The position numbers and the translations under genes were made by a program. From positions 1 to 64,000 of the IMG/VR virus record IMGVR_UViG_3300021440_000017: DNA of 64,000 nt; one strand, 5' to 3'. This document shows positions 1-64,000 of the stretch, piece after piece. The notes under the pieces are model-generated. The model did no database searches. It saw only the letters and a program-made list of their open reading frames with translations, and was not told the origin of the DNA. The DNA comes from a virus. The first letter of the stretch is position 1. Each line of letters begins with the position of its first letter.

Positions 1-164
1 GCGGGGGGAGGGGGCGGAGGTGGCGGCGGGGGTTTCGGGATCGGCTTCGAGCAGTCGCCGTTCGGATGTGCAGCGATCAGCGTGCCGTCTTTGCAGTACG
101 TGGCATGCGCGGTGCCCACGGACGCCATGAGCAGAGCGAGCGCCGCGAGTCTTTGTTTGTGCAT
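1..164 (-). CDS. Exported proline-rich protein, cut by the window edge
   Basis: Only the first 54 codons are inside the window; the gene continues beyond the left edge. It starts at ATG 164, with AGGAGG nine bases upstream. Residues 1-21 form a typical signal peptide: a positive start (HKQR), a hydrophobic core and an AHA cleavage site. A short segment with two cysteines follows, then an uninterrupted proline run just before the edge. This suggests an exported or cell-envelope protein with a proline-rich spacer. The function is unknown because the main domain lies outside the window. Confidence 0.7.
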   Translation of the reverse strand, partial: MHKQRLAALALLMASVGTAHATYCKDGTLIAAHPNGDCSKPIPKPPPPPPPPPP

Positions 165-204
165 GATGGGTTCCTCCTAGCAGTTGCCAGACAGTTGGAG
201 AACG

Positions 205-681
205 TCAGCCGAGCGCAGCTCCCTTGAGCTTTGCCATGGCGCGGACGCGGAAACGAACACCTGCGGGCTTGACCCACGCGGGTTTGGACGCAACGGCCTT
301 GACCTCGACGCCGCCGAAGCCCTTGACGAGTTGGCCCTTCTTGATGGCCGGCATCTTCTTCGCCGGAGTCCGCTTCAGCGTGATCTTCAGCAGACCCGGC
401 AGCAGGAACGTCTCGACGGACTTCGGCGCGAGCGAGCGCATCAGCAGCCGCTCTTGCGCGTTGAGGAACGCGACGACATCACGGCGCTCCCAGTCCAGTT
501 CGTCCACGTAGTGCTGGATCAACTGGCTCTTGTTCAGCAGCGTCTTCAACGGCTTGACCGCCTCGGTCGCTGCCTTCTTGGCGCGCTTGACGACGGTCTT
601 CACCTTCTTCACGGCGACACGTGCGGTAGCCTTGCTGGCGGTCTTGACCAGGGGCTTCGATTTGGCTTTCTTCTTCAACAT
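205..681 (-). CDS. HU-like DNA-binding protein with basic N-terminal tail
   Basis: 158 aa if started at ATG 681, which has AAGGA about eight bases upstream; an in-frame TTG at 696 lacks such a site. Residues 1-45 are almost only Lys, Ala, Val and Thr, a histone-tail-like extension. From about residue 48 (KSQLIQHYVDEL) the sequence follows the HU/IHF fold as found in proteobacterial HU proteins: a helical pair, then FLLPGLLKITLKRTPAKK, which matches the conserved TLPGLLKI-KRPARKA segment, and a basic end that would form the DNA-binding arms. The family bends and compacts DNA. Here it may coat phage DNA or act as a late-gene cofactor. The family call rests on motif recognition by eye. Confidence 0.72.
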   Translation of the reverse strand: MLKKKAKSKPLVKTASKATARVAVKKVKTVVKRAKKAATEAVKPLKTLLNKSQLIQHYVDELDWERRDVVAFLNAQERLLMRSLAPKSVETFLLPGLLKITLKRTPAKKMPAIKKGQLVKGFGGVEVKAVASKPAWVKPAGVRFRVRAMAKLKGAALG

Positions 682-706
682 GGGATGTTCCTTCAAGGAT
701 GGACGA

Positions 707-782
707 TGGTGCCGGCTGTCGGGATCGAACTGACGACCTTCCGCTTACAAGGCGGGTGCTCTACCAACTGAGCTAAGCCGGC
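707..782 (-). tRNA. tRNA-Thr (anticodon UGU)
   Basis: Read on the minus strand, the 76 bases fold into a full cloverleaf: acceptor stem GCCGGC paired with GCCGGC, D arm GCTC/GAGC, anticodon loop CTTGTAA giving anticodon TGT, a T arm with TTCGATCC, and an encoded CCA end. The sequence is close to bacterial tRNA-Thr(UGU). It is a single tRNA between the HU-like gene and an exonuclease gene. The outermost anticodon-stem pair is C-A rather than a Watson-Crick pair. The gap upstream (783-862) has a short GGCG/CGCC hairpin and no gene. Confidence 0.95.
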
Positions 783-862
783 GATGCACGAACTGTGCGA
801 TACGAAATTAGCTGGCGCAGCGCCAACCGTGTTTTACTCGTGTTTTCTCGTGGTTTGTCCTT

Positions 863-1477
863 TCAGGTACGTTGTTGGAGGAACCGGCCGAATGCTTGCA
901 GCGTCGCCAAGTTGTGCTGGACGTCCCGCGCTGCCGTGTGCGCAGCATCGTCAACGTCTCTGCCCGTACCCAGCGGGAGCTTGCGGTATAGCGTGCGCAG
1001 GTCCAGTTCGGCCTTATGCTTCCACAGGTCCTTCTTGGCAAGGAACTGGTCACTGAGGGTCGCCAACACCGAGTAGTCGAAGCTCGACTTGTTGATCCAC
1101 AGTTCGTCCAGCGGGAACGCCAGTTCACGAAGGTCCGCAAGCACCGAACCCGGCGGTGCGGCATCCGCGCAGTTGAGCCTTGCGTTCAGGTCTTCGTACT
1201 TGCCGAGGGCCCAGGTGACGGTGTTCGGGTCGATGAAGCGGCCTGCTGCCACCTGCGGCCAGATTTCGATGTGCCACAGCCACGTTTGCGCGCTGTGGGC
1301 CCTGTAGTAGGCGTCAACATCGGCGACGAGCAGCGCGACTTCGTACACCACCGCGTTGGGACGCACAGCGAGGGTTTCACAGTCCACGGTGCCGATCTTG
1401 AGCACGGTCTGCACGGGCTCCGTCTCGTAGACGACTCCCGGGTGATCCCCGTTCTTCAGCGTGATTGGCGTAACCAT
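863..1477 (-). CDS. DEDDh 3'-5' exonuclease (DexA/Rv2179c-like)
   Basis: 204 aa. The three exonuclease motifs can be seen: Exo I with D32 and E34 (TVDCETLA), Exo II with D134 (NKSSFDYSVL), and Exo III with H180 and D185 (HTAARD). This is the DEDDh metal-binding set. The segment VDCETLAVRPNAVVYEVALL resembles the Rv2179c and phage DexA type, in which the acidic pair is followed by a statement of substrate age or state. The family removes nucleotides from DNA or RNA 3' ends using two metal ions. Its ATG overlaps the stop of the upstream 39-residue gene (TGATG), so the two are probably translationally coupled. Substrate choice (DNA or RNA) cannot be told. Confidence 0.75.
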   Translation of the reverse strand: MVTPITLKNGDHPGVVYETEPVQTVLKIGTVDCETLAVRPNAVVYEVALLVADVDAYYRAHSAQTWLWHIEIWPQVAAGRFIDPNTVTWALGKYEDLNARLNCADAAPPGSVLADLRELAFPLDELWINKSSFDYSVLATLSDQFLAKKDLWKHKAELDLRTLYRKLPLGTGRDVDDAAHTAARDVQHNLATLQAFGRFLQQRT

Positions 1478-1596
1478 CAGCCGAACGCCTTGGGCAGCAG
1501 TTGGACCACGCGCATACCGAAGTACGCGATGCCGCCGAGGCAGAAGCCGACGGCGATAGCTTGACGCAGGGTCAAGCTCGAAAGGAAGCGTTTCAT
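1477..1596 (-). CDS. 39-residue single-pass membrane protein
   Basis: A small gene, ATG 1596 preceded by GGAGAACGT, ending in a TGA that overlaps the start of the exonuclease gene. It encodes a basic start (KRF), a hydrophobic stretch at residues 13-30 that is long enough to cross the membrane (IAVGFCLGGIAYFGMRVV), and a short C-terminus. The ribosome binding site, exact coupling to the next gene and membrane-like composition support a real gene despite its size. Function unknown. Confidence 0.6.
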   Translation of the reverse strand: MKRFLSSLTLRQAIAVGFCLGGIAYFGMRVVQLLPKAFG

Positions 1597-1613
1597 ACGT
1601 TCTCCAATGACGA

Positions 1614-1647
1614 ACGGGCCAGGGTCTGTCTTAGCACCCTGGCCCGT
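1614..1647. terminator. Perfect 12-bp inverted repeat between genes
   Basis: ACGGGCCAGGGT (1614-1625) and ACCCTGGCCCGT (1636-1647) are perfectly complementary around a 10-base loop. It sits between the stop of the 1657-2079 gene and the ribosome binding site of the 39-residue gene. The stem is strong but no T-run follows on either strand, so it may be a processing, attenuation or factor-dependent termination signal rather than a classical intrinsic terminator. Confidence 0.6.
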
Positions 1648-1656
1648 GGTTCTCGA

Positions 1657-2079
1657 TCAGCGCTTGCGCTTGCTCGCGGCCACCGGGATCGCCGCCGGCG
1701 ACGCGGCCGGCAGCACCGGCATCGGCGACGGTGCCGTGGTGGACACGGCTTTCGCCTTCTTGCCGGGTTTCGGCATCTTCACCTTGGCCTTGGCCGCGCG
1801 CTTCTCGTCACGCGCCTGCTTGTCCGCGATCTTGGCGCGCAGCCGGAGTTCGATGCGCGCGAGCGCTTCGCCGTGCAGGCTCCGCAGCAGCGAGTGCACG
1901 CCGGACTCGACGTCCTGGAGATTCATGGCTGCCATGGCCTTGTCCAGCGCTTCTTTCAGCTTCTCGACGGTCTTCGCGTCGTCGAACTTGGTGGCCTGCT
2001 TCTCCACGGTGGCCGCCGCTGTGCGCAGCGTCTTGACCATCGAGGCCAGCGTCTTCTTCATGTTCTTCGTCGTTGCCAT
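1657..2079 (-). CDS. Basic helical protein with Lys/Pro/Ala tail, unknown function
   Basis: 140 aa from ATG 2079, with AAGGA nine bases upstream; an ATG two codons earlier (2085) would sit too close to that site. Residues 1-95 look fully helical with repeated charged heptads (coiled-coil character: ATKFDDAKTVEKLKEALDKA). Residues 96-140 are rich in Lys, Pro and Ala and end in KRKR, much like a disordered nucleic-acid-binding tail. No family was recognised. The upstream gene's TGA overlaps the alternative first ATG. Confidence 0.7.
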   Translation of the reverse strand: MATTKNMKKTLASMVKTLRTAAATVEKQATKFDDAKTVEKLKEALDKAMAAMNLQDVESGVHSLLRSLHGEALARIELRLRAKIADKQARDEKRAAKAKVKMPKPGKKAKAVSTTAPSPMPVLPAASPAAIPVAASKRKR

Positions 2080-2084
2080 TGTCA

Positions 2085-2483
2085 TCAGTCCTTCTTGAGG
2101 TTTTCGCGGCTTTTGATCCCGGAGCCGCGAAATGCCGGGTTCTGGTACAGAAAGTGTCGCACTTCTGATCCCAGGTGAGCGAATGAGTTGCCTTCCACGT
2201 GGATGTGCAGCGTGCTGGTGTCTCGCACGATGGAGAGCCCGCTTCTGGTGTCCCACCGGTCCACGACGGTGATCGTCGAGAATTCGCCGAGGTCGGTGAG
2301 GTTGACGATGGCGTCGAGCACGGCGTTCACCGTGTAGAACCGGCGTACGCCTCGGTGAGCCAGATGTATGGGGACCGCGTTCACGGTCATGGCGTAGCGC
2401 ATGCCGTAGTCGAACTGCTTGGCGATCAGCAGCAGGCTGCCGACGATGATCGCGGCGTACCCGAGAATCAGATACCAAGGCAT
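2085..2483 (-). CDS. Membrane-anchored protein of unknown function
   Basis: 132 aa. ATG 2483 has GGAG seven bases upstream; a longer open frame extends to 2810 but its extra part lacks a start site and overlaps two other genes. Residues 2-21 are one membrane-spanning helix (WYLILGYAAIIVGSLLLIA). The rest is a soluble, beta-rich domain of about 105 residues. Orientation and function are unknown. The start lies inside the end of the gene at 2468-2698, as expected for a packed operon. Confidence 0.7.
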   Translation of the reverse strand: MPWYLILGYAAIIVGSLLLIAKQFDYGMRYAMTVNAVPIHLAHRGVRRFYTVNAVLDAIVNLTDLGEFSTITVVDRWDTRSGLSIVRDTSTLHIHVEGNSFAHLGSEVRHFLYQNPAFRGSGIKSRENLKKD

Positions 2484-2698
2484 GTTCGCACTCCGTTGCT
2501 GAGACACAGATAAACGATGGCGGCAACCAGCACGAGGTACACCGCGTAGGCGAGCCCCACGTGTACCGCCATCTGCTCGCGGTCCAGCGGCAGGATGGCC
2601 TTGCGACCGTACAGCGCAGCACGCCACACGGATACGAGGCGGAAGAGAAAGAACACGGCGATCAGCAACGCTGAGGCCCAGGTGAGAACTTGGTGCAT
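2468..2698 (-). CDS. Small two-helix membrane protein
   Basis: 76 aa from ATG 2698, with GAGG upstream. Two hydrophobic segments are visible: residues about 5-25 (LTWASALLIAVFFLFRLV) and about 50-68 (AYAVYLVLVAAIVYLCL). They are separated by a basic loop containing RKAILPLDREQ. It overlaps the 2085-2483 gene by 16 bases in another frame. No family was recognised. It could be an early membrane-acting phage protein, which is inference only. Confidence 0.65.
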   Translation of the reverse strand: MHQVLTWASALLIAVFFLFRLVSVWRAALYGRKAILPLDREQMAVHVGLAYAVYLVLVAAIVYLCLSNGVRTCLGI

Positions 2699-2898
2699 GT
2701 GACCCTCGAATGTGGAAGAGCCCGAGTCGGGTATTCCGATTCGGACATACGTTGATCGAAGCCGAACTTGACCCAGGGACTGGCGTCTTCGACTGCGGAA
2801 CACGCGGCATCGGACGCTTCCATGCTCACGCCCTGAGCGGCGCAGTACATGGCGGCGAGGGCGCGGCCCAACGCGACTTGCTGTTGCGGCGTCGCCAC
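2662..2898 (-). CDS. Hypothetical protein, 78 aa
   Basis: GTG start at 2898, with GGGGG eight bases upstream. The N-terminal half is helical (QQQVALGRALAAMYCAAQ) and the C-terminal part is polar with two cysteines. It overlaps the next gene's start by 37 bases, which is longer than the other overlaps in this operon, so the true 3' part may be under weak selection. It is accepted as a gene because it fills the only gap between two well-supported genes in the same direction. Confidence 0.5.
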   Translation of the reverse strand: MATPQQQVALGRALAAMYCAAQGVSMEASDAACSAVEDASPWVKFGFDQRMSESEYPTRALPHSRVTCTKFSPGPQRC

Positions 2899-2901
2899 CG
2901 C

Positions 2902-3309
2902 TCAGTCCCCCTTGGTTTCCAGTTCGACGGTGAACTGGAGTTCGCAGCCGCCCGTCTGCGACATCCGAGTGAAGAAGTCGCGGTCGGGCACCGCGCCCGC
3001 GATGAGCACGAGGGCTCGCTGGTGCATGGTGTCGGCCACGTCCTTGGAGACGACAGTGACGACGGAGGGCGCGTTCGTCGTGTGCACAGCCATCATGATC
3101 TGATGCGCCCGTCGCGCGTCCACGGCGAAGCACTCGTTCAGGACTTCCGTGACGAACCTCGGGTTCGTGGAGCCGTCGTTGTGCAGCAGCACTGCGTACA
3201 TGGGCGGCTTGGCCGGGGTTTCCTCGCGCACGGTGTCGAGTACCGGCGGACGGTCGATCACGGTGGTGTCACCGGGCACGGCGTTGCCGAAGATGCGTTC
3301 TGCGTTCAT
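2902..3309 (-). CDS. clpS: ClpS-like N-degron adaptor protein
   Basis: 135 aa from ATG 3309 with GAGG upstream. Residues 37-130 follow bacterial ClpS closely: MYAVLLHNDGSTNPRFVTEV matches the ClpS strand-loop-helix that starts YKVLLHNDDYTPMEFV. The pocket residues N44 and D45 and the later H76 keep exactly the 32-residue spacing of E. coli N34/D35/H66. ClpS captures proteins with bulky N-terminal residues and hands them to ClpA for degradation by ClpP. The position equal to the gate residue M40 is proline here (P50), so specificity may differ. An extra 36-residue N-terminal tail precedes the core; in known ClpS this tail controls delivery to ClpA. A phage copy could redirect or block host proteolysis. 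Confidence 0.85.
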   Translation of the reverse strand: MNAERIFGNAVPGDTTVIDRPPVLDTVREETPAKPPMYAVLLHNDGSTNPRFVTEVLNECFAVDARRAHQIMMAVHTTNAPSVVTVVSKDVADTMHQRALVLIAGAVPDRDFFTRMSQTGGCELQFTVELETKGD

Positions 3310-3317
3310 GATGATCC

Positions 3318-3557
3318 TCAATCGTTCTCGACCGTCAGGCCGAAGTGTTGAACAGTGTGACGAAAGTCCTTCTTGGAGCACCCGAGCAGAATGGCTCGGA
3401 GCACACGCTCTTGGTGCTCCATTTGGGCCTTCAGCTTCTCCAGTTCCCCGGCATGGTAGTCCGGGCACGAAGTCAGCAGGTGATCGACGATCGGCCCACG
3501 GTCGTCGAGGTCCACGCGGTTGTCGCCGCGCAGTGATCTGATTAGCGTTGTTGCCAT
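3318..3557 (-). CDS. Hypothetical helical protein, 79 aa
   Basis: ATG 3557; a GGTGAGG site lies unusually close (two bases). The protein begins with a basic stretch, then a helix-rich segment with heptad character at residues 36-60 (AGELEKLKAQMEHQERVLRA) and a C-terminal region with a single cysteine. It directly precedes the clpS gene (eight-base gap) and follows the 3562-4113 gene after four bases, so it belongs to the operon started by the promoter at 4187-4215. No known family. Confidence 0.65.
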   Translation of the reverse strand: MATTLIRSLRGDNRVDLDDRGPIVDHLLTSCPDYHAGELEKLKAQMEHQERVLRAILLGCSKKDFRHTVQHFGLTVEND

Positions 3558-3561
3558 GGCC

Positions 3562-4113
3562 TCACCATGTGGTTGAGACGAAGAACAGAATCTCGTCGGC
3601 GTACCGACGAAGACGAAAGCGAAAACCCGTAGCCAGCGGCGGCTCCCTTGGTGGCGGTTTGCCGCCGGCAGCTACGAGTTCGGCGTCGCGGCGTGCCTGC
3701 TCGGCGAGCTTGGTGTCAGCGGCAGCTTTCGCCACCAGGTCTTCCCACACCCAACACCCTTCGTGCGTGAACGGGAAGCTCCGTGGCGCACGGGTGATAC
3801 CAGTGACTTCGGTGAGCCCGTCCATCGCACGTTGCACGTCACGCTGCGTCAGCGCGTTGCGGTCGTACTTGATTTCCGCACTGTGCGTGCTCCCGGGTAT
3901 CACGCGGTTGTCGTTGTCGTACCGAGCCTGGAACCTTCGACGAATCGGTCGAACTCCGGTGCGGTGTCCGAGTCGTGCTTCGAGCACGGCGGTGACCTCC
4001 TCGACGGTCAACGGCTTTGCCATCGCCCGTACATCGTCAGCGGTCTTCGGCCTCGACGGCGGTACGTCGATCACCGGGCGTGGACCACTGTTCTTTCTTG
4101 TCAGCTTGCGCAT
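3562..4113 (-). CDS. First gene of a leader-controlled operon, unknown function
   Basis: 183 aa from ATG 4113 with a strong AAGGAG site seven bases upstream. The N-terminus is basic and proline-rich, then a mixed alpha/beta region (VEEVTAVLEARLGHRTGVRP), a helical charged segment and a basic C-terminus with FRFRLRRYADEIL. A single Trp-Trp pair (CWVWEDL) stands out. No family was recognised. Its main distinction is regulatory: it is the first gene after a promoter-plus-hairpin leader that recurs at three other operons in this window. Confidence 0.7.
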   Translation of the reverse strand: MRKLTRKNSGPRPVIDVPPSRPKTADDVRAMAKPLTVEEVTAVLEARLGHRTGVRPIRRRFQARYDNDNRVIPGSTHSAEIKYDRNALTQRDVQRAMDGLTEVTGITRAPRSFPFTHEGCWVWEDLVAKAAADTKLAEQARRDAELVAAGGKPPPREPPLATGFRFRLRRYADEILFFVSTTW

Positions 4114-4215
4114 GATTCTCCTTGTCGCTGGAATTTCCAAGTTGCATTGTCTTCCGGGTTTCCAGCATTGACCCGTCGGCAACCACAGTTTACCACAGTC
4201 CGGCTACCGTAGCAA
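4114..4215 (-). promoter_or_regulatory. Promoter and structured leader, copy 1
   Basis: Minus-strand promoter: -35 TTGCTA at 4210-4215, 17-base spacer ending in TGG, -10 TAAACT at 4187-4192. The leader contains a hairpin at 4127-4166 with stem GCTGGAA (4160-4166) and TTCCAGC (4127-4133); the loop begins ACCC and ends AACTTGGAAA. AAGGAG and the ATG of the 3562-4113 gene follow within 14 bases of the stem. Copies 2-4 keep the loop ends but have different, still-paired stems. The -35 lies inside the last codons of the upstream gene. Confidence 0.75.
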
Positions 4216-4803
4216 ACCGAACTTGGTGAGAATCGCCAGGGCTCTGCCGTAGTCACACCCGGTATCTGAGCGGAACGTCAGCAGGTAACGGTCGGATTCC
4301 GAAGCGCCCATGTTGAAGTCGTGGTACACGTCGGTGTTGAACAGGATCGCCCCGTCTTCCACGCAGAACGTCCGGGTGCATGCCGGCTCGCGTAGCCCCG
4401 GCGTGTTCAACTCCAGTTCACGGGAGACCACGAGGTCGCCACGCTTGAGGTTCACACGGGGCGCATCCGACATGGTGGCTTCGGCGTACCACGAGGTCCG
4501 GCAGTCGTTGACGGAGCCCGTGCTGAGCACGTAGTTGATGCCCATGCGGAGACTGCCGCCGTCTTTGTGCGGACGGTAGTAGTAGCCCGGCGAGGTCACG
4601 AACAACTGCACGAACTTCGGTACGAGTCCGAACTCCCGACCACCAGGGATCTCCGCGATCATCGCTGAGGCCACATCGTCCGGGTACGAGAACTTGCGGA
4701 AGCCCGGCCGTTCGTATTTCAACGTGCGAGGCCCAGCAGCGAGTTCACGGATCACGTGCTCTCGTTCATGGTGGAACACACGGTAGTATGAGTCAGAGGT
4801 CAT
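4204..4803 (-). CDS. 2OG-Fe(II) oxygenase-like protein
   Basis: 199 aa from ATG 4803 with AAGGAG upstream. The Fe(II) and 2-oxoglutarate ligands of a double-stranded beta-helix dioxygenase can be picked out: H79-x-D81 in YYYRPHKDGG, the distal H161 in NTDVYHDF, and R172 eleven residues later. The strand pattern around them (VQLFVTSPGYYY, INYVLSTG, GAILFNT, RYLLTFRS) fits the prolyl-hydroxylase/AspH-like fold. Such enzymes hydroxylate proteins, nucleic acids or small molecules. The substrate is unknown. It stands before promoter copy 1 and is the only oxygenase-like gene in the leftward half; three more lie in the rightward cluster. Confidence 0.65.
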   Translation of the reverse strand: MTSDSYYRVFHHEREHVIRELAAGPRTLKYERPGFRKFSYPDDVASAMIAEIPGGREFGLVPKFVQLFVTSPGYYYRPHKDGGSLRMGINYVLSTGSVNDCRTSWYAEATMSDAPRVNLKRGDLVVSRELELNTPGLREPACTRTFCVEDGAILFNTDVYHDFNMGASESDRYLLTFRSDTGCDYGRALAILTKFGLLR

Positions 4804-4812
4804 GATGTCTCC

Positions 4813-5124
4813 TTAAGCGATGCGTGCTCTGAACCAGGCCATCGCGTCTTTCATGTACTGCACACGAGCAGCACGAAGTTCCGGGTCGCCCCGGTCGGAC
4901 ACGTAGATCACAGGGCCGTTCTCCATTTCGATCTGCAACACGTGGATGCTGACACACAGCCACGAGAGGCCGAACAGGTAGCGTCCATCCGTGTACGTGC
5001 AGACTCGACCCTCTCTCCAGTACCGAAGCCCTCGGTACGCGGCCACGAGTTGTGCGCGCAGCACGCGCCAGGGCCGGATCATGTAGTAACCGTCCGGGAT
5101 CGCCGGTACGTGCTTCACTGCCAT
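4813..5124 (-). CDS. Hypothetical protein, 103 aa
   Basis: ATG 5124 preceded by GAGGAGCAACGT. Rich in aromatic residues and arginine (GYYMIRPWRVLRAQLVAAYR), with a central possible beta region (YLFGLSWLCVSIHVLQIEM) and a helical C-terminus. No family was recognised. It lies nine bases before the oxygenase-like gene, which suggests shared transcription and perhaps shared timing. Confidence 0.65.
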   Translation of the reverse strand: MAVKHVPAIPDGYYMIRPWRVLRAQLVAAYRGLRYWREGRVCTYTDGRYLFGLSWLCVSIHVLQIEMENGPVIYVSDRGDPELRAARVQYMKDAMAWFRARIA

Positions 5125-5134
5125 ACGTTGCTCC

Positions 5135-5464
5135 TCAGGTGATGACTGGAATCGGGTCGGCCTCTCGAATCTCGATGCGCACGACTTCGCGGATGGAAAC
5201 CCGCTCGCCTTGAATGCTCTTGCGCGTAGCCACCGAGAACCGACGCGAGAACGGCAGTTCCAGAGGCGTCCACGACTCGGCGGCGATGGCAGCCACCGTC
5301 TTGGGCAACAGCGTGGCGCACACTTTGGGGTGCACCGTTTTGAGCAACTCGTCCAGGGTGATGCCCCGGGGTCGCCTGTACTCCACCACCCGGGAATCGC
5401 TCTCGCCCTCTTCTTCGTCGCCGAAGACTACGCGGTCCACGTTCAGTTCGATGATGATGCGCAT
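5135..5464 (-). CDS. Hypothetical protein, 109 aa
   Basis: ATG 5464 with GGAGGG seven bases upstream. Opens with a beta strand (RIIIELNVDRVVF) followed by an acidic loop, a helical centre and a second charged beta region (RVSIREVVRIEIREADPI). Small alpha/beta protein, no recognisable motif. Two bases separate it from the upstream gene and ten from the downstream one. Confidence 0.65.
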   Translation of the reverse strand: MRIIIELNVDRVVFGDEEEGESDSRVVEYRRPRGITLDELLKTVHPKVCATLLPKTVAAIAAESWTPLELPFSRRFSVATRKSIQGERVSIREVVRIEIREADPIPVIT

Positions 5465-5466
5465 GT

Positions 5467-5928
5467 TCAGGCCCTCCGAGCCAGTTGGATTTCACGAGCG
5501 CGGTCAGCCACTCGCTTCTGCCTGAGCTTCAGAGCTTTGCGCTCCGCCGCGTCGAAGTCCTTGCGACGGAACTTGCCGAGCACGCCGACTCGGATGTGCA
5601 CTGGAGCCTGCTTGCGATGCACGCCGTGGACCACGAAATGAAAGCGTATGCCCTCGGGCGTCACGCGGTCCACGAGCGTGACGCCGGCGTCGGGCTTGCA
5701 CTTGCAGTCGTACACCGGACGGTGCTTCTCTGCGTGTGCGGTTGCCGCGTCGAATGCCGGTTGCACGCCTCCGTACTTGGAGTCCGAGAAGAAGGCGTTG
5801 TGCTCGGGTGCAGCCTTGAACCGGACTTGCCAGCCGTTGAACTTCTCGGAAGTCACGCGGCTGACGTTCGTTGGTATTGAGAACCATTCGCTGCCCACGC
5901 GGAGCTTGCGGTAACGAACGGCGATCAC
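5467..5928 (-). CDS. AP2-like DNA-binding protein (tentative)
   Basis: 153 aa from GTG 5928, which has GGAGG seven bases upstream and overlaps the stop of the preceding gene; the longer open frame lacks a better start. Residues about 25-75 (GWQVRFKAAPEHNAFFSDSKYGGV then a helix with AFDAATAHAEKHR) recall the AP2-type DNA-binding fold: three strands with GWxVR and FFSDSKYGG followed by an Ala-rich helix. The remainder is beta-rich then strongly basic (RKDFDAAERKALKLRQKR). AP2 domains in phages usually accompany homing endonucleases, but no HNH motif is visible. A regulatory or DNA-binding role is inference. Confidence 0.5.
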   Translation of the reverse strand: MIAVRYRKLRVGSEWFSIPTNVSRVTSEKFNGWQVRFKAAPEHNAFFSDSKYGGVQPAFDAATAHAEKHRPVYDCKCKPDAGVTLVDRVTPEGIRFHFVVHGVHRKQAPVHIRVGVLGKFRRKDFDAAERKALKLRQKRVADRAREIQLARRA

Positions 5929-6368
5929 AGCCAGGCCTCCGCCAGCGCCAGGGTTTCGTAGAGCGCGGGTATGCCCTTCTCGCCGGCGAACGCCGTGAAC
6001 GTCCTGCTGTTGGTGTCCACGCGGATGCTGATGTACCGCAGAGAGGCAGACGACGACGGCCACTGTTCCGTGCTGGACAGCCGGCGCACGACTTCCGCGA
6101 AGTGGTGCAGTAGGTCTAGGGGCAGCCAGCGATTATCCGAGGCTGCGATCTTCAGCGGAGCCAGCAGCGTTTGCAATTCGCAATCGTGCAACAGCCGTTG
6201 AAAGTCCCGCTCGGTCATGGCTTCTTCGAGCTTCGTCGCGGTGGTCACCGGGCTGCCATTGCGTAGCCCTTCGTAGTAAGCGTAGACCTCATCGCGGGTG
6301 CGTGTCTCGCCCTCGACCAGGTGGAAGTGCGACTCGACGAGAATCGCAATCGGATCAGCGTTTGCCAT
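5925..6368 (-). CDS. Hypothetical protein, 147 aa
   Basis: ATG 6368 with AAAGG upstream. N-terminal helical segment with HFHLVEGETRTRDEVYAYYE, a central helical region (ERDFQRLLHDCELQTLLAPL) and a C-terminal strand-rich part (LRYISIRVDTNSRTFTAF). Its TGA overlaps the GTG of the AP2-like gene. No family was recognised. Confidence 0.65.
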   Translation of the reverse strand: MANADPIAILVESHFHLVEGETRTRDEVYAYYEGLRNGSPVTTATKLEEAMTERDFQRLLHDCELQTLLAPLKIAASDNRWLPLDLLHHFAEVVRRLSSTEQWPSSSASLRYISIRVDTNSRTFTAFAGEKGIPALYETLALAEAWL

Positions 6369-6377
6369 GATGGCCTT

Positions 6378-6593
6378 TCAGCAAGAGAACAGGTAGTGGA
6401 AATTACCCGGATGGTCCGGGCACGGATGCGGGTTGGCCTCGCCGGAACGGAACGTCGCATCACTCGACGGCGCCCACTGCGACCTCACACCTGTCGGGTG
6501 CTCGGTGTTGAGCCGCACGGTGGCCTCTTCGGGTTTCAGACACGTGCACACGCTGGCGTAGCACAGCCCGACGGAGTACGCTTCAAACTCCAT
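6378..6593 (-). CDS. Cysteine-rich small protein, 71 aa
   Basis: ATG 6593 with GGAGGCGTTC upstream. It has six cysteines and three histidines in 71 residues, including CYASVCTC at 11-18 and an HPCPDH segment near residue 56, so metal binding is possible. The start lies 11 bases inside the end of the GNAT gene. No family was recognised. Confidence 0.6.
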   Translation of the reverse strand: MEFEAYSVGLCYASVCTCLKPEEATVRLNTEHPTGVRSQWAPSSDATFRSGEANPHPCPDHPGNFHYLFSC

Positions 6594-7020
6594 GAACGCC
6601 TCCGCAACGGTGGATCACGGAGTTCAGGAGCCCTGGCGCCGGCGTGAACCCATGCCGGACGTACCACGCACACAGTTCTTCCGTGCTCGGGTTCCCAACT
6701 CCGTAGCTGTTGATCGGACACCAAATGCCTGCGTTGTGCGCCGTGGCAAGTCCGATCACGGTGGTCAGCAGGTTCGAGCCGATGCCCTGACGGCGTGAGC
6801 CATGCGGTACGATGATCCGGTTGAAGAACCAGATGGGGCGGCTCCAGAACGGGTCTTCGAGGTCCAAGGGGAAGCCGAGTTCGGCATTCGATTGGTACAC
6901 GCGCGTGGCGTCTTCACGGCCCGTCGTGTACACCGTGAGGTCGGCCGACGCGATGTGCGCGACACCGACTTTGACGTACGCGGAGACGCTGCGGTCTACG
7001 ACAGAGGCGACGACTTTCAT
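6583..7020 (-). CDS. GNAT-family acetyltransferase-like protein
   Basis: 145 aa from ATG 7020. The acetyl-CoA-binding motif A of GNAT proteins is seen as NRIIVPHGSRRQGIGSNLL, with R77-Q-G-I-G81 as the pyrophosphate loop, followed by a helix and the motif B segment ending in WYVRHGFTPAPG. GNAT enzymes move acetyl groups from acetyl-CoA to amines on proteins, tRNA, antibiotics or small molecules. The substrate here is unknown. It overlaps the stop of the exported hydrolase gene. Confidence 0.75.
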   Translation of the reverse strand: MKVVASVVDRSVSAYVKVGVAHIASADLTVYTTGREDATRVYQSNAELGFPLDLEDPFWSRPIWFFNRIIVPHGSRRQGIGSNLLTTVIGLATAHNAGIWCPINSYGVGNPSTEELCAWYVRHGFTPAPGLLNSVIHRCGGVHGV

Positions 7021-8039
7021 TGGATGCTCCCGAACGTCGCGGCCAAGAACGACAGCACATCGGCCTTGGCGCGTTCACGTGACTCCGGGTGGCCGCCTGC
7101 ATGCCGCGTTGCCGGAGTCATGCACGCACGCAGGTACTCTTGCAACTCGTTGCCCCGGTACTGCTGGCCGGTCTTCCAGTTCACCGAAGTGCCGTAGGCG
7201 ACATCGGTTTCCGTCGTGCAGTCCGTCATGGACTGCGCACGGAACTCGTGGTACGGCCCGAGAGCATCGAAGCCGTGGCCGGCGCCTGGGTACGTGACGA
7301 GCTTGAACCCGGCCTTGGGGTAGTATTTGCGCACGAGGTCTGCGCAGTGCTCGTTCGGCGTCCAGTCGTCGGCGTCCCCGTTGAGCATGAGCACCGGCGC
7401 GTCGTTGCGGTTGCGGGAGTCCACAATCGCCGACGAGCACGAGAAGTACAGCGGAATGTGCGCGACGAACTTGCGCGTGGTCACCGCCTCGGCGAATCGG
7501 TTGATCCACGTGAGGTACGCGACGGACGCGCCGCGCGAGAAGCCCATGATGGCGATGCGCTTCGCGTCAATCCGGGGGTGCGTCGCCAGCAGATCGAGAG
7601 CCTTCAGCGCGTCCACCGTCTGCGACGCCACGGACACGGAGAAGAAGTTGCCCGTGTACGTGTCACGCACGCCACGGCCCGTGTAGGTGTCGATCACGAA
7701 CGCAGCGATGCCAGCAGCGTTCAGCGTGTCGGCCCACACGCGGAAGTCTTTGCGCAGCACGCCGTCGCTGCCGTGAACGATGATCACGGCGGGCACCTTC
7801 TGGCCGTCAGCGACCACCGGCATCTTCAACGTGCCGTGCACGACGACGGGTTCACGCTGCGGGTACCGGAGTGCCTGGAAGTCCGGCACCGAGAACGAGT
7901 TGAAGTAGATGCGGCCTGCGGACTCCGCGTCGAGCGCCGTGACCGGAGCAGTTGCCGGCGCGGGAGCCAGTTCGGGTTCGACGGCGTGTGCCATCACGGA
8001 TGCCAGTGCAAGCACCAGCGACATGAGAATGCGGTTCAT
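7017..8039 (-). CDS. Exported dienelactone-hydrolase-like alpha/beta hydrolase
   Basis: 340 aa from ATG 8039 with GAAGGG upstream. Residues 1-19 are a signal peptide (basic NR, hydrophobic core, cleavage after AHA), then a Pro/Ala linker. The alpha/beta-hydrolase core follows: oxyanion region VIIVHGSDG at 86-93, nucleophile elbow GFSRG with S168, acid D224 or D225 in NGDADDWTP, and H255 in GAGHGF. This is the dienelactone hydrolase type, usually about 230-300 residues. It would act in the periplasm or outside the cell on an ester or lactone. A phage copy is odd; it could clear envelope or capsule esters, but it sits among early-type genes rather than tail genes. Confidence 0.8.
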   Translation of the reverse strand: MNRILMSLVLALASVMAHAVEPELAPAPATAPVTALDAESAGRIYFNSFSVPDFQALRYPQREPVVVHGTLKMPVVADGQKVPAVIIVHGSDGVLRKDFRVWADTLNAAGIAAFVIDTYTGRGVRDTYTGNFFSVSVASQTVDALKALDLLATHPRIDAKRIAIMGFSRGASVAYLTWINRFAEAVTTRKFVAHIPLYFSCSSAIVDSRNRNDAPVLMLNGDADDWTPNEHCADLVRKYYPKAGFKLVTYPGAGHGFDALGPYHEFRAQSMTDCTTETDVAYGTSVNWKTGQQYRGNELQEYLRACMTPATRHAGGHPESRERAKADVLSFLAATFGSIQ

Positions 8040-8488
8040 AGCGGCCCTTCGTAGCCAAGGTGGATGGTGGTGGCCCACTCTGAGTGGGAGATTCGGAGTT
8101 GCTGTTGCGTCAGCGCAGCGAGGTCGCGCACGCTCGGCTCACGTGTGGTCACGGCGTCCCCGAGCATCAGCGCGGTACGAACTCGGTGGAGTTCGACACA
8201 CAGGGGTTTGAAGCCCGGTGGTTTCACGGCGCGCAGCTTCTGTTCTTCGGCCGCGAGCGCGATTGCCAGCGCGCAGACGATCAGGCCCTTGCGCGCCGGC
8301 GTTACCGGTGGCCGGTGATCTTCGCGTTCGAGCCAGGCGCGAAGTTGGGTTTCGTGCAGTTCCAGGTACGGCGTGCCCGAGTTCACGTACACGTTGAGCA
8401 TCGGCCCTACGAAGCAGATGCGGATGTCAGCCCTGGTGCCGTAGTGCATCAACAGCCACGTGTACAGTTGGGTAAGCAACTCGCTCAT
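8036..8488 (-). CDS. Hypothetical protein, 150 aa
   Basis: ATG 8488 with GGAGGCACC upstream. N-terminal helix (LLTQLYTWLLMHYG), a short strand pair (DIRICFVGPMLNVYV), then a long helical region with an Ala-rich hydrophobic stretch at about 70-82 (IVCALAIALAAEEQ). The gene end overlaps the hydrolase start (ATGA). No family was recognised. Confidence 0.65.
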   Translation of the reverse strand: MSELLTQLYTWLLMHYGTRADIRICFVGPMLNVYVNSGTPYLELHETQLRAWLEREDHRPPVTPARKGLIVCALAIALAAEEQKLRAVKPPGFKPLCVELHRVRTALMLGDAVTTREPSVRDLAALTQQQLRISHSEWATTIHLGYEGPL

Positions 8489-8880
8489 GGTGCCTCCACA
8501 GTGAATCGGGCTTCACGCTTCAACAGCCGGAACAACTCGAACGCGAACTCTTGCTTGGACACGGCAGCCGTGCACGAGAGCAACAGGTGCAGCCCGGTGC
8601 ATTCTTCACCATGGACCACCACGGGCTCGTTGAGCACAGTGTTCGCGTAAGCGAGGTCGAACAGCGCGTCGTAGTCGAAATCGTACACGAGGCGCCCGGC
8701 GGAGAACTCGGGCTTCACTGCGAAGCTCAGCGTGCGGTACAGCCCGTTCATGATCGCGTGCTCGATGTTTGCGCGCGGCACCGTCGTCGCCACGTAGCTG
8801 GACATGGGTTTGCCTGCCAACGTGTGATGCCACCAGCGTGCGTCGAACTTCCCTTTGTTCACGGTGACCGTGATCTTCAT
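8485..8880 (-). CDS. Hypothetical protein, 131 aa
   Basis: ATG 8880 is chosen because AGGAG directly abuts an earlier ATG (8886) and is correctly spaced only for the second one. The protein begins with a beta strand (KITVTVNKGKF), then WWHHTL, a helical centre, an acidic aromatic stretch (VYDFDYDALFDLAYANT) and a helical C-terminus. Its last codons overlap the next gene's start. No family was recognised. Confidence 0.65.
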   Translation of the reverse strand: MKITVTVNKGKFDARWWHHTLAGKPMSSYVATTVPRANIEHAIMNGLYRTLSFAVKPEFSAGRLVYDFDYDALFDLAYANTVLNEPVVVHGEECTGLHLLLSCTAAVSKQEFAFELFRLLKREARFTVEAP

Positions 8881-8882
8881 CG

Positions 8883-9257
8883 TCATCTCCTTTTGTGAGC
8901 GCCAGTGCGCTGCTCCTTAAGCTCGTCGTCTGACAGGTACTGAATGCCGCCCTTGTTATACGCCTGCCCCGTGCGAGCGGCCAGTGCTTTCTTCTCGGCA
9001 CGCAGCGGATCGACCACGGGTTTCACCGCGACGCCCATTGATCTGGAACCGACGACGAGCTTGGCTTTTGTCGCTGCCAAGTCGTCGTCGGGCTCCACGC
9101 TCGCAGCGACCACGGTGATGCCCTTCGCTTTCGCACCGCGTTCCAACGGACGGTCGTGCTTCGCTAGTAGTTGAGCCCACGAGTCAGCGAGTTCACGCTG
9201 CTTCGCATTGGGCTTCTGCTTCTTGCGACGACCACGAGGCGCCTTGATGATCGTCAC
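8883..9257 (-). CDS. Basic hypothetical protein, 124 aa
   Basis: GTG 9257 overlaps the stop of the upstream gene (GTGA) and has GGGGG upstream. The first 25 residues are strongly basic (APRGRRKKQKPNAK), and the whole protein is Lys/Arg/Ala-rich, ending in HKRR. A short segment near the C-terminus, GIQYLSDDELKEQR, is acidic. The composition suggests nucleic-acid binding, but there is no recognisable domain. Confidence 0.6.
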   Translation of the reverse strand: MTIIKAPRGRRKKQKPNAKQRELADSWAQLLAKHDRPLERGAKAKGITVVAASVEPDDDLAATKAKLVVGSRSMGVAVKPVVDPLRAEKKALAARTGQAYNKGGIQYLSDDELKEQRTGAHKRR

Positions 9258-10210
9258 TGCGCCCCCGCGTCGAGTTCGGCTGCCAGCCGCGAAGCCGCCC
9301 GTTGCATGAGCGTGCGCGCTGCGCGCTCGGAACCACGGACACCGGTCTGCGCCCACGGCCAAAACACCGCGACGGAGAAACTGCGGGGGTGCGAGCGCGG
9401 AGGCAGCACCTGCGTGCTCACCGCGCCGAGTTCGGTTGCTTCGGCTGCCAGCGCTTCTGCGACCTTGCGCGTGCCGAGGCACCAGAGCTTCGTCTTGTGC
9501 ACGCCCTTGTCGGCGCTGGAATTCACGAAGATCGCGGGAGCGCGACGGCCATGCTTGATGGCGAGTGCGCGGGCCACCGTCGTCCACGTGTCAGCGTTGT
9601 GCAGTCGCTTCACGAGCCTTGCCGTCTCGTCCACGGTTTCCGTAGCGGGTTCGGGTTCGGGTGCTGCCGTTTCGCCCGGTGCGAGCACCACGTACGACTC
9701 AGCACGGAGCAGACGCACGGCGCGCGCCAGTTCGTCCTGGTGTTGCGCATCGTCGAACTCACGTTCATCGGTCACCGCTGCGTCCACCAGCGGACGAAAC
9801 AGCGGGGCCAGCGCCACGAGTTCCGCGAGCACCGGCGACTTGTGTGCGGTCTTGCCGTAACGGGCGACCTCGTCTTCACCCTCGAAGAACTCGTGGAGGC
9901 TGGTCAGAGCGTTCACCGTCGTCAGCCCCGTGCAGCGAGCTTGGAACAGCCGGAGGCGTGCGTCATCCGGCACGAGTTCGGCGGCCTCGTGCTCCAGTTC
10001 GTACTGCTGGAGCGTCGCGTATATCTCGGCGACATCGGCGGGCACCGCCATGGACCGTGCCGTCGGGCCCCACTGCTCGATCACGGAAGTCATGATCTTC
10101 GTGGCCTCGTAAGCATCGAGCACGACGCTGCCGGTGAACGGCACAACGAGCTTGCCGTGCTTGACGCCGGCCTTGGATTTCTTGGACTTGGGTTTGCGAT
10201 TGGCGGCCAT
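9254..10210 (-). CDS. Hypothetical protein, 318 aa
   Basis: ATG 10210 with GGAGTGCCATC upstream. A lysine-rich start (NRKPKSKKSKAGVKHGK) leads into a long helical domain (about 25-200) with many Ala, Glu and Leu, a Pro/Glu linker (APEPEPATE) near 185, and a C-terminal mixed domain with WCLGTRKVAEALAAEA and a final basic helix. It is among the larger unknowns of the leftward half. No catalytic motif was seen. Confidence 0.65.
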   Translation of the reverse strand: MAANRKPKSKKSKAGVKHGKLVVPFTGSVVLDAYEATKIMTSVIEQWGPTARSMAVPADVAEIYATLQQYELEHEAAELVPDDARLRLFQARCTGLTTVNALTSLHEFFEGEDEVARYGKTAHKSPVLAELVALAPLFRPLVDAAVTDEREFDDAQHQDELARAVRLLRAESYVVLAPGETAAPEPEPATETVDETARLVKRLHNADTWTTVARALAIKHGRRAPAIFVNSSADKGVHKTKLWCLGTRKVAEALAAEATELGAVSTQVLPPRSHPRSFSVAVFWPWAQTGVRGSERAARTLMQRAASRLAAELDAGAQ

Positions 10211-10266
10211 GATGGCACTCCAGAGTTGATATTGGTGTTCAGCAGGGGCCGTAGCCCCCGCCGGTC

Positions 10267-10824
10267 TTACTTGGCCTTGGCCGGTGCGGCCGAAGTCGGC
10301 TTCTGCACGGTGTAGCCCAGCCGCTTCAGCATCTTCACGGCGTCACCAGCGCGCTCGGCGTCGCGCTTGGCCTCACGCTTCTTCTGATCCACCACGTAGG
10401 CGTCCAGCAGCGGCTGAAGTTCTGCGTACACCGGCACGAGCACGGGGTCGATCACGGCGCGCAGCGTTTTCGGCATCGAGTAGTCGTACGGGTACTCGCT
10501 GGCGATGAAGCCGATGGCCTCGTGCAGGTCGTCGCGGTCGTCCACGTTCACGAGCATCGGCGGCTGCGCGAGCACGGCGGCGAGCACCGCCTTGTAGTGG
10601 CGGATCACGGCCTCGTCGGCCATGTCGTCCACGAGTTCGCTCGCGCCGTCGATGCGGTGCTTGCGGAACGCCTTGAGCATGTCTTTGGGCATGCGGTCGT
10701 CGAGAATGCAGCACAGTGCGCCTCGCATGGAACTCATGTCCATGCTCGTGTGCACGATCACGGGGATCTCGACTTCGACTCGTTGCTGCTTGATCTTGAT
10801 CTTGCGGTTGCGGTTGCGTGCCAT
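10267..10824 (-). CDS. Hypothetical protein, 185 aa
   Basis: ATG 10824 with AGGAGCCATC upstream. N-terminus is a basic cluster (ARNRNRKIKIKQQR) followed by a beta strand and a helical body containing DDMADEAVIRHYKAVLAAVL and a motif-free acidic stretch. The C-terminal 45 residues are basic and helical, ending in an Ala/Lys tail. No known family. The 56-base gap to the next gene contains a small GGGG/CCCC hairpin only. Confidence 0.65.
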   Translation of the reverse strand: MARNRNRKIKIKQQRVEVEIPVIVHTSMDMSSMRGALCCILDDRMPKDMLKAFRKHRIDGASELVDDMADEAVIRHYKAVLAAVLAQPPMLVNVDDRDDLHEAIGFIASEYPYDYSMPKTLRAVIDPVLVPVYAELQPLLDAYVVDQKKREAKRDAERAGDAVKMLKRLGYTVQKPTSAAPAKAK

Positions 10825-10882
10825 GATGGCTCCTAGGTTGGTGGTATTGTTGCCGAGTAACGGACTCGGCGGCCGGTGATCT

Positions 10883-11374
10883 TCAGGCGCTCGCAGATGC
10901 GGCGAGCGTGGCTTTCGACGCCTTGGCGGCTGCGAAGTTGTAGCGAGTCTTCGCACGCTCCAAGTCGGCTTGCGCTCGGGCCAGCGCGCGCTGTGCCTTG
11001 CGCTTGTTCTCCGCGACGACTTTGGCCTTGACGGCTTGCACGTACGTTTCGAGCCGGAGCCGCGCCGCCTTGTACACGGCGACTTCGGCTTCGGTGGCCC
11101 GCCGGTACTTCGCTTGGGTCTGCACGCGGAGTACGTCACCGAGCTTGGCCGTCGGCCCGTGCTTCGCCACGAGGTCCGCGAGCTTCAGGTCGGACTTGAG
11201 CAGCTTGTCGCGCGTCGTGCCCGGCTTGTCCACGATGAACACGTTGCGGCCGACTTGGCGGAACTTCGAGCGGTACTTGAGCATCGCTGCGGGTATCGCC
11301 TTGTAGGTGCCTTCGACGTACACGGTTTTCCCGTAGCGGCTGAGCCGCGTGAGTCGCACGTTGGTGCTTCGCAT
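10883..11374 (-). CDS. Basic coiled-coil protein, 163 aa
   Basis: ATG 11374 with AGAGGT upstream. The N-terminal 70 residues look beta-rich and basic (VRLTRLSRYGKTVYVEGTYK). Residues 85-150 form a long Arg/Lys/Ala helix (AKVVAENKRKAQRALARAQA) with coiled-coil character. A nucleic-acid-binding or ribosome-associated role would fit the composition, but no family was recognised. Confidence 0.65.
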   Translation of the reverse strand: MRSTNVRLTRLSRYGKTVYVEGTYKAIPAAMLKYRSKFRQVGRNVFIVDKPGTTRDKLLKSDLKLADLVAKHGPTAKLGDVLRVQTQAKYRRATEAEVAVYKAARLRLETYVQAVKAKVVAENKRKAQRALARAQADLERAKTRYNFAAAKASKATLAASASA

Positions 11375-11414
11375 GTGATTTACCTCTTTATCGTTCGATG
11401 GGTTAGCGCGGAGT

Positions 11415-11711
11415 TCAGTGGCCCGAGCGCGGGTCGTACTCCAGGGTGAAGCCGGCCTCGGCCAGCAGCGTGCGCACGATGTCGAGTTCGGCGTCGGTGG
11501 GCGGCCGATTCGCGTGGCCCACGACATGACGGCACACGTTGTCGGTGCCGACAGACAGTGCCAGCCCGAACGGCGTGTCTTCGGCCGCGACCGCGAACAC
11601 GCGCATGCCCTTGCGTTGAATGAACGTGCGGAACTGCGGATGTTCCAGCGCGTTGCGCATGACGCGGCCGGCTTCGGCCTGCTGCGCGTCGTCGAGTTCG
11701 GTCATCTTCAC
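11415..11711 (-). CDS. Hypothetical protein, 98 aa
   Basis: GTG 11711 is preferred: AGGAG is seven bases upstream and the start overlaps the previous stop (GTGA), while the ATG two codons later would be too far. Compact alpha/beta protein with a helical start, the strand pair MRVFAVAAEDTPFGLALSVG, an HVVGHAN segment and a C-terminal helix. No family was recognised. Confidence 0.6.
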   Translation of the reverse strand: MKMTELDDAQQAEAGRVMRNALEHPQFRTFIQRKGMRVFAVAAEDTPFGLALSVGTDNVCRHVVGHANRPPTDAELDIVRTLLAEAGFTLEYDPRSGH

Positions 11712-12133
11712 TTTCGATCTCCTGCAATGTACCGGTCAACGTGACCGGCGCCGTGTTCCGGGCCCACACCGTGTCCGTGGGTGTAGGACGCCTGCTCTTG
11801 CCACTCGCCACAGTAGAAGCACTGCGCATCGGGTTCCGGGTGCCCGCACTTGGGGCACCGCCGAGTTCCGTCGGCACGCAGTGCGTCCACGACGAACCAG
11901 CGGATGTCCGCGCCGATGCCCCACGCGACCTTGACGCTTCGATCATCTTGGCCCGGCACGAACGGCGAGCTATAGATTTCGAGTTCGGGTGCGGTCACAG
12001 TGGCAGGCACGAGCCCTGCGCGATGCAAGTACGCGATGAACGTGGCGGCGCCCGCATCCGCGTCACCAGCATTGAGATACCCGTAGGCAGCACTGGCGTG
12101 CTGTGCTTCGTTGATGACAGTTCCGTTCTTCAT
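11708..12133 (-). CDS. Zinc-ribbon protein, 141 aa
   Basis: ATG 12133 with GAGGCGACT upstream. Residues about 92-110 contain a clear four-cysteine zinc ribbon (CPKCGHPEPDAQCFYCGEW). Before it lies a mixed domain with a WGIGADIRWFVVDAL segment. After it a His/Gly-rich tail follows (YTHGHGVGPEHGAGH). A nucleic-acid or protein-binding role is likely. One of several small cysteine-pair proteins in this half. Confidence 0.68.
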   Translation of the reverse strand: MKNGTVINEAQHASAAYGYLNAGDADAGAATFIAYLHRAGLVPATVTAPELEIYSSPFVPGQDDRSVKVAWGIGADIRWFVVDALRADGTRRCPKCGHPEPDAQCFYCGEWQEQASYTHGHGVGPEHGAGHVDRYIAGDRK

Positions 12134-12140
12134 AGTCGCC

Positions 12141-12338
12141 TCAGTGCAGAACTCGGCGCGCGATCATCGTCAGCGCCTTGATCTTCGTGTTCGGATTCCG
12201 AGTCCGGTAGAACTCGGAGCGTGCGGCAGCGTCACAGACTGCCTGTTGCGTGCAGTGAACATGCACTGTGACGATCACCGCCTGGGGTGCTACGTCCGCG
12301 ATGTCCACCACGTACGTGACTTCGTGACGGGGCCTCAT
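12141..12338 (-). CDS. Hypothetical protein, 65 aa
   Basis: ATG 12338 overlaps the stop of the upstream membrane gene (ATGA), so translation is probably coupled; no separate ribosome binding site is obvious. It is a beta-strand-rich peptide (VTYVVDIADVAPQAVIVTVH) with two cysteines followed by a basic helical tail. No family was recognised. Confidence 0.55.
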   Translation of the reverse strand: MRPRHEVTYVVDIADVAPQAVIVTVHVHCTQQAVCDAAARSEFYRTRNPNTKIKALTMIARRVLH

Positions 12339-12733
12339 TTGCGAACCGGCATCGGCCGAGTTGCCGCAAAGCCGCCTTCGGGAAACTGCTGCGTGGTCGG
12401 AAACGGAACTTGCGTTACCGCGAAGCCCCCAACGTGCAGCGGCGGCTCGATGCCGTCACGTCCGCCCGTGCGGCTGTCGTTCGCAGCGCGTTCGACCGGC
12501 GCCGGCGGCAGCCTGGATTCGGCCATGCGAAGTCGGAGCTTGGTGGCCTCCAGTTGTTGCTTCACGATGTCCAGTTGCTTCACGACGCCGGCGTGCGCGT
12601 CGCGCCCGGCAGACACGCGCAGCTTGAGCATGCGGTTGTCGTTGCGCGCCTGCACGAGACGAAGTTGCAGCACGACGATGATGACGAAGGCAGCAGCGAT
12701 GCTGACACCCATGAGTGAAATGATCCAGTACAT
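12335..12733 (-). CDS. Membrane-anchored coiled-coil protein
   Basis: 132 aa from ATG 12733 with AAGGAG upstream. Residues 3-23 are a transmembrane helix (WIISLMGVSIAAAFVIIVVL). Residues 25-75 form a coiled coil (DNRMLKLRV, VVKQLDIVKQQLEATKLRLR), then a Pro/Gly-rich tail. The layout resembles an inner-membrane spanin (Rz-type), but there is no embedded Rz1-like lipoprotein partner and the position in the leftward half argues against lysis. It is the first gene after promoter and leader copy 2. Confidence 0.68.
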   Translation of the reverse strand: MYWIISLMGVSIAAAFVIIVVLQLRLVQARNDNRMLKLRVSAGRDAHAGVVKQLDIVKQQLEATKLRLRMAESRLPPAPVERAANDSRTGGRDGIEPPLHVGGFAVTQVPFPTTQQFPEGGFAATRPMPVRK

Positions 12734-12834
12734 GACTCTCCTTGTGGCCGAAATTTCCAAGTTCGTGTCGTCCGGTTTTCGGCGCTGCGACCTTCCGACA
12801 ACCACATTTTACCAGAGAAAATGCGGGTCAGCAA
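12734..12834 (-). promoter_or_regulatory. Promoter and structured leader, copy 2
   Basis: Minus-strand promoter: -35 TTGCTG at 12829-12834, 17-base spacer ending TGG, -10 TAAAAT at 12806-12811 (extended -10). Leader hairpin at 12747-12783 with stem GCCGAAA (12777-12783) and TTTCGGC (12747-12753), perfectly paired; loop begins ACCGG and ends AACTTGGAAA. AAGGAG and the ATG at 12733 follow. The stem sequence differs from copy 1 at both arms, keeping the pairing. Confidence 0.8.
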
Positions 12835-13544
12835 GTGAATTTTTCACGGGTTTCCACCGGGTTTTCGAGCGAACTTGGCGGGGTTGAAGCAAGGCGCTTG
12901 AAACGTGCGACGCGCCGCAGTAGCGCGGGTCTGAAGAACGCCAGGAGGTCTGCATACTCAGGCCACTTGGCCTCGAAAGCCAAGAGTTCAATCTCGATGT
13001 ACCTGATGTCATCTTGCACAGTGAAGCTGCCTAGAACAGGTTGCATCGACTGGACCATGAGGAGCCAGCGCATGCAAGGTACTCGCTTCAGTGAGCCAGG
13101 CAGGTCATGTGTGTGATGCAGCACGATGTGGTAGGCCAGCGTGATGATGGTTCTCACAGGCTCTTTCGTGTTCAACTTCGTGAACAACGCAGTCAGACAA
13201 CGGTTGAGCAGTGCAGCTTCCTCATACCAGCGTTTGCGTTGCTCACGTTCAGCCTGAGTGAACGCTGCCGCATAGCTGGCACGCCCCGGACCCTTCTCTG
13301 GAAGGCGCGATAGTAAAGCCCCGGACTCAGAAAGGTAGAACCTTTTGGGGAGCTTGCGATCATTGACATCCGGCACCTTGGACACGTAAGGGACCTGAAC
13401 ATTGACAAACGCATCCGGACTGGTGGTCTTAGGCCATCGAAGATGCAATTCCGGGGGTCCGATTCCGACTTCAGGGGGCACGCAGCCTATTCCATGAACC
13501 ATGTAGAAGTAGTCTACGGACTCCCGAGAATTGACGTACAGCAC
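12828..13544 (-). CDS. Hypothetical protein, 238 aa
   Basis: GTG 13544 has GGAGG eight bases upstream, embedded in the end of the helicase gene. The N-terminal half is beta-rich with many prolines (GCVPPEVGIGPPELHLRWP). The C-terminal half is helical, including LLNRCLTALFTKLN and HIVLHHTHDLPGSLKRV. No family was recognised. Codon use looks less GC-rich at third positions than in neighbours (many T and A in the + strand text), which may hint at separate acquisition together with the helicase. Confidence 0.65.
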   Translation of the reverse strand: MLYVNSRESVDYFYMVHGIGCVPPEVGIGPPELHLRWPKTTSPDAFVNVQVPYVSKVPDVNDRKLPKRFYLSESGALLSRLPEKGPGRASYAAAFTQAEREQRKRWYEEAALLNRCLTALFTKLNTKEPVRTIITLAYHIVLHHTHDLPGSLKRVPCMRWLLMVQSMQPVLGSFTVQDDIRYIEIELLAFEAKWPEYADLLAFFRPALLRRVARFKRLASTPPSSLENPVETREKFTC

Positions 13545-13547
13545 AGG

Positions 13548-15083
13548 TCAGGCCTCCATACTGAACGTCGCAAAGCTGTAGCTAGGCACATTGACGCGGA
13601 TGTACGTCGGACGCACATACGGAGAGAGTCGCGCGCCCGGGTCACGATACAACCCACGTGTGCCATCAAGCTCTTTCAACTGGTTTGTTCCCGCAGCGCT
13701 GTTTCGGTACCTGCGTTCCAGTGGAACTTCCAATGAAACACGACGGCCACTTTCAGCGTGATGCCACACGACCTGGGCCACAACCTCGAACAGCGTTATC
13801 TCCGGGCTTTGCGCACCGTAGGGTACCTCACGCTCGATGACTTGCCATTCCAAAACGGGAGCCAGCAATGTGAATCTGTCATCGAACAGCACGGGCTTCA
13901 GACTGCTCTGTGTGTCAATGCGTGGTTGCATGCCGGCGAAGCCAATGGAAGAATGGTTGACCTTCGGGCCGCGTCCATACACGTGGACGACACCTTCTTC
14001 TTTCATCGGCAGATCGTCCCAGTCGTCCAAGTCGCCGAACCGGTCACGGTTGCCCGCGAAGTCCAGTACCAAGCAGACCTTGTTGGGGAACATACGAATG
14101 CCGCGACCTACCGCTTGCACGTAGGTGCCCTTGAACGTGTAGGGTCGCAACAGAACCACGCAGTCTATCGCGGGGAAGTTGTACGACGTGGACAGCATGT
14201 TCACGTTTATCAGGTACGTGAGTTCCCCGCGCTCGAACGCGGCGATCACATCCGCATTCGTTTCCGGTGTCTTGTAGCTGACGAGCCCCACTTTCAATCC
14301 ACGCTGCTTGCACAAGAACAATGTGTGCTCAGCATGGGAAGTGTTGATGCAGAAAATGAGCACGTGCTTGTGCGCGGCACCGGGGACCGTAGTAGCGGCG
14401 ACAAGTTCCGTGATCTGTTCGTTGAGGATTGCCAGCGCGGGCCTCAGCGTCAGCGCATCCACCTTCTGATCGTAGTTCTCCTGCTCGCGCTCGTTCAAGT
14501 CTTGCAGACTCAGCACTTGCTCTCGCGTGAGGCTGTGGTTGGCCTTCAGCGGACGGATTGGCGACAGGTGATTGAGCTTCACGCACTCACGGATCGTCGG
14601 GCCTGTGATCTGACGAGTGAAGAATCCGCTTCCGCCCGCAATCGGACCTGTGTCGAAACGATACGGAGTGGCGGAGAAGCCAATGATGCAGGCTTGCGGA
14701 TGAGCGCTGAAGATCACTCGATAGTCAGAGTCCGCGTGAAACGGTACACGGTGCGCTTCACTGAGGATGATCGCACCGAAGTAGTTGCGCGGGTATTTTT
14801 CGAGAATGCGTCGTTGGGCCTGTCGCGTCCACGACAGAATTCGCTCACCGGAAGGGCACTCTGTAGCCAACGCTATGTTCTGATCCCGATCGCGGGTCCA
14901 ATCAGTCAACGTCAGCACGGGCTTATCGGTACGTGCGATCATGTACTCGCACACGTACTGCATCATCACGCCCTTTCCCGTACCTGTGGGAGACACGACA
15001 ACGGGGTGATCTTCTGCATCCAGACTGCCTCCGTGGTACAGTTGCTGGAGTAACCGTTCTTGGAAAGGCCAAAGTGTTTTCAT
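13548..15083 (-). CDS. Superfamily 2 helicase (UvsW/SSL2-like) with SEAH motif II
   Basis: 511 aa from ATG 15083. SF2 motifs in order: Q-like start WPFQERLLQQLY, motif I SPTGTGKG (31-38), motif II SEAH (108-111), motif III GFSATP (135-140), a second RecA domain with VLIFCINTSH (241-250), motif V region LINVNMLSTSYNFP, and motif VI QAVGRGIR (323-330). These proteins use ATP to unwind or translocate on DNA or RNA, as phage UvsW does in recombination-dependent replication. The first acidic residue of DEAH is serine here while the catalytic glutamate (E109) stays; this is unusual and may alter metal binding. The C-terminal 165 residues match no domain I know. Confidence 0.85.
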   Translation of the reverse strand: MKTLWPFQERLLQQLYHGGSLDAEDHPVVVSPTGTGKGVMMQYVCEYMIARTDKPVLTLTDWTRDRDQNIALATECPSGERILSWTRQAQRRILEKYPRNYFGAIILSEAHRVPFHADSDYRVIFSAHPQACIIGFSATPYRFDTGPIAGGSGFFTRQITGPTIRECVKLNHLSPIRPLKANHSLTREQVLSLQDLNEREQENYDQKVDALTLRPALAILNEQITELVAATTVPGAAHKHVLIFCINTSHAEHTLFLCKQRGLKVGLVSYKTPETNADVIAAFERGELTYLINVNMLSTSYNFPAIDCVVLLRPYTFKGTYVQAVGRGIRMFPNKVCLVLDFAGNRDRFGDLDDWDDLPMKEEGVVHVYGRGPKVNHSSIGFAGMQPRIDTQSSLKPVLFDDRFTLLAPVLEWQVIEREVPYGAQSPEITLFEVVAQVVWHHAESGRRVSLEVPLERRYRNSAAGTNQLKELDGTRGLYRDPGARLSPYVRPTYIRVNVPSYSFATFSMEA

Positions 15084-15099
15084 ATGCGGCTCTCAGTTA

Positions 15100-15126
15100 G
15101 GCGCCGTTGTGATTAGCAACGGCGCC
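15100..15126. terminator. 9-bp hairpin between helicase and NAD-salvage genes
   Basis: GGCGCCGTT (15100-15108) pairs perfectly with AACGGCGCC (15118-15126) around a 9-base loop. It lies between the stop of the nicotinamide phosphoribosyltransferase gene and the start of the helicase gene. No T-run follows on the minus strand, so it may weaken rather than stop read-through. Confidence 0.55.
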
Positions 15127-15136
15127 GTTGCTCACG

Positions 15137-16687
15137 TCACATCGCGTAGAAGCCGGGGATCAGCCGCTCGCGGATGGTGCTCCAGCGTTCCATGTTCGGG
15201 AACTTGCCCTCGAAGTACGCATCACGCAGTTCGCCCAGCTTCTCCTGGTCCGGCGTCTGCATGTCGTACGCCACGAAATCCGAGCCTTCGCGCTCGACAC
15301 GGATGTAGCCGCGCAGACTGCGCTTCATGTGGTCCTTGTCGGTCTTGGGGTCCTTGAACATCGGCACCTGCTGACCGTTGATGATCGAGTTCGTGGCCTT
15401 GTACGCATGGTTGTACGTGTCCCGCGACACCAACTGGTAGGTGTAGCTGCCGATGCCGTACACCATGTTGGACGAGCAGAAGCCCCCGTCGAACATGCGC
15501 TGGTTGATTTCGGTGCCACGGGCGAGGTTGATGGCGTCCCCGTAGATGCCGCCGACATGCGGGTCGAGCAGCCAGTGCCCGGTCTGCGTGCGATGCGTCG
15601 CCGTCGTCTCCGGGTCGAACACTTCGAGCATGCACCGGAGCAGCCCCTTCTGTTCCGGCGAACCTTGATCGGCATCGTCGTCACCCATCACGATCTTCAC
15701 GGGGTCGCCCGAGTCCGGACGGATCACGTACTTGGCGAGTCCGAACATGTCGGGTTGCCGTGCGAGAATCGCGGGCTTCAACTGGCGCAGGCCTTCGGTC
15801 GCCATCCACCAGAAGTCGTAGCTGTCGTTCACGTGGGAGACGATGCCACGCGGGTACAACTCGGTGATGAGGCGCTTGACGAAATCGACCTCACCTTCCG
15901 GGCCGTTCTGCGTGACCACGCCGTGCTCCGTGGCCGGCACCGAGCCCCCGAGCATTTCCATGCTCGCGTCGGCCATGTAGGCCCACTCCAGATAGTCCAG
16001 GGTGGAAATGCTGTCGGTGCCGGTGAAGCACGCTGAGTGCCCGATGTCCATGCTCCCGTCGAACACGCCGGACATGCCACGGAACGCGAAGTTGTGTCCT
16101 TGCCAGCGGATGAAGTTGGCGATGCCGCCCGTCTTGTCGCAGAACTGCGTGAGCATGCGCCGGAACTCGTAGGCCGTCGTTGCGTTCGTCGGGGTTTTCC
16201 ACACCTCTGATGACAACTGCGACTCGATGTACGCGGCGACCCAGGATGTCGGAGCACCGCGTGTGGACCGCACCGTGAACGTCGGCACCCGCAGGTTCAC
16301 ACGCGAGCCCTCGGGCAACTGCTTCACGTGGATTGGCAGGAAGCCCAGGTCGTGCAGCGCGCCGATCTGTTCGGTCGAAACCGCCTTGGGTCCGAGCGCA
16401 TAGTCCATGCGACGCTGGAACCGTGCAAGCACCATAGCCTTGGGCTTGCTGAAGAAGGTCTGGTGCCAGATGGCGTGCAAGAACATGAGCTTGCCCTGGA
16501 GGCCGAGCCACACGGTCTTGCCATCCCAGTCCGGCAGCACCTGCGCGTGGCCGGCGCCGCGTGCCGTGAAGTTCAGGTACAGTTCTTCGGTGCCCGGCCG
16601 GTGTTGGCGCATGTGCCCCGGCTTGTAGAAGTCGGCCAGATGCGGCGCGAAGATGAAGTCCATCGGGTCCAGTGAATTCGGGATCAT
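15137..16687 (-). CDS. nadV: Nicotinamide phosphoribosyltransferase (NadV)
   Basis: 516 aa from ATG 16687 with AGGAG eight bases upstream. Family signatures: N-terminal FYKPGHMRQHRPGTEELYLN, the catalytic-histidine segment SVPATEH at 249-255 (H255 equals human NAMPT H247), IRPDSGDP at 321-328 (R322 equals human R311), and YGDAIN and GSYTYQLVSRDTY near the C-terminus. The enzyme joins nicotinamide and PRPP to make nicotinamide mononucleotide. Length is close to the usual 460-500. Its ATG overlaps the stop of the PRPP synthetase gene, which supplies the co-substrate. NMN adenylyltransferase is not visible in this window. Likely role: keep or rebuild NAD during infection, possibly after NAD-depleting defence. 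Confidence 0.95.
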   Translation of the reverse strand: MIPNSLDPMDFIFAPHLADFYKPGHMRQHRPGTEELYLNFTARGAGHAQVLPDWDGKTVWLGLQGKLMFLHAIWHQTFFSKPKAMVLARFQRRMDYALGPKAVSTEQIGALHDLGFLPIHVKQLPEGSRVNLRVPTFTVRSTRGAPTSWVAAYIESQLSSEVWKTPTNATTAYEFRRMLTQFCDKTGGIANFIRWQGHNFAFRGMSGVFDGSMDIGHSACFTGTDSISTLDYLEWAYMADASMEMLGGSVPATEHGVVTQNGPEGEVDFVKRLITELYPRGIVSHVNDSYDFWWMATEGLRQLKPAILARQPDMFGLAKYVIRPDSGDPVKIVMGDDDADQGSPEQKGLLRCMLEVFDPETTATHRTQTGHWLLDPHVGGIYGDAINLARGTEINQRMFDGGFCSSNMVYGIGSYTYQLVSRDTYNHAYKATNSIINGQQVPMFKDPKTDKDHMKRSLRGYIRVEREGSDFVAYDMQTPDQEKLGELRDAYFEGKFPNMERWSTIRERLIPGFYAM

Positions 16688-17523
16688 GGCTGGTTCTCCT
16701 GTTCAGGTTCGTAAGCGTAGGGGAAGACGTGGATGTTCTTCGGAACGTCGGCATCGGCGCGCAGCAGGTGCGCAACGTACACGTTGGCGAACCGCGAGGC
16801 GATCACCGGGTAGCCGGCGGAGAAGATGCCGTGCGTCACGTACAGGTCGATGCGCCCGTCGGTGAGCTTGCGCAGTTCGGCTTCGAGGTTCAGGAACGTG
16901 CGGCCGCCGTCGCAGATGTCATCAACGATCAGGAAGTTCCGGGTGCCGACGTGTTCCGCGTACACCACGGCACCGGACAGCGCACCGGTCACGGGATCAC
17001 GCGACTTGTCGGCGCGGACCCACGCGAACCCGTAAGCCTTCGCCAGCGCTTCGACCTTTTTGATGGCGCCGGCATCAGGTGCCACGAGGATCGTGGTGTC
17101 CGCGAGCTTGCGAAGCAGCGGGGCGATGAAGTGCTCGACCCGCAGGTTCTTCACGTTGTTGAGCACCGCGAGTGCCACATCGCTGTGGACGTCCCACACG
17201 GTGACCGACTTGTAGCCCTGGAGGTTCACGAGGTCGCAGAACACCCGCAGGGAGTGGCTCTCGCCGACGGTGGTCACGCGATCTTGCCGGGCATACGGCA
17301 GGTACGGCAGCACCAGATGAACGGCCGCCGCGCCGAGCCTGCGCGCAGCGTCGCCGAGCATGAACGTGAGCATCACTTCGTCGGACGACCACACCGGGGC
17401 AACCACAGTGACTTCACCGACGAGTTCTTGCACGGAGAAGCGGACCCACACTTCTCCTCCTGGGTAACGGCCGTGATCGTAGTTCACAGGTCGGCCTTGT
17501 TGATCGTTGACGAGTATCGTCAT
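16684..17523 (-). CDS. prs: Ribose-phosphate pyrophosphokinase (PRPP synthetase)
   Basis: 279 aa from ATG 17523 with AAAGG upstream. Key segments: LPYLPYARQDR at 72-82 (the ATP-binding flexible-loop region), a WDVHSD segment at 110-115 in the place of the usual D-x-H metal site, and the PRPP-binding loop LIVDDICDGGRTF at 198-210. The enzyme transfers pyrophosphate from ATP to ribose 5-phosphate. The gene is shorter than the usual 310-320 residues, mainly at the N-terminus, as in other phage and archaeal class forms. Coupled to nadV by an ATGA overlap, it forms a two-step NAD salvage unit. Confidence 0.93.
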   Translation of the reverse strand: MTILVNDQQGRPVNYDHGRYPGGEVWVRFSVQELVGEVTVVAPVWSSDEVMLTFMLGDAARRLGAAAVHLVLPYLPYARQDRVTTVGESHSLRVFCDLVNLQGYKSVTVWDVHSDVALAVLNNVKNLRVEHFIAPLLRKLADTTILVAPDAGAIKKVEALAKAYGFAWVRADKSRDPVTGALSGAVVYAEHVGTRNFLIVDDICDGGRTFLNLEAELRKLTDGRIDLYVTHGIFSAGYPVIASRFANVYVAHLLRADADVPKNIHVFPYAYEPEQENQP

Positions 17524-17560
17524 GTACGCCTTTCAGTTGTTGAACACGGGGATCAGAGCG

Positions 17561-18997
17561 TCAGGGTCGTAGGATACCTCCATTCTGTAGCAGCGTGATC
17601 GTGCGTGCAGCCGTCAGCGGCGTCACGCCAGGGATCGCGCATAGGTTTTGGAACACACGGTTTCGCGGGATAGAGAGACGACGAAGACCGCGAGCATGGC
17701 CGACCAGCGCAAGCGCCAGAAACGCCCCTAGGGTTCTCACGTTCACGGCGGTTAGCGCAGCAAGCATGCCCTGATCCATCGGCACGTTGTCGAACCCGAG
17801 CCCCGAGCGGTAGTGCACGAAGTTCACGTGCAACGTCGTGGTGTCCCGAGCGATGGCCGTGGCATCAGCAACCGCTCGGTCGAATGCCGCAGCAGCACCC
17901 GCAGGAGCTGGCACGAACACCGCAGGTGCCACGTCTTCTGGCCTCGGCACCAGTTGTTCGGCTACGCGATTGACAACTTCGTCCGGGTCTTGCTCTGCCA
18001 TGTCCTGCGCGTTGATCTCCTCTTCGTCTTCGTCGTCGTTTCGACGCACTCGGCGACCACGGTAGACACGACGACGCGGAAGCTCATCCTCGTCTTCTTC
18101 TTCGTCTTCCACTTCCTCCTCTTCTTCACCTTCGTCCCATTCGTCGCCTTCGTCTTCGTCCTCGAGTCCACGCGGGTACCAGCGAAGACCGGCTTCGGTT
18201 GCCCACGCTTGCAGCGCCGTGGTCAAAGCGTCGTCGATCTTGGCGTTGGCGAAGCCTCGGACTTGCACAACCGCGTTGTGGTCCGTTCGGACTTCAATGG
18301 TAGCCAAGGGGCGCTCACCAGCGGTACCACGGATGCTGTAGATCACCGTGTCCTTGCGTCCGAAGTACGAACGGACACAGTGGGACATCGTCGCGGACTC
18401 CGCTTCGTACGCGGGTCGCGTGTCGAGCTTCACGAGGAGCACTGGTGGGTCCACGTGGTCGAACGCCGTGGTTTCGACTACGGTGACGCCCTCGGTCAAC
18501 GATGACATGAGCTTGGCTTTCGCCAACTGACGATCCCACAAGGCCACAGCGTCACGCAAGTGCGTCACGGTCATGCGGATGTCACGAGACGGCAACGTCA
18601 GCAGGTAGTCAGCCCAATGACGGTACATGTCCACTTCGTCGTCACCACCGGGCACCACCACGAACATCAGCGTGTTGTCTGCCAGTGCGGAAGCAGCCCA
18701 CGGCGGCAACTCCGCAGGGTTCACACTGTGAACAGCGTTGCGTGCCACGGCCCCGATGTCGAGGTCGATGTGGCAAGCCGTCAGCGCTTTCTGAATGATC
18801 GCAAGCCAGGGGCTGCGGATTTCACGTTCGGCCATGACCGGTAGTGCAGGCCCCTCGTTCAGAAGCCAGCGACGGAACGTCGATGTCCACCAGCGCTGGA
18901 CATGCGGAGCGTCCTTGTACCGTTTGGCAAACCCCGTGACCCACTCGTCAACGTCGGGGACGTTGAGTACGTTGCGCGCCGGGGTGGCGGCTGCCAT
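17561..18997 (-). CDS. PcfJ-like protein with long acidic tract
   Basis: 478 aa from ATG 18997 with AAGGAG upstream; a longer open frame lacks a good start. Residues about 195-270 match the PcfJ core: EAESATMSHCVRSYFGRK, then YSIRGTAGERPLATIEVR and VVQVRGFANAKI. Next comes a striking acidic region (about 285-350, runs of Glu and Asp) interrupted by an arginine block (RRRVYRGRRVRR). The C-terminus is helical. PcfJ-like proteins occur in conjugative elements and phages; their biochemical function is not established. The acidic tract may mimic DNA or bind basic proteins, which is inference. Confidence 0.72.
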   Translation of the reverse strand: MAAATPARNVLNVPDVDEWVTGFAKRYKDAPHVQRWWTSTFRRWLLNEGPALPVMAEREIRSPWLAIIQKALTACHIDLDIGAVARNAVHSVNPAELPPWAASALADNTLMFVVVPGGDDEVDMYRHWADYLLTLPSRDIRMTVTHLRDAVALWDRQLAKAKLMSSLTEGVTVVETTAFDHVDPPVLLVKLDTRPAYEAESATMSHCVRSYFGRKDTVIYSIRGTAGERPLATIEVRTDHNAVVQVRGFANAKIDDALTTALQAWATEAGLRWYPRGLEDEDEGDEWDEGEEEEEVEDEEEDEDELPRRRVYRGRRVRRNDDEDEEEINAQDMAEQDPDEVVNRVAEQLVPRPEDVAPAVFVPAPAGAAAAFDRAVADATAIARDTTTLHVNFVHYRSGLGFDNVPMDQGMLAALTAVNVRTLGAFLALALVGHARGLRRLSIPRNRVFQNLCAIPGVTPLTAARTITLLQNGGILRP

Positions 18998-19232
18998 ACG
19001 CGATCTCCTTTCCGAGCACGTGAACAACAGTGGTCTTGACCTCACAGGCCACAGCCATGTCGAGGTTGACACCGTGGATGCCATGGTTGGGCAACAGTGC
19101 TTGACGCGCAGCGGTTTCCGAGTACCGTGTGGCCTTGCCCAGGTCCGGAGTCCAGTACGGGTTGTCCGTCATGTCGCTGAACGTCAGGTACTTGCCCTTG
19201 GCGTTGCGCAGCACATACAGTGCGCTACTCAT
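18948..19232 (-). CDS. Hypothetical protein, 94 aa
   Basis: ATG 19232 overlaps the stop of the upstream gene. N-terminal strands (ALYVLRNAKGKYLTF) and WTPDLGKATRYSETAARQAL resemble small beta-hairpin proteins, followed by VACEVKTTVVHVLG. The last 17 codons run over the start of the PcfJ-like gene and encode an Arg/Pro-rich tail that is probably dictated by the other frame. No family was recognised. Confidence 0.6.
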   Translation of the reverse strand: MSSALYVLRNAKGKYLTFSDMTDNPYWTPDLGKATRYSETAARQALLPNHGIHGVNLDMAVACEVKTTVVHVLGKEIAYGSRHPGAQRTQRPRR

Positions 19233-19569
19233 CGTCGAGCCCCAGCAACGATCGCTGGCGCGGCGTCAGCAGCGCCAGCGCCGCGGCCTTCTCCGCCGTT
19301 TCCAAGTCCGTGGCCTCGGCGATGGCGAACGTGCAGGTCACGCGATACGGCGTAAGCACCGCGTCGTGCTTGCAGCCGATCAACGTCGGGTTGTTCAGGA
19401 TGCGCAGCACCTGCGCTTCCGACAACTGAGAAGCATGCTCCAGCGAGTTCTGGCGTTTGGGCAGCCACACTCCAGAGCGTTCACCTTCGCCTTCTTCGGC
19501 TGCATACAGCAGCCCGTTCTCGTTCTCGATCACGTAGAACGTGCGTGCGTCGTCGCGTTTCCAGTTCAT
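19225..19569 (-). CDS. Hypothetical protein, 114 aa
   Basis: ATG 19569 with AGGA nine bases upstream. Starts with a beta region (RTFYVIENENGLLYAAEE), then a helical segment (ASQLSEAQVLRILNN) and a C-terminal Ala-rich helix. Both ends overlap neighbouring genes by a few bases, so it belongs to a coupled series. No family was recognised. Confidence 0.65.
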   Translation of the reverse strand: MNWKRDDARTFYVIENENGLLYAAEEGEGERSGVWLPKRQNSLEHASQLSEAQVLRILNNPTLIGCKHDAVLTPYRVTCTFAIAEATDLETAEKAAALALLTPRQRSLLGLDDE

Positions 19570-20516
19570 GTCCGAATCCTATGGTTGACGATGGTGGCAC
19601 CACGGCGGGCGTCACCAGCAATGAACGAGTTCCACCAGAAGATGCCGGTCTTCCGGTTCTTGAAGTGGCCTATGACCTCGCGGAGCTTGCCGCGTGCAGC
19701 GAACACCGCCCTGATGTCCGCCGTCGTGACCAGCTTCTTCCGGCCGAGCAGCGACTGATCGTCCACGAGGAAGATGTCGAGCGTGTGATAGTCGAAGAAC
19801 GGAGGCTTGTGCTTGGCCGCGCGCTTGGCGTTCAGGTTCTTGGGCGCCTTCACCGCGAGCACCGTGCGTAGGTTCCGCGTGTTCACGAGCGCGAGAGCGC
19901 GGAGCGCGACGCCGACGTCCTCCATGATGTCGTTCATCAAGAAGTCCATGAGCGTGGCTTCCGTGATGCCCGAGTGTCCGTCGCGGAGTTCGGCGGCGAC
20001 CATCATCGGCAACAGAGGCCCTACGTCGGCCACGTACTTGTGCGTGTGCCCATCGAGGTAGAACACAGAGGTCTGGTTGTCACGGTGGAACAGCCCGACA
20101 CCCATGCTCGGCATCCACGCCTTCATGTGGTCGATGTAGTACCAGACCACGAACGCGATTTCCGCTGGCTGTCGCAGCGTGGCCTTCAGCGCGAGGGCAA
20201 GCGGGGACACGCTGCGTTCCAAGTCCAGCGCGAGCACCAGCCTGGAACTGGACTTGGACGTGTTGATGCCCTGACTGTTGATCGGCGCGGTGTCCACGCT
20301 GTCGGGCACCTCGTACTCGAACACGACCTCGGGGAAGACCATGCGGATGTATGGCACTTGCGGCAGCAGCACCTTGGCCCGGAGGTTCCGGGGTGGTGGC
20401 AGCAGCATCTTGTGCGCGCGAAGCAGGGCGTCCATCATGTTGACGAACACTGGGGCGTCGTAGCCTGCTGTGAGCATTCTCGCCGCCATGTCCAGGCACT
20501 GTGTTGTGAAGTTCAT
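19566..20516 (-). CDS. Hypothetical protein, 316 aa
   Basis: ATG 20516 with GGAGGTCCG upstream. Mostly alpha/beta with a central segment IAFVVWYYIDHMKAWMPSMG, then FHRDNQTSVFYLDGHTHKYV and a helical region with LMDFLMNDIMEDVGVALRAL; the C-terminus is basic (GKLREVIGHFKNRKTG). The well-kept reading frame and codon bias support a real gene. No family was recognised. It is one of the larger unknowns of the leftward half. Confidence 0.65.
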   Translation of the reverse strand: MNFTTQCLDMAARMLTAGYDAPVFVNMMDALLRAHKMLLPPPRNLRAKVLLPQVPYIRMVFPEVVFEYEVPDSVDTAPINSQGINTSKSSSRLVLALDLERSVSPLALALKATLRQPAEIAFVVWYYIDHMKAWMPSMGVGLFHRDNQTSVFYLDGHTHKYVADVGPLLPMMVAAELRDGHSGITEATLMDFLMNDIMEDVGVALRALALVNTRNLRTVLAVKAPKNLNAKRAAKHKPPFFDYHTLDIFLVDDQSLLGRKKLVTTADIRAVFAARGKLREVIGHFKNRKTGIFWWNSFIAGDARRGATIVNHRIRT

Positions 20517-20550
20517 CGGACCTCCGTTCTGGTATTTACCGTACGTTGGG

Positions 20551-21039
20551 TTAGCCGATGCCCACGGCTTTCCAGCCGGACTTGAGCTTGAGCACCGTGT
20601 TCTCGCCCCAGGCGCTCGCCAACGCTTCGGTCTTGAACCGCTTCGCCTGTGCCGGATCGTCGGTCACGCGCACTTTGATCTTGCCTCCGTCGTCGCGGCG
20701 AGCGTTCACGAGATACCGATCGCCTCGGCCGAGTCCATCGCGGAACACCCAGGGCCCGGTCTTGCTGGCGCGCACGCGCACGGTACCGCCCTTCAGCGCG
20801 GTCAACAACTGGATCATGAAGTCCACGTTGTCGCCGATGGTCGCGCCATCGTAAGGGAAGTTGAACCCGGCACGGTCTGCGATTTCCGTGCCGTCGGCCT
20901 TGATGATGTACTTGCGCACGCCGGCGAACTCTTTGCCGTCGGGCGCCGTGCTGATCTGCGCACGCCACACCACGGACTTGGAAACCGCGTGCTCTGCGAG
21001 CGTCCTCGCGGTCCATTCGCCTTCAGTTTTCTTCGCCAT
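20551..21039 (-). CDS. Hypothetical protein, 162 aa
   Basis: ATG 21039 with AAGGAG upstream; the longer frame from 21075 lacks a site. Beta-rich protein with repeating Gly-Lys turns (APDGKEFAGVRKYIIKADG), RAGFNFPYDG, and VRVRASKTGPWVFRDG. The C-terminal helix contains QAKRFKTEALASAWG. No family was recognised. It overlaps the upstream gene's end by 17 bases. Confidence 0.65.
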   Translation of the reverse strand: MAKKTEGEWTARTLAEHAVSKSVVWRAQISTAPDGKEFAGVRKYIIKADGTEIADRAGFNFPYDGATIGDNVDFMIQLLTALKGGTVRVRASKTGPWVFRDGLGRGDRYLVNARRDDGGKIKVRVTDDPAQAKRFKTEALASAWGENTVLKLKSGWKAVGIG

Positions 21040-21355
21040 CGGAATCTCCTTCGTCTTTGTGAAATCTCGGGCCACAGTTCTCGCAGTTGGGGTCGCCGCA
21101 ACCAGAACCGAGCAGGGTCAGCGCCGCCGTGAACGCCGCCGCCATGGACTCGGCAGCGACTTCGGGTTTCAGCGGCGGGTAGTACCGCAGGCACATGGTC
21201 GTGAGCCCGGGGCATGCGCGTTCGTCTTCGCGTCCGGGCTCCGCGTTGTCGTGCAGCCATCGGTAGAAGCACTTGGAGCACGACGGGGACGACCAGTCTT
21301 GCATGTCCGGCGTGACCTGTTGCTCCGTGAGGCTAGTGATCGGCGGTATCGGCAT
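21023..21355 (-). CDS. Cysteine-pair protein, 110 aa
   Basis: ATG 21355 with GGAGGCGACA upstream. Contains CSKCFYRW near residue 26 and CGDPNCENCG near residue 87, a possible zinc-binding set, separated by a helical Ala-rich segment. The C-terminus is acidic (DEGDSDGEEN). No family was recognised. Confidence 0.62.
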   Translation of the reverse strand: MPIPPITSLTEQQVTPDMQDWSSPSCSKCFYRWLHDNAEPGREDERACPGLTTMCLRYYPPLKPEVAAESMAAAFTAALTLLGSGCGDPNCENCGPRFHKDEGDSDGEEN

Positions 21356-21728
21356 TGTCGCCTCCAGAGAGTTCGGCCAGCGTTCGCTCCACTGCCTTGC
21401 GCACTCGCGGCACCCACAGTGGAGACGCGCGGAGTTCGGTCAGCAGCGCCTCGACGTTCGGCTGGAAGCCGATCCAGACCTCGGACACCGAGGAGCTGAT
21501 GACCACGATCTTGTTCTCGTTCTTCACGAGGTCGCGGGCGGCCACCTTGGACTTGACCACGAGCTTGGTCTTGCGGCCCGCGACCTTGATGCTGAGTAAC
21601 CACTTGGCATCTGCCGGGTTCTTCGACCGGGTGCGCTCCAACTTGGAGAACGCAGCGTCGCCCAGGTACGGCAGCAGAGCCGTCAACCGGGCTTCCAGCG
21701 CGAGTTGCAGTTGTGACTTGTCGCTCAT
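21333..21728 (-). CDS. Hypothetical protein, 131 aa
   Basis: ATG 21728 with AAGGAG eight bases upstream. N-terminal helix (QLQLALEARLTALLPYLG), central basic strands (WLLSIKVAGRKTKLVVKSKV), a hydrophobic strand (NKIVVISSSVSEVWIGF), and a C-terminal helix. Overlaps both neighbours. No family was recognised. Confidence 0.65.
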   Translation of the reverse strand: MSDKSQLQLALEARLTALLPYLGDAAFSKLERTRSKNPADAKWLLSIKVAGRKTKLVVKSKVAARDLVKNENKIVVISSSVSEVWIGFQPNVEALLTELRASPLWVPRVRKAVERTLAELSGGDNADTADH

Positions 21729-22048
21729 TCAGAGTCTCCTTTTGTTGCAGGTGCGAGAGCCGCACGGATGTCTTCGGGGGTGAGCGTGCGGGAGCTCGGT
21801 TGGAATTCTTCCGCACACATGAGCTTGTAGCAGTAGACCACGGTGGACTGCGCCTGGCCGCCGCGCACCAACTTCTGCAGCCTGGCGATGCACTCTTCGT
21901 CGGACTCCGCGTGGAACACTTCGGGTGCAGCGTTTGCGCCTGGCCGGAGTATCACGTAGTTCGGCGGCGGAGTCTTCGACTTGGCCCACGCTGCTGGAAC
22001 AGCGCGCTCGGCGCCGCCAGCTTCAAACGGTGGAGGGTTGCCGCCCAT
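21725..22048 (-). CDS. Hypothetical protein, 107 aa
   Basis: ATG 22048 overlaps the stop of the upstream gene by reading into the next frame; only a weak GTGAG lies upstream. The N-terminal 35 residues are Pro/Gly/Ala-rich; then NYVILRPGANAAPEVFHA and a compact part with DEECIARLQKLVRGGQAQ and VVYCYKLMCAEE. No family was recognised. Confidence 0.58.
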   Translation of the reverse strand: MGGNPPPFEAGGAERAVPAAWAKSKTPPPNYVILRPGANAAPEVFHAESDEECIARLQKLVRGGQAQSTVVYCYKLMCAEEFQPSSRTLTPEDIRAALAPATKGDSE

Positions 22049-22049
22049 G

Positions 22050-22337
22050 TCAGTTCTCACTGTGCTCAGCGTCGAGCACTGCAAGTTGCTGCTTCACGAC
22101 ATCGAGGCAGTTCTCCGCGCGGTCGATGTGCGCGGCCATCGTTTGCACTTCATCGGCCAGCACTTCGTCCGGTGTCAGCGGCCTGGTGTCCGGGTCCGTC
22201 AGCGGCCCTCGGAACACGTGCCCGATTCGAGAGCGCCACACGCCTGTGGCGATTCTCGTCTGGTAGTGCTCGGCGCGTAGTTGCGACTGGCGGGCTTCCG
22301 CCAGCGCCAGCGCCGCTCTCAGTTCTGGTCCCCTCAT
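22050..22337 (-). CDS. Helical protein, 95 aa
   Basis: ATG 22337 with AAGGAGTCGCAA upstream. The N-terminal helix is Ala/Arg/Gln-rich (PELRAALALAEARQSQLRAE), a loop carries RIGHVFRGPLTDPDTRPL, and the C-terminal 40 residues form a helix with coiled-coil spacing (DRAENCLDVVKQQLAVLDAE). Ends just before the next start. No family was recognised. Confidence 0.62.
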   Translation of the reverse strand: MRGPELRAALALAEARQSQLRAEHYQTRIATGVWRSRIGHVFRGPLTDPDTRPLTPDEVLADEVQTMAAHIDRAENCLDVVKQQLAVLDAEHSEN

Positions 22338-23038
22338 TTGCGACTCCTTGCTGCGAACTCGCGCAGCTTCTCTGCCACGAAATGCACACCGTTGCCCTGG
22401 TGGCACTCGCTGGCGATGTTGTGGATCAACTTGATGACCCTGCTGTTGACGCTCCCGTGCGAGCAGATCACGCACGGCCGGCTACTGCACTTGCGCTTGA
22501 TGCCCGTGTCCGAGTTGTGCGGGTCCACCCACACGATGTCCAGAGTGGGCACCTTCTGCTGTAGCTCGACGCGGTGCTTCTCGAACACGCCGGCCACCGC
22601 GACCTTGAGCTTCGGGGGCAGCAGCACTTCGAGCGGCCGTTGCTCGAACTTCATGTGCGGCGGTGCCCCGGACACGTTGACGCTGATGGTCACGGGCTCC
22701 GGTTCGGCAGCAGCAGCCGCAGCCGCAGCGTTCTTCAGCGCCTGGATTTCCGCGTCGAGTTCGGTTACGAGCGTGACCAGCGCGCTCACTGTCATCGACC
22801 CACGGCCCGGCACTTGGTACTCGCGCGGCGCCATCAACGTCGTGACGAACTTGCGGAGTTCGACAGGGGAGAACGTCATGCGGCGTCGATCGGGCTCCAG
22901 CACGTGCTGCGCGCCGTGATACAGCAACGCAGCCTTGACGGTCGTGGTCGTCGCACCGATGCTCTGAACCTCCAGGATCTCGCGCACGCTCTGCACGACG
23001 AGATCCCGTTCAGCGACTTTCCATACGATTCTGGTCAT
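22334..23038 (-). CDS. Hypothetical protein, 234 aa
   Basis: ATG 23038 with AAAGGA upstream. N-terminal helical domain, a poly-alanine run (about 108-115), then a strand-rich part and a cysteine/histidine cluster near residues 180-195 (KRKCSSRPCVICSHGS) that could bind zinc, followed by a segment with NIASECHQGNGVHFVAEKL. No family was recognised, but the CxxC plus histidines suggest a metal-binding fold. Confidence 0.62.
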   Translation of the reverse strand: MTRIVWKVAERDLVVQSVREILEVQSIGATTTTVKAALLYHGAQHVLEPDRRRMTFSPVELRKFVTTLMAPREYQVPGRGSMTVSALVTLVTELDAEIQALKNAAAAAAAAEPEPVTISVNVSGAPPHMKFEQRPLEVLLPPKLKVAVAGVFEKHRVELQQKVPTLDIVWVDPHNSDTGIKRKCSSRPCVICSHGSVNSRVIKLIHNIASECHQGNGVHFVAEKLREFAARSRK

Positions 23039-23913
23039 CGCAGTCCTTTCACCAGTGAACGTGCCACGCTGTAGCTCGTGCTGAAGTTGTGGGGGCATGC
23101 TTCGAGAAAGTCGAGCGCGCACTGCGTCTTGCCCGGAAGATCGTCACGGAGTTCGTCGTGAACCAGCATCCAGAATAACCGGGCTGCCAACGAGTCCGGA
23201 CCCGTTGCCGTCGGCAGCGGCTCGCCCGCGCGGTACTTCTCACGCCAGCGAGCGACGAACGCCTCCGCGTCGATCACGGGTCGAACGATGGTCCCTGATA
23301 GCTCCTGGTTGATGCGGCACCAGTAGCAGCTTCGATGCACATAGTGCAAGTCGTAGCCGCCGCGTCCGTGAACGACACGGGCGTTCTCCAGCGGGTTCGG
23401 CCAGTCCGTGACGTTCGGACAGCACGCGAGCACGCCCGGGTACTTGAGGTCCACGAGTCTCCGCAACTCGTCCATGCCCGCCGGCGTGAAGTACCGGGTG
23501 ACGCTCGTGAGCTCCCAGTTGAGGTAGTGAGCGGAGAACTCGACCTTGGGGATCAGCCAGTTCGTGATCTTCGCGGGGTCGCCGGCGACTTCGTAGTGGA
23601 CGCCCCGGGTGAACGACCGCTGCCAGTTGCAGTACGGCTGCATACTCGCGTCGTCGAACGACCGTGCCTGGCACTCGTAGCGCCAGCCGTCGTCCCCGAT
23701 TGCCGTGTACCCGTAGTGCGACTCGGACGGCCGGTACTCGCCCTTGGACACGACTTCGGCGTCGATCACGAGCTTCACGACGTGCAGGTTGTTCACGGCG
23801 TCAGCGTCCACGTGCTCGGGACGGGTGACCCGCGTCATGCCGAAGTCTTCATCGCCCTCGGCGACGATCAGCAGCGTCTCACCTACGCGGTAGGCATGGT
23901 GGTCAAGACTCAT
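23035..23913 (-). CDS. Hypothetical protein, 292 aa
   Basis: ATG 23913 is chosen over an ATG two codons earlier because GAGGAG is seven bases from it. Starts with a beta-rich domain (VGETLLIVAEGDEDFGM, HVVKLVIDAEVVSKG), a central part with many tryptophans and tyrosines, a CCPNVTDWPN turn, HRSCYWCRINQ, and a helical C-terminus (FWMLVHDELRDDLPGK). No family was recognised. Confidence 0.65.
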   Translation of the reverse strand: MSLDHHAYRVGETLLIVAEGDEDFGMTRVTRPEHVDADAVNNLHVVKLVIDAEVVSKGEYRPSESHYGYTAIGDDGWRYECQARSFDDASMQPYCNWQRSFTRGVHYEVAGDPAKITNWLIPKVEFSAHYLNWELTSVTRYFTPAGMDELRRLVDLKYPGVLACCPNVTDWPNPLENARVVHGRGGYDLHYVHRSCYWCRINQELSGTIVRPVIDAEAFVARWREKYRAGEPLPTATGPDSLAARLFWMLVHDELRDDLPGKTQCALDFLEACPHNFSTSYSVARSLVKGLR

Positions 23914-24061
23914 CGTCATTCTCCTCGTCGGCGTCAGCCGTTTGGGTTTCGGGGAACTCCGCACTGGTGTCGCGTGCAGCGCGCTTGGCAGCGAGGGCCT
24001 CGCGCACGGACTTGGCGAGTTCGGCGATGCCGGGCAGTTCGTTCAGCGGTAGCACGCTCAT
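23903..24061 (-). CDS. Small acidic-tailed protein, 52 aa
   Basis: ATG 24061 overlaps the stop of the upstream membrane gene (ATGA) and has GGAG upstream. A helix with alternating charge (IAELAKSVREALAAKRAARD) is followed by an acidic tail ending DADEENDDES. Its stop lies inside the start of the next gene. The exact overlaps at both ends support a real gene despite its small size. Function unknown. Confidence 0.6.
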   Translation of the reverse strand: MSVLPLNELPGIAELAKSVREALAAKRAARDTSAEFPETQTADADEENDDES

Positions 24062-24303
24062 TTCGGGGCGCTCCAGTCTTGCACGTGGTGAACGACGATG
24101 CCCGGACCCAGGTCATCGCAAGTCATGGGTGCCCGACCCTTGGGCACTTCCACGTGGCGGCACTCGCCGGTCACCGGGTTGAAGTACATCACGGGGCGCG
24201 AATGCCACCATGCAGAGAGCAGCAGCGCGATGATGACGGCGACGATCGCCCACGTATAGTGGCGGTGCCACGCGGGTTCGCGGTGGATGAACAACAGTCT
24301 CAT
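24058..24303 (-). CDS. Single-pass membrane protein, 81 aa
   Basis: ATG 24303 with AGGAGG upstream. A transmembrane helix is clear at about 17-33 (YTWAIVAVIIALLLSAWW), preceded by a basic/aromatic N-terminus. The rest is a small polar domain with two cysteines (ECRHVEV, MTCDDLG). No family was recognised. Confidence 0.65.
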   Translation of the reverse strand: MRLLFIHREPAWHRHYTWAIVAVIIALLLSAWWHSRPVMYFNPVTGECRHVEVPKGRAPMTCDDLGPGIVVHHVQDWSAPK

Positions 24304-24316
24304 GCTTCCTCCTGGG

Positions 24317-24580
24317 TTACGAAAGGGGCGTCACGCGCAACACGTGACTGACGTTGGACGAGTAGCAGCGGCCGAGAGCCTCGGCGCCGATTCTCCGCTT
24401 CACCTTCTTCGGGTCTAGCCACGTGTTCTGCTTGTAGAACCCGGTGGCCTTGAACTCGGTGCCGGCGACCGTACCTTCACGTTCGCCCAGCCGGTTCACC
24501 AGCTTCTGCCGTTCTTCGAGGAGCGCCGCGACCTCTGCGTCGATCTCCCCGATTCGGTCTACTGCTTCTGCGATCTTCAT
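24317..24580 (-). CDS. Coiled-coil protein, 87 aa
   Basis: ATG 24580 with AAGGAGG upstream. Residues 3-36 form a helix with heptad spacing (AEAVDRIGEIDAEVAALLEE), and the second half is a basic beta-type segment (FKATGFYKQNTWLDPKKVKR). No family was recognised. It follows the operon headed by promoter and leader copy 3. Confidence 0.63.
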   Translation of the reverse strand: MKIAEAVDRIGEIDAEVAALLEERQKLVNRLGEREGTVAGTEFKATGFYKQNTWLDPKKVKRRIGAEALGRCYSSNVSHVLRVTPLS

Positions 24581-24616
24581 GGAACCTCCTTGTGAACGCG
24601 GCCGAAGCCGCTGATG

Positions 24617-24892
24617 TCAGAGCATATCGAGCACGACGTTAGCGGCATCGACGAACGATGCTGCTTGCTTTCTTGTTTCTTCCGTATCGTCTTTCAACAA
24701 CGAACGTGCTTGCAACTGCAACGCTGCGAACAGTACCTCGCGTAAGAGCCTGTGCCGCTCAAGCACTGCTAACTGATACTCACTGGGCTTATGTCTTGCG
24801 GCATTCGCAGCGAAACTTGTGCATGCCGCATTCATTTCACGTGCTGCCCGTTGTTCGCTTCCGATTGTACGGAGTGGTAGTTGTAGTTTCAT
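24617..24892 (-). CDS. Helical protein, first gene after leader copy 3
   Basis: 91 aa from ATG 24892 with GAGGA upstream. Almost entirely helical with Arg/Leu/Ala content (YQLAVLERHRLLREVLFAAL, RKQAASFVDAANVVLD). Its codon use is visibly poorer in GC than neighbours. It is the first gene behind promoter and leader copy 3, so it is likely strongly expressed. No family was recognised. Confidence 0.65.
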   Translation of the reverse strand: MKLQLPLRTIGSEQRAAREMNAACTSFAANAARHKPSEYQLAVLERHRLLREVLFAALQLQARSLLKDDTEETRKQAASFVDAANVVLDML

Positions 24893-24983
24893 GGTTGTCC
24901 TCTTCGCTGAATTCTCCAAGTTCGCTCGGGTTTCAGCGGTTGACCCGGCAACCACATTGTACCACATCCGAACTCGGGGTAAA
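24893..24983 (-). promoter_or_regulatory. Promoter and structured leader, copy 3
   Basis: Minus-strand promoter: TTTACC at 24978-24983 as a weak -35, 16-base spacer, extended -10 TGGTACAAT with TACAAT at 24956-24961. Leader hairpin at 24905-24938 with stem CGCTGAA (24932-24938) and TTCAGCG (24905-24911); the loop starts ACCCG and ends AACTTGGAGAA. GAGGA and ATG 24892 follow. Confidence 0.7.
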
Positions 24984-24985
24984 CC

Positions 24986-25204
24986 CTAGCGCGGACGCGG
25001 GTGCTGCGCCGGGTACAGCAGGCGGTACAGCCGCCGGACCACGGCGATCAGCACGAACATCCAGACGACTAGCGCGAGGCCCAGGTAGTCGCGCACGGCG
25101 TTGCGCACGATCAGTGGTGCCCACAGTTCGGAGCCGGTGCCCACAAGGGTGAACACCGCGAGCGTGACGGCCATGCACCAGTCCTTGAACCTCGTGAACG
25201 TCAT
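24986..25204 (-). CDS. Two-helix membrane protein, 72 aa
   Basis: ATG 25204 overlaps the stop of the upstream gene; GGGG lies upstream. Two hydrophobic helices: residues about 9-27 (WCMAVTLAVFTLVGTGSELW) and about 40-58 (YLGLALVVWMFVLIAVV), then a basic C-terminus. A short membrane protein of unknown function; its stop is just upstream of promoter copy 3. Confidence 0.63.
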   Translation of the reverse strand: MTFTRFKDWCMAVTLAVFTLVGTGSELWAPLIVRNAVRDYLGLALVVWMFVLIAVVRRLYRLLYPAQHPRPR

Positions 25205-25884
25205 GATGCGCCCCACTGAAGCTCGGAGAGTTCGCAGGTGAAGAACTTGCGGAACCGGTTGTACAGCGCTGTGATCTCCTCGGTGGTGGCGCGACGCACG
25301 AACACGTTGCGGCCTATGTCCACCAGTTCCCCGATGTTCGCCCATTCACCGTCAGCGGTGTACGTGACGCCGACGCGCGTGCCTGACTTGAGGTACATCT
25401 GCTGAGGGTACTTGATGACCACCAGGGGCTCTTCGGTTTCCGGTTCGTCACGGGTCACCAGCGGCGTGCCATCGAGCCGCCACGTGTTGCCCGTGGCCGA
25501 CACGCGGACTTCGCGGACGATGGCCGTGCGCAGGAACCTCGCAAGGTCCGCGTCACCGTAGTGCGCCTTCGTGTACGGCGGCAGCAGACCAGAGACTGCC
25601 GCTTCCACGGACTCGAACACCGTGGCGTCTGTGGGCGCCACTGAAGTTTCGTCGCCGTCGTGCTCGCTGTTGTGCGTCCCTTGCATGAGGAACGTCGTGC
25701 CCTTCGGGTTCGTGACCGTGTACCCGACCACGTGCGGGTCGTTCATCATGGGCCCCACGATGGGGTCGCGGTTGACGATCAGCCCGTCGGTCGCCAGCGC
25801 TTCGTCCAGGTAGTCGCTGGCGTCGTCGCGGTTGCGTTGACCGTGGACGGCGACGCCCACGACGAAGTGAAAAACCTTGCTCAT
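25201..25884 (-). CDS. Hypothetical protein, 227 aa
   Basis: ATG 25884 with GGAGGCCGT upstream. Opens with a beta strand (FHFVVGVAVHGQ), then a helical/loop region with GYTVTNPKGTTFLMQGTHNS and a C-terminal beta-rich domain that contains LKSGTRVGVTYTADGEWANI and IGRNVFVRRATTEE. No family was recognised; the C-terminal pattern resembles small beta-barrel domains. Confidence 0.65.
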   Translation of the reverse strand: MSKVFHFVVGVAVHGQRNRDDASDYLDEALATDGLIVNRDPIVGPMMNDPHVVGYTVTNPKGTTFLMQGTHNSEHDGDETSVAPTDATVFESVEAAVSGLLPPYTKAHYGDADLARFLRTAIVREVRVSATGNTWRLDGTPLVTRDEPETEEPLVVIKYPQQMYLKSGTRVGVTYTADGEWANIGELVDIGRNVFVRRATTEEITALYNRFRKFFTCELSELQWGAS

Positions 25885-26165
25885 ACGGCCTCCATGTCAC
25901 GAGTTGGAAATACCAGGTCCAGGGGCGGCGCTTCGCCGGCGACGAGTTCATCGCCATCCAGCGGCGTGAAGCTCGGCTCGCTCCAGAAGATTTCGACGCC
26001 GTTGTCGTCGAGCACGGGGCTGACGGACCACACAGGGTAGCCATAGTCGCCCTCGTCGGACTCGCAGATAATGCGGCTGACGAGCGTGACGAACATCCCG
26101 GCGTACTGAACGTAGACGCCGGGGTCTGTGATCTGGACGCGCTGCCCAGGGTAGAGAACACTCAT
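25881..26165 (-). CDS. Hypothetical protein, 94 aa
   Basis: ATG 26165 with GGAGCACGTAC upstream. Begins with LYPGQRVQITDPGVYVQYAG, a pattern seen in small SH3-like barrels, followed by acidic and aromatic strands (YGYPVWSVSPVLDDNGVEIF). No clear family. Confidence 0.6.
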   Translation of the reverse strand: MSVLYPGQRVQITDPGVYVQYAGMFVTLVSRIICESDEGDYGYPVWSVSPVLDDNGVEIFWSEPSFTPLDGDELVAGEAPPLDLVFPTRDMEAV

Positions 26166-26554
26166 GTACGTGCTCCAGGAAAGTACTTGGGTGAGAACCA
26201 GTGATGGGTCTTCGAGCCCGGGTTGTTGAATTGCATGATCCACAGTTCGGGGAACTGCTCAGGGTACCGGATCATGGCCCGATGCATGGCGAACGCATCA
26301 ATCTCGTCGTGGCAGAACTCCAGCACCCGGGCGACCTTGTCGTCCATGGTGGTGCCGTAGATTGCCCAGCCACCAGTGGCTTCCACGATGGGCGAGCCCC
26401 GGTACGAGTACCAACGACGGCGGAACTCCACAGTCGTCGGCGTCGAACCCGGGCCCTCCAGCATGTAGCCGGTGACTTCGTAGCCCCGATCAGCGAGGTA
26501 CTGCTGTTGCTGATCGGGGCTCATGGCATTCCACCGGTGAATGCTCATGTTCAT
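26162..26554 (-). CDS. Hypothetical protein, 130 aa
   Basis: ATG 26554 (or the in-frame ATG at 26548); no clear ribosome binding site separates the two. N-terminus has NAMSPDQQQQYLADRGYEVT, the middle is beta-rich and tyrosine-rich (RRRWYSYRGSPIVEATGGW), and the C-terminus carries QFPELWIMQFNNPGS and HHWF. No family was recognised. Confidence 0.58.
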   Translation of the reverse strand: MNMSIHRWNAMSPDQQQQYLADRGYEVTGYMLEGPGSTPTTVEFRRRWYSYRGSPIVEATGGWAIYGTTMDDKVARVLEFCHDEIDAFAMHRAMIRYPEQFPELWIMQFNNPGSKTHHWFSPKYFPGART

Positions 26555-26557
26555 GGG

Positions 26558-26803
26558 TCAGGCCCAGAAAGTGCGGACTGCACGCGCGAACGCTGCGGCC
26601 GGCGTGCCGCCCTCTTCCCAGGACTTCCACTGCGCGCCGGTGCGCAAGCCGGCGTAGAACTTGCCTTCTTCCACGACGACGGACAGACGCGGCAGGCCCG
26701 GTGCGGACACCGTGATGTGACGACGGAACCGCCGGAAGCGCACGGGCACGGCCTCGCGGTTGAGGCTGATGACACGGGTGACGAGTTTGGACTTGGAAGC
26801 CAT
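26558..26803 (-). CDS. Basic hypothetical protein, 81 aa
   Basis: ATG 26803 is preferred to an upstream GTG (26824) that lacks any ribosome binding site. Strongly basic N-terminal half (LVTRVISLNREAVPVRFRRF), then a beta strand and a small Gly/Trp-rich segment (GAQWKSWEEGGTPAAAF). Composition suggests nucleic-acid binding. About 90 bases upstream of it hold no gene. Confidence 0.58.
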   Translation of the reverse strand: MASKSKLVTRVISLNREAVPVRFRRFRRHITVSAPGLPRLSVVVEEGKFYAGLRTGAQWKSWEEGGTPAAAFARAVRTFWA

Positions 26804-26891
26804 GATGATCTTTCGTTTGGGCACTGTGGCCCGATGGTTGATATTGGTGAACGTACTAGCAGTTGGGTTCTCTGGTGGTGGGGCCTCCTAG

Positions 26892-27152
26892 TTAGACAAG
26901 GTGAACGTGCTTGCGCAACGCGCGCATGACCTGGGAGTAGCCGTGCTTGTCGAACACGTCACGAACGAACGAGTTCTCTTCAGCGGACACGAACATCGCG
27001 GGCCTGTCAGCATCGAGTGCAGCTTCCAGTGCCGACTCGTTGTCCACGGGCTCGCCGCACTCGATGCCGCAAGTCACGCAGTCGCTGCCGATCTGCTCCC
27101 ACACGGCGTAGCACACACGGCTCAGCCGGGCAATGACGGTGGCGTCGATCAT
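26892..27152 (-). CDS. Hypothetical protein, 86 aa
   Basis: ATG 27152 with GGAGGCATC upstream. N-terminal helix (DATVIARLSRVCYAVWEQIG), a three-cysteine loop (SDCVTCGIECGEPV) that could bind metal, and a C-terminal helical segment (FDKHGYSQVMRALRKHVHLV). No family was recognised. Confidence 0.6.
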   Translation of the reverse strand: MIDATVIARLSRVCYAVWEQIGSDCVTCGIECGEPVDNESALEAALDADRPAMFVSAEENSFVRDVFDKHGYSQVMRALRKHVHLV

Positions 27153-27424
27153 GATGCCTCCAGGGTCAGCGGGTAGCTCTTGCGCTCGCCGCCGAGGTCG
27201 ATGATGAAGCCCGAGAACTGCACGCGCGCGAGCTTCCGTGCTTTGCACGTGGGGCACCACGTGTAGGTACCGTTCTCCCAAAACGTGGGGCTCTCGGTAT
27301 CGCCGGGGATCACGTGGCCGTGTTCGGCGCAGGTGATGACTCCGGTGCCACGAGGTTGCGGGTCAGCGATGATGCCCGCACGAACGAGCTTCAGCACTTG
27401 TGAGGGACGGTAGACGGTTGTCAT
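27149..27424 (-). CDS. Small zinc-binding-like protein, 91 aa
   Basis: ATG 27424 overlaps the stop of the upstream gene; no strong site. Contains ITCAEHGHVIPG near residue 30 and TWCPTCKARKL near residue 55, a CxxH...CxxC pair typical of small zinc ribbons. Ends in a beta region with LGGERKSYPL. A nucleic-acid-related role is plausible. Confidence 0.6.
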   Translation of the reverse strand: MTTVYRPSQVLKLVRAGIIADPQPRGTGVITCAEHGHVIPGDTESPTFWENGTYTWCPTCKARKLARVQFSGFIIDLGGERKSYPLTLEAS

Positions 27425-27789
27425 TTGGGTTTCCCATTGGTGACCAGCGCTGCTAGCGCCAGTAGCTGCCAAATCCATACGGAGAATTCGGCGTTGAAGT
27501 ACGTGCAGGCCAGAGACACGGCGCACGCGACATTGGCGATTGCTGCTGCCCGTGCTCCGTACCACGGAGGCAGCACCACGAAGTACGTTGCGAGTTCCAT
27601 CGTGAAACTCGCCAACGCGCGACCCAACGTGAAGCCCTTGGAGTGCATGTACGCGAAGTCCAGCACGGTGAACAGCAGGGCTGTCACGAGGTACGCGGCT
27701 CTCGTGATTTCCGGGTCACCGAAGTGCCGGGCACGAGAGAAGAACCAGAGCCGAAGGTGGTCGGCTACCAGGGCGGTCACGAAGGTCAT
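27421..27789 (-). CDS. Multi-pass membrane protein, 122 aa
   Basis: ATG 27789; weak GAG upstream. At least three hydrophobic helices: about 30-48 (AAYLVTALLFTVLDFAYM), 55-78 (ASFTMELATYFVVLPPWYG) and 80-110 (AAIANVACAVSLACTYFN, WIWQLLALAALV). A small phage membrane protein of unknown function in the middle of a soluble-protein operon. Confidence 0.63.
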   Translation of the reverse strand: MTFVTALVADHLRLWFFSRARHFGDPEITRAAYLVTALLFTVLDFAYMHSKGFTLGRALASFTMELATYFVVLPPWYGARAAAIANVACAVSLACTYFNAEFSVWIWQLLALAALVTNGKPK

Positions 27790-28376
27790 GACAGCCACTC
27801 GATGCGGATGCGACGGCCCCGGAGCTTGCCGCGATGGCGCCGGTGAAACGCCTCGGCATCCCGCAGCGCCGTGAAGCGGAGTTCGCACCGGTTGTCGCGG
27901 CTGCGCACACGGAGCCCAGTGGCGACGAACTTGATTGCGTACGTCCAGACTTGGCGGTCTTCCACGTAGTCATCGTCGTCCCCGTCGTCGGGGTACCAGG
28001 GCTCGTCGTGCTCGCGCAACTCGTCGAGTTCGGCGGCCAGCGCGTCGTTGATCTCCCGGCGGCAGCCACGGCACCGGTAGTACACGGGTCCGGCCATGCC
28101 CTCGTCAGGGTCACGCATGGCGAACAGCGGCGTGTCGCCGGTGCCACACCGGTCGCAGCGCCCGATGAACGCGCCGCCGTCCATCGCGGCTTTCTCCGTG
28201 CGGTACCGCTCCAGGCACTCCGCGCACACGTCGAAGTATTCGGCACCGAACGAGTCGGTTTCGCCCTGGATGCGAGCCACCGCACGGCGGTCGTCGTGGT
28301 CATCACACACGGCGTCATCGGGCAGCCGGACATGCGCACCCGGCAGCGTGGAAACGGGTCCAGAAACGTGAGCCAC
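27786..28376 (-). CDS. Cysteine-rich zinc-ribbon-like protein, 196 aa
   Basis: GTG 28376 with AAAGGAGG upstream. Four CxxC-type pairs are visible: FDVCAECLERY, GRCDRCGTGD, YYRCRGCRRE and the earlier DDAVCDDHDD, the pattern of two small zinc ribbons. A long acidic linker (PWYPDDGDDDDYVEDRQVW) and a basic C-terminus (FHRRHRGKLRGRRIRIEW) follow. Probably a nucleic-acid or protein interaction hub; function unknown. Confidence 0.63.
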   Translation of the reverse strand: MAHVSGPVSTLPGAHVRLPDDAVCDDHDDRRAVARIQGETDSFGAEYFDVCAECLERYRTEKAAMDGGAFIGRCDRCGTGDTPLFAMRDPDEGMAGPVYYRCRGCRREINDALAAELDELREHDEPWYPDDGDDDDYVEDRQVWTYAIKFVATGLRVRSRDNRCELRFTALRDAEAFHRRHRGKLRGRRIRIEWLS

Positions 28377-28389
28377 AATGGGCCTCCTT

Positions 28390-28524
28390 TCAGCGTCGGA
28401 AGAAGATGGTGACGAACGTCGTGGTGTCGTGCTGCACACGGCACGCCTCGACGACGAAAAACGAGAACCGGAGCGGTATGCAGCACAACGCCCGGGTGAA
28501 CAGCGAGTCGCGGCGCGCGATCAC
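28390..28524 (-). CDS. Small protein, 44 aa
   Basis: GTG 28524 overlaps the stop of the upstream gene and has AGGAGG eight bases upstream. Contains CCIPLRFSFFVVEACRV and ends FVTIFFRR; three cysteines and several aromatic residues. It fills the only gap between two genes of the same strand. No family was recognised. Confidence 0.52.
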   Translation of the reverse strand: MIARRDSLFTRALCCIPLRFSFFVVEACRVQHDTTTFVTIFFRR

Positions 28525-28883
28525 GATGCGGCCTCCTGCGGAATCACGAACCGCAACATGATGCTGCCCGTGTACAGAACTTCGATGCGCACGGCCACGT
28601 GCTTGCCGAGCCCGAGGTTGCGGTGGTACTCGGCGTCGCCAGCCAGATGCTTGCCCATGCCGTGCTTGCTCTGGTACCAACGAAACCGCTGGGCCACCTT
28701 GGTGTTCAGCATCGCCAGCAGCGGCTCGAAGTCTTCGACCCGGAGCTTCGAGCCCCACACGCGGTAGCTGATTTCCGTGGCCGATGCCGTCTTGTTCGAC
28801 AACGGCAGCCCGAAGTCAGCGGCGTGCTTCTCGACCACGTGGGCCATGCGCTTGATCGTCGTCAGCGAAACTTCGTCAGTCAT
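28521..28883 (-). CDS. Hypothetical protein, 120 aa
   Basis: ATG 28883 with CGGAGGGCAC upstream. N-terminal helix (LTTIKRMAHVVEKHAADFG), a central alpha/beta region with VWGSKLRVEDFEPLLAMLNT and a C-terminal strand pair (HVAVRIEVLYTGSIMLRFVI). No family was recognised. Confidence 0.65.
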   Translation of the reverse strand: MTDEVSLTTIKRMAHVVEKHAADFGLPLSNKTASATEISYRVWGSKLRVEDFEPLLAMLNTKVAQRFRWYQSKHGMGKHLAGDAEYHRNLGLGKHVAVRIEVLYTGSIMLRFVIPQEAAS

Positions 28884-29554
28884 GTGCCCTCCGGCAATTT
28901 CATGGACTTGACCACGGCAGCGAATGCCTGTGGCGCGGTAGCAGCAGAGAAGTACCCGTCATCGGCCATGCGGTACACGACTCCAGGCACCTCGTTGTAC
29001 ACGTGAATGACGCCGACCGACTCACCGCCCGGCGCGTACACCACGTACGCGGTACCCGCATGCGGCGTGCCCGAGCCAATCGGAAACCGCTCTTGCACGC
29101 GAAGTTCCACTGAAGTGCCCCGGTGTTGCACCACCGCCTTCTTCTCGGTGACGATGCACGGGGAGCCCGAAGTTCGCGCCGCGTCGAATGCCGTGGCCCT
29201 TTCGGTCATCGCCGCGAAGTCTGCGTGCTCGGCCACGATGGCCGCACGCCACTGCCCGTGATTCCCGTTCGCGTGCGCCACGCGCAGCCGCTTCAGCAGA
29301 CGATGGTCAGCCAGGGTGTCGGTGTCGCCCCTGATGCGTGCAGCACGCGAGTACCAGCCTTCGCGGTACCTCATCACACGCTCGGAACCGGACAGCCTGT
29401 CGATGCCACCGTCAGGGTACAGCACTGCGATGTTCGTGTCCGACACGTACACCACGGCTTCGTCATCAGGCCGTCCGTCGTGGAACAGCAAGTCCGCTTT
29501 CAGCCAGTTGCGGCTCAGCAGGCTGCGATTCGCAAGTTGTTGTTCTTGGTTCAT
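28880..29554 (-). CDS. Hypothetical protein, 224 aa
   Basis: ATG 29554 with GGAGGCAAC upstream; an upstream extension of the frame has no start site. Helical N-terminus, then beta strands with DEAVVYVSDTNIAVLYPDGG, a helical centre, and a strand-rich C-terminal half with GTAYVVYAPGGESVGVIHVY and VVYRMADDGYFSA. No family was recognised. Confidence 0.65.
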   Translation of the reverse strand: MNQEQQLANRSLLSRNWLKADLLFHDGRPDDEAVVYVSDTNIAVLYPDGGIDRLSGSERVMRYREGWYSRAARIRGDTDTLADHRLLKRLRVAHANGNHGQWRAAIVAEHADFAAMTERATAFDAARTSGSPCIVTEKKAVVQHRGTSVELRVQERFPIGSGTPHAGTAYVVYAPGGESVGVIHVYNEVPGVVYRMADDGYFSAATAPQAFAAVVKSMKLPEGT

Positions 29555-29565
29555 GTTGCCTCCGC

Positions 29566-29943
29566 TCAGAACAAATGGTGCGCGAGCTTGGCGAATGCGA
29601 CGTTCGCCCTGGACGCATAATCGTGAACATACGAGCCGGGTGCGACGCACGCGCGCGCAATGTAATAGGTGCCTCGGCGCGCTTGCTTCTCGAAGACTTC
29701 GACACGGCAGCGGCCCACGCTGGCAATGCCGATCCGCTTCAAGTTCAGGCCCTTCGTAGCGTCGTCGAACTTGAACTTCACGTTCTTCACGATTCCACGA
29801 CACCGAACAGCACGCACCACGGTGCCCGTCCAGTATTGGGTGCCTTCCAGCGCCGGCAGATCGCGCACAGCGTTGGCCTCTGCCAGATCGCACAGCGCAG
29901 TGTGATGGCCCTGAATCACGCTTCCACAGTCATAGCACTTCAT
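29566..29943 (-). CDS. First leftward gene at the divergent junction, 125 aa
   Basis: ATG 29943 with AAGGA upstream. The N-terminal CYDCGSVIQGHHTALCDL (CxxC ... HH ... C) is a likely small zinc site. The rest is basic and beta-rich (YWTGTVVRAVRCRGIVKNVK, RRGTYYIARACVAPG). It is the first gene of the leftward half, directly behind promoter and leader copy 4, so it is probably among the earliest and strongest expressed. No family was recognised. Confidence 0.68.
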   Translation of the reverse strand: MKCYDCGSVIQGHHTALCDLAEANAVRDLPALEGTQYWTGTVVRAVRCRGIVKNVKFKFDDATKGLNLKRIGIASVGRCRVEVFEKQARRGTYYIARACVAPGSYVHDYASRANVAFAKLAHHLF

Positions 29944-30043
29944 GATTGTCCTTCCGTTGAAATTTCCAAGTTGGTTTCCGGTGCGGTTTTCAGCGTTGAC
30001 CTACCGTTGACCACATTTTACCAGAAAAAACCGGGGTCGGCAA
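29944..30043 (-). promoter_or_regulatory. Promoter and structured leader, copy 4
   Basis: Minus-strand promoter: -35 TTGCCG at 30038-30043, 17-base spacer ending TGG, -10 TAAAAT at 30015-30020. Upstream bases ACTTGCCGACCC match copy 2 (ACTTGCTGACCC). Leader hairpin at 29955-29995: CGCTGAAA (29988-29995) against TTTCAACG (29955-29962), with one mismatch; the loop starts ACCG and ends AACTTGGAAA. AAGGA and ATG 29943 follow. Confidence 0.8.
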
Positions 30044-30337
30044 GTGGCAAACCGCACGTTTTTCGACCGTACGCGAGCGAACTTGGAAATTCCACACGGT
30101 GGGCCACCTACGTGAACCACCGGATTTTCCGCGTCCCCGTGTTTCCGTACGGCAAGCGCCAGCGGCGTCTCCGGCGGCCCACGGTGGCCGGTGATTGCCG
30201 TGCCAATGTCGCCTGTTGGCACCCCGTTTTTCACCCCGTTTTGTGGACCGTAATTTCACGTCGGACAACGGTGGCGGATGCCGCACACGGAACCCGTACC
30301 CAAGTCTTGATCCCTCAACCATGCAAGGAGTTCAACG
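30044..30337. other. Divergent intergenic junction
   Basis: No gene fits here. The stretch holds GAGCGAACTTGG AAATTCC at about 30083-30101 on the + strand, the same core as the leader loops but without the paired arms. There is also a short tandem CACCCCGTTTT at about 30219-30243, and TAATTTCA at 30251-30258. AAGGAG precedes the start of the scaffold-like gene. It should carry the rightward promoter for the virion genes; no convincing sigma70 pair was seen on the + strand, consistent with a phage-specific late promoter. Confidence 0.6.
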
Positions 30338-32002
30338 ATGACCCGGAAAGCGATTCTCCAACGGGCTCACGTCTTGAACGCTGCCAGCTTGCAGGCCGCC
30401 GCAGCCATGGCTGTCGTGGCGACGACGGAAGCGCAACCTCCGAAGGCGGAAACCGCAAGTTTCAAGTGCGGTGACTGCTCGACGATCTTCGCTTCCAACG
30501 CCGACACCCAGCCGTTCTGCGTGTCCTGCGGTTCGCAACACGTGAAAGCGGAGGCCAGCGATGGTCTGCCGCCGGAAACCCTCCCCGGGGATTCCGAGCT
30601 TTCGGCTTACGTGTGTGCGTCGTGCGGCATCTACAACGTGCTGGCTTCCGTTCACGTGAAGGAACTGGAAACGCATGCTCACTGTGTCGCTTGCGGCACG
30701 GCGCATGCCTTCAACCTCACGGCAGAAGCCGACGACGATGCCCAGCAGCAGCAAGACGACGAGCAAGGTGCCGACGACGGCGCCGGTGCCCAGCAGCAGC
30801 AAGAAGCGACAACGGTGGACCCGGCAGCAGCGGCAGCAGCCGCCAAGGCCGCGGAAACCAAGCCGGCGTCTCCGGTGGAAGCCGGCGGCGGGCTCGCCAA
30901 CTTCGGCGACAAGAAGGCTCCGCCGATCACCGCCACCGAAGACCTGAACGAACCCATCGACGAGAAGGTGGAACGTGGCCTGGACGGCGGCATCGCCGGC
31001 GAGCAGACCGCTTCGGGACCCGCGTGCGCAGCCGACCAGCAAGGTCAGCAACAGGGCCAACAGCAAGGCCAACAAGCCAGCGACCAGCAACAACAAGACC
31101 CGGGCACGGACGTGGAAACCGTTCCGCTGGCCGACGACGAGTTGCTGCAGGACAACGGCGGACAACAGCAACAAGACCAGGGCCAAGCCGTGGAAATGTC
31201 GCTGCTGGCGGCCGCGCTGCAAGCCGACCCCAAGGCGAAGCTCTCGCTGGTGCACGCCGGCACGCGCATCCTCGCGCTCGTCAACGACCTGCATGTGGCG
31301 ACACTGCAACAGGACGCTGTGGCCGAGTTCGCCGGCGTGTTCGACAAGGCACCGTTCGCGCAGTCGATCCTGCACGCGGCAGCCGACAAGGGCGTGCTCG
31401 CGGCGCTGCACGACTACGGCTTCACCATGAAGAAGCTGGTCATCCCGCTGACGGCATCGGTGAGCGCACTCGTGCGCGCCGGCGTCGCGGAGAAGACGAA
31501 ATCGCTGGAGGCGGTGACCGCTTCGCTGGCGGAAGACCTGAAGCAGTCCCTGTCCATCGCGGCGGTCGGTCTGAACAAGGGCTTCTGGAAGTCGAAGAGC
31601 AACCCGCTGAAGGCAGCGATGGCGCAGACCCTGGCGAATCTCGGCGTCGGCAACCCCAACCGGGTGGTCGCGTCGGTGTTCGCGTCGGCGGGAGACCAGT
31701 ACATCAAGCTGCTGCTCGCCACTGCGCTCGAACTGTCGCAGAAGCCTGTCGAAGTCCGCAACGAAATCGCGACGACCCTCGGGGACATCGCGGTGCAAGC
31801 GGAAGCAGGACCTGACGACGAGGAAGACGAGGACAACGACGGCGATCACGAGTTCCGTGCATCGGCGGCGACGTTCGACGTTCCGGCCACGCCGCTCAAG
31901 GCCCCTGTCACCGCTTCGACGGATCGTTCCCCTGCCAAGGTCACCAGCATTCGCGCGATCCGCGCGAGCGTCGGTGGTCCCCTCTTCACCAAGCGCGCCT
32001 GA
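30338..32002 (+). CDS. Putative head scaffold protein with two zinc ribbons
   Basis: 554 aa from ATG 30338 with AAGGAG upstream. Residues about 41-125 carry two four-cysteine ribbons (FKCGDC...FCVSCGSQH; YVCASCGIY...HCVACGTAH). A long disordered Gln/Asp/Ala-rich region follows (about 130-285), then a helical C-terminal domain (about 290-510) and an acidic stretch before a basic tail. It is the first gene of the virion operon, two genes before the capsid protein, where scaffolds or prohead proteases usually lie. No protease triad is visible, so scaffold or portal-associated core protein is inferred from position and composition. Confidence 0.6.
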   Translation: MTRKAILQRAHVLNAASLQAAAAMAVVATTEAQPPKAETASFKCGDCSTIFASNADTQPFCVSCGSQHVKAEASDGLPPETLPGDSELSAYVCASCGIYNVLASVHVKELETHAHCVACGTAHAFNLTAEADDDAQQQQDDEQGADDGAGAQQQQEATTVDPAAAAAAAKAAETKPASPVEAGGGLANFGDKKAPPITATEDLNEPIDEKVERGLDGGIAGEQTASGPACAADQQGQQQGQQQGQQASDQQQQDPGTDVETVPLADDELLQDNGGQQQQDQGQAVEMSLLAAALQADPKAKLSLVHAGTRILALVNDLHVATLQQDAVAEFAGVFDKAPFAQSILHAAADKGVLAALHDYGFTMKKLVIPLTASVSALVRAGVAEKTKSLEAVTASLAEDLKQSLSIAAVGLNKGFWKSKSNPLKAAMAQTLANLGVGNPNRVVASVFASAGDQYIKLLLATALELSQKPVEVRNEIATTLGDIAVQAEAGPDDEEDEDNDGDHEFRASAATFDVPATPLKAPVTASTDRSPAKVTSIRAIRASVGGPLFTKRA

Positions 32003-32018
32003 GCGCCAAGGAGCAACC

Positions 32019-32714
32019 ATGCTGCTGTTTCCCAACACACGTCACGACGGCTCGTACGAGCGTCCCCTCGCCGCCGGCGTCGTCATCGAAGCCGAAGGCC
32101 AAGCGCTGATCGGCGTGTACACGGCCGGTGTCTTCGGCGTCAAGCCGAGCACCGGCGCCGCGAACGAAGTGTTCGCCGGCGTGAGCCTGAGCCGTCCGAT
32201 CTCGCCGACGCACATGCCCGTGGTCGAACGTCTGACGGTGCCGGCTTCCGGCGTCGTCGCACTGAAGGCCGCCCCCGTGGCCGGCTCGGCGCGCATCGCC
32301 AACGCCGCGTCCAACGCGGTGTTCACGCAAGTCGCGGGCGCCCCGGCAGCCGCGACCGAAGTGAAGGTGGACGCCACCGCATCGCTGACCTTCCAGGCCG
32401 CCATCGCCGGCACCGTGGTCATCGCCACGTACCTGCGTGACCTGACCGTCGCGCAATCCCTGATGGTGCAAGGCAACCAGGACATCGGCGGACCGGCCGG
32501 CGCGTACTTCGGCCAAGTCGGCCTGATCGTGCGCGGCGACGTGTACACCGACCAGTTCGACACCACGGCCGACTGGTCCAACCCCGTCGATCTGCGCCTG
32601 GGTGCGAACGGCAAGTTCACCATCGGCGGAACCGGCACCAAGGTGCCCGGCTACGTGCTCGCCACCCCGGTGGAAGGTGCCGCATTCCTGGGCATCCACA
32701 TCAACGCCGCCTGA
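32019..32714 (+). CDS. Putative head decoration or capsid-associated protein
   Basis: 231 aa from ATG 32019 with AAGGAG upstream. Beta-rich throughout and poor in charged residues, with a repeated-looking Ala/Val pattern (VPASGVVALKAAPVAGSARI; ATASLTFQAAIAGTVVIATY), and a C-terminal GKFTIGGTGTKVPGYVLATP. Its position directly before the capsid gene and its all-beta composition fit a decoration (cement) protein. No sequence family was recognised, so the function is positional inference. Confidence 0.6.
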   Translation: MLLFPNTRHDGSYERPLAAGVVIEAEGQALIGVYTAGVFGVKPSTGAANEVFAGVSLSRPISPTHMPVVERLTVPASGVVALKAAPVAGSARIANAASNAVFTQVAGAPAAATEVKVDATASLTFQAAIAGTVVIATYLRDLTVAQSLMVQGNQDIGGPAGAYFGQVGLIVRGDVYTDQFDTTADWSNPVDLRLGANGKFTIGGTGTKVPGYVLATPVEGAAFLGIHINAA

Positions 32715-32746
32715 TCGTCGGTCACACCCTCCAAGGAGATTTCAAC

Positions 32747-33832
32747 ATGAAGCACAGCATCAAGGGTCTGACATTCAGCACCCCCGTCGTGGCGGCAACC
32801 GCCCTCAACCGTGGTCGCGGCTCCGAACGCTTCGTCGCCAGCAACGGCGATCTGAACGCGAGCAGCAAGAAGGACCTGCTGCAACAAGCGGCGGCGTTCC
32901 TGACGCTCGCGTCGCAGACCGGCGCGGTGCCCGAAGCCGAAGCCGTGTCGGCCGAAGCGCTCGCCAAGGCGCACAAGCAGATGATGACGGCGGCGACGCA
33001 AGACCCCACCGCGCACAAGGAGCTCGGCGAGGTCATGGCCGACGAACTGTACCAGGCAGCCAACCGCGAAGGTTTCGCGCGGCGCTTCCTGGCGAAGCAG
33101 ACGCTCGGCCAGGGCCAGACCCCGCGTGTCCACATGCGCATGAAGAACGTCACGGCGGCCATCAGCACGAGCGCGACGCAGACGCACACGCAACTCGTCC
33201 GCGACAACCTGTACACGCCCCCGGAGTTCTACAACCAGACCCGGCCGTTCGTCGAGATGAAGGACATCGTCACGGCGACCGGCGACGTGCTGGAAGAGAA
33301 GTTCGTCGAAGCGACCGAGGGCATGGGCGTCCAGGAAGACCGCACGTGGCGGAACCTGTGTCTCCAGACCGTCGGCATCGACAACGACCCGGTGACGTTC
33401 TTCGGCTCGATGACCGCCAGCGGCCTGATGAACCTGCGCAACCAGGTGTCGCGCTGGAACCTGCCGGTGGCCTACTGGCTGGTCGCCAACGACATCTGGA
33501 ACGACATCGTGGGCGATTCCAGCTTCCAGCAGGTGATCGACCCGGTGTCCAAGCACGAACTGCTGCTGACGGGCCAACTCGGCGTGATCTACGGCATGAC
33601 CGTGATCTCCGACGCCTACCGTCACCCGCAGCACCGCGTGATCGACCAGGGCGAAATGTGGTGCATCGCCGATGCCGTCAACCACGGCATGATGACGGAT
33701 CGCGGCGGCATCGAGTCGAGCCCGATCGACGTGTCCATCGAAGGCATCCCCGGCCGTGGCTGGCACATGGTGGCGCTGCTGTCCATGGTCGTCGCCAACT
33801 CGCGCTCGGTCGTGCGCGGTCGTCGCGTCTGA
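32747..33832 (+). CDS. Major capsid protein
   Basis: 361 aa from ATG 32747 with AAGGAG upstream. The N-terminal 100 residues are helical (possible delta region, LLQQAAAFLTLASQTGAVPE). From there the sequence follows the pattern of HK97-type capsid proteins of large myoviruses: an E-loop-like arm, a spine helix, and the C-terminal P-domain region with WYLVANDIWNDIVGDS-like text, QVIDPVSKHELLLTGQLGVI, YGMTVISDAYRHPQHRV and a final VSIEGIPGRGWHMVALLSMV. The position between decoration-like protein and neck genes agrees. The HK97 fold is inferred; no cleavage site was assigned. Confidence 0.85.
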   Translation: MKHSIKGLTFSTPVVAATALNRGRGSERFVASNGDLNASSKKDLLQQAAAFLTLASQTGAVPEAEAVSAEALAKAHKQMMTAATQDPTAHKELGEVMADELYQAANREGFARRFLAKQTLGQGQTPRVHMRMKNVTAAISTSATQTHTQLVRDNLYTPPEFYNQTRPFVEMKDIVTATGDVLEEKFVEATEGMGVQEDRTWRNLCLQTVGIDNDPVTFFGSMTASGLMNLRNQVSRWNLPVAYWLVANDIWNDIVGDSSFQQVIDPVSKHELLLTGQLGVIYGMTVISDAYRHPQHRVIDQGEMWCIADAVNHGMMTDRGGIESSPIDVSIEGIPGRGWHMVALLSMVVANSRSVVRGRRV

Positions 33833-33840
33833 TCTCCAGG

Positions 33841-33858
33841 GTGGGGACTAGTCCCCAC
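33841..33858. repeat. Perfect 18-bp palindrome after capsid gene
   Basis: GTGGGGACTAGTCCCCAC is fully self-complementary, giving a 7-bp stem with a CTAG tetraloop. It lies nine bases after the capsid stop and before the next ribosome binding site. There is no T-run, so it may stabilise or process the abundant capsid mRNA rather than end transcription. It could also be an operator. Confidence 0.6.
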
Positions 33859-33884
33859 TCGCTCAACCCTCACAGGAGAAACAG

Positions 33885-34373
33885 ATGAAGACGACGTACT
33901 TCAAGTCGAAGGAAATGGTGATCGCGGCGTGCGCGCTGCTTCGCCAAGGTCAGCACGCCAAGGCCGGCGCCGCGCTGATGAAGGCCAGCCAGATGCCGGA
34001 CTTCGAGGACATGGTCGAGGACATGAACGACCAGCAGCAGCAAGCGCAGCAAGCCGCTGCCGAAGCTGCGGCCGCCGCCAAGAAGGGCGACCCGAAGGAG
34101 AAGCAGGTGTCCGCGCTGGCGTCCATCGTCGAAGGCATGGCCGACGGCGTGAACGACATCGGCATCGACGACCTGCTGGAAGACCTGGACTACGAGCCGG
34201 GCGACGAGCCGCCGGAGCAGGAAGAAGTCGGCGTGGACGCGCCAGGGAACCCCGGTTCCGTGAACGTCGATGTCGATGACGACCGTCCGGAAACGGCATC
34301 GCTGTCGCCGGCGCGTCAGCGGCTGATGCGCGCGCAGGCGAACCTCCAGGTGCTGACGAAGCGCGGCAAGTAA
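33885..34373 (+). CDS. Acidic helical protein after capsid gene
   Basis: 162 aa from ATG 33885 with AGGAG upstream. A helical N-terminus (MVIAACALLRQGQHAKAGAA), a Gln/Ala-rich middle (DQQQQAQQAAAEAAAAAKKG) and a strongly acidic second half (LEDLDYEPGDEPPEQEE), ending basic. It is followed by a strong terminator. Position suggests a head-completion or head-associated protein; no family was recognised. Confidence 0.65.
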   Translation: MKTTYFKSKEMVIAACALLRQGQHAKAGAALMKASQMPDFEDMVEDMNDQQQQAQQAAAEAAAAAKKGDPKEKQVSALASIVEGMADGVNDIGIDDLLEDLDYEPGDEPPEQEEVGVDAPGNPGSVNVDVDDDRPETASLSPARQRLMRAQANLQVLTKRGK

Positions 34374-34406
34374 GCGCCTGCTGCGCCGCTCGTGGCTGCT
34401 TCGAGA

Positions 34407-34440
34407 AGCCCTGTGAGTGTTCTTCGCTCACAGGGCTTTC
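34407..34440 (+). terminator. Strong intrinsic terminator
   Basis: AGCCCTGTGAG (34407-34417) pairs perfectly with CTCACAGGGCT (34427-34437) around a 9-base loop TGTTCTTCG, followed by TTTCTTCGTTT. It closes the head sub-operon after the gene at 33885. The next gene starts 20 bases later, so read-through or a nearby promoter must serve the tail genes. Confidence 0.9.
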
Positions 34441-34458
34441 TTCGTTTACGGAGTGACA

Positions 34459-35172
34459 ATGCGCACCGTTGAACAACAACCCGCCCCTGTAGAAGAAGAG
34501 GTGATCCGCGGCCTCATGAAGATGCTGTCGGAGACGTTTAACGTCGTGGACGGTTCTTCCTTGTTCTACGGCCCCTCAAGCACGAAGATGATCGCAGCGA
34601 ACCAGCAGCGGTTGAAGACCGCTGGCAAGTCTCTGTCGTGGCCGATCATGTTCGTGAAACTCTCAGCAGCGTCCCGGAACCTTCAGGTACCAGGGTACAA
34701 CCAGAAGTCGCTTGCCCGTCATGGCGTGTACGTGACCCGGGACAACGGCGACCGCAGCTACATGCGCAAGCTCCATCCCATGCGAGTGGACATGGAGTTC
34801 GAGATCGCGTACCTCATCGACGATCAACGTAAAGCCCTGAGATTCGTCAGCGACTGGATGACACTCGGCCAGGAGAACCGGCTGAACTTCACCGTGGCGT
34901 ACTACGGTGTGGGCATCGACATCGCCGTGGCCTTGTCTCCGGACATCACGGTGCCGGAGAAAGAGGGCAGCGTGGACGAAGCGTTGAACGTGTACGAGTT
35001 CGGCACGAGTCTCACCGTAGGCGGCTACATGACGGCGCAGCATGTGGACAACGACTCCGAAATCTTCCTCGTGAAATCCGTGAACGTCGGAGTGCAGCCC
35101 GTTGACGACGTAGATGCACTCGGCTCTTCCAAGATTCTGAACGCCGCACTCGCATACAGGAGCACCAGATGA
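34459..35172 (+). CDS. Putative neck or tail-completion protein
   Basis: 237 aa from ATG 34459 with CGGAG upstream. Alpha/beta protein with SWPIMFVKLSAASRNLQVPG, a segment with MRVDMEFEIAYLIDDQRKAL, and FTVAYYGVGIDIAVALSPDI. Placed after the head genes and before the tail sheath, where neck and tail-terminator proteins lie in T4-like phages. The second half (strands around GVGIDIAVAL and EFGTSLTVGGYM) would suit a tail-completion protein. Function is positional inference. Confidence 0.58.
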   Translation: MRTVEQQPAPVEEEVIRGLMKMLSETFNVVDGSSLFYGPSSTKMIAANQQRLKTAGKSLSWPIMFVKLSAASRNLQVPGYNQKSLARHGVYVTRDNGDRSYMRKLHPMRVDMEFEIAYLIDDQRKALRFVSDWMTLGQENRLNFTVAYYGVGIDIAVALSPDITVPEKEGSVDEALNVYEFGTSLTVGGYMTAQHVDNDSEIFLVKSVNVGVQPVDDVDALGSSKILNAALAYRSTR

Positions 35173-35567
35173 ACCTTCCGCCAACCGTCGTGGAGATGCC
35201 ACTGCGGGATTCAGCACGTGTGCTGTACTTCGACCTCAAGGCTTACGAGTCCGGGCGCAAGTTCCACCGCAACGTGCTGGCCGCTCGCAACGCCGTGGCT
35301 CCGGCCGCTAATTTCATCACGGAGCAAACGCTGGTTGTTCCAAGCTCGTCAACCCCGACCGAGGCAACCCACACCTTTCAAGGTACACCGGGTAACGTCG
35401 TCACGGTCATGGCTGCAAGTGCCCCACTCCGAGTACGGGTCACGCGAGACACGGGGGTCTGCGACCTCGGCCTCCAGACTCTGATGATCCTTACATCGCC
35501 GTGCCTGAGCATTACCCTCGTCAACGAGAGTGCGCAACCCGTCGATGTGGAACTGATTCACGCCTAA
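35169..35567 (+). CDS. Structural-region protein, 132 aa
   Basis: ATG 35169 overlaps the stop of the previous gene. Predicted beta-rich with conserved-looking strands (GTPGNVVTVMAASAPLRVRV, SITLVNESAQPVDVELI). Lies among neck genes; the composition suits a small virion protein. No family was recognised. Confidence 0.6.
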   Translation: MNLPPTVVEMPLRDSARVLYFDLKAYESGRKFHRNVLAARNAVAPAANFITEQTLVVPSSSTPTEATHTFQGTPGNVVTVMAASAPLRVRVTRDTGVCDLGLQTLMILTSPCLSITLVNESAQPVDVELIHA

Positions 35568-35584
35568 CCCATAGGAGAACGAAC

Positions 35585-35794
35585 ATGGCTGAAAAGCTAT
35601 TGAACATGGGTCCGGTGTCCGTACCAATCCCCGTCGTGAACGGTGATGGCGCACGGGACACCGTGACTCTCCAACCAGGTGGCCGGCTGACGCTGCCGCT
35701 GGGCTACAAAGTCGATCCGGGGTTCGCAGCCGCCGGTCATCCGAAGGTGTACGTGAACGGCACACCGATGGGCAACGTCAACAAGGGGGCCTGA
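35585..35794 (+). CDS. Small beta-rich protein, 69 aa
   Basis: ATG 35585 with AGGAG upstream. Contains LNMGPVSVPIPVVNGDG, VTLQPGGRLTLPLGYKV and VYVNGTPMGNVNKGA, a pattern of short strands and Gly turns. Directly precedes the sheath gene by one base. Likely a minor virion protein; no family was recognised. Confidence 0.62.
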   Translation: MAEKLLNMGPVSVPIPVVNGDGARDTVTLQPGGRLTLPLGYKVDPGFAAAGHPKVYVNGTPMGNVNKGA

Positions 35795-35795
35795 C

Positions 35796-37751
35796 ATGCC
35801 ACTCACCTACGAAAGCTCCGACGTTTACCTGGAGGAGCGTGACCTCAGTGCCGAAGCGCAACCGGCTCCCACGAGCATCGGCGCACAGGTGTTCGCGTCG
35901 CGGCGTGGTCCGCTGGGCCGCCGCAAGATGACGAGCGTCGAGCGCTTCATCCAGAAGTACGGCAAGCCCGACGCGGCAGTGTCGTTCGGCCACTACACGG
36001 GCATCGCGTTCCTCGACGAGGCCACCGAACTCTGGTGCAATCGCGTGGTAGGTGCCGGCGCGACGTACGGCGGCCTGGTCATGCAGAAGCGGCAGACGCC
36101 GCCGGCTGACGCGACCCCGGTGCTGCGCGGCTTCACCATCGGCAAGCCCGAAGACCTGGACTTCTCCGAGGTCGGCGGCGCAGGCTCGCTGTTCGACAAC
36201 GTGTTCGCGCTCTGGTGCGAAGGTCCGGGTTCGTACTCGCAGAGCCTCCGCGTCCGTGTCGTCAGCAACAACCTGCCTGTCGTCACCGGTGTGCAAGCCG
36301 CCGACTTCTCGACCGTCGGCGTCGCCATCGTGGGTGTTCCGCTGAACGGCAGCATCCAGCCGGGCAACTACGGCTACGTGGTCACCGCGTTCAACTCCGT
36401 GGGCGAGACACTGGCGTCGGCGGTTGCCACCGTGGTGATCGCAAGCACGAACACCAGCGTGTACCTCTCGTGGCAGCCTGTCGAAGGTGCCACCGGGTAC
36501 AAGGTGTACGGGCGCACGAACGGTCTGGACGGCGTGCTCGGCACCACAGGCGGCGGCACGCTGTTCTTCATCGACCGTGGCGTTTCCGCACCGGATGCCG
36601 CGTCCAAGCCTCCGGTGACGCAGGTGTTCACGAACGAGTTCGTGCTCGAAGTCTACGACACCGAAATCTCCGTGGCGAACCCCGTGGAAGCCTTCGCGTG
36701 CTCGCTCGTGGAGCAGGTGGACGGCTTCGGGCGCCAACTGGAAATCGAGCAGTCGGTCAACCCGTTCTCCGACTACATCCAGGTGAAGTCCAACGCCCGA
36801 GTGTTCGCGCCGAACCCGATGCCGGTGCTGTACACGACCGCGAAGATCCCGCTGGCCGCTGGCTCGTCGGGTTCCGCTGTGCTCGCCTCGGACATCAGCG
36901 CCGGCTGGGACGAGTTCCGCGACCCGGAGAAGACGGATGTGCGCATCCTCATCAACGCCGGGTACGCGATTCCGAGCGTGCAGTTGCACATGGACGCGGT
37001 GGCTTCGGCGCGGGCCGACTCCGTGGCCGTGCTGGACGTGCCGAGCACGAAGCAGAAGTCGCAGGCGGCGGTGGACTACCGCAATCTCGACCTGAACCTG
37101 AATTCCAACCGCAGTGCGCTGTACACCCCGGACCTACTGGTCGAGGACGTGTACAACGGCAAGACCCTGTTCGTGCCGCCGTCCGGGCACATCGCCGGGG
37201 TGTTCGCCAAGACCGACCGCGTGGCCTACCCGTGGTTCGCACCCGCCGGTCTGAACCGAGGGCTGCTGCGCGTGCTCTCCGTGCGCTACCAGTACGACCG
37301 TGGTGACCGCGACAGCCTGTGGCGCGCGCAGGTGAACTACGTGCGGAACTTCCAGGGCCTGGGTCGCGCCGTGTGGGAGCAGCGCACGCTCCAATCGCTG
37401 CTGTCCGGCTTCTCGTTCATCAACGTCCGGCGTCTCATGGACTTCCTGGCGCTGACGATCCGGCGGACCATGTACGGCAAGGAGTTCGAGCCGAACGACG
37501 ACATCCTGCGCCGCGAAATCCGCATCATCATCGAGCGCATTCTCGTCGCCGTGCAGCAAGCACGCGGCGTGAACAAGTTCCTGGTGGTGTGCGACAACCG
37601 CAACAACCCGAAGTTCGTGACCGCACAGGGGCAACTGAACGTGGACGTGTTCGTCGAACCGACGCTGCCGGCCGAGAAGATTCGCGTGCGCATGAACCTC
37701 ACTCAGCAGGGCGTGGACTTCACGGAACTGCTGGCAAACACCGGCCTGTAA
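35796..37751 (+). CDS. Contractile tail sheath protein with inserted fibronectin-like domain
   Basis: 651 aa from ATG 35796. N-terminal segment YESSDVYLEERDLSAEAQPA with the Gly-rich GAQVFASRRGPLG, and C-terminal segments WEQRTLQSLLSGFSFINVRR, LRREIRIIIERILVAVQQAR and FVEPTLPAEKIRVRMNLT are typical of phage sheath proteins. Residues about 186-274 are an extra beta-sandwich-like domain with GNYGYVVTAFNSVGETL and YLSWQPVEGATGYKVYGRTN, of fibronectin type III style. The same domain type recurs at the C-terminus of the baseplate wedge at 46058-47776. Sheath subunits contract to drive the tube through the envelope; the insert probably lies on the outside of the sheath. Confidence 0.92.
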   Translation: MPLTYESSDVYLEERDLSAEAQPAPTSIGAQVFASRRGPLGRRKMTSVERFIQKYGKPDAAVSFGHYTGIAFLDEATELWCNRVVGAGATYGGLVMQKRQTPPADATPVLRGFTIGKPEDLDFSEVGGAGSLFDNVFALWCEGPGSYSQSLRVRVVSNNLPVVTGVQAADFSTVGVAIVGVPLNGSIQPGNYGYVVTAFNSVGETLASAVATVVIASTNTSVYLSWQPVEGATGYKVYGRTNGLDGVLGTTGGGTLFFIDRGVSAPDAASKPPVTQVFTNEFVLEVYDTEISVANPVEAFACSLVEQVDGFGRQLEIEQSVNPFSDYIQVKSNARVFAPNPMPVLYTTAKIPLAAGSSGSAVLASDISAGWDEFRDPEKTDVRILINAGYAIPSVQLHMDAVASARADSVAVLDVPSTKQKSQAAVDYRNLDLNLNSNRSALYTPDLLVEDVYNGKTLFVPPSGHIAGVFAKTDRVAYPWFAPAGLNRGLLRVLSVRYQYDRGDRDSLWRAQVNYVRNFQGLGRAVWEQRTLQSLLSGFSFINVRRLMDFLALTIRRTMYGKEFEPNDDILRREIRIIIERILVAVQQARGVNKFLVVCDNRNNPKFVTAQGQLNVDVFVEPTLPAEKIRVRMNLTQQGVDFTELLANTGL

Positions 37752-37764
37752 AGGAGCAACGAAC

Positions 37765-38274
37765 ATGACGCGCACGAGCTTCCGTGACGTGGCGGGTCTG
37801 CCCGACCCGCTGCTCACCTACAACTTCGACCTGTTCTTCGACAGCATCCCCGGTGGTGCAGGTCTGGACAGCCGAGGCATCACCATCCGGTGCATGACCA
37901 CGGCACTGCCAGGCATGCAGATCGACCAGGTGACGGTGCCGCTGCACGGGGTCGAGGTGAACTACGCGGGGCGGCAAATCTACACCAAGCAGTTCACGGC
38001 GACGCTGCACGAGACACGGGACTCCGGCGTCCGTGCGGCGATGCGTGGCTGGATGGAGTTCGCCCGGAACAACCGCAACAACAGCGGCAACTACAAGACG
38101 AACTACGCGCGCACCGCCGAAATGGCGGTGTACGACGACATCCCGAACGAGATCAAGCGCGTGAAGATTTTCGGGTGCTTCCCGCTGAGCTTCGACGACT
38201 TGCAGATGGACGGGAGCACGAGCACGAGCGCGCAGTACAACGTGACGTTCAGCTTCGACTACACCGAGGAGTGA
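37765..38274 (+). CDS. Tail tube protein (gp19-like)
   Basis: 169 aa from ATG 37765 with AAGGAG upstream, 13 bases after the sheath stop. Pattern of T4 gp19-type tube subunits: LPDPLLTYNFDLFFDSIPGG, TTALPGMQIDQVTVPLHGVE, the insert FTATLHETRDSGVRAAMRGW and a C-terminal QYNVTFSFDYTEE. It would stack as hexamers to form the inner tube. Confidence 0.9.
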   Translation: MTRTSFRDVAGLPDPLLTYNFDLFFDSIPGGAGLDSRGITIRCMTTALPGMQIDQVTVPLHGVEVNYAGRQIYTKQFTATLHETRDSGVRAAMRGWMEFARNNRNNSGNYKTNYARTAEMAVYDDIPNEIKRVKIFGCFPLSFDDLQMDGSTSTSAQYNVTFSFDYTEE

Positions 38275-38278
38275 CCCG

Positions 38279-38878
38279 ATGTCGCAACTGCTTGACCAGC
38301 TAGTCAGCAGGGGCATCGCGGATGTGTCTTCGTCGCTGGGGAAATCAGCGCCGGCAGCAGCAAGAGGCGGAGCGGGTGGTGCGAATACACGTAGCTGGCG
38401 AACCGCTGCGCTGTCTCGTGCCGACCCGCTTCTGCAATTCGACTGGGACATCCACATCCAGGTCGGAGGGCTGACGCACCGGCCGGAGTTCGTCGAGAAC
38501 ATCGTGGTGCCCGGAACCACGGTGGAAGCGGAGCCGATCTACCGGGCAGGTTCTCGCGTGTACATCGCAACGGTGCACAACGTGGGGGCCGTGAGCATGC
38601 GGCTCTACGAAGACATCCAGATGTCGTCCACGAAGTTCCTGCGCTCGTGGTTCGGACTGATCGTGAAACCCAATGGCGACCACGGGCTACCCGTGGAGTA
38701 CAAGGGAGTCATCGAAGTGTACCCGACTGATGCACGGGGTACGCGAGTCGCCAAGATCAAGTGCATCAATGTGTTCCCCACGCAGAACCCACCTCTGACC
38801 TTCGGGTCCGAGAACGAGCGGCAGTCACTCGACGTGGAGTTCTCCTGTGACGTGGTGGAGTACGAGTTCTACAAGTGA
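38279..38878 (+). CDS. Second tube-like protein, likely tube-baseplate junction
   Basis: 199 aa from ATG 38279. After a polar N-terminus it follows the same tube pattern as the preceding gene: LLQFDWDIHIQVGGLTHRPE, VENIVVPGTTVEAEPIYRAG, the loop with LYEDIQMSSTKFLRSWFGLI, and a C-terminus ending LDVEFSCDVVEYEFYK. Phages of this type carry paralogous tube proteins that cap the baseplate (gp48/gp54-like). Junction or initiator role is inferred from similarity and gene order. Confidence 0.68.
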   Translation: MSQLLDQLVSRGIADVSSSLGKSAPAAARGGAGGANTRSWRTAALSRADPLLQFDWDIHIQVGGLTHRPEFVENIVVPGTTVEAEPIYRAGSRVYIATVHNVGAVSMRLYEDIQMSSTKFLRSWFGLIVKPNGDHGLPVEYKGVIEVYPTDARGTRVAKIKCINVFPTQNPPLTFGSENERQSLDVEFSCDVVEYEFYK

Positions 38879-38931
38879 CGGCGGTTCGCCGCTGACCCTA
38901 GAGGTACATCATCAACGCGAGAGGTACGTGC

Positions 38932-39918
38932 ATGTCTACGCCCAACGACAATGGATTCAATCTTCCCGATGACCTGACGACTGTGGACCCCAAGGCCGTC
39001 GTCGGTCAACGCAGTGCTGGTTACGGACGAGGTGCCTTTGTGACCCGCGTCCCGGAACCCGGCAACAACGGCGACGCTGCCGCAATGGCAGCACTGACTG
39101 AGCATCGCCAACCTCCCGACTCGCAATACCTGGTGACCGGTCTGCCAAGCCTGTGTGCGTTGTATACCGGTTCGACGGACAACAGCATCGGCGTCCGGCG
39201 CTTCAACAACGACGACGTGCTGAAAATCTACGACGCCCGCGCCGAGAAGAGCCTGCGAATGCTCGCGGAAGCCGTGGGCGCCACGCTCGACGGGTTCTCC
39301 ATTTGGGACCTCACGGTCGGTGACTTCTGGTACCTCATGTACTGGCACCGCCTGCACTCGTACCCGAAGAACCCGTTCATCGTGTCCTGGACGTGTACGG
39401 CCGATCCGCACCTACAGGACGTGCGAGACGAGAAAATCAGCGTCAAGACGCTGGAGCAGGAGATGATCCTCAAGAACTCCGATCTGGACATCGTGGAACT
39501 GGATGTCCCTGGGTTCACCACGCTGCTGGAGAAGATCAAGACGGACTTCGGGGTCACCGCGACGGCCATGCGCATGGGCGACTACGTGCGGCTGATCGAG
39601 ATGGAGGACGAGAACGAAGAAGCGATGCGCAAGTCCATGGAAACCCAGGGCAAGTCCGTGCCGAAGTACCGAGCGTCGGACTTCTTGCGCGCGCGGCACG
39701 CAGCACACCTAAGTTCCGTCCACGGGGCCTCGTTGGAGCAGCGAAGCTCAGCGCTGATGACCTTGGCGGACTTCAGCCTCTGGCCGTGGCTCGACAAGGT
39801 AGCCACAGGGTCTGAGCACGGCGTGCGGGAGACCTACGGCGTGCGCTGCGCAGTGTGCAACACCCGAGCGGAAGTGGAGGTGGCGCTTGATGCGCTGACC
39901 TTTCTTCCCGAACTATAA
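38932..39918 (+). CDS. Putative baseplate-hub or tail assembly protein
   Basis: 328 aa from ATG 38932 with GAGAGG upstream. Helical centre and the feature CxxC in WTCTADPHLQ and YGVRCAVCNTRAEVEV. The gene stands between tube and tape-measure genes, the place where tail assembly chaperones and hub-assembly proteins are encoded in myoviruses. The presence of a following out-of-frame short gene also recalls the chaperone pair. No clear family; function is positional. Confidence 0.55.
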   Translation: MSTPNDNGFNLPDDLTTVDPKAVVGQRSAGYGRGAFVTRVPEPGNNGDAAAMAALTEHRQPPDSQYLVTGLPSLCALYTGSTDNSIGVRRFNNDDVLKIYDARAEKSLRMLAEAVGATLDGFSIWDLTVGDFWYLMYWHRLHSYPKNPFIVSWTCTADPHLQDVRDEKISVKTLEQEMILKNSDLDIVELDVPGFTTLLEKIKTDFGVTATAMRMGDYVRLIEMEDENEEAMRKSMETQGKSVPKYRASDFLRARHAAHLSSVHGASLEQRSSALMTLADFSLWPWLDKVATGSEHGVRETYGVRCAVCNTRAEVEVALDALTFLPEL

Positions 39919-39928
39919 GGCATCGGAC

Positions 39929-40102
39929 GTGTTCGACCGTGACTACTCGATCATGGCGAAGCTGCACGTCGCGTTGCCCTTCGACCGCGTGAGCTTCCAG
40001 CGGTTTCTGTACATCAGTGACTGTGTAGCCCGTGACCTCAGGCGGGAGGAAGAAGAGATGCGCAAGCTGCGCGCTCGTCAAGCTGCGGGCTTCAACCGGT
40101 AA
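39929..40102 (+). CDS. Small protein between assembly gene and tape measure
   Basis: 57 aa from GTG 39929 with AAGG eight bases upstream. Sequence is charged with aromatic residues (RVSFQRFLYISDCVARDLRR, EEEEMRKLRARQ). It lies in frame +1 relative to the 38932 gene, whose stop is 11 bases upstream. It could be translated by itself, as the ribosome site suggests, or joined to the upstream protein by a +1 frameshift near the CTT-CCC-GAA before the stop, as for tail assembly chaperones. Confidence 0.55.
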   Translation: MFDRDYSIMAKLHVALPFDRVSFQRFLYISDCVARDLRREEEEMRKLRARQAAGFNR

Positions 40103-40114
40103 CGGAGAACGATC

Positions 40115-42574
40115 ATGAGTGAAGACGCGCTGATGGCTCGCGCTAAGGCCTTCTTCGAGGGCAAGTCCAAAGGCGGGACCAAGCTCAAGGGTGACGAAGA
40201 CCCGGAACTCCAGACGTTCCTGAAGAGCCTGGAAAAGCAGGTGAAAGCTGCGCAGAACGACAAGGACTTCAAAGCCAGTCTCGTGCGCACGCTGGCCGTA
40301 CTCGAACGGGAAATCCGCAGCCGTCGTGACGCCGCTACGCCCGGAATCGTGAACGCGGCTGCCGCATCAGGCCAACGGTTGTCCGGTGACGAAGTGGCTG
40401 CGCAAGCGTTGCGTGCGGTGCCACGTGAACTCCGGTACCTACAGTCATCGGGTCTGGCCTTGGTTGCCGCGCTCAACGGCAACTCGAAGATGACCGAGAA
40501 GGAGCTGCGCAAGTTCAGCGACCGTAGCTCGGCGTTCGCCGCGGGCATCGACAAGCTGCGCACCTCTGGTCCCAAGGGTGCGGACTACGCTCAGGAACGT
40601 GGAGCCGGTGGTATGTCCTTGACCGAGCGGTTGCAGCAGCACCGTGAAGGTCAACTCATGGACACGAAGCGCCATGAGGAGCTGCTGAAGAAGCTGGACG
40701 AGACAGCGGATCGCGGAGACAAGCGCAGCAAGGAGACGTCAGACGCAACGAAGCTTGGGCTAACCGCGCTGTTCGGTCCGGCGGCTCCGTTGTTCCAACT
40801 GTGGTTCGACGCCAAGGAAGACTGGAAGCGCATGCGTGGCGACACCAAGTCCACGCTTGACACCCTGAAGTCCAAGTTCCGATGGGACCGTGCTGAAGCC
40901 GAAGACGAGAAGAAGTATGAGCGGAGAAAGACCTCGCTGTGGGAGCGCATGCTCGGAGCACTGCGCCGGCAGTCTCAAGGAGAGTCCGGACGCGGCATGC
41001 TCGGATCGTTGTTCGGCGACGGCCCAGGTCGTGGACGCATCGGGAGAATCGCACGTGGCGCTGGCCGTGTACTTGGGAGAACTGTTCGTGGCGCTGGTCG
41101 GCTACTCGGTGCAGGTGGCCGTGGGCTAGCTGCCATCGGCCGGGGTGCCGTCGGACTCGCTGGTCGTGGCCTCGCTGGTATTGCGGCCTCTGGTGCAGGA
41201 GCGTTGGCAGGTGCAGCGACAGCCGTGGCCGGAGCCGGGTACGCCGGGTACAAGGCTGGTGAGTGGCTGAACGACAACGTGCTAACCGACGAGCAGAAAG
41301 AGGCGATCGGCAACGCCATTGGCCCAGCTATCGACTACATCATAGACGGCGGCAAGTCCGTAGGGTCTGCTTTGGCCTCAGCGGGGTCGAACATCGCAGG
41401 GTTCTTCGACAAGGTGGGCTCGAACATCGGCATCGGCTTGTTCAACGTGAAGGAAGAACTGGGCAAGAAGTTGGATGATGCCGGCACCACCGTGAAGAAG
41501 TGGAGTGACGATGCGAAAACGAACCTCGCGGACTTTTGGGACGCCTTCAAGTCCCGTGCTACGAATAACCCGGTGGTCAACAACGTCCGCGACTTTTTCA
41601 ATCCACAAGCCGGCGGGAACAAGCTAGACCCAAGCCAGATGTCAATGGGGGAGCGCGCAAGGTCTGCGGTGAGCAATCTCGTGGATCGTGGTGCTTCCTT
41701 CTTTGGCGGCGGTTCTGGTGGGCGCATGCAAGAGGCGCTAGAAGCACAGATGACGCGCTCGGGTATCACAGACCCGAGAGAGCGAGCCATGATGCTGGCA
41801 CAAATGAGTCACGAGTCATCGGGCTTCAAATCCGGAGAAGAGTCTTTCAACTACCGTGATGCGGACCGGTTGGCTTCGGTATCTGGACAGGCACGCAAAG
41901 CAGGCCCCGCTGCCATACAAGCGGCCATGGCAAAGGGCCCTGAAGCGATTGCCGAACTGATGTATGGCGGCCGCATGGGTAACGTAGACCCAGGTGACGC
42001 CTACAAATTCCGTGGGCGTGGAGTGATCCAGCTAACCGGACGCGAAAACTACGAGAAGTACGGCAAGAAGCTGGGCATTGACCTGTTGTCCAATCCGGAA
42101 CTTGCCAAGGACCCGGAAATCGCGGCGAAGATCGCTACCCAATACTGGCAAGACCGCAACCTTGGCTCGGCTGCACGGGCTGGTGACGTAACAGCGGTGA
42201 CACGCGGCATCAACGGTGGTACTAACGGGTTGGCCGATAGGCAAGCTCGCTACGACTACTACATGAAGCAGCAAGGTGCAGGGCCAGCAAACGCATTCGC
42301 TACGTCAACGGCAGGTGCCGGCCGCGCTGGGTTCGCGGGCACTGCGCTGGACCCGAGAAGAACGGACTACGCGGCTGCACGACCTGCTGGGGTCCCCGGC
42401 TACGAACGCGCAGCCGCGAACTCTGGTAGCCCTGTGGTGGTTCAACCGCCGGCGCCAGCCGCAGGTTCAGGTGGTGCCACGACCTCCAGTGCGAACAAGG
42501 TGGGCATGTCCAACTCGGACTTCTACGTGGACGACCTCGGGCTCATCATCATGAACCGTGGCTACAACGGCTGA
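40115..42574 (+). CDS. Tape measure protein with C-terminal GH19 muralytic domain
   Basis: 819 aa from ATG 40115 with GGAG upstream. Residues 1-260 are helical and charged; residues about 290-390 are Gly/Arg/Ala-rich with hydrophobic stretches (RGAVGLAGRGLAGIAASGAG), typical of tape measure proteins. Residues about 537-720 match glycoside hydrolase family 19: MMLAQMSHESSGFKSGEES with E567 as candidate catalytic acid, FRGRGVIQLTGRENYEKYGK, and the C-terminal GINGGTNGLADRQARYDYY. The tail length would be set by the helical part, and the enzyme would open the cell wall during entry. A Pro/Gly/Ala tail ends the protein. Confidence 0.85.
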   Translation: MSEDALMARAKAFFEGKSKGGTKLKGDEDPELQTFLKSLEKQVKAAQNDKDFKASLVRTLAVLEREIRSRRDAATPGIVNAAAASGQRLSGDEVAAQALRAVPRELRYLQSSGLALVAALNGNSKMTEKELRKFSDRSSAFAAGIDKLRTSGPKGADYAQERGAGGMSLTERLQQHREGQLMDTKRHEELLKKLDETADRGDKRSKETSDATKLGLTALFGPAAPLFQLWFDAKEDWKRMRGDTKSTLDTLKSKFRWDRAEAEDEKKYERRKTSLWERMLGALRRQSQGESGRGMLGSLFGDGPGRGRIGRIARGAGRVLGRTVRGAGRLLGAGGRGLAAIGRGAVGLAGRGLAGIAASGAGALAGAATAVAGAGYAGYKAGEWLNDNVLTDEQKEAIGNAIGPAIDYIIDGGKSVGSALASAGSNIAGFFDKVGSNIGIGLFNVKEELGKKLDDAGTTVKKWSDDAKTNLADFWDAFKSRATNNPVVNNVRDFFNPQAGGNKLDPSQMSMGERARSAVSNLVDRGASFFGGGSGGRMQEALEAQMTRSGITDPRERAMMLAQMSHESSGFKSGEESFNYRDADRLASVSGQARKAGPAAIQAAMAKGPEAIAELMYGGRMGNVDPGDAYKFRGRGVIQLTGRENYEKYGKKLGIDLLSNPELAKDPEIAAKIATQYWQDRNLGSAARAGDVTAVTRGINGGTNGLADRQARYDYYMKQQGAGPANAFATSTAGAGRAGFAGTALDPRRTDYAAARPAGVPGYERAAANSGSPVVVQPPAPAAGSGGATTSSANKVGMSNSDFYVDDLGLIIMNRGYNG

Positions 42575-42586
42575 CGAGGAGCAATC

Positions 42587-43432
42587 ATGCCAGGTATAGA
42601 TAGGATAGTAGGTGACACAGGTAGCAACATTCGAGAGTCGCAAGACTATCGAGCACAGGCCGCTGCTGAAGAACTAGCTGCTCGTGGGCTCAATCCGAAC
42701 TACTTTGCGCGCCTTGTATATCAATCGACAGCCGGCGATGACCCGGGCGTCATCACGCTGGCGCTACCGGAGAACTTCCAGTTCAACTTCAGTTCGAGCT
42801 TCGACCAGCCGTTCGCGCAAGGCATCGTGAACGCACCGGGGTTGTCGCAAGTGACGAAGTTCTTCGGCGCGTCGCTCACGTCCCAGTCGATGTCCGTGCA
42901 GGTGTGGCAAGGTTCGTCGTGCCCCGAGTTCAACCTCACGTTCCAGTTGATCGCGGAAACCGATTCCGTGAAGGACATCTTGCTGCCGGTATCCAGACTG
43001 TCGCGGCTCGTGGTGCCCGGCGTCGTCGGCGGCTTGCTGGCACCACCAGGACCGCGTCTGGACCCGAAGAAGGTTGCGGAAGCTGGCGTAGTCGCCGCCA
43101 AGTCAATCCTCGGTGTCGGCGTGCAGGGTGGTGGCATCGCCGGCGTGCTGACCGGCGGCTTCGAGGGCTTCGTACCTGCGCTGTCCGCCACGGCAACGAA
43201 CATCGGCAACGCGCTGGACGGCATCCTCAAGGAACCGGCCAACAACGTGACGCTGCACATCGGTCGGTTCTTGAAGTTCCCGTCGGTCGTGATCCAGAAC
43301 GTGTCGCAGACGTACGACACGGTGTTCGACAAGCGTGGGCTCCCGCTGAAAGCCAGCATCGACATCACGCTCAGCACCTGGTACGTGCCGGTCAAGGACG
43401 ACATCAACACGATCTTCCAGCTTCAGGGGTGA
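42587..43432 (+). CDS. Baseplate or tube-initiator protein
   Basis: 281 aa from ATG 42587 with GAGGAG upstream. The segments VITLALPENFQFNFSSSFDQ and MSVQVWQGSSCPEFNLTFQL, plus a final SIDITLSTWYVPVKDDINTI, follow the tube-like beta-barrel pattern of gp48/gp54-type proteins, with a Gly/Ala-rich hydrophobic insert at about 145-215. It lies between tape measure and hub genes, fitting a baseplate-tube junction role. Inference from order and pattern. Confidence 0.62.
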   Translation: MPGIDRIVGDTGSNIRESQDYRAQAAAEELAARGLNPNYFARLVYQSTAGDDPGVITLALPENFQFNFSSSFDQPFAQGIVNAPGLSQVTKFFGASLTSQSMSVQVWQGSSCPEFNLTFQLIAETDSVKDILLPVSRLSRLVVPGVVGGLLAPPGPRLDPKKVAEAGVVAAKSILGVGVQGGGIAGVLTGGFEGFVPALSATATNIGNALDGILKEPANNVTLHIGRFLKFPSVVIQNVSQTYDTVFDKRGLPLKASIDITLSTWYVPVKDDINTIFQLQG

Positions 43433-43435
43433 CGC

Positions 43436-43816
43436 ATGCCTACGAACAGCAATGAACGTCGAGCCTACGTGCCGCTGTCGGTACTCACCGACGCTGCCGG
43501 CGCACTCGAACTGAGCCTGGACCTGCTGAGCGCCACGTACTCGAACATCCACGACCAGAACATCAGCTCCCAAACGTACCAAGTCACCGAGAGCGAAGCC
43601 GGAGCCCCTGATGCCATCGCTGACAGGTTCTACGGGGACTCACGGCTCTGGTGGGTGATCTGCACCTTCAACTCCGTGATCGACCCGTACACGGAAATCA
43701 CTGCGGGGAAACGCCTGTTGATCCCTTCGCTGGACGAGGTGATGCTGTATCTCACTCGTGACGACGTGTCTGCGTCCTCAACGTCAAACCGCGTCGGTTC
43801 CATTGGGGTACTCTGA
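43436..43816 (+). CDS. LysM-like baseplate wedge protein (gp53-like)
   Basis: 126 aa from ATG 43436. The segment DAIADRFYGDSRLWWVICTF followed by DPYTEITAGKRLLIPSLDEV has the two-helix plus strand pattern of LysM-type baseplate proteins such as T4 gp53. Its stop overlaps the ATG of the next gene (TGATG), so the two are translated together. Role: wedge assembly around the hub. Confidence 0.78.
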   Translation: MPTNSNERRAYVPLSVLTDAAGALELSLDLLSATYSNIHDQNISSQTYQVTESEAGAPDAIADRFYGDSRLWWVICTFNSVIDPYTEITAGKRLLIPSLDEVMLYLTRDDVSASSTSNRVGSIGVL

Positions 43817-44988
43817 TGCTCCGGATAAAGCAAGACGTATTCCTCGGCTTCGTCATCGGCGGTGTGGACTACCCGCTGGAGGCTACTGGGTTCAACTCGC
43901 TGAAGATCGTGAGCTCCCGCAGCATCTCTGTACCCATGGTCGAGATGGAACTCGTGGATTCCTTCAACTTCTTCTCCGAGAAGGTGACGCTGGCCGACGG
44001 TGTGCAGTTGAAAGTCCTGCTTGGTACGTCGCAGGAAGAGTACGACACCATGGTCTTCCGCGTGTTCTCGTTCTCGGACCCGAAGGCCGGTGGTAGCACG
44101 TCCGTGAAGATCATCGGGTACCTCGACGTTGTGGCCTACTACATGGCTACCGCGAACAAGCCAATCTCGGGCACGAGCTACAACGTGCTGAAGGCCATGG
44201 CTGACATGGCTGGCATGACCTTCGAGGGGGACGCAACGTCAGATGACCAGGTGTGGATACCCGGCAACGACAGGTACTGCCAGTGGGCGCGCAAGATCGT
44301 GGCACATGCGTACGGCAACGACATGAGCCTGATGGCGCTGGCGGTGACGCCGCTCAAGGTCATGCGGTACCGCGATGTCATGGCCCTAGACGTTTCGGGT
44401 GACATGCCCGCGTTCGTCAACGGTGACTCGCGTCCGAAGTCCAAGATTTTCCAGATGCGGGACTCACACTCGCTGTCTCGCTCCGGGTCGAACAACGCCA
44501 GTGGGGCATACGGTCATCGCATCGTCGTGCAACGAGCGAACGCCGAGCTACAGACCGTACGCGATGCGATACGGTACAAGCGGTTCGCCTCGTTCACGAA
44601 CGTCGCCAAGGACGTGCGAGACGCTGTGAAGAACGCCGAAGGGTCGCCGGGCGTGCTGAACACGCAGTTCTCGCCCATCGAATGCGGCAACGTGCACGAG
44701 CACTACTGGGAAGCGCAGTACCAGAACGCTCGGCTGTCTCGCCTGTTCTCCACAGGTGCAACGCTGCTCGTCGAAGACCGGACGAAGATTGAAGTCCTCG
44801 ATCCGGTAAAGTACATGCCGAGTTCAGCGCCAGGTGCGACAGGCGCTGAAGCCAAAGAACAAGTGCAGGGCATCTACGTGGTGACCAGCAAAGCCGTGGT
44901 CGTGCAAATGGGCAACTACTTCGAGCGCTTCGAGTTGTACACGTCAGGTCCAAGCACGGACCCGGCAGCGCTTGGCAATCAGGAGTGA
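43816..44988 (+). CDS. Baseplate hub protein (gp27-like)
   Basis: 390 aa from ATG 43816. Beta-rich N-terminal domain (PMVEMELVDSFNFFSEKVTL, LDVVAYYMATANKPISGTSY), then a central helical domain and a final beta domain with GATLLVEDRTKIEVLDPVKY and GIYVVTSKAVVVQMGNYFER. Order before the spike gene and size agree with T4 gp27-type hub subunits, which hold the spike trimer. The match is by order and pattern. Confidence 0.7.
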   Translation: MLRIKQDVFLGFVIGGVDYPLEATGFNSLKIVSSRSISVPMVEMELVDSFNFFSEKVTLADGVQLKVLLGTSQEEYDTMVFRVFSFSDPKAGGSTSVKIIGYLDVVAYYMATANKPISGTSYNVLKAMADMAGMTFEGDATSDDQVWIPGNDRYCQWARKIVAHAYGNDMSLMALAVTPLKVMRYRDVMALDVSGDMPAFVNGDSRPKSKIFQMRDSHSLSRSGSNNASGAYGHRIVVQRANAELQTVRDAIRYKRFASFTNVAKDVRDAVKNAEGSPGVLNTQFSPIECGNVHEHYWEAQYQNARLSRLFSTGATLLVEDRTKIEVLDPVKYMPSSAPGATGAEAKEQVQGIYVVTSKAVVVQMGNYFERFELYTSGPSTDPAALGNQE

Positions 44989-44991
44989 CGG

Positions 44992-45669
44992 ATGAGCACG
45001 ACAGGGATGGTCGATCCGCTGGAGCAGCAACGGAGTCGCAACGACTACGACGGCCAATTCTTCCTCGGTACTGTGGTGGACAACGAAGACCCGCAGAAGG
45101 AAGAGCGGCTGCGCATTCGCATTCCGAACCTGCTAGGGGAAGAACTGTCCGACACTGAGCTACCGTGGGCACGTCCGGTGAAGCACCGCGTGCGTGGCAG
45201 CAATTCCCAGGTACAGTCGCTGTCGGTCCCCGTCGTGGGTTCCAAGATGATCGTGGTGCTGCAAAACGGTGATCCGTACCATCCGCTGTACCTGGGCTCG
45301 CTGCTGGTGGGCGCTGATGTGGCCTCGGTGCTGACAACGAACTACCCGAAGCGGTACGGACTCCGCGACGACAAGGGCAACCACATGTTCGTGGACACGC
45401 AGACCGGTGACATGGAACTCCGGCATTTCTCGGGCACCACGCTGAAGATCGTACCGGACGGCTCGGTGTCGGTCACGAGTCCGAAGAACCTGACAGTGGC
45501 CTTCGACGGCAACGCCAGTGTCGCTGTCAAGGGCAACCTGTCGGCAACCGTGGATGGCAATGCCAGTGCCGTGGTCAAGGGCACTCTGGATGTCAAAGCT
45601 GATGGCGCAACGACCATCGAGTCTTCCTCGGGTATCACGATCACGGCACCGACCGTGGACATCAACTAG
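44992..45669 (+). CDS. Tail spike with OB-fold domain (gp5-like)
   Basis: 225 aa from ATG 44992. N-terminal OB-fold segment with FFLGTVVDNEDPQKEERLRI, LPWARPVKHRVRGSNSQVQS and VVGSKMIVVLQNGDPYHPLY, the signature of gp5/VgrG-type spikes. The C-terminal 90 residues are repetitive beta strands (SVSVTSPKNLTVAF, NASVAVKGNLSATVDGNASA) that would form the piercing beta-helix. There is no lysozyme domain, which fits the GH19 domain being in the tape measure protein. Confidence 0.85.
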   Translation: MSTTGMVDPLEQQRSRNDYDGQFFLGTVVDNEDPQKEERLRIRIPNLLGEELSDTELPWARPVKHRVRGSNSQVQSLSVPVVGSKMIVVLQNGDPYHPLYLGSLLVGADVASVLTTNYPKRYGLRDDKGNHMFVDTQTGDMELRHFSGTTLKIVPDGSVSVTSPKNLTVAFDGNASVAVKGNLSATVDGNASAVVKGTLDVKADGATTIESSSGITITAPTVDIN

Positions 45670-45677
45670 GAACCACC

Positions 45678-46055
45678 ATGGCCGCGACGTGGATCGACGT
45701 TAACAGCAACTACGGCATCACCGTGGCCGGTGGTGAACTCGCCCTCGATGTCATAGCCGTGAAGAACAGCATCGAGAACATCCTGAGTACGCCAATCGGC
45801 AGCCGGCCGTTCCAACGGGACTACGGTTCCAAGCTGTACCACTTCCTGTTCGAGCCGGGTGACGCGATGACCGAAGAGGACATTCGGGTGTCGCTGATCC
45901 AAGCTCTCGGTAAGTGGGAGCCACGGATCACCGTGGACGCACAGCGCACCGTCGTGAAGCAGCAGGGCTCGGCGGGCTACGTCATCGACGTGCATTTCAC
46001 CATGGTCGTACCGCAGACACGCGAGTCCGTCCAATTCGTAGCAAAGAGGATCTGA
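45678..46055 (+). CDS. Baseplate wedge protein (gp25/GpW-like)
   Basis: 125 aa from ATG 45678 with AGGA upstream. Contains the gp25 pattern DVIAVKNSIENILSTPIGSR, PFQRDYGSKLYHFLFEPGDA and IRVSLIQALGKWEPRITVDA, close to T4 gp25 and GpW proteins in length and order. It contacts the sheath and triggers contraction. High confidence by motif and by the wedge J-like neighbour. Confidence 0.9.
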   Translation: MAATWIDVNSNYGITVAGGELALDVIAVKNSIENILSTPIGSRPFQRDYGSKLYHFLFEPGDAMTEEDIRVSLIQALGKWEPRITVDAQRTVVKQQGSAGYVIDVHFTMVVPQTRESVQFVAKRI

Positions 46056-46057
46056 CC

Positions 46058-47776
46058 ATGGCAACGATTTCACTAAGCCGCATCCACCCGGACTACGGGC
46101 AAATCCGAGCGCAGTTGCAACTGGCACTGGCTGGCCTGGACACCTGGAAAGACCTGTTGCCGACGGCGACGGGCCAAGCGGTGATCGACTTCGTGGCCGC
46201 CGTCGGCGACATGGACCAGTACGGGATCGAGCACGCTTACCGCGAAGCGTTTCTCTCCGCACGCAAGTCCTCGTCGGTGTACGCGATTGCGAAGATGCTG
46301 GGTGTGCGCCTCGCTCGCAAGGTACCTGCCGCAGCCACTGTATCGTTGTCTCGCAAGGTCACGGCAACGACGCTGACGATCCCGGCGTACACGGTGTTCA
46401 ACGGCGGCGGCGTCTCGCTGTTCAACCGTGAGCCCGTGGTGTTCAACATCGGGGTCACCTCGGTCCCCGTGCAGTTGTACGAGGGGCAGGTCAAAGAGCT
46501 TCAGCAACTGGCCGACGGCTCGGACTTCCAAGCGTTCATCGCGTCGGAACGGGACTTCACGATTTCCGACGCCGATGTGCAGGTACTCGCCGGCAACACG
46601 GAGATCCCAGTGACGCAATCCGGGCTGTGGACGCTGAAGGGCGTCCCAGGCGTACAAGACCTGACGCAAGAGCGCGGTGAACTCCTACTCGTGTTTGGCA
46701 ACGACATCTACGGGTACAAGCCTGTGGTCAACACGCTGCTGACGTTCCGGTATGTCGTGAACCAAGGAGCATCAGCGAACTCCGCGAGGTTCACAGGGCA
46801 GAGCGTTACCGTACCGGACTTCGCGGACGTGAAGGGCGTTGCCAGCACGGGTTTGACCGCAGGTGCGAACGAGCGTGACCCTGGCTTCTACCGTCGGTTC
46901 GGCCCACAACTGTTCTCCAGTTCCGAGCGTGCGGTGACCGAAGACGAGTTCCAGGCCACAGCCGTGAACTACCCGTCGGTGGTCGATGCGTTGATCGTCG
47001 GCCAGCGCCGGTTGAGCCCGAGTGACAACCGTTACATGAACCTCGTTCGCGTGTCGCTGCTCACGAACAGCACGTGGGGAACACCGCAGCGGGAAGCGTT
47101 TCTCCGGTACTACCAGACACGCACGATGTTCCCAACGCGGTTCTACTTCGAGGACCCGTCGTCACTGACTGTCGATGTCGAGGCCAACGTGTACTGTCGC
47201 TTCGAGGGTGACCTGAACGAAGTGCAGGCTGCCGTGCAGCAGTCACTGGCGACGTTGTTCGCTCCGAGAGCCGGCATCATCGGGCTGAACTTCTTCAAGT
47301 CCGACATCGAGGCGGCGATCCGCACGGCGAGTCCGCACATCGAGTTCTTCGAGTTGCTGAACCCAGTGACCGATGTGTACCCGATGTTCAAGCCGCCCAA
47401 GCCGCCGATAGTGACGGAGGTACCTGGTGGAGGCACTCTCGCTGCTGGACCAGTGGCGTACGCGGTTACCGTGATGACGCCCCTTGGTGAGACACTGGCA
47501 GACAACATCGGCACGCAGGTGCTGGCAGCAGCAGGCTCAGCAGCGCACGTCGAGTGGAACGCGATCCCCGGCGCGCTCGGGTACCGTGTATACGGTCGGA
47601 GCTTCCCCGGTGCGAGGCTGCTGGCAACCACAGCGGCATCGGCCACGAGCTTCACGGACGTGGGCTTCCCGCTGACGACAGTGGAACCACCGGTGGTTGA
47701 CACCAGCGGAGTACGGTACTGCACGCTCGGGAACACCGTGCTCAACATGTTCTACACGGCACGGAGGCTCACATGA
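46058..47776 (+). CDS. Baseplate J-like wedge protein (gp6-like) with fibronectin-like end
   Basis: 572 aa from ATG 46058. N-terminal segment with IDFVAAVGDMDQYGIEHAYR, REAFLSARKSSSVYAIAKML and the central SSERAVTEDEFQATAVNYPS are characteristic of baseplate J/gp6 family proteins. Residues about 455-548 are a beta-sandwich-like domain with TPLGETLADN and VEWNAIPGALGYRVYGRS, alike to the insert in the sheath protein of this phage. J-like proteins link hub and wedges around the baseplate. Confidence 0.88.
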   Translation: MATISLSRIHPDYGQIRAQLQLALAGLDTWKDLLPTATGQAVIDFVAAVGDMDQYGIEHAYREAFLSARKSSSVYAIAKMLGVRLARKVPAAATVSLSRKVTATTLTIPAYTVFNGGGVSLFNREPVVFNIGVTSVPVQLYEGQVKELQQLADGSDFQAFIASERDFTISDADVQVLAGNTEIPVTQSGLWTLKGVPGVQDLTQERGELLLVFGNDIYGYKPVVNTLLTFRYVVNQGASANSARFTGQSVTVPDFADVKGVASTGLTAGANERDPGFYRRFGPQLFSSSERAVTEDEFQATAVNYPSVVDALIVGQRRLSPSDNRYMNLVRVSLLTNSTWGTPQREAFLRYYQTRTMFPTRFYFEDPSSLTVDVEANVYCRFEGDLNEVQAAVQQSLATLFAPRAGIIGLNFFKSDIEAAIRTASPHIEFFELLNPVTDVYPMFKPPKPPIVTEVPGGGTLAAGPVAYAVTVMTPLGETLADNIGTQVLAAAGSAAHVEWNAIPGALGYRVYGRSFPGARLLATTAASATSFTDVGFPLTTVEPPVVDTSGVRYCTLGNTVLNMFYTARRLT

Positions 47777-48444
47777 CTGAGCGGGTCGGACTGCTGGCTC
47801 CTCAACTGGAGAAGTCCAAGGTATGGCGCGACTTCGCAGCCGCTGTAGACCGAGTGTTCACAGACCTCGGGATCGACGGTGCACGTGATCTGCTGGCGTC
47901 GTTGCGTGCGCCGTTGAACCTCAAGGACGTGGTCGGTGCCGAACCCGGTGGCGCGCTCACTGCACTAGACGTGATCCCCAGGGCGGAGCGTCAGACGCTG
48001 GTGCGCAACGCCGAGCTCCTTGGGTTCCGCTTCTACGACAGCGCGATTCTCGACGCTGAAGACTACGTGCGGCTCTGCATGTTCCTCGGTCAATACTACG
48101 ACGAGGACAAGGGTACCGCAAGGTTCGCGGATTTCATGGGGTTCATGGCGAACGTCAAGCTCCAAGTGGTACCGACGTGGACGCAGGACTACGTGACGTT
48201 CCTCAAGGAAGGCGACCCCGGCATCGGTGTACCCGTGTACCGTGGAGGACCGTGGTATCCGACGACGCACGTGGTGCTCAGCTTCGGACTCGGCAAGTTT
48301 GCAGGCGTGGACCGGAACTCGCTGATCGAGTTCTTCTACTACTTTGCGAACATCAACCTCGTGCTATGGGCCATTGAAATGACGGACGACGCCAGTATGT
48401 CCGTGAACATCAGTGGCGCAGGCACACTCGACATCTGGCTCTGA
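47773..48444 (+). CDS. Baseplate wedge or tail protein I-like
   Basis: 223 aa from ATG 47773, overlapping the previous stop. Helical N-terminal half and a C-terminal region with ARFADFMGFMANVKLQVVPT and WYPTTHVVLSFGLGKFAGVD. Follows the J-like gene as tail protein I does in other contractile phages, but no clear motif was found. Assigned by order. Confidence 0.6.
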   Translation: MTERVGLLAPQLEKSKVWRDFAAAVDRVFTDLGIDGARDLLASLRAPLNLKDVVGAEPGGALTALDVIPRAERQTLVRNAELLGFRFYDSAILDAEDYVRLCMFLGQYYDEDKGTARFADFMGFMANVKLQVVPTWTQDYVTFLKEGDPGIGVPVYRGGPWYPTTHVVLSFGLGKFAGVDRNSLIEFFYYFANINLVLWAIEMTDDASMSVNISGAGTLDIWL

Positions 48445-48446
48445 CC

Positions 48447-48812
48447 ATGCAAATGTGCGAACCACACTACGCAGCGCTGCGTACGGAAATCGAAAACCAA
48501 GGGATGGCTTCGATGATTCCAGAGACAGCGGAGCAAGCACGTGCCTCCGTGATAACAGCGCTGGAGGAAGCGCAGACGGGGGTGCAAGAAGGACCGTTCG
48601 ATCCGCTGCTCACCGCCGTGTTCCAAATCTACGGGAACGCCGTACGCACCGGCGGTCTATACCTGCTGGCGGGTGACTACTGCCCGTTGTGCGAAGTGCG
48701 CAAGCACGTGCCTGCGGCGGAAAACAACGCCGACGCCCTGTGGATTTCCGGCTGCGTCACGGCCATAGCCGAACACGTACGGGAGAACGGGCTGCTCAAG
48801 CCACCGAACTGA
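48447..48812 (+). CDS. Cysteine-pair protein, 121 aa
   Basis: ATG 48447 (second ATG at 48453); no strong ribosome site. Contains MCEPHYAAL at the start and YCPLCEVRKHVP near residue 78, a possible CxxC zinc site with histidines. The rest is helical. Lies between wedge and fibre genes. No family was recognised; a regulatory or assembly-factor role is possible. Confidence 0.55.
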   Translation: MQMCEPHYAALRTEIENQGMASMIPETAEQARASVITALEEAQTGVQEGPFDPLLTAVFQIYGNAVRTGGLYLLAGDYCPLCEVRKHVPAAENNADALWISGCVTAIAEHVRENGLLKPPN

Positions 48813-48880
48813 AACCCGGTAATTTCAAGACCGTGCGCGAGAATGCACGCCACTGCAAACCACGTCCGAAAAGGAACCTC

Positions 48881-49261
48881 ATGAAACTCGACCTCTCCCC
48901 CATCGTCGTCGGTCTGGACGGAAACGCGCTGAAGCGCAGCGCCGTCAACAAGGAGTTCGGTGACGAGCCGCTGACCTTGGCTTTCGCCCTCGCTCACGTG
49001 CTCTCCGTCGCCGTGGAAGACGTGGGCGTGCTGGAGCAAGCGGCCGCGAACCCCGCGAACCCCGACGCGGACTCCGTGCGTGCGCGAGCCTTCGCCATGA
49101 AGGTCGAGCGTGGCAACCTCGCGTTGCGCCTGGCAGCCGTTGTCGGCGATGCGGCCACCGCCGTGGAACTGACGCCGGAAGAACTGGTGCTGCTGAAAAC
49201 CGTCGCGGGACCACGTCTCATGCCCATCGTGCTGGCACAGGTGAACCGCGTCATCGGCTGA
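48881..49261 (+). CDS. Hypothetical protein, 126 aa
   Basis: ATG 48881 with AAAAGGA upstream. Short N-terminal strand then helical with many Ala and Val (ALAHVLSVAVEDVGVLEQAA, LVLLKTVAGPRLMPIVLAQV). The 68-base gap upstream includes TAATTTCA at 48820-48827. Codon bias fits the virion operon. No family was recognised. Confidence 0.62.
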   Translation: MKLDLSPIVVGLDGNALKRSAVNKEFGDEPLTLAFALAHVLSVAVEDVGVLEQAAANPANPDADSVRARAFAMKVERGNLALRLAAVVGDAATAVELTPEELVLLKTVAGPRLMPIVLAQVNRVIG

Positions 49262-49282
49262 TCCGACGCAAAGGAACTCCAA

Positions 49283-50179
49283 GTGGACCTGACAATACTC
49301 GACTCTGGCCGGACCGCTTCTCTGAACTCCGGAGTGCCCGGCATCAAGATCGAAATCGGTAGCTTCACCCTGGGCTCAGCGTTCGGGTACGCGGTGAATC
49401 CCGCAACGGACACGGCGCTGCACGGTGCCGTGCTGTACACGGGGACGCCCATCGGGTACTCCGTGATCGACGCGGACACTTGCGAGTTCATGTTGCAGGT
49501 CCCTGGCAACGTCGGCACCTTCAACTTCGGTGAGGTAGGGCTCCACCTGGTTTCTGGTGCGCTGTACGCAGTCGGCGTGCTGCCGGGTTTGCAGCAGAAG
49601 ATCGCGGCGCCCGGCACCGGCTGGAACACGATCAACATCAGGGCGAGGCTGCACGAATCGGGGTTGCCGGCGACCATCACCTTCGTGATTCAGGAGATCA
49701 CGGCGGGTGCCATCATCGAGCTTCCCAACTGGTCCACGCTGAACCGTCCTGCGGATGCACCGTCCAACGTGTACATCGTGCATGACGCTGACGACTTGGG
49801 CAACGACGCGCTGGTCACGAGAAGCCATGATGGCACATGGGACGTCAGCACACACGGGTACCCCGTTGTCGAAGCCGGCGCGTTCACTGTCGGTCCTGGT
49901 GCCACGGGGTCCGCGCTGCTGGCTTCTGGCGTGCTGCCGATGGAAGCGAGCTTCCCGCTCGGTCGCTACCTGATCCAGCCGAAGACCGGAGCACAGGCTG
50001 GCAACATCCGCAAGGTCACGAGCGTCTCGGGCTCAGTGCTTCACTGGTCACCGTCGTTCGGTGCGCCGCTGGACACCGGTGACGAGTTCGAGATCCTTCA
50101 ATCCACCGCGAGTCTGTCGGAAACAGTGGGCACCGACATCGCGTTGTTTCACGCACTTGCCACACGGAGCTTCTCATGA
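49283..50179 (+). CDS. Tail fibre-like protein (collar-fibre type N-terminus)
   Basis: 298 aa from GTG 49283 with AAAGGA upstream. Beta-rich with FTLGSAFGYAVNPATDTALH, LYTGTPIGYSVIDADTCEFM and YIVHDADDLGNDALVTRSHD, consistent with fibre attachment domains. A C-terminal segment has TGSALLASGVLPMEASFPLG. It is the first of four beta-rich proteins at the end of the virion operon, the usual place of receptor-binding proteins. Confidence 0.65.
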   Translation: MDLTILDSGRTASLNSGVPGIKIEIGSFTLGSAFGYAVNPATDTALHGAVLYTGTPIGYSVIDADTCEFMLQVPGNVGTFNFGEVGLHLVSGALYAVGVLPGLQQKIAAPGTGWNTINIRARLHESGLPATITFVIQEITAGAIIELPNWSTLNRPADAPSNVYIVHDADDLGNDALVTRSHDGTWDVSTHGYPVVEAGAFTVGPGATGSALLASGVLPMEASFPLGRYLIQPKTGAQAGNIRKVTSVSGSVLHWSPSFGAPLDTGDEFEILQSTASLSETVGTDIALFHALATRSFS

Positions 50180-50496
50180 CCATTTCCTACAAGGGCGGTG
50201 GCATGCCGCTAACGACCGTGGCGCAAGCGCTGCACACGGTCGCTGCCGGAACCAAATCTGCGGTTCCCGTGAGTGTCCACGTCACGAACGTCGATAAGGA
50301 GTTCCGCCGACGGCTGAACTTCTGGCTGTCGATCACCGGAGGCCGCAACATGATTGTGGTCAACGGCGCCGAGGTCGAGTTCGGGGTCACCACGGTGTTC
50401 GCAGGTCCCGCACTGAACCCCGGCGAATCGCTGATGGCGTACGCCGAGACACTCGGGCTGCTGGTGGCAGCGTCGTCCACAGGAGAACAACGATGA
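50176..50496 (+). CDS. Tail-fibre-region protein, 106 aa
   Basis: ATG 50176 overlaps the previous stop (ATGA). Contains SAVPVSVHVTNVDKEFRRRL, ITGGRNMIVVNGAEVEFGVT and ALNPGESLMAYAETLGLLVA, an all-beta pattern. A small virion protein that may attach to the fibre. No family was recognised. Confidence 0.58.
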   Translation: MTISYKGGGMPLTTVAQALHTVAAGTKSAVPVSVHVTNVDKEFRRRLNFWLSITGGRNMIVVNGAEVEFGVTTVFAGPALNPGESLMAYAETLGLLVAASSTGEQR

Positions 50497-51263
50497 AATT
50501 TCCGACCAAGCGCGTTGCGCTACCGTACACGCTGAGTCCTGGCGACGAGGGTGTTCTCGAACTCCAGAACTCGGGCACGCTGTACGTGCCGGCAACGATT
50601 CCGTTGATGGTCCGGCGGTTCTCCGTGATCCTCATGAACCAGTCTGCTGGTTCCGTCACCCTGGAATCCCCGGTAGCGAATCTCAGCGTGCACGGGGCGA
50701 CCGAGACAGCGACGATCGTGATTCCAGCGGGGCGTGCCGTGCTGCTGGCCGCGCATGACGGCGTGGCACGGTGGTTGGTGGTGAACATCACCAACCTCTC
50801 CAGCGGTGCTCCAGTGGGCGCTGTTGGTGCTCCAGTAGGGGCTGTTGGTGGCTCTGGAACAGCGGTTCTCCAGTGGGGTCCGCAAGGTGGCGACACCATC
50901 AACGGAGTTTCCTGGCTGAGCAACCCCACGCTGGCAAACGGGGGCACGTTCAACTACGTGCTACACGTGACGAATCCGAGTTCCTCGGCGGTCGGCTTCA
51001 ACGGCGCTACCGCCGTGTACAGCAAAGCCACGGGGAACCCGCCACCGGGTGTCATCAACGTGCCTGCAGGTGGCAACATCACGGTCACTGGCAACATCAC
51101 GGTGAACGGAGCAGTCGGCTCACCAGGCTTCATCCGGCTGACGCTGCACGATCCGTTCGGCGCGGTACAGCGTTCGGACATCAACTTCGTTGTCGGCCCC
51201 GCACCCGTCGGAGCACCGCCGGTAGGCGCACCTCCGGTCGGTGGCACCGGCGTCGGCGACTGA
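50493..51263 (+). CDS. Beta-rich fibre-region protein with Gly/Ala/Pro/Val repeats
   Basis: 256 aa from ATG 50493. Strands dominate (VARWLVVNITNLSSGAPVG, NYVLHVTNPSSSAVGFNG, GGNITVTGNITVNGAVGSPG). A 21-base tandem repeat at 50805-50846 encodes GAPVGAV twice, and the C-terminus has PVGAPPVGAPPVGG. The repeats suggest flexible linkers between beta domains. Receptor-binding or fibre role is inferred from position. Confidence 0.58.
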   Translation: MKFPTKRVALPYTLSPGDEGVLELQNSGTLYVPATIPLMVRRFSVILMNQSAGSVTLESPVANLSVHGATETATIVIPAGRAVLLAAHDGVARWLVVNITNLSSGAPVGAVGAPVGAVGGSGTAVLQWGPQGGDTINGVSWLSNPTLANGGTFNYVLHVTNPSSSAVGFNGATAVYSKATGNPPPGVINVPAGGNITVTGNITVNGAVGSPGFIRLTLHDPFGAVQRSDINFVVGPAPVGAPPVGAPPVGGTGVGD

Positions 51264-51275
51264 CAGGAGAACACC

Positions 51276-51596
51276 ATGGAAATTGGAACACCACGGTCAT
51301 CGGGGCCCTACCCGCTGAAGCACGTCTCTGCCCCGTACGTCATGGACGCGAACGACATCGGGTTGACGATCATGGTCGCAGCAGGTGCCGGTGCCGTGAC
51401 GCTGCCCCCGGTGGACCCGAACGTCACGGAGTTCCCGTTCATCATCGTGAACGGCACCGGAGCAGCGTTGACGATCACAGGACCTATGGCAGTGCATGGA
51501 GTACCCGGGTCCTCGTACTCGCTGGCGACGGTGCTCGCGCTGATCGGCACGCGGTACGCAGGAGACGCTCAGTACCGGGCGGAACTCATCGGCTGA
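51276..51596 (+). CDS. Beta-rich fibre-region protein, 106 aa
   Basis: ATG 51276 with AGGAG upstream. LTIMVAAGAGAVTLPPVDPN, TEFPFIIVNGTGAALTITGP and SYSLATVLALIGTRYAGDAQ give an all-beta pattern as in short fibre modules. Last gene of the virion operon before the oxygenase-like gene; five bases separate them. Confidence 0.58.
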   Translation: MEIGTPRSSGPYPLKHVSAPYVMDANDIGLTIMVAAGAGAVTLPPVDPNVTEFPFIIVNGTGAALTITGPMAVHGVPGSSYSLATVLALIGTRYAGDAQYRAELIG

Positions 51597-51601
51597 CGGT
51601 G

Positions 51602-52255
51602 ATGAAGCTGACGGTACCAAGGCTCAGCGAGTACGTCGGACCGGCGCTGGACTTCCCGAGAGAACCGATTCGGGTGTTCAACGTGTGGACGCCCGCGCGA
51701 GCCGCGATGATCCGTGCTGAACTCGATGCCGTGCAATCCGAAGCTGAAGCCCTGGTGTTTCAGACGAACGGGAACGCAGGCTACGAGAACCCTGGGGTGC
51801 GCTCGTGCACGGTACTGAACCCCGGTGCGGAGCTACGGGCCTCGGTCACCAGCGATCTGCTCTCCGTGTTTCGTCCGTTCGTCCAGGCAGAACTGAAGAT
51901 GCAGCGTGCCTCGTTGCACGGAGAAATCCAGTTCATCAGGTACCGCAAGCGGGATTCAGGGCGAGCCGATCACTTCGTGTTTCACGCGGATGCCGCGATC
52001 TTCGTGAACGGCCGATGGCTTGTGAACACGCCTGAGCGGCATCTGACGTTCAGTGCGTACGTCAACGACGACTTCTCAGGCGGAGACTTCGTGTTCAAGA
52101 ACGTGGTCCACGATGGCGGAGTACCAGTGACAGTGCAACCTCGACCAGGGCTCGCGCTGCTGTTTCCGTCGGACCCACGGTATGAGCACGCAGTGACGCC
52201 AATGCGTAAGGGCACTCGGTACGCAATGGTCGGGTGGCTGACAATGGAGGCTTGA
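51602..52255 (+). CDS. 2OG-Fe(II) oxygenase-like protein
   Basis: 217 aa from ATG 51602. Double-stranded beta-helix ligands: H128-x-D130 in HFVFHADAAIF, distal H196 in YEHAVTPM, and R206 ten residues on (KGTRYAMVGWL). Strands such as LTFSAYVNDDFSGGDFVF and GLALLFPSDP fit the prolyl-4-hydroxylase type. It hydroxylates a substrate using O2 and 2-oxoglutarate; identity unknown. It follows the fibre gene with no own ribosome site visible, so it may be co-translated with virion genes. It is the first of three oxygenase-like genes in the rightward cluster. Confidence 0.72.
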   Translation: MKLTVPRLSEYVGPALDFPREPIRVFNVWTPARAAMIRAELDAVQSEAEALVFQTNGNAGYENPGVRSCTVLNPGAELRASVTSDLLSVFRPFVQAELKMQRASLHGEIQFIRYRKRDSGRADHFVFHADAAIFVNGRWLVNTPERHLTFSAYVNDDFSGGDFVFKNVVHDGGVPVTVQPRPGLALLFPSDPRYEHAVTPMRKGTRYAMVGWLTMEA

Positions 52256-52257
52256 AC

Positions 52258-52283
52258 GGGTGCTGCGGCACCCTTCTTCATTT
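52258..52283 (+). terminator. Intrinsic terminator of virion operon
   Basis: GGGTGC (52258-52263) and GCACCC (52268-52273) pair around a TGCG loop and are followed by TTCTTCATTT. It sits right after the stop of the oxygenase-like gene and at the meeting point with the minus-strand island, so it should block transcription from running into it. Confidence 0.75.
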
Positions 52284-52853
52284 CCGGTGCTCGGGTAGCA
52301 AGAACACGTGACGGATCGCCATCTCCTGGTCGAACATGGCAGTACCCATCACCTCGTCCCAGTAGAACGAGAACGCGGACACCGTGCGTGGAGGCAACTG
52401 TTCTTCCAGTGCCGACACGTACCGTCCGGTCTTGCGGCGAGCAACGCGGTCCCACACGCGGTCGTGCTGCTCTGCGCGGGCCGCTGGCGTGTACGTGAAG
52501 TACCGGTAGTACCGCTTGGACTCAGCGTACTCGATGGCGGCATCCAGTAGGATGCCCAAGCCGTTCATCGGAAGCCCGTTGCTTGCCGTTTGATCGCTGA
52601 TGACGAGAAGCAGCAACCAGGCACGCTGGCTCGTCATCAGCTTCTGCAACAGGTAGCACCAGATGCGCCCCTCGCTGTCCACGAGGCCCCAGGTGCGGTA
52701 CATTTCGTTCTCGGGCACTAGGTACTGGTTCTCCAGGTAGTGCCGTGCGTACATCGGGTTGGCGAGGGGCGCACCGTCTATGTCAGTTGGGTTGCCCTGG
52801 CGGATGCGCATAAGTTGGTCGGCATGTTCGGGGCGGAGTCGGAGTACGTTCAT
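52278..52853 (-). CDS. GNAT-like protein of minus-strand island
   Basis: 191 aa from ATG 52853, overlapping the stop of the PP-loop gene (ATGA), with AGGA upstream. Starts MNVLRLRPEHADQLMRIRQG, typical of N-acetyltransferase entry strands, followed by WGLVDSEGRIWCYLLQKL, WLLLLVISDQTASNGLPMNG and LLDAAIEYAESKRYYRYFTY, which fit a GNAT core with a weak P-loop. The C-terminus has FSFYWDEVMGTAMFDQEM. Substrate unknown. It is the last gene of the island. Confidence 0.55.
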   Translation of the reverse strand: MNVLRLRPEHADQLMRIRQGNPTDIDGAPLANPMYARHYLENQYLVPENEMYRTWGLVDSEGRIWCYLLQKLMTSQRAWLLLLVISDQTASNGLPMNGLGILLDAAIEYAESKRYYRYFTYTPAARAEQHDRVWDRVARRKTGRYVSALEEQLPPRTVSAFSFYWDEVMGTAMFDQEMAIRHVFLLPEHRK

Positions 52854-53839
52854 GTGCGTCCTAGTGGGTGGTTGATTAGCGAGAGCAGATCGCGGTACGG
52901 GATCTCCGTAGACGACCAGCAACGGAAGGGCATGCTCGTGCGCACGGCTTCGGACTCCGTGAACACCTGCGTGAGTTCACGTTCGTAGCCCGTGTACTTC
53001 ACGCGAGGTCGCAGTCCATAGGCACGGTCTTTCACGAGGTCCGAACTGTGAACCCGACGGTTGTACTGGCCGGCGACGAGGCGGACGAGAAACGGGTTCG
53101 CCAGATACGCAGCCCATAGCTCCAGACTGTACTGGTAGAACGACGGGATGACCCTGTGGTTGTCGGTCCAGTGCAGGTACTTCTGGAACGCAGGGAACCG
53201 CTCATGGTCGTGGAACATGAACGTGCCCTTGCTGTAGTCTCCGTCGATCTGCGCTTGAAGGTCCGGCACGTAGTTGACCTCGGGTTCGTTGAACCCGGAC
53301 ACGAGGGCACCCGGTGTGTCGCGCACAGCGACGTACCACGGTGCGTAGCCCACATGCTTGCACTGGCTTACACGCGCGAGTTCACGAGCCTCACCGCTGT
53401 CGATCAGCACCTGCATGTCGATGTCGAAAAATCGGTAGTCGAGCCCGAGCTTGTGCGCGAGTCGCAATGCCGGCACCAGATCGTGACGATTGCCTCCGCG
53501 CGCATGCCGGATCAGCAACGTAGTGAACGGGACACCAGCGTCCAAGAACCTCCGGACCATGTACTCGGAATCAAGGCCACCGCTGAGCATCAGCACCAGG
53601 TCTTCGCCGTGGAACCTGTCGGCGATAGCCCGAGCGTTGAGTACCGCTTCGTCACGTAGAGTACCAAGAGCCCTGGTGAGCCCTCGATTGATCTTCATCA
53701 CGTACGTTGCGTCCTCGTGCACACGGAACAAGCCGGGGAACCCGGCGTACCCGTAAGCGAACCACGAGTCGGCAGTGAACCTCGGTGTGGGAACCAAGTT
53801 CAGGCGCACCCACGCTGCGACGAGTTCGTCATTGTCCAT
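52850..53839 (-). CDS. PP-loop ATPase, asparagine-synthase-like
   Basis: 329 aa from ATG 53839. The PP-loop is SGGLDSE at 86-92, preceded by hydrophobic DLVLMLSGG, the N-type ATP pyrophosphatase signature. Downstream there are VPFTTLLIRHARGGNRHDLV and FNEPEVNYVPDLQAQ. Asparagine-synthase C-terminal domains activate carboxylates by adenylation; the enzyme here lacks a glutaminase domain (the N-terminus has no Cys start and is too short), so the amino donor must be ammonia or an amine. In natural-product pathways such enzymes form amide or lactam bonds. No partner for the missing glutaminase was seen nearby. Confidence 0.78.
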   Translation of the reverse strand: MDNDELVAAWVRLNLVPTPRFTADSWFAYGYAGFPGLFRVHEDATYVMKINRGLTRALGTLRDEAVLNARAIADRFHGEDLVLMLSGGLDSEYMVRRFLDAGVPFTTLLIRHARGGNRHDLVPALRLAHKLGLDYRFFDIDMQVLIDSGEARELARVSQCKHVGYAPWYVAVRDTPGALVSGFNEPEVNYVPDLQAQIDGDYSKGTFMFHDHERFPAFQKYLHWTDNHRVIPSFYQYSLELWAAYLANPFLVRLVAGQYNRRVHSSDLVKDRAYGLRPRVKYTGYERELTQVFTESEAVRTSMPFRCWSSTEIPYRDLLSLINHPLGRT

Positions 53840-54494
53840 CGGGGTCTCTTTGTGGAAGCGTCACTGGTCCGTGATACATGCGCACGACGTTCAGCGTCTG
53901 AGGATGGACCTCGACGAACGAGTTCTCCAGGCCGAAGTGCACCACATGGTTGTACACGAGGACCGCCAGTATATGAGCGAGCACCACGGGGCGTACGGAC
54001 TCTGCGGAGTCCGGCATCGGAAACCCGAGCCGTGCGTCCCACACCTGCACGTACCCTTGCGGGCTCGTGTTGAACCGGAACACACGGCCGAACGCGACCT
54101 CAGCGTCGGTCACGATCTCCTGGGTGTCCACGAGAATGATCGACGCTCGTTCTCGCGGGACGTCCACGTTAAAGAACGGGGACAGCAGGTCGTGTACGAC
54201 GGAGTTTTCGGTAAATACAGACACGTCGTCCACTTGGTTCCCGTGCCACTTCGCATCTGGTGTCACGACGGGGGCACACACAGCGGTCATCTGCGTGTGG
54301 TACTCGGGGCCTGGTGTCCAGCCGGACGCTACTGATGTCAGCAGCGACCGGTACGCTTCATGCACAGGCACCTGACCACGCAGGGTCTTTCGCAGGATCT
54401 CAGTCGGAGACAGCGCGAACAACACACGGGCGCCGCCATGCGTGATTTCGACGACGGTGTACCCCAGGGCTTCTTTCTCAGCTTTCCAGGTCAT
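53829..54494 (-). CDS. Hypothetical protein heading the island, 221 aa
   Basis: ATG 54494 with GGAGGACCAG upstream. Strand-rich start (GYTVVEITHGGARVLFALSP), helical middle, and a C-terminal half with RASIILVDTQEIVTDAEVAF and VVLAHILAVLVYNHVVHFGL. No family was recognised. Its 11-base overlap with the PP-loop gene and common promoter region link it to the island. Confidence 0.62.
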   Translation of the reverse strand: MTWKAEKEALGYTVVEITHGGARVLFALSPTEILRKTLRGQVPVHEAYRSLLTSVASGWTPGPEYHTQMTAVCAPVVTPDAKWHGNQVDDVSVFTENSVVHDLLSPFFNVDVPRERASIILVDTQEIVTDAEVAFGRVFRFNTSPQGYVQVWDARLGFPMPDSAESVRPVVLAHILAVLVYNHVVHFGLENSFVEVHPQTLNVVRMYHGPVTLPQRDPDGQ

Positions 54495-54519
54495 CTGGTC
54501 CTCCAGTAGTTCACAACTG

Positions 54520-54529
54520 ATTTACCCAC
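54520..54529 (-). promoter_or_regulatory. GTGGGTAAAT motif before island genes
   Basis: Minus-strand GTGGGTAAAT lies 26 bases upstream of the ATG at 54494, in the 48-base divergent gap. The same 10-mer occurs at 59712-59721 on the + strand, 32 bases before the ATP-grasp gene. Extended -10-like TGGGTAAAT suggests a promoter; with only two copies this is tentative. Confidence 0.4.
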
Positions 54530-54542
54530 GTTCGGAGTTCAC

Positions 54543-55325
54543 ATGTACGTCTCGGATCATGCACGTCGCATTCTCATTCCCATTCATCTGCTGTTCGCCG
54601 CAGTGACGGCCGCCTGGGTGTACAACGGGGCTCACGTACCGTGGCCGGCAGCAGTTCTCGCCGTCGCATGGTGGACGCTGCTCTCTGGGCTTGGCATCGC
54701 CGTGGGATTCCACCGGTACTTCAGCCATCTGGCGTTTCCGGCCAAGCCGTGGGCGCGCAAGCTCATGCTCGGCGCCGGAACACTCGCTGGGCAGGGGTCA
54801 CCGATCTTTTGGGTGGCGTTGCACATGGGCTACCACCATCCGCATTCGGACGAACGGAAAGACGTGCACTCCCCGGTGCACGGCATCTGGTCTGCGTACA
54901 TGGGGTGGATGATCCGGCTACGGCCTGACGATGTGAGTCTCAAGTACGCGGTGCGGTTGCTCAGGGACCCGCTGATCGTCACCGTGCATCAGCGGTACTA
55001 CACGGTGTTCTGGCTGGCGTACGCAGCGATACTCGGGATCGCAGCTACAGCAGGGCTACCGTACGTCATGGCCGTGATGACCGCGCTTATCGTCGCCGTA
55101 CACCAGGAGTGCGCGGTGAACGTGCTGAACCACAGTCGCTGGTTCGGTTACGTGAACTACTACACGGGAGACAACAGCGTGAACAACGTGGTCACTGGCC
55201 TCTTGTGTTGGGGCCAGGGGTGGCACAACAACCACCATCAGTTGCCTGGCCGAGCGAACTTCGGTGTCCGATGGTTCGAGTACGACCCGACACGGTTGCT
55301 GATTCCCCTGGTTCGCGCACGCTGA
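54543..55325 (+). CDS. Membrane fatty-acid (acyl) desaturase
   Basis: 260 aa from ATG 54543 with CGGAG upstream. All three histidine boxes of membrane diiron desaturases: HRYFSH at 57-62, HMGYHH at 94-99 and HNNHH at 228-232, with another histidine at 197 (NHSRW). Four hydrophobic segments (for example LIPIHLLFAAVTAAWVY, AVLAVAWWTLLSGLGIAVGF, FWLAYAAILGIAATAGLPYV) match a four-helix membrane topology. The family is acyl-CoA or acyl-lipid delta-9-type desaturase, which inserts a double bond with O2 and an electron donor. A phage copy is rare. It may change host membrane lipids or act on an acyl chain in the neighbouring pathway. Confidence 0.9.
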   Translation: MYVSDHARRILIPIHLLFAAVTAAWVYNGAHVPWPAAVLAVAWWTLLSGLGIAVGFHRYFSHLAFPAKPWARKLMLGAGTLAGQGSPIFWVALHMGYHHPHSDERKDVHSPVHGIWSAYMGWMIRLRPDDVSLKYAVRLLRDPLIVTVHQRYYTVFWLAYAAILGIAATAGLPYVMAVMTALIVAVHQECAVNVLNHSRWFGYVNYYTGDNSVNNVVTGLLCWGQGWHNNHHQLPGRANFGVRWFEYDPTRLLIPLVRAR

Positions 55326-55335
55326 GGACACGATC

Positions 55336-56409
55336 ATGAACGTAAACCCCGTTGAGCAGTTCCCCACCGCCGTGCTCTGGAAAGACCTGATGAGTCCCGA
55401 GGGCATTGTCGCCATGTCCAAGACACTTGGTCCCGGCACCGTGTTCTTTCTCAATGCGGAACCTCGTGACTACGAGGAGTTCCGTGCGCTCGGCATCGAC
55501 GTGCGCCCGCGGTCACAGGTGTCTACGTCGCTGGTCACCGTGGAACGACCAGGGCAGACGCAGATAACGGCGACTACGAGCGCGGCGTCCGCAGTCATGG
55601 GCAAGTCGTGGTCGCTGATCTGCGACGCCGGAGTCCGCACGTTCGTCGTCGAGAACGGCAAGGTGTGGTCCTCAGTGTGCAAACAGCGCAAGCTCATGGG
55701 TGTGCCCGACAAGTTCGAGATTTCTGATTACCCGACACGGTGCATGCGCAACGCCTGCGACTACCACTTCGACGCGCTGGCTCCGAAGCACGGCAGCGAG
55801 AACCTGGAACTCCCGAACTTCAGGAAGTTCGAGGTGCCCACGGAACTCGCATCGACAGTGGAAGACGTGCGCGTAGCGCTGCTCACGAAGCTGCAACGTG
55901 AGGAAGCAGGGTACGCAACAGGCGTCAATCGTCAACGGTATCCGAACACGCCGTTCAAGACCACGAGGTCAGTGCTACTGCGCAAGCACTGCAACATCCG
56001 GGCGTACAACTGGCAAGCGAACCTGCAAGGGAGCTACGAAGACGTGGAGTGCGCGGATGATCCCACGTGGATGACTCCGTACTCGGAAGCAGGTGTATTC
56101 GCTCGTGAACTGCTGCCGAAGATCGTCGGGGTCGAGTGGCAAGACATCGGCCAGATCATCCTGTCGAAGCTGCCGGCCGGAGAGGTCATCACCACGCACT
56201 GGGACGCCGGCTACTACTTCGAGTTCTACAACCGGTACCACTTCGTCCTCGATACGAACGACGACTGTGACTTCATGATCCGGGACGAGACAACGAACAT
56301 GAAGGTTGGGAGCATCTACCGCATCAACAACATCGTCCGGCACTCAGTGGCAAACCGGGGCACCACGGACCGTTATCACGTGGTCGTGGACGCGAGGTAC
56401 CGTCGATGA
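55336..56409 (+). CDS. Aspartyl/asparaginyl beta-hydroxylase-like oxygenase
   Basis: 357 aa from ATG 55336. The C-terminal domain (about 270-357) has the AspH-type ligand set: H288-x-D290 in ITTHWDAGYYFEF, H336 in IVRHSVANRG and R346 in TTDRYHVVVD. The N-terminal 250 residues have no known domain but include a CKQRKLMGVP segment and the helical LRREE-like part. AspH enzymes hydroxylate Asp or Asn, and related ones act on other small molecules. It overlaps the radical SAM gene start, so the two are likely made together. Confidence 0.68.
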   Translation: MNVNPVEQFPTAVLWKDLMSPEGIVAMSKTLGPGTVFFLNAEPRDYEEFRALGIDVRPRSQVSTSLVTVERPGQTQITATTSAASAVMGKSWSLICDAGVRTFVVENGKVWSSVCKQRKLMGVPDKFEISDYPTRCMRNACDYHFDALAPKHGSENLELPNFRKFEVPTELASTVEDVRVALLTKLQREEAGYATGVNRQRYPNTPFKTTRSVLLRKHCNIRAYNWQANLQGSYEDVECADDPTWMTPYSEAGVFARELLPKIVGVEWQDIGQIILSKLPAGEVITTHWDAGYYFEFYNRYHFVLDTNDDCDFMIRDETTNMKVGSIYRINNIVRHSVANRGTTDRYHVVVDARYRR

Positions 56410-57983
56410 CTGACGCAGTGGTGTTCGCGGGGTACTCCCGTGCGGCAATCGGGGTGAAGCCAGCGGGAGCACACATCATCGCCAACGTGTTTCGCCGTGC
56501 AGGACTCACTGCTGTCGTCATAGACATGTGCACGGTGCTCACCCGGGAGCAACGGCAGAAGCTGTTGCGTTCGCACGTGACGCCGTACACGAAGTTCGTG
56601 TGCCTGAGCACCACGTTGTTTGGGCTTGCCGGCGACATGGTTACGGAGATCGAGGAGGTGGATGCGAGCATGACCACGATGTTCGGAACCCTGCGGCGTC
56701 GCGCGCCGGCAGCGACGTTCATCATAGGCGGGTCGAAGGTCACAGCGGGTGACCGCACGACCATGGACTTCGACTACGGAGTGATCGGGCAAGGCGAAAC
56801 GACGTTGCTGGCAATCGTGAACCACGTGCTGTACGGTGATCCCCTGGTCACGGACTTCACGGTGAACAACGTGCGGTACGTCAGCGACAAGACCTACCCG
56901 TACGGGACGTACAACACGGATGATCTCCTGGAGTTCACGGCGGATGACGGAGTAGCTCCGGGAGAGACGCTACCACTGGAGTTCGGTCGCGGCTGCGTGT
57001 TCAAGTGCAGCTACTGCATGTACGCGCTGACCGGCAAGGAGTTTGGTGACTACACGAAGCCCGCGAAGCTGCTGGCCGATGCCATGCGCCGGAATTACGA
57101 GCGCTTCGGGACCACCAGGTACGTGCTGACCGACGACACGGTGAACGACAGCCTGGAGAAGGCCCGCGTGTGGGAAACGGCAGTGTCCATGCTGGACTTC
57201 CCGGTTGAGTTCGGCGGGTACATGAGGCTCGAACTGTTCCACAAGTACCCGGAACTCATCGAGTTGTACGCGCGCACGGGGCTGCGCGCGGTGAACTTCG
57301 GCGTCGAAACCTTCAACAAGGTCGCGGGCTCAGCCGTCGGCAAGGGGTTCGGAGAACGCGGCCGTGACACGCTGCTGGCGCTGCGTGCTGCCTGGGGTGA
57401 CAACGTACACGTGTCCACGAACTTCATCATCGGATTGCCGACGGAGACAGAGGAGCAGATACGAGCAGATGCCGAGTGGCTCCGAAGAACTCGTGCCTGT
57501 CACTCTGCCACGTACTACAAGCTGCTGGTGGCCCGTGACCGGTCACAGCAGGGATTCGGACCGGAGTACGCCGGCTACTACCGCGAGACGGACGAGCCGT
57601 TGCCTCCGCAACTGGACTGGACAGCGTACCTGCGTCGGTACATCAACTGGAAGTCCCCGTGCATGTCGTTGGCGCAAGCTCATCGGTTGCAAGTGGACCT
57701 GAACACCAAGTGGGAGAACTGGCGGTGGAGTCTCGACGCGACCGTTAGCGCCTTCGGCTTCATGGCGCTGCGTCGCTGGTACTCTCAGCACGAGTTGACG
57801 CACAGCACGCGCGTAGGCTACGCCGAGCACCTACGGGAAATCGCGGAACTCCGGCGTGACACGTACGCGGCACTCATGGCCGAAGTGCCCTCGACAAGGG
57901 GTAACCCGATACGTGTCACGCCCAAGATCGTGCCTGCTTCGTCGCTGGCGTTCGTGAACAAGTGGGACAAGCGAAAGGTCTGA
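56406..57983 (+). CDS. Radical SAM enzyme with B12-binding-like N-terminal domain
   Basis: 525 aa from ATG 56406. Residues 1-145 form a Rossmann-like domain (VVFAGYSRAAIGVKPAG, FIIGGSKVTAGDRTTMDFDY, GVIGQGETTLLAIV) like the B12-binding domain of class B radical SAM proteins, though the DxHxxG histidine motif is missing. The cluster motif C197-x3-C201-x2-C204 lies in EFGRGCVFKCSYCMYAL. Further segments NFGVETFNKVAGSAVGKGFG and FIIGLPTETEEQI are radical SAM barrel hallmarks. Such enzymes cleave S-adenosylmethionine to make radicals; with B12 many methylate or rearrange carbon. Substrate unknown. The start overlaps the previous stop. Confidence 0.9.
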   Translation: MTDAVVFAGYSRAAIGVKPAGAHIIANVFRRAGLTAVVIDMCTVLTREQRQKLLRSHVTPYTKFVCLSTTLFGLAGDMVTEIEEVDASMTTMFGTLRRRAPAATFIIGGSKVTAGDRTTMDFDYGVIGQGETTLLAIVNHVLYGDPLVTDFTVNNVRYVSDKTYPYGTYNTDDLLEFTADDGVAPGETLPLEFGRGCVFKCSYCMYALTGKEFGDYTKPAKLLADAMRRNYERFGTTRYVLTDDTVNDSLEKARVWETAVSMLDFPVEFGGYMRLELFHKYPELIELYARTGLRAVNFGVETFNKVAGSAVGKGFGERGRDTLLALRAAWGDNVHVSTNFIIGLPTETEEQIRADAEWLRRTRACHSATYYKLLVARDRSQQGFGPEYAGYYRETDEPLPPQLDWTAYLRRYINWKSPCMSLAQAHRLQVDLNTKWENWRWSLDATVSAFGFMALRRWYSQHELTHSTRVGYAEHLREIAELRRDTYAALMAEVPSTRGNPIRVTPKIVPASSLAFVNKWDKRKV

Positions 57984-57984
57984 C

Positions 57985-58539
57985 ATGGATTTCGGAGCGG
58001 ACTTCCGATTGCTGGAAGCAGAAGTACCGGCACGGTTGTGCCTTCGTGCGGTTGCCGAGATACAAGAGCGTGCAGCCGCTGGGGACTTCGACAACGTAGA
58101 CAACCGCGCGCGGCATCGGCTGTATCCCGAGTTGGCCGAAGCGGATGTCGTGTACCTACGAGCCCCTGTACTTCAGGGACAGCCCGGTGTGCGCGGCGAC
58201 ATACTGGACTGTGAGAACACGCCGGCGGTGGCGAAGTTCCCTTGGTGCTGGGTTGCACTGAGAACGGCGCTACCAGACGCCGTGTTCGGTCGTGTGATGG
58301 TCTCCCGTGTGGACGGTCCCGGTCGAGTAGCCACGCACGTGGACGCTGGTGCCATGGCCGTGCAACACCGAAGGCACCATGTGTGTCTCACAGTGGAAGA
58401 CGCGGAGTTCACGGTGGGTACCACGACAGTGAGGATGGAGCCGGGGTCCGTGTGGGAGATCAACAACCGACGGCCGCACTCGGTCACGAACCACAAAGGG
58501 CTACGGTTGCACCTGATCGCTGACGTGGTTCCACGCTAA
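57985..58539 (+). CDS. Second AspH-like oxygenase
   Basis: 184 aa from ATG 57985 with AAAGG upstream. Ligand set H118-x-D120 in RVATHVDAGAMAV, H165 in NNRRPHSVTNH and R174 in GLRLHLIAD. Similar strand order to the C-terminal domain of the 55336-56409 protein but without its large N-terminus. It may act in sequence with the radical SAM enzyme just upstream (one base between the genes). Substrate unknown. Confidence 0.72.
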   Translation: MDFGADFRLLEAEVPARLCLRAVAEIQERAAAGDFDNVDNRARHRLYPELAEADVVYLRAPVLQGQPGVRGDILDCENTPAVAKFPWCWVALRTALPDAVFGRVMVSRVDGPGRVATHVDAGAMAVQHRRHHVCLTVEDAEFTVGTTTVRMEPGSVWEINNRRPHSVTNHKGLRLHLIADVVPR

Positions 58540-58569
58540 TTTCAGAGCACCTGTGAAAGAGAGGCTGCA

Positions 58570-58893
58570 ATGGCTTACCAGATCAAAGTGCAAGTGACGA
58601 AGACGAAGCCCGGCGCGAGATTCCTGCGGGAAGTGCCGGTGGACGAACCGACGCGCAAAGCCGTGTACGACCTGTACGGGATCAAGGACGTGGCGACCGG
58701 CTACCTGGGTCGAACGTACACGAGTGACGACACCGGTGCGACCGAGACACTGACCGAGACGTGGGAGTCGAAGGCCGCGTGGCTGGCGTACCGGAAAGCG
58801 AACGCTGCGGCGGCCACGGCAGCGGACAAAGCAGGAGCAGCGTTTCACAAGGCGGAGGGCAACACGCTGTTGATTACCACCGTCGTAACCTGA
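58570..58893 (+). CDS. Hypothetical protein, 107 aa
   Basis: ATG 58570 with GAGAGG upstream. N-terminal strand (YQIKVQVTKTKPGARFLREV), a middle with WESKAAWLAYRKANAAAATA and a helical Ala-rich C-terminus. TAATTTCA overlaps the previous stop at 58537-58544. No family was recognised; it may begin a new transcript. Confidence 0.6.
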   Translation: MAYQIKVQVTKTKPGARFLREVPVDEPTRKAVYDLYGIKDVATGYLGRTYTSDDTGATETLTETWESKAAWLAYRKANAAAATAADKAGAAFHKAEGNTLLITTVVT

Positions 58894-58904
58894 AGGAGCC
58901 TACC

Positions 58905-59270
58905 GTGCAAGGTTCACCTGTAATGGACTTCCTTGCCGGCGTTCTCAACTACACGGACCCCGCGACGTTCGGGGCCGGAATCACCGGAGCGTCGATCTAC
59001 TACGTGCTGTTCGCGGATCGCGGTCGCTGGGCAAACATCGCGTTGTTCCTAATCTCGATACCCGTAGCGCTGCACGTGTCTCCGATCTTCGCGGTGAAGA
59101 CCGGGCTGCACGGAAGCGGTGTTGCGCTGTTCACTGGAGCACTAGGACTCATGTTCATCGAGAAGCTCGCGTTCTACACGAGGCATCCGTCGGCGTTCAT
59201 CAAGACGCTGCGCGATGCACGTGCTGCGTTACGACACGACACAGGAGGCGGTGATGACGCTCGACCCTAG
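58905..59270 (+). CDS. Membrane protein, holin-like
   Basis: 121 aa from GTG 58905 with AAGGAG upstream (alternative ATG 58923). Three hydrophobic segments: about 19-36 (DPATFGAGITGASIYYVLF), 42-62 (WANIALFLISIPVALHVS) and 70-90 (GSGVALFTGALGLMFIEKLA), then a basic tail. The layout resembles small phage holins. It lies in the metabolic cluster next to another membrane gene; lysis function is inference from size and topology. Confidence 0.58.
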   Translation: MQGSPVMDFLAGVLNYTDPATFGAGITGASIYYVLFADRGRWANIALFLISIPVALHVSPIFAVKTGLHGSGVALFTGALGLMFIEKLAFYTRHPSAFIKTLRDARAALRHDTGGGDDARP

Positions 59271-59652
59271 CATGATTACGGAGACGTACATGGTCATCGT
59301 GACGATCACACACGTGCTATTCGCAGTCATCGTCCTGCGGCTCTACCAGTTGGTGAAAGCTGCGGGGTTCGGAGAGCAATCGTGGGCACTCAGGATCGGG
59401 GTGATCCTCATCGTCGCCGGAACGCTGACGCTGGCGATGATCCCGACGACGTTGCCAGCGGTAGCCACCGTCAAGGACGTGAGCATGGACGTGCTCATCT
59501 GGTCGCTGCTGCGAACCCTCGGGCTCATCATCGTGTGCTCACTGATCTTCACGAACATCGCGCGGTTCAAGCCGTGGGACGGACACAGCGAGCGACGCAC
59601 GGGTCTGACAAGACCGGCGACGCTTGACGACCGAGTGAACTCCCGCCACTGA
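59254..59652 (+). CDS. Membrane protein, second of pair
   Basis: 132 aa from ATG 59254, overlapping the previous gene, with AGGAGG six bases upstream. Three hydrophobic helices: about 9-31 (VIVTITHVLFAVIVLRLYQL), 49-68 (IGVILIVAGTLTLAMI) and 84-105 (MDVLIWSLLRTLGLIIVCSL). Basic C-terminus with SERRTGLTRPATL. Closes its sub-operon before a terminator. Function unknown; a holin or membrane partner for the desaturase is possible. Confidence 0.6.
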   Translation: MTLDPSMITETYMVIVTITHVLFAVIVLRLYQLVKAAGFGEQSWALRIGVILIVAGTLTLAMIPTTLPAVATVKDVSMDVLIWSLLRTLGLIIVCSLIFTNIARFKPWDGHSERRTGLTRPATLDDRVNSRH

Positions 59653-59665
59653 GACGTTGCCATTG

Positions 59666-59697
59666 GCCGGGCTGGCGCAAGTCACCCCGGCTTTTTT
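59666..59697 (+). terminator. Intrinsic terminator
   Basis: GCCGGG (59666-59671) pairs with CCCGGC (59686-59691) around a 14-base loop, followed by six T (59692-59697). It closes the desaturase-radical SAM-membrane operon. Confidence 0.85.
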
Positions 59698-59711
59698 CAC
59701 GCCCAAATCGA

Positions 59712-59721
59712 GTGGGTAAAT
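59712..59721 (+). promoter_or_regulatory. GTGGGTAAAT motif before ATP-grasp gene
   Basis: The 10-mer GTGGGTAAAT lies between the terminator and the ribosome binding site of the ATP-grasp gene. It matches the minus-strand copy before the island genes. A promoter at this place is expected because the terminator ends upstream transcription. With two copies only, tentative. Confidence 0.4.
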
Positions 59722-59752
59722 GCGGTTACGGATCAACCGCTTTGGAGCATTC

Positions 59753-61090
59753 ATGGGACTACGTATCGTTGTGAGCGACGCCGGCTACTACCCGTCCTTG
59801 GTAGACCGTCTCGTCTCCGAGGGACACACCGTACATCTGACGATGCCGAACTTGCCGCCGGGTGCAACGCTGGGCTACCTTCCCGGAGACGGCACGTACA
59901 TGACGGATGAACAAGTGGTGCTCGCTGCCGTCGCCAACAGCATCGACCTGTACGTCGGCTTCGAGTTGGGCGACACGCTGGGCACGACGCTGCGGATGTT
60001 CGATCTGCCGGTGCTGATGCACGACGAATCGGCCTTCCGTCTGGAGACGAACCGCGCGCTCGGCGCAGCGTTCATCCAGCACCGAGTCTCCGGTGTCCGC
60101 GTTGCCAAGGCACAGACGTTCGACTCGTTGCCGGAAGTCAAGAAGTTCCTGGCGGGCAGCAAGAGCAAGCTCGTGGTGAAGCCGGCTCCGAACTCCGTCG
60201 GTCAGGCAGACAACGACCTGCGATGCCACTTCAGCACACCGCCTCATCGCAACACGTTGGCGCTCGTGGCCGAAGATGGCGGGTACTTCGACGAAGACGG
60301 ACAGGGTAGCGTTCGCATCGAGGAGTTCCTCCCTGGTGTGGAAACATGTGTGGGTTGCATGTTCGACGGCACGAAGTTCGACACCGTGTTCTACATCTGC
60401 CATGAGCACAAGGATGCGCAGAACGATAGCCGCAGTGGCGTGCTCACGGGGGAGGTCGGCAGCACGCTGACATGGCACCACCGTGTACAGAATCCAGTGG
60501 TGGACGCGCTGCTGGACGAAGTGGCGCAGAGCCTGAAGGGCACTGGTGCGGGGTTCATCGACCTGAACCTCATGCTTGACCCCAAGAGGAAGACCGTGAC
60601 GCTGATCGAGTGGACGGTGCGTTGGGGACGCCCGACAATGGAACTGGTGCTCGCCACGTACATGGGCGATTTCGGTGCCTACCTGCACAGGGCAGCGGCG
60701 GGCAAAATCGGCACGGTGGTCGCGGATTACGCGAAGGCAGCCCTGGGTATCGTGGTCTACCCATACGGCTATCCGTTGGTGCCAGGCAACGAGAAGCCAC
60801 AGCAGTACCCTCCGTGCTTCAAGAAAACCAAGGGCGCTGCGCTGTACCCGCTGACGTGTGTGCGGCTGACCCCCACGACGTACATCGCGCAGGATCGGTA
60901 CGCGGTGGCGGTCGCGGTGGCAGACACGATACCGAACACGGAGGAGCAAGTGCTGATGCTGCAAGCACGAGCAACGGCGCTAGCCGCTCGTATGGACATT
61001 CCAGGCAACACATGGCGTGACGACATCGGCAGCCATTGGCTCGACGACCTGGAAACCGCACGTATCTGCCTGGGGCTCAACCGTGGTTAA
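59753..61090 (+). CDS. PurD-like ATP-grasp ligase
   Basis: 445 aa from ATG 59753 with GGAG upstream (an earlier in-frame ATG at 59720 lacks one). ATP-grasp core resembling phosphoribosylamine-glycine ligase: K143 in KLVVKPAPNSVGQ, EEFLPGVET at 190-198 and the metal/phosphate segment LIEWTVRWGRPTMELV at 285-299 (E286, R290), with FIDLNLML at 268-275. ATP-grasp enzymes activate a carboxylate as acyl phosphate and join it to an amine. PurD itself uses glycine; the flanking genes argue for a different substrate. Length is close to PurD (about 430). It begins the last operon of the window. Confidence 0.75.
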   Translation: MGLRIVVSDAGYYPSLVDRLVSEGHTVHLTMPNLPPGATLGYLPGDGTYMTDEQVVLAAVANSIDLYVGFELGDTLGTTLRMFDLPVLMHDESAFRLETNRALGAAFIQHRVSGVRVAKAQTFDSLPEVKKFLAGSKSKLVVKPAPNSVGQADNDLRCHFSTPPHRNTLALVAEDGGYFDEDGQGSVRIEEFLPGVETCVGCMFDGTKFDTVFYICHEHKDAQNDSRSGVLTGEVGSTLTWHHRVQNPVVDALLDEVAQSLKGTGAGFIDLNLMLDPKRKTVTLIEWTVRWGRPTMELVLATYMGDFGAYLHRAAAGKIGTVVADYAKAALGIVVYPYGYPLVPGNEKPQQYPPCFKKTKGAALYPLTCVRLTPTTYIAQDRYAVAVAVADTIPNTEEQVLMLQARATALAARMDIPGNTWRDDIGSHWLDDLETARICLGLNRG

Positions 61091-62066
61091 CGAGACGACA
61101 GTCAGAGCCCTGGTGAACCAGGCGGATGCGGTGCCCCCTTTGGTACACGCCACCGTGGTCAAGCTCGTGGAAATAGAAGCGGGGCTCAACGCCGTGCTCA
61201 AGCCCGAGTTGGAACTGCTGCTGGACGAGCGTGTACTCCTCGTGGACGGTACAGCGAGAATGCAGTGGCGCGATGACATGTGGCATCCGTTCTTTCACGA
61301 TCTGATTCCGTTTCCGGACTGGGACGTCGATGCACAGTCACTCGACCTCGTACTCGGGCACTGCGACGATGGCAAGACCGGGTTCAACCTCTACGGGTTC
61401 ACCGAGGACATTGAATCCGTGCACGAGCTTGCGGTGGAAACCGAAATCCACGTGTTCACGAGGGCCACGAGTGCTCCGCTAGCCCGGCTGAACTCGAAGC
61501 AACGGAATGCCATCGGCAACACGGCGATACCCGAGGGCATGACGTTGCACCCGTGCGTTGACTCGTCGGTGTACCGGTTGCTTCCGCTCATGGTCAGTTC
61601 CTGGGTGTACAAGCACAACGTGGACGACGTGGGCAACCTCGTGCAAGAGATTTGTTCGTGGACGTACGTGGCCGAAGCGGCGAAGATGAACAGAGCCTGG
61701 CTGTGGATGCTGAAGTACGAGGAACAGCCGGTGTCGCTGATCGGCTTGGTACAGCACGACGAAGACACTGCGGTGTTCCAAGCGTTCTGGCAACTGCCCT
61801 TCGACTACGGGCTGAACAACGGATACGATCCGAAGCGGCCGTTGGGCACGCTCATGCTCGCAAACGCGCTGACCACAGTGTCTCTTCAAGGCTTCGACAC
61901 TGTGCTCACATGGCCGTCCTTTACCGGACCCGGAGAGCCCATGAGCTACGAAGCGTACAAGCGCAAGTTCAGCAACGAACGCCGCGCCGCGTACTCGTAC
62001 TACGGGACACACGGCAAAGCCACACCACCGTACTATGACCTGACAACCAAGGAGCTACGCAAGTGA
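61083..62066 (+). CDS. Uncharacterised protein with GNAT-like C-terminal half
   Basis: 327 aa from GTG 61083, overlapping the ATP-grasp stop. N-terminal helical region, SSVYRLLPLMVSSWVYKHN, then a possible acetyltransferase-like part with WLWMLKYEEQPVSLIGLVQH, FQAFWQLPFDYGLNNGYDPK and LMLANALTTVSLQGFDTVLT. The pyrophosphate loop is not clear, so the GNAT relation is tentative. Similar text style to the minus-strand GNAT-like gene at 52278. Confidence 0.5.
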   Translation: MVNETTVRALVNQADAVPPLVHATVVKLVEIEAGLNAVLKPELELLLDERVLLVDGTARMQWRDDMWHPFFHDLIPFPDWDVDAQSLDLVLGHCDDGKTGFNLYGFTEDIESVHELAVETEIHVFTRATSAPLARLNSKQRNAIGNTAIPEGMTLHPCVDSSVYRLLPLMVSSWVYKHNVDDVGNLVQEICSWTYVAEAAKMNRAWLWMLKYEEQPVSLIGLVQHDEDTAVFQAFWQLPFDYGLNNGYDPKRPLGTLMLANALTTVSLQGFDTVLTWPSFTGPGEPMSYEAYKRKFSNERRAAYSYYGTHGKATPPYYDLTTKELRK

Positions 62067-62977
62067 AACCGTTGAAGATCGTGAAGGACTGGGACCACGT
62101 GTACGAGCACGCGGCGCTGTACCGAATGGGTTTCGGACACGGGCCGGCGCACATCGCGTACGAGACGGTGCTGATGCTGCAAGTCCTCGACCGCGTGCTG
62201 AACACTGTGGACCCGATCACCGTGCTCGAACTCGGTTCGGGTCCGCGTTCGTTCTACAAGGACGCGTTCTTGCGCTACGCGCCGACTGCGCTGAAAGCTC
62301 CGGTTGCCAAGTACCTAGGCTCCGACTTCGTGGTCGAGCCGGGCGTTCGCGATGTGATCCCCTGGGACTTCACCAAGGTGCTGAAGACGAAGCTCCGCGT
62401 GAACGTCGTACTGATGCCCTACTACCTCGTGAACTCGCTGATGGACTTCACGACGTTCAAGCCCATGAGTCAGCCACTGGTGCAGCAGTTCTGGAACTCG
62501 GTGTCCACAGTGCTCGAGCCCGGTGGCTTGCTCGTGGCGCACACGCCGTACCAGTCTGAGGCGAAGCGCGACCGGTGGAAACGCGAGAGGTTCATACAGC
62601 ACGCGCTGATCGGCTACCACTTGGTGCCCGAAGTGGAAGCCGTGTTCGGCTTGCAACCAGGCACGTTGAAGACCCCGGTGTTCTACAAGTCGCACAGGTC
62701 AGTTGGGCACGACGACGTGTACAACTGGGACACCGTGCGGCGCATCGTCATCAACGGGGAGACCACACGAGGTCAGCCTGTATCGCTGGAAGCACGGTTC
62801 CGCAAGTCCACGCTGTACTACCCGGTGGGCAAAATCCAGTACGTGCAGTCGCAGAAGCTCGTACCTGTGGCGAAGTTCTTGGATGCCGAGCGTGCGGACT
62901 TCGAGGACCTGGTGACACCGGTAGCTCTCAAGGCCTTCACGGACACGCAGTATTGGACGGTGTACCGCAATGCCTGA
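62063..62977 (+). CDS. Class I SAM-dependent methyltransferase-like protein
   Basis: 304 aa from ATG 62063, overlapping the previous stop. Motif I ITVLELGSGPRSFYKDAF has the E/D-x-G-x-G pattern at 56-60; a second motif-like acidic region follows (DFVVEPGVRDVIPWDFTKVL), and VNVVLMPYYLVNSLMDFTTF is a candidate motif IV/post-I region. The C-terminus includes HTPYQSEAKRDRWKRERF. It would transfer a methyl group from S-adenosylmethionine; acceptor unknown. Confidence 0.72.
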   Translation: MKPLKIVKDWDHVYEHAALYRMGFGHGPAHIAYETVLMLQVLDRVLNTVDPITVLELGSGPRSFYKDAFLRYAPTALKAPVAKYLGSDFVVEPGVRDVIPWDFTKVLKTKLRVNVVLMPYYLVNSLMDFTTFKPMSQPLVQQFWNSVSTVLEPGGLLVAHTPYQSEAKRDRWKRERFIQHALIGYHLVPEVEAVFGLQPGTLKTPVFYKSHRSVGHDDVYNWDTVRRIVINGETTRGQPVSLEARFRKSTLYYPVGKIQYVQSQKLVPVAKFLDAERADFEDLVTPVALKAFTDTQYWTVYRNA

Positions 62978-63440
62978 CGTGACGCTGTACGAAATCGAGT
63001 ACGACCAGACCGTAGACACCGTGTACGATCTGCTGTCGTTGCTCGAAGAGTACCCTGTAGGCTGTGCGCCTGAAGACGTGGCACACTGGATGTCCAACTG
63101 GGATCGCTTCCGCATTGTGCTGGCCTACCGAAGGGGTAAACCAGTGGGGTTCGCCGTGGTGTTCGTCACACCCGGCTACAAAGAGATGCCCTTCGATGTG
63201 AACCACGTGCTGCTCGACGTGCTGTACGTTAGAGCCCGCTACCGTGGTCAGAACATCGGGCAGGTACTTGTGGACTACGTGAAGTCCGAGTACCCATCGG
63301 GATTCACCGTGCGCACGGACGTGGCCGACGCCATTCGCTTCTACAAGCGTGAAGGCTTTCGCGTGCTACAAACGGAGCCGCATGCGCTGGAACTAGGCAC
63401 AACAGGGACGAGACTAGCATGGCAACCGAAGAAGCGATGA
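62970..63440 (+). CDS. GNAT acetyltransferase
   Basis: 156 aa from ATG 62970, overlapping the previous stop. Motif A: VLLDVLYVRARYRGQNIGQVLVDYV with the pyrophosphate loop R92-G-Q-N-I-G97, then TDVADAIRFYKREGFRVLQ as motif B. Good match to the GNAT fold. The acceptor is unknown. It is translationally coupled to the methyltransferase and to the next gene (ATGA). Confidence 0.85.
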   Translation: MPDVTLYEIEYDQTVDTVYDLLSLLEEYPVGCAPEDVAHWMSNWDRFRIVLAYRRGKPVGFAVVFVTPGYKEMPFDVNHVLLDVLYVRARYRGQNIGQVLVDYVKSEYPSGFTVRTDVADAIRFYKREGFRVLQTEPHALELGTTGTRLAWQPKKR

Positions 63441-64000
63441 GCGTAGGGGACTCGAAGGTCGAGCACGCCGTCCGCACGCTAGCGAAGATGGCGCAGGTCT
63501 ATGGGGCTCACGAGTTCCAGATGCAGTACGAGCACTTCAGCATCGGCGAGTTGCCTTACGAGGTCAGAGAGACAGGAGATCGTGGGTTCATCCCCATACC
63601 GTTCGCTCAGATGGAGTTTCCGGCAGAGTGGGAGACCGTGCTCAACGCGCTAGGTCAAGAACGAGCGTCGCTTATCCGGGTCGTAGACGATGGGTCCTCG
63701 GACTGCGTGGTGGACGTACCCGCAACCAAGGAACTGCTGTGGAAGCAGCAGCGGAGATTCGCACGCACATGGGTCGAGAACCTGGTATTCACGACGGAGG
63801 CGCCTGCGACATCCGTGATCGAAGAACTGCTGGAGTCGAACAAGAAGCGGTGGCTAGCCCGAGGTATCGTCCAAGAACCTGGCTCCCTGGCGACGACGCT
63901 ACTGCGGTTGGCACACGTCTTCGGTCCACGTACCGTCTACTACGTGTGGGACGCCTCTAAACTCATCGCCGTGATCGAGACGCAGGATCTTCCATCGGGA
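63437..64000 (+). CDS. GNAT-like protein, cut by the window edge
   Basis: ATG 63437 overlaps the previous stop; 188 codons are open to the right edge with no stop. Residues include YGAHEFQMQYEHFSIGELPY, WETVLNALGQERASLIRVVD, and, near the edge, RTVYYVWDASKLIAVIET, which resembles the end of strand 4 in acetyltransferase-like proteins (compare the gene at 61083). The gene continues beyond the window. Family assignment is tentative. Confidence 0.5.
   Translation, partial: MSVGDSKVEHAVRTLAKMAQVYGAHEFQMQYEHFSIGELPYEVRETGDRGFIPIPFAQMEFPAEWETVLNALGQERASLIRVVDDGSSDCVVDVPATKELLWKQQRRFARTWVENLVFTTEAPATSVIEELLESNKKRWLARGIVQEPGSLATTLLRLAHVFGPRTVYYVWDASKLIAVIETQDLPSG

Follow-up and report, generated by a model that had tools for sequence, protein, structure and literature searches.

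What does a contractile phage do with oxygenases, a desaturase, and a radical SAM enzyme encoded among its tail-fiber and lysis genes, and do these enzymes work together? The question is raised by IMGVR_UViG_3300021440_000017, an 83.1-kb record of an environmental phage, whose first 64,000 nt were analyzed here as "the window." The cluster starts at 51.6 kb and runs past the end of the window, to about 67.1 kb, with tail-fiber genes and lysis genes flanking it. The phage is jumbo-type and, by its capsid, of the BcepSauron/Motura type and not T4-like; Gp23 had no match in it. Lysis genes are also interspersed within the cluster. The genes concerned are listed below.

49283..50179, + strand, tail-collar fiber protein, virion gene ahead of the cluster (PF12571, E 1.3e-5)
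51599..52255, + strand, 2OG-Fe(II) oxygenase (PF13640, 2OG-FeII_Oxy_3, E 1e-12)
52278..52853, − strand, "GNATa," a protein with a GNAT fold that closes the minus-strand operon (predicted structure)
52850..53839, − strand, PP-loop ATP pyrophosphatase with AsnB/beta-lactam-synthetase-like fold (profile against PDB, predicted structure)
53829..54494, − strand, protein without a match, first gene of the minus-strand operon, 11-bp overlap with the PP-loop gene
54543..55325, + strand, predicted membrane fatty-acyl desaturase, SCD1-like (PF00487, FA_desaturase, E 3e-13)
55336..56409, + strand, Asp_Arg_Hydrox-type 2OG oxygenase with N-terminal extension (PF05118, E 7.5e-13)
56406..57983, + strand, radical SAM protein with B12-binding-like domain (Radical_SAM, E 9e-15)
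57985..58539, + strand, Asp_Arg_Hydrox-type 2OG oxygenase (H118, D120, H165, R174; PF05118, E 8.8e-7)
58923..59270, + strand, holin-like membrane protein, lysis gene inside the cluster (weak assignment; phrog_198, E 0.03)
59753..61090, + strand, PurD-like ATP-grasp ligase (PF01071; TIGR00877, E 2e-18, well short of the cut-off for that model; PDB PurD, E 1e-9)
61113..62066, + strand, protein without a match
62063..62977, + strand, protein without a match in Pfam, NCBIfam, or PDB
62970..63440, + strand, GNAT acetyltransferase (PF00583, E 1e-11)
63419..64186, + strand, protein without a match, extending beyond the window
66314-67090, outside the window, QueC-like gene

The cluster is two things: a first half (51.6-58.5 kb) that recurs in other viruses and a separate second half, from the ATP-grasp gene to the QueC-like gene. 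In the first half, the three oxygenase-like genes of the initial annotation all code for 2OG oxygenases. The one at 51599 has the HxD...H motif by eye and a homologue at the equivalent place in G001, a 177-kb relative, whereas those at 55336 and 57985 are paralogues of each other. Among PF05118 relatives, the HxD...H triad and the 2OG-binding arginine are largely kept (H 46/46, D 41/46, H 46/46, R 42/46). The membrane desaturase is likewise borne out as a prediction by PF00487 and by its histidine boxes, which are all present, with the histidines kept in 58-59 of 59 sequences; its nearest solved relative, when the A1 profile is compared with PDB, is acyl-CoA desaturase 1 (E 1e-20). The radical SAM assignment holds as well, and CxxxCxxC is found in 35/35 relatives. 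Its N-terminus is B12-binding-like (PF02310, E 3e-5) at 24.3 bits, under the Pfam cut-off of 32.1. The nearest NCBIfam model is TIGR04072 (lipid-biosynthesis B12 radical SAM), reached at 82 bits against a cut-off of 360, and the profile of this protein extends to TokK and CysS.

For the asparagine-synthase-like PP-loop protein, the Pfam match is weak, whereas a profile comparison with PDB and a predicted structure (AF2 pLDDT 90) make the assignment clear. Its top PDB match by Foldseek is beta-lactam synthetase 1jgt (E 2e-7), a superfamily-level match at a TM of 0.37-0.44. In this 329-aa protein, the PP-loop falls at residue 86 and an N-terminal Ntn (glutaminase-type) domain is lacking; SGGxDS is conserved in 75-79 of 79 sequences. 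Its operon partner GNATa has no Pfam match; the predicted structure of its family (A7; pLDDT 81) matches GNATs in Foldseek at E ~1e-8. The 53829 protein found no match in Pfam, NCBIfam, or PDB profile searches, nor in the module loci. A reading of this protein and of G001 97705 as E1-like/RRE RiPP proteins was unsupported by NCBIfam, PDB, and pairwise comparison. Coupled overlaps of 4 bp, as first described, are present at 52850/52278, 55336/56406, and 61113/62063. The module genes are under purifying selection, with median dN/dS values of 0.08-0.10 and conserved catalytic residues.

The second half is a different matter. Here, the PurD-like ligase at 59753 is upheld, whereas the supposed methyltransferase at 62063 matches nothing in Pfam, NCBIfam, or PDB. 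Of up to four GNATs proposed across the cluster, those at 62970 and, by predicted fold, 52278 remain, and those at 61113 and 63419 were not confirmed. Genes for a PIG-L deacetylase, a group-1 glycosyltransferase, and a methyltransferase, as well as the QueC-like gene, follow downstream of the window (L001:1183-4090). No second-half protein is strongly matched in the module loci, where one weak glycosyltransferase match was seen and the QueC-like protein (QueC66314) has no relative. This half is also absent from G001, and it is proposed to be a separate, lineage-specific cargo set.

How widespread is the first half? Alignment-based scans of viral contigs confirmed relatives of the PP-loop protein in 91 IMG/VR contig stretches and of the radical SAM protein in 37, compared to only one confirmed cellular contig for the PP-loop family. 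The genome scan used the A3 alignment, the 47-sequence PP-loop alignment being too divergent for it, and searches of viral contigs with one protein at a time (radical SAM, ATP-grasp, or 62063) were negative. The module recurs in dozens of uncultivated virus sequences, whereas cultured phages and sequenced bacteria almost lack it. Radical SAM and PP-loop seeds, three of each, had no tblastn match in 50,697 phage records. A desaturase match in Acinetobacter "phage MD-2021a" was ignored, as the record looks like a bacterial chromosome labeled as phage. Tail sheath or gp23 is encoded in the contigs of 10 relatives.

Loci were dereplicated into 51 groups before counting. In the 34 groups found with PP-loop seeds, a desaturase is present in 19, an Asp_Arg_Hydrox-type hydroxylase (AspHyd) in 15, and a radical SAM gene in 9. 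By whole-contig permutation (5000 permutations), the desaturase lies ≤5 kb from the seed gene in 23/27 contigs (null 5.6; 0/5000), AspHyd ≤2.5 kb from it in 11/26 (null 2.6; 0/5000), and FA_hydroxylase ≤5 kb from it in 6/7 (null 1.4). Gene order is repeated too, with directional pairs of PP-loop then GNAT (13), GNAT then desaturase (12), Rieske then PP-loop (8), and FA-hydroxylase then PP-loop (3). The window and L032, L056, and L042 share the PP-loop and GNATa pair with the identical 4-bp overlap, and the order desaturase, AspHyd, radical SAM is common to the window and L100 and, with insertions, G001. L050 and L069 have a compact operon that runs desaturase, GNATa, desaturase, Rieske, PP-loop. 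An acyl carrier protein (ACP) is encoded in 4/49 contigs, G001 among them, and in the other three (3/3), which include L054 and L069, it directly adjoins the desaturase or AspHyd. ACPS lies about 2 kb from ACP in one contig, L069; a second candidate, L057:16079, was not confirmed as AcpS. The polyyne-like feature of ACP beside several desaturases is seen in 3 relatives, with no ACP found in the 83.1-kb record of the window phage, which is a fragment. Recurrence and gene order in many independent viral contigs support the joint action first suggested for the whole cluster in the case of the first half, but not of the second half, whose proteins lack strong relatives there.

Among the products first suggested, an acyl or lipid type is favored because of the ACP, desaturases, FA_hydroxylase, and Rieske proteins; nothing was found in the first half that points toward a modified nucleobase, and a peptide or protein target is possible but less likely. 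There is about an even chance that the first half represents one instance of a module found repeatedly among viruses, its role being to produce or alter an acyl (fatty-acid-derived) molecule late in infection. What is observed is the set of enzyme families with their conserved catalytic residues, the signature of purifying selection, the repeated occurrence and gene order, and the location between tail-fiber and lysis genes; the chemistry is inferred. The membrane desaturases and 2OG hydroxylases would oxidize an acyl chain on ACP or in a lipid, joined in relatives by Rieske and fatty-acid hydroxylases; ACP is phage-borne in some relatives and would be supplied by the host for the window phage. 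The B12-radical SAM enzyme could alkylate or rearrange an unactivated carbon. The PP-loop enzyme, whose fold is like the synthetase half of asparagine/beta-lactam synthetase, would adenylate a carboxylate to give an amide, and its GNAT partner would acylate an amine. The product would likely be a tailored acyl-amide or aminolipid altering the host envelope or virion surface.

Several observations were counted against the acyl reading: the rarity of ACP, the superfamily-level Foldseek match of the PP-loop protein (TM 0.37), the divergent transcription of the PP-loop and desaturase genes in the window, and the lack, in about half of the relatives' contigs, of any phage marker family that was looked for. 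Also, proteins and small molecules are further targets of PF05118 and radical SAM enzymes. PF05118 and PF13640 include protein Asp/Asn and Pro hydroxylases, and the module could instead tailor tail-fiber or other virion proteins after translation, with 2OG hydroxylases, radical SAM enzymes, and GNATs modifying side chains or termini and the PP-loop enzyme adding an amide link. A tail-collar fiber gene does precede the cluster, and pelagimyophages put such genes in their tail-fiber island (PMC7029224). However, Mtd_N tail-fiber proteins are near the seed in 4/15, the chance level by permutation, and SCD1-like desaturases, FA_hydroxylases, and ACP fit protein targets poorly, so this explanation is considered unlikely. 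It is rather improbable that the genes are hypervariable cargo gathered beside tail fibers by recombination, each acting alone without a common pathway. Such islands are known (PMC7029224) and second-half genes lack conserved partners, but the directional, overlapping gene pairs repeated across unrelated contigs and the permutation tests of co-localization speak against it.

A soluble antibiotic-like or signaling molecule, for example, a beta-lactam-like one, would draw on a PP-loop synthetase, B12 radical SAM enzyme, and 2OG oxygenases as in carbapenem pathways, and both the beta-lactam synthetase match and the reach to TokK and CysS suit it. These matches are superfamily-level only, desaturases and ACP are foreign to carbapenem pathways, and resistance or export genes were not noticed; the idea is distinctly improbable. 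Modification of a surface glycan (O-antigen) has still less to commend it: a group-1 glycosyltransferase and a PIG-L deacetylase are encoded 6-7 kb farther downstream, and marine phage islands often include glycosyltransferases (PMC7029224), but GT2 is present in just 7/50 contigs and ≤5 kb from the seed in 0/7. DNA nucleobase modification is hardly credible, as the QueC-like gene that would favor it is confined to the second half.

Viruses are thought to take single metabolic genes from their hosts. A multi-enzyme module centered on this PP-loop family, which is viral-dominated and, with the seeds used, undetected in about 50,000 phage records, would imply that phages sustain a biosynthetic chemistry belonging to themselves, and new acyl compounds are predicted in infected cells. 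A bolder and more tentative form, which is possible without being probable, holds that a virus-owned pathway, nearly absent from sequenced bacteria, is spread over numerous groups of uncultivated phages, both jumbo and T4-like. It would make a specialized acyl-amide lipid by desaturating an ACP-bound chain, by hydroxylation, and with an amide synthetase of the virus-specific PP-loop type, for late remodeling of the host envelope or virion. The module also offers desaturases, hydroxylases, radical SAM enzymes, and amide synthetases of unusual kinds, and a frame for the numerous 2OG oxygenase and radical SAM genes of aquatic phages that lack an explanation.

No published description of the module was found in the literature searched. 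The initial view that contractile phages have no equivalent is refuted by the islands of G001 and the cultured Pelagibacter phage Mosig. The island of G001 is larger and occupies the equivalent place, directly behind a homologue (43% identical) of the 49283 tail-collar fiber gene; the virion genes at 30-48 kb are collinear between the two phages, and the island genes are shuffled. Pelagimyophages and cyanomyophages have a hypervariable host-recognition cluster with variable genes beside tail fibers (PMC7029224). The window phage shares the tail-fiber adjacency and the variable content beside syntenic virion genes, but its island is not sited as in T4-like genomes, between VrlC and gp14. In Mosig, the island likewise adjoins tail-fiber genes and carries genes for FA_desaturase, two Asp_Arg_Hydrox proteins, TauD, GNAT, a MoaA-like radical SAM enzyme, and a methyltransferase, although only the desaturase is clearly homologous (26%) and the PP-loop/GNATa pair was not recognized. 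Cyanophages P-HM1 and P-HM2 also have ACP, ACPS, two Asp-type hydroxylases (asparaginyl beta-hydroxylase), and TauD (PMC3037559). In the cultured P-HM2, however, these genes lie far apart, with ACP at 19.0 kb, ACPS at 41.9 kb, and TauD at 1.1 kb, and a desaturase and PP-loop gene were not seen.

The jumbo phages BcepSauron, Motura, AD1, and Y3 are capsid relatives (34-47%) in which no desaturase relative was found. AD1 and Y3 carry an asparagine-synthase gene and a radical SAM gene, and Y3 an oxygenase (PMC6143709), but their PP-loop proteins are only distantly related to that of the window and sited near the terminase. The radical SAM protein shares CxxxCxxC and a B12-like N-terminal domain with B12-binding enzymes such as TIGR04072 (of which, by its bit score, it is not a member), PhpK, HpnJ, TokK, and CysS. 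Similarly, the PP-loop protein resembles the synthetase domain of asparagine and beta-lactam synthetases in its SGGxDS motif and, at superfamily level, its fold, whereas without their N-terminal glutaminase-type domain, it belongs to a separate, almost exclusively viral family.

The window holds one copy of a recurrent, ordered and selected viral enzyme module. The window covers positions 1-64,000 of an 83.1-kb IMG/VR virus record, itself probably part of a larger genome, and the phage is contractile, since a tail sheath was found. The major capsid protein (32747-33832) shares 64% identity with its counterpart on G001 (IMGVR_UViG_3300010965_000002), a viral contig of 177 kb, and at most 47% with those of jumbo myophages, BcepSauron, Motura and GR7B among them. 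The window also carries a lone tRNA-Thr gene (707-782, minus strand) and an NAD-salvage gene, a nicotinamide phosphoribosyltransferase homologue (15137-16687, minus strand; phrog_448, E 1e-136), which could serve as a counter to NAD-depleting defenses. Beyond it, record 70298-72019 (L001:7298-9019, L001 being a stretch of the same record) encodes a phrog_23460 protein that weakly resembles integrases (phrog_1, E 2e-4).

The cluster enzymes were checked by gene calling and profile searches, and the oxygenases, PP-loop protein, desaturase, radical SAM protein and ATP-grasp protein of the initial annotation were borne out. Among the GNAT-like proteins it had proposed, 62970 is supported by a profile and 52278 by its predicted structure, but no search supports 61113 or 63419, nor the methyltransferase claimed at 62063. 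The genes are as follows.

51602: 2OG oxygenase
52278, minus strand: GNAT-fold protein (family GNATa)
52850-53839, minus strand: PP-loop protein
54543, plus strand: membrane desaturase
55336: 2OG oxygenase
56406, plus strand: radical SAM protein with a B12-binding-like N-terminus
57985: 2OG oxygenase
58923-59270: holin-like gene inside the cluster (weak match)
59753: ATP-grasp protein, PurD-like by profile
62970: GNAT protein
Beyond the window, to about 67.1 kb: PIG-L deacetylase, group-1 glycosyltransferase, methyltransferase and QueC-like protein
L001:4658-5385 and L001:6190-6864, downstream of the cluster: spanin-like pair (weak matches) and endolysin

Because lysis genes lie within and after it, the cluster is placed among the late genes; the holin-like gene, spanin-like pair and endolysin look like a split lysis cassette.

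To look for relatives in viral contigs, the PP-loop and radical SAM families were each used as a small query alignment; 91 and 37 relatives, respectively, were confirmed, in loci that dereplicate to 51 groups. PP-loop-seeded groups (n = 34) contain a desaturase in 19 cases, a PF05118-type oxygenase in 15 and a radical SAM gene in 9, while the 17 radical-SAM-seeded groups contain a PP-loop gene in 8, a desaturase in 7 and PF05118 in 8. As a chance test, all Pfam matches were mapped on 50 whole contigs and positions rotated per contig, with PP-loop and radical SAM genes alone as seeds. A desaturase lies within 5 kb of a seed in 23 of 27 desaturase-bearing contigs (null mean 5.6; 0 of 5,000 rotations), a PF05118 protein comes within 2.5 kb on 11 of 26 contigs (null 2.6; 0 of 5,000), and an FA_hydroxylase within 5 kb on 6 of 7 (null 1.4; 2 of 5,000). 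Glycosyltransferase family 2 showed no attraction to the seeds in this test (0 of 7 contigs).

Gene order recurs as well. Counting neighbors on the same strand, one locus per group, PP-loop is followed by GNAT 13 times, GNAT by desaturase 12, desaturase by desaturase 10, Rieske by PP-loop 8, desaturase by PF05118 5 and FA_hydroxylase by PP-loop 3. The usual operon runs desaturase-GNATa-desaturase-Rieske (or FA_hydroxylase)-PP-loop, as in loci L050, L069, L049 and L043. The window's minus-strand PP-loop-GNATa pair, with its 4-bp overlap, repeats exactly in L032, L056 and L042, and its plus-strand order desaturase-PF05118-radical SAM returns in L100 and, with other oxygenases between, in G001. 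Median dN/dS is 0.08-0.10 across four module families, whose catalytic residues are conserved.

Some relatives carry many copies: the 73-kb contig of L049 (G013) bears eight desaturase genes, and L041 at least six PP-loop genes inside 21 kb. A secreted family (L069:13147-14043, L122:17524-18420, L041:5051-5920), present in 12 groups, looks by eye like putative TctC-type solute-binding proteins.

A scan of bacterial and archaeal genomes (257 Gb) found the PP-loop family a single time, on a Bdellovibrionota MAG contig (L134:9905-14171) where a PAP2 phosphatase follows a pair of PP-loop genes, one of them with a fused GNAT domain. No match turned up in 50,697 phage records with three PP-loop and three radical SAM seeds. 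That the PP-loop family is nearly virus-specific is a working statement, because the searches were pattern- or BLAST-limited. Ten relatives' contigs, G001 and a 332-kb contig among them, carry tail sheath or gp23, and 15 carry Mtd_N. These contigs, at least, therefore come from real phages; the others are viral by IMG/VR classification. CAKLQH020000002.1, labelled Acinetobacter phage MD-2021a, is apparently a bacterial chromosome (trpA, trpB, folC and similar genes).

Between 30 and 48 kb the virion genes run collinear with those of G001. The larger island of G001 (97-119 kb) holds two desaturases, two PP-loop proteins and one B12-radical SAM protein, together with TauD, PhyH and at least eight oxygenases of PF05118 type or related to it; it also encodes three SDRs, a nitroreductase, a class-III aminotransferase and GNATs. 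Its many PF05118 paralogs suggest tandem family expansion in a phage. Regarding the same gene combination in other viral genomes, the first half of the cluster recurs, but 58.6-67.1 kb has zero matches in the G001 island; by this comparison the first half is common to both but diverged and the second lineage-specific.

The best clue to the module's substrate class is an acyl carrier protein, bearing the motif GDSLD, whose gene adjoins desaturase or oxygenase genes in three relatives (L054, L057, L069; probability about 5e-4 under random placement); L069 also encodes an ACP synthase (PF01648, E 1e-15) some 2 kb from its ACP. The desaturase is nearest to acyl-CoA desaturase 1. The radical SAM protein comes closest to a B12 radical SAM family of lipid biosynthesis, although it scores far under that family's cut-off. 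The first matches of the PP-loop model (pLDDT 90) are beta-lactam synthetase and asparagine synthetase, similar at superfamily level; its close matches are all uncharacterized proteins of uncultured Caudovirales (TM 0.79). We give an even chance to the reading that the enzymes tailor an acyl chain and build an acyl amide or aminolipid, which would alter the host envelope or virion. The main rival is protein tailoring of tail fibers. The cluster starts 1.4 kb downstream of a tail-collar fiber gene, and the G001 island directly follows its own at 94.8 kb; the tail-fiber domain Mtd_N showed no attraction to the seeds under rotation (4 of 15 contigs vs. null 3.1).

On the present data the second half, from ATP-grasp to QueC-like, is unlinked cargo. 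A QueC-type Zn motif can be made out by eye in the QueC-like protein (record 66314-67090, L001:3314-4090), for which Cap9 was the sole solved relative found; its target could be a nucleobase or a protein terminus.

No description of this module was found in the open-licence literature. The kind of island is itself not new: marine phages are known to bear islands beside their tail fibers that include oxygenase and radical SAM genes (PMC7029224), and the cultured pelagiphage Mosig has one like the window's. Among cultured cyanophages, P-HM1 and P-HM2 have genes for ACP, ACPS and TauD as well as two Asp-type hydroxylases (PMC3037559), but in P-HM2 the ACP, ACPS and TauD genes are scattered.
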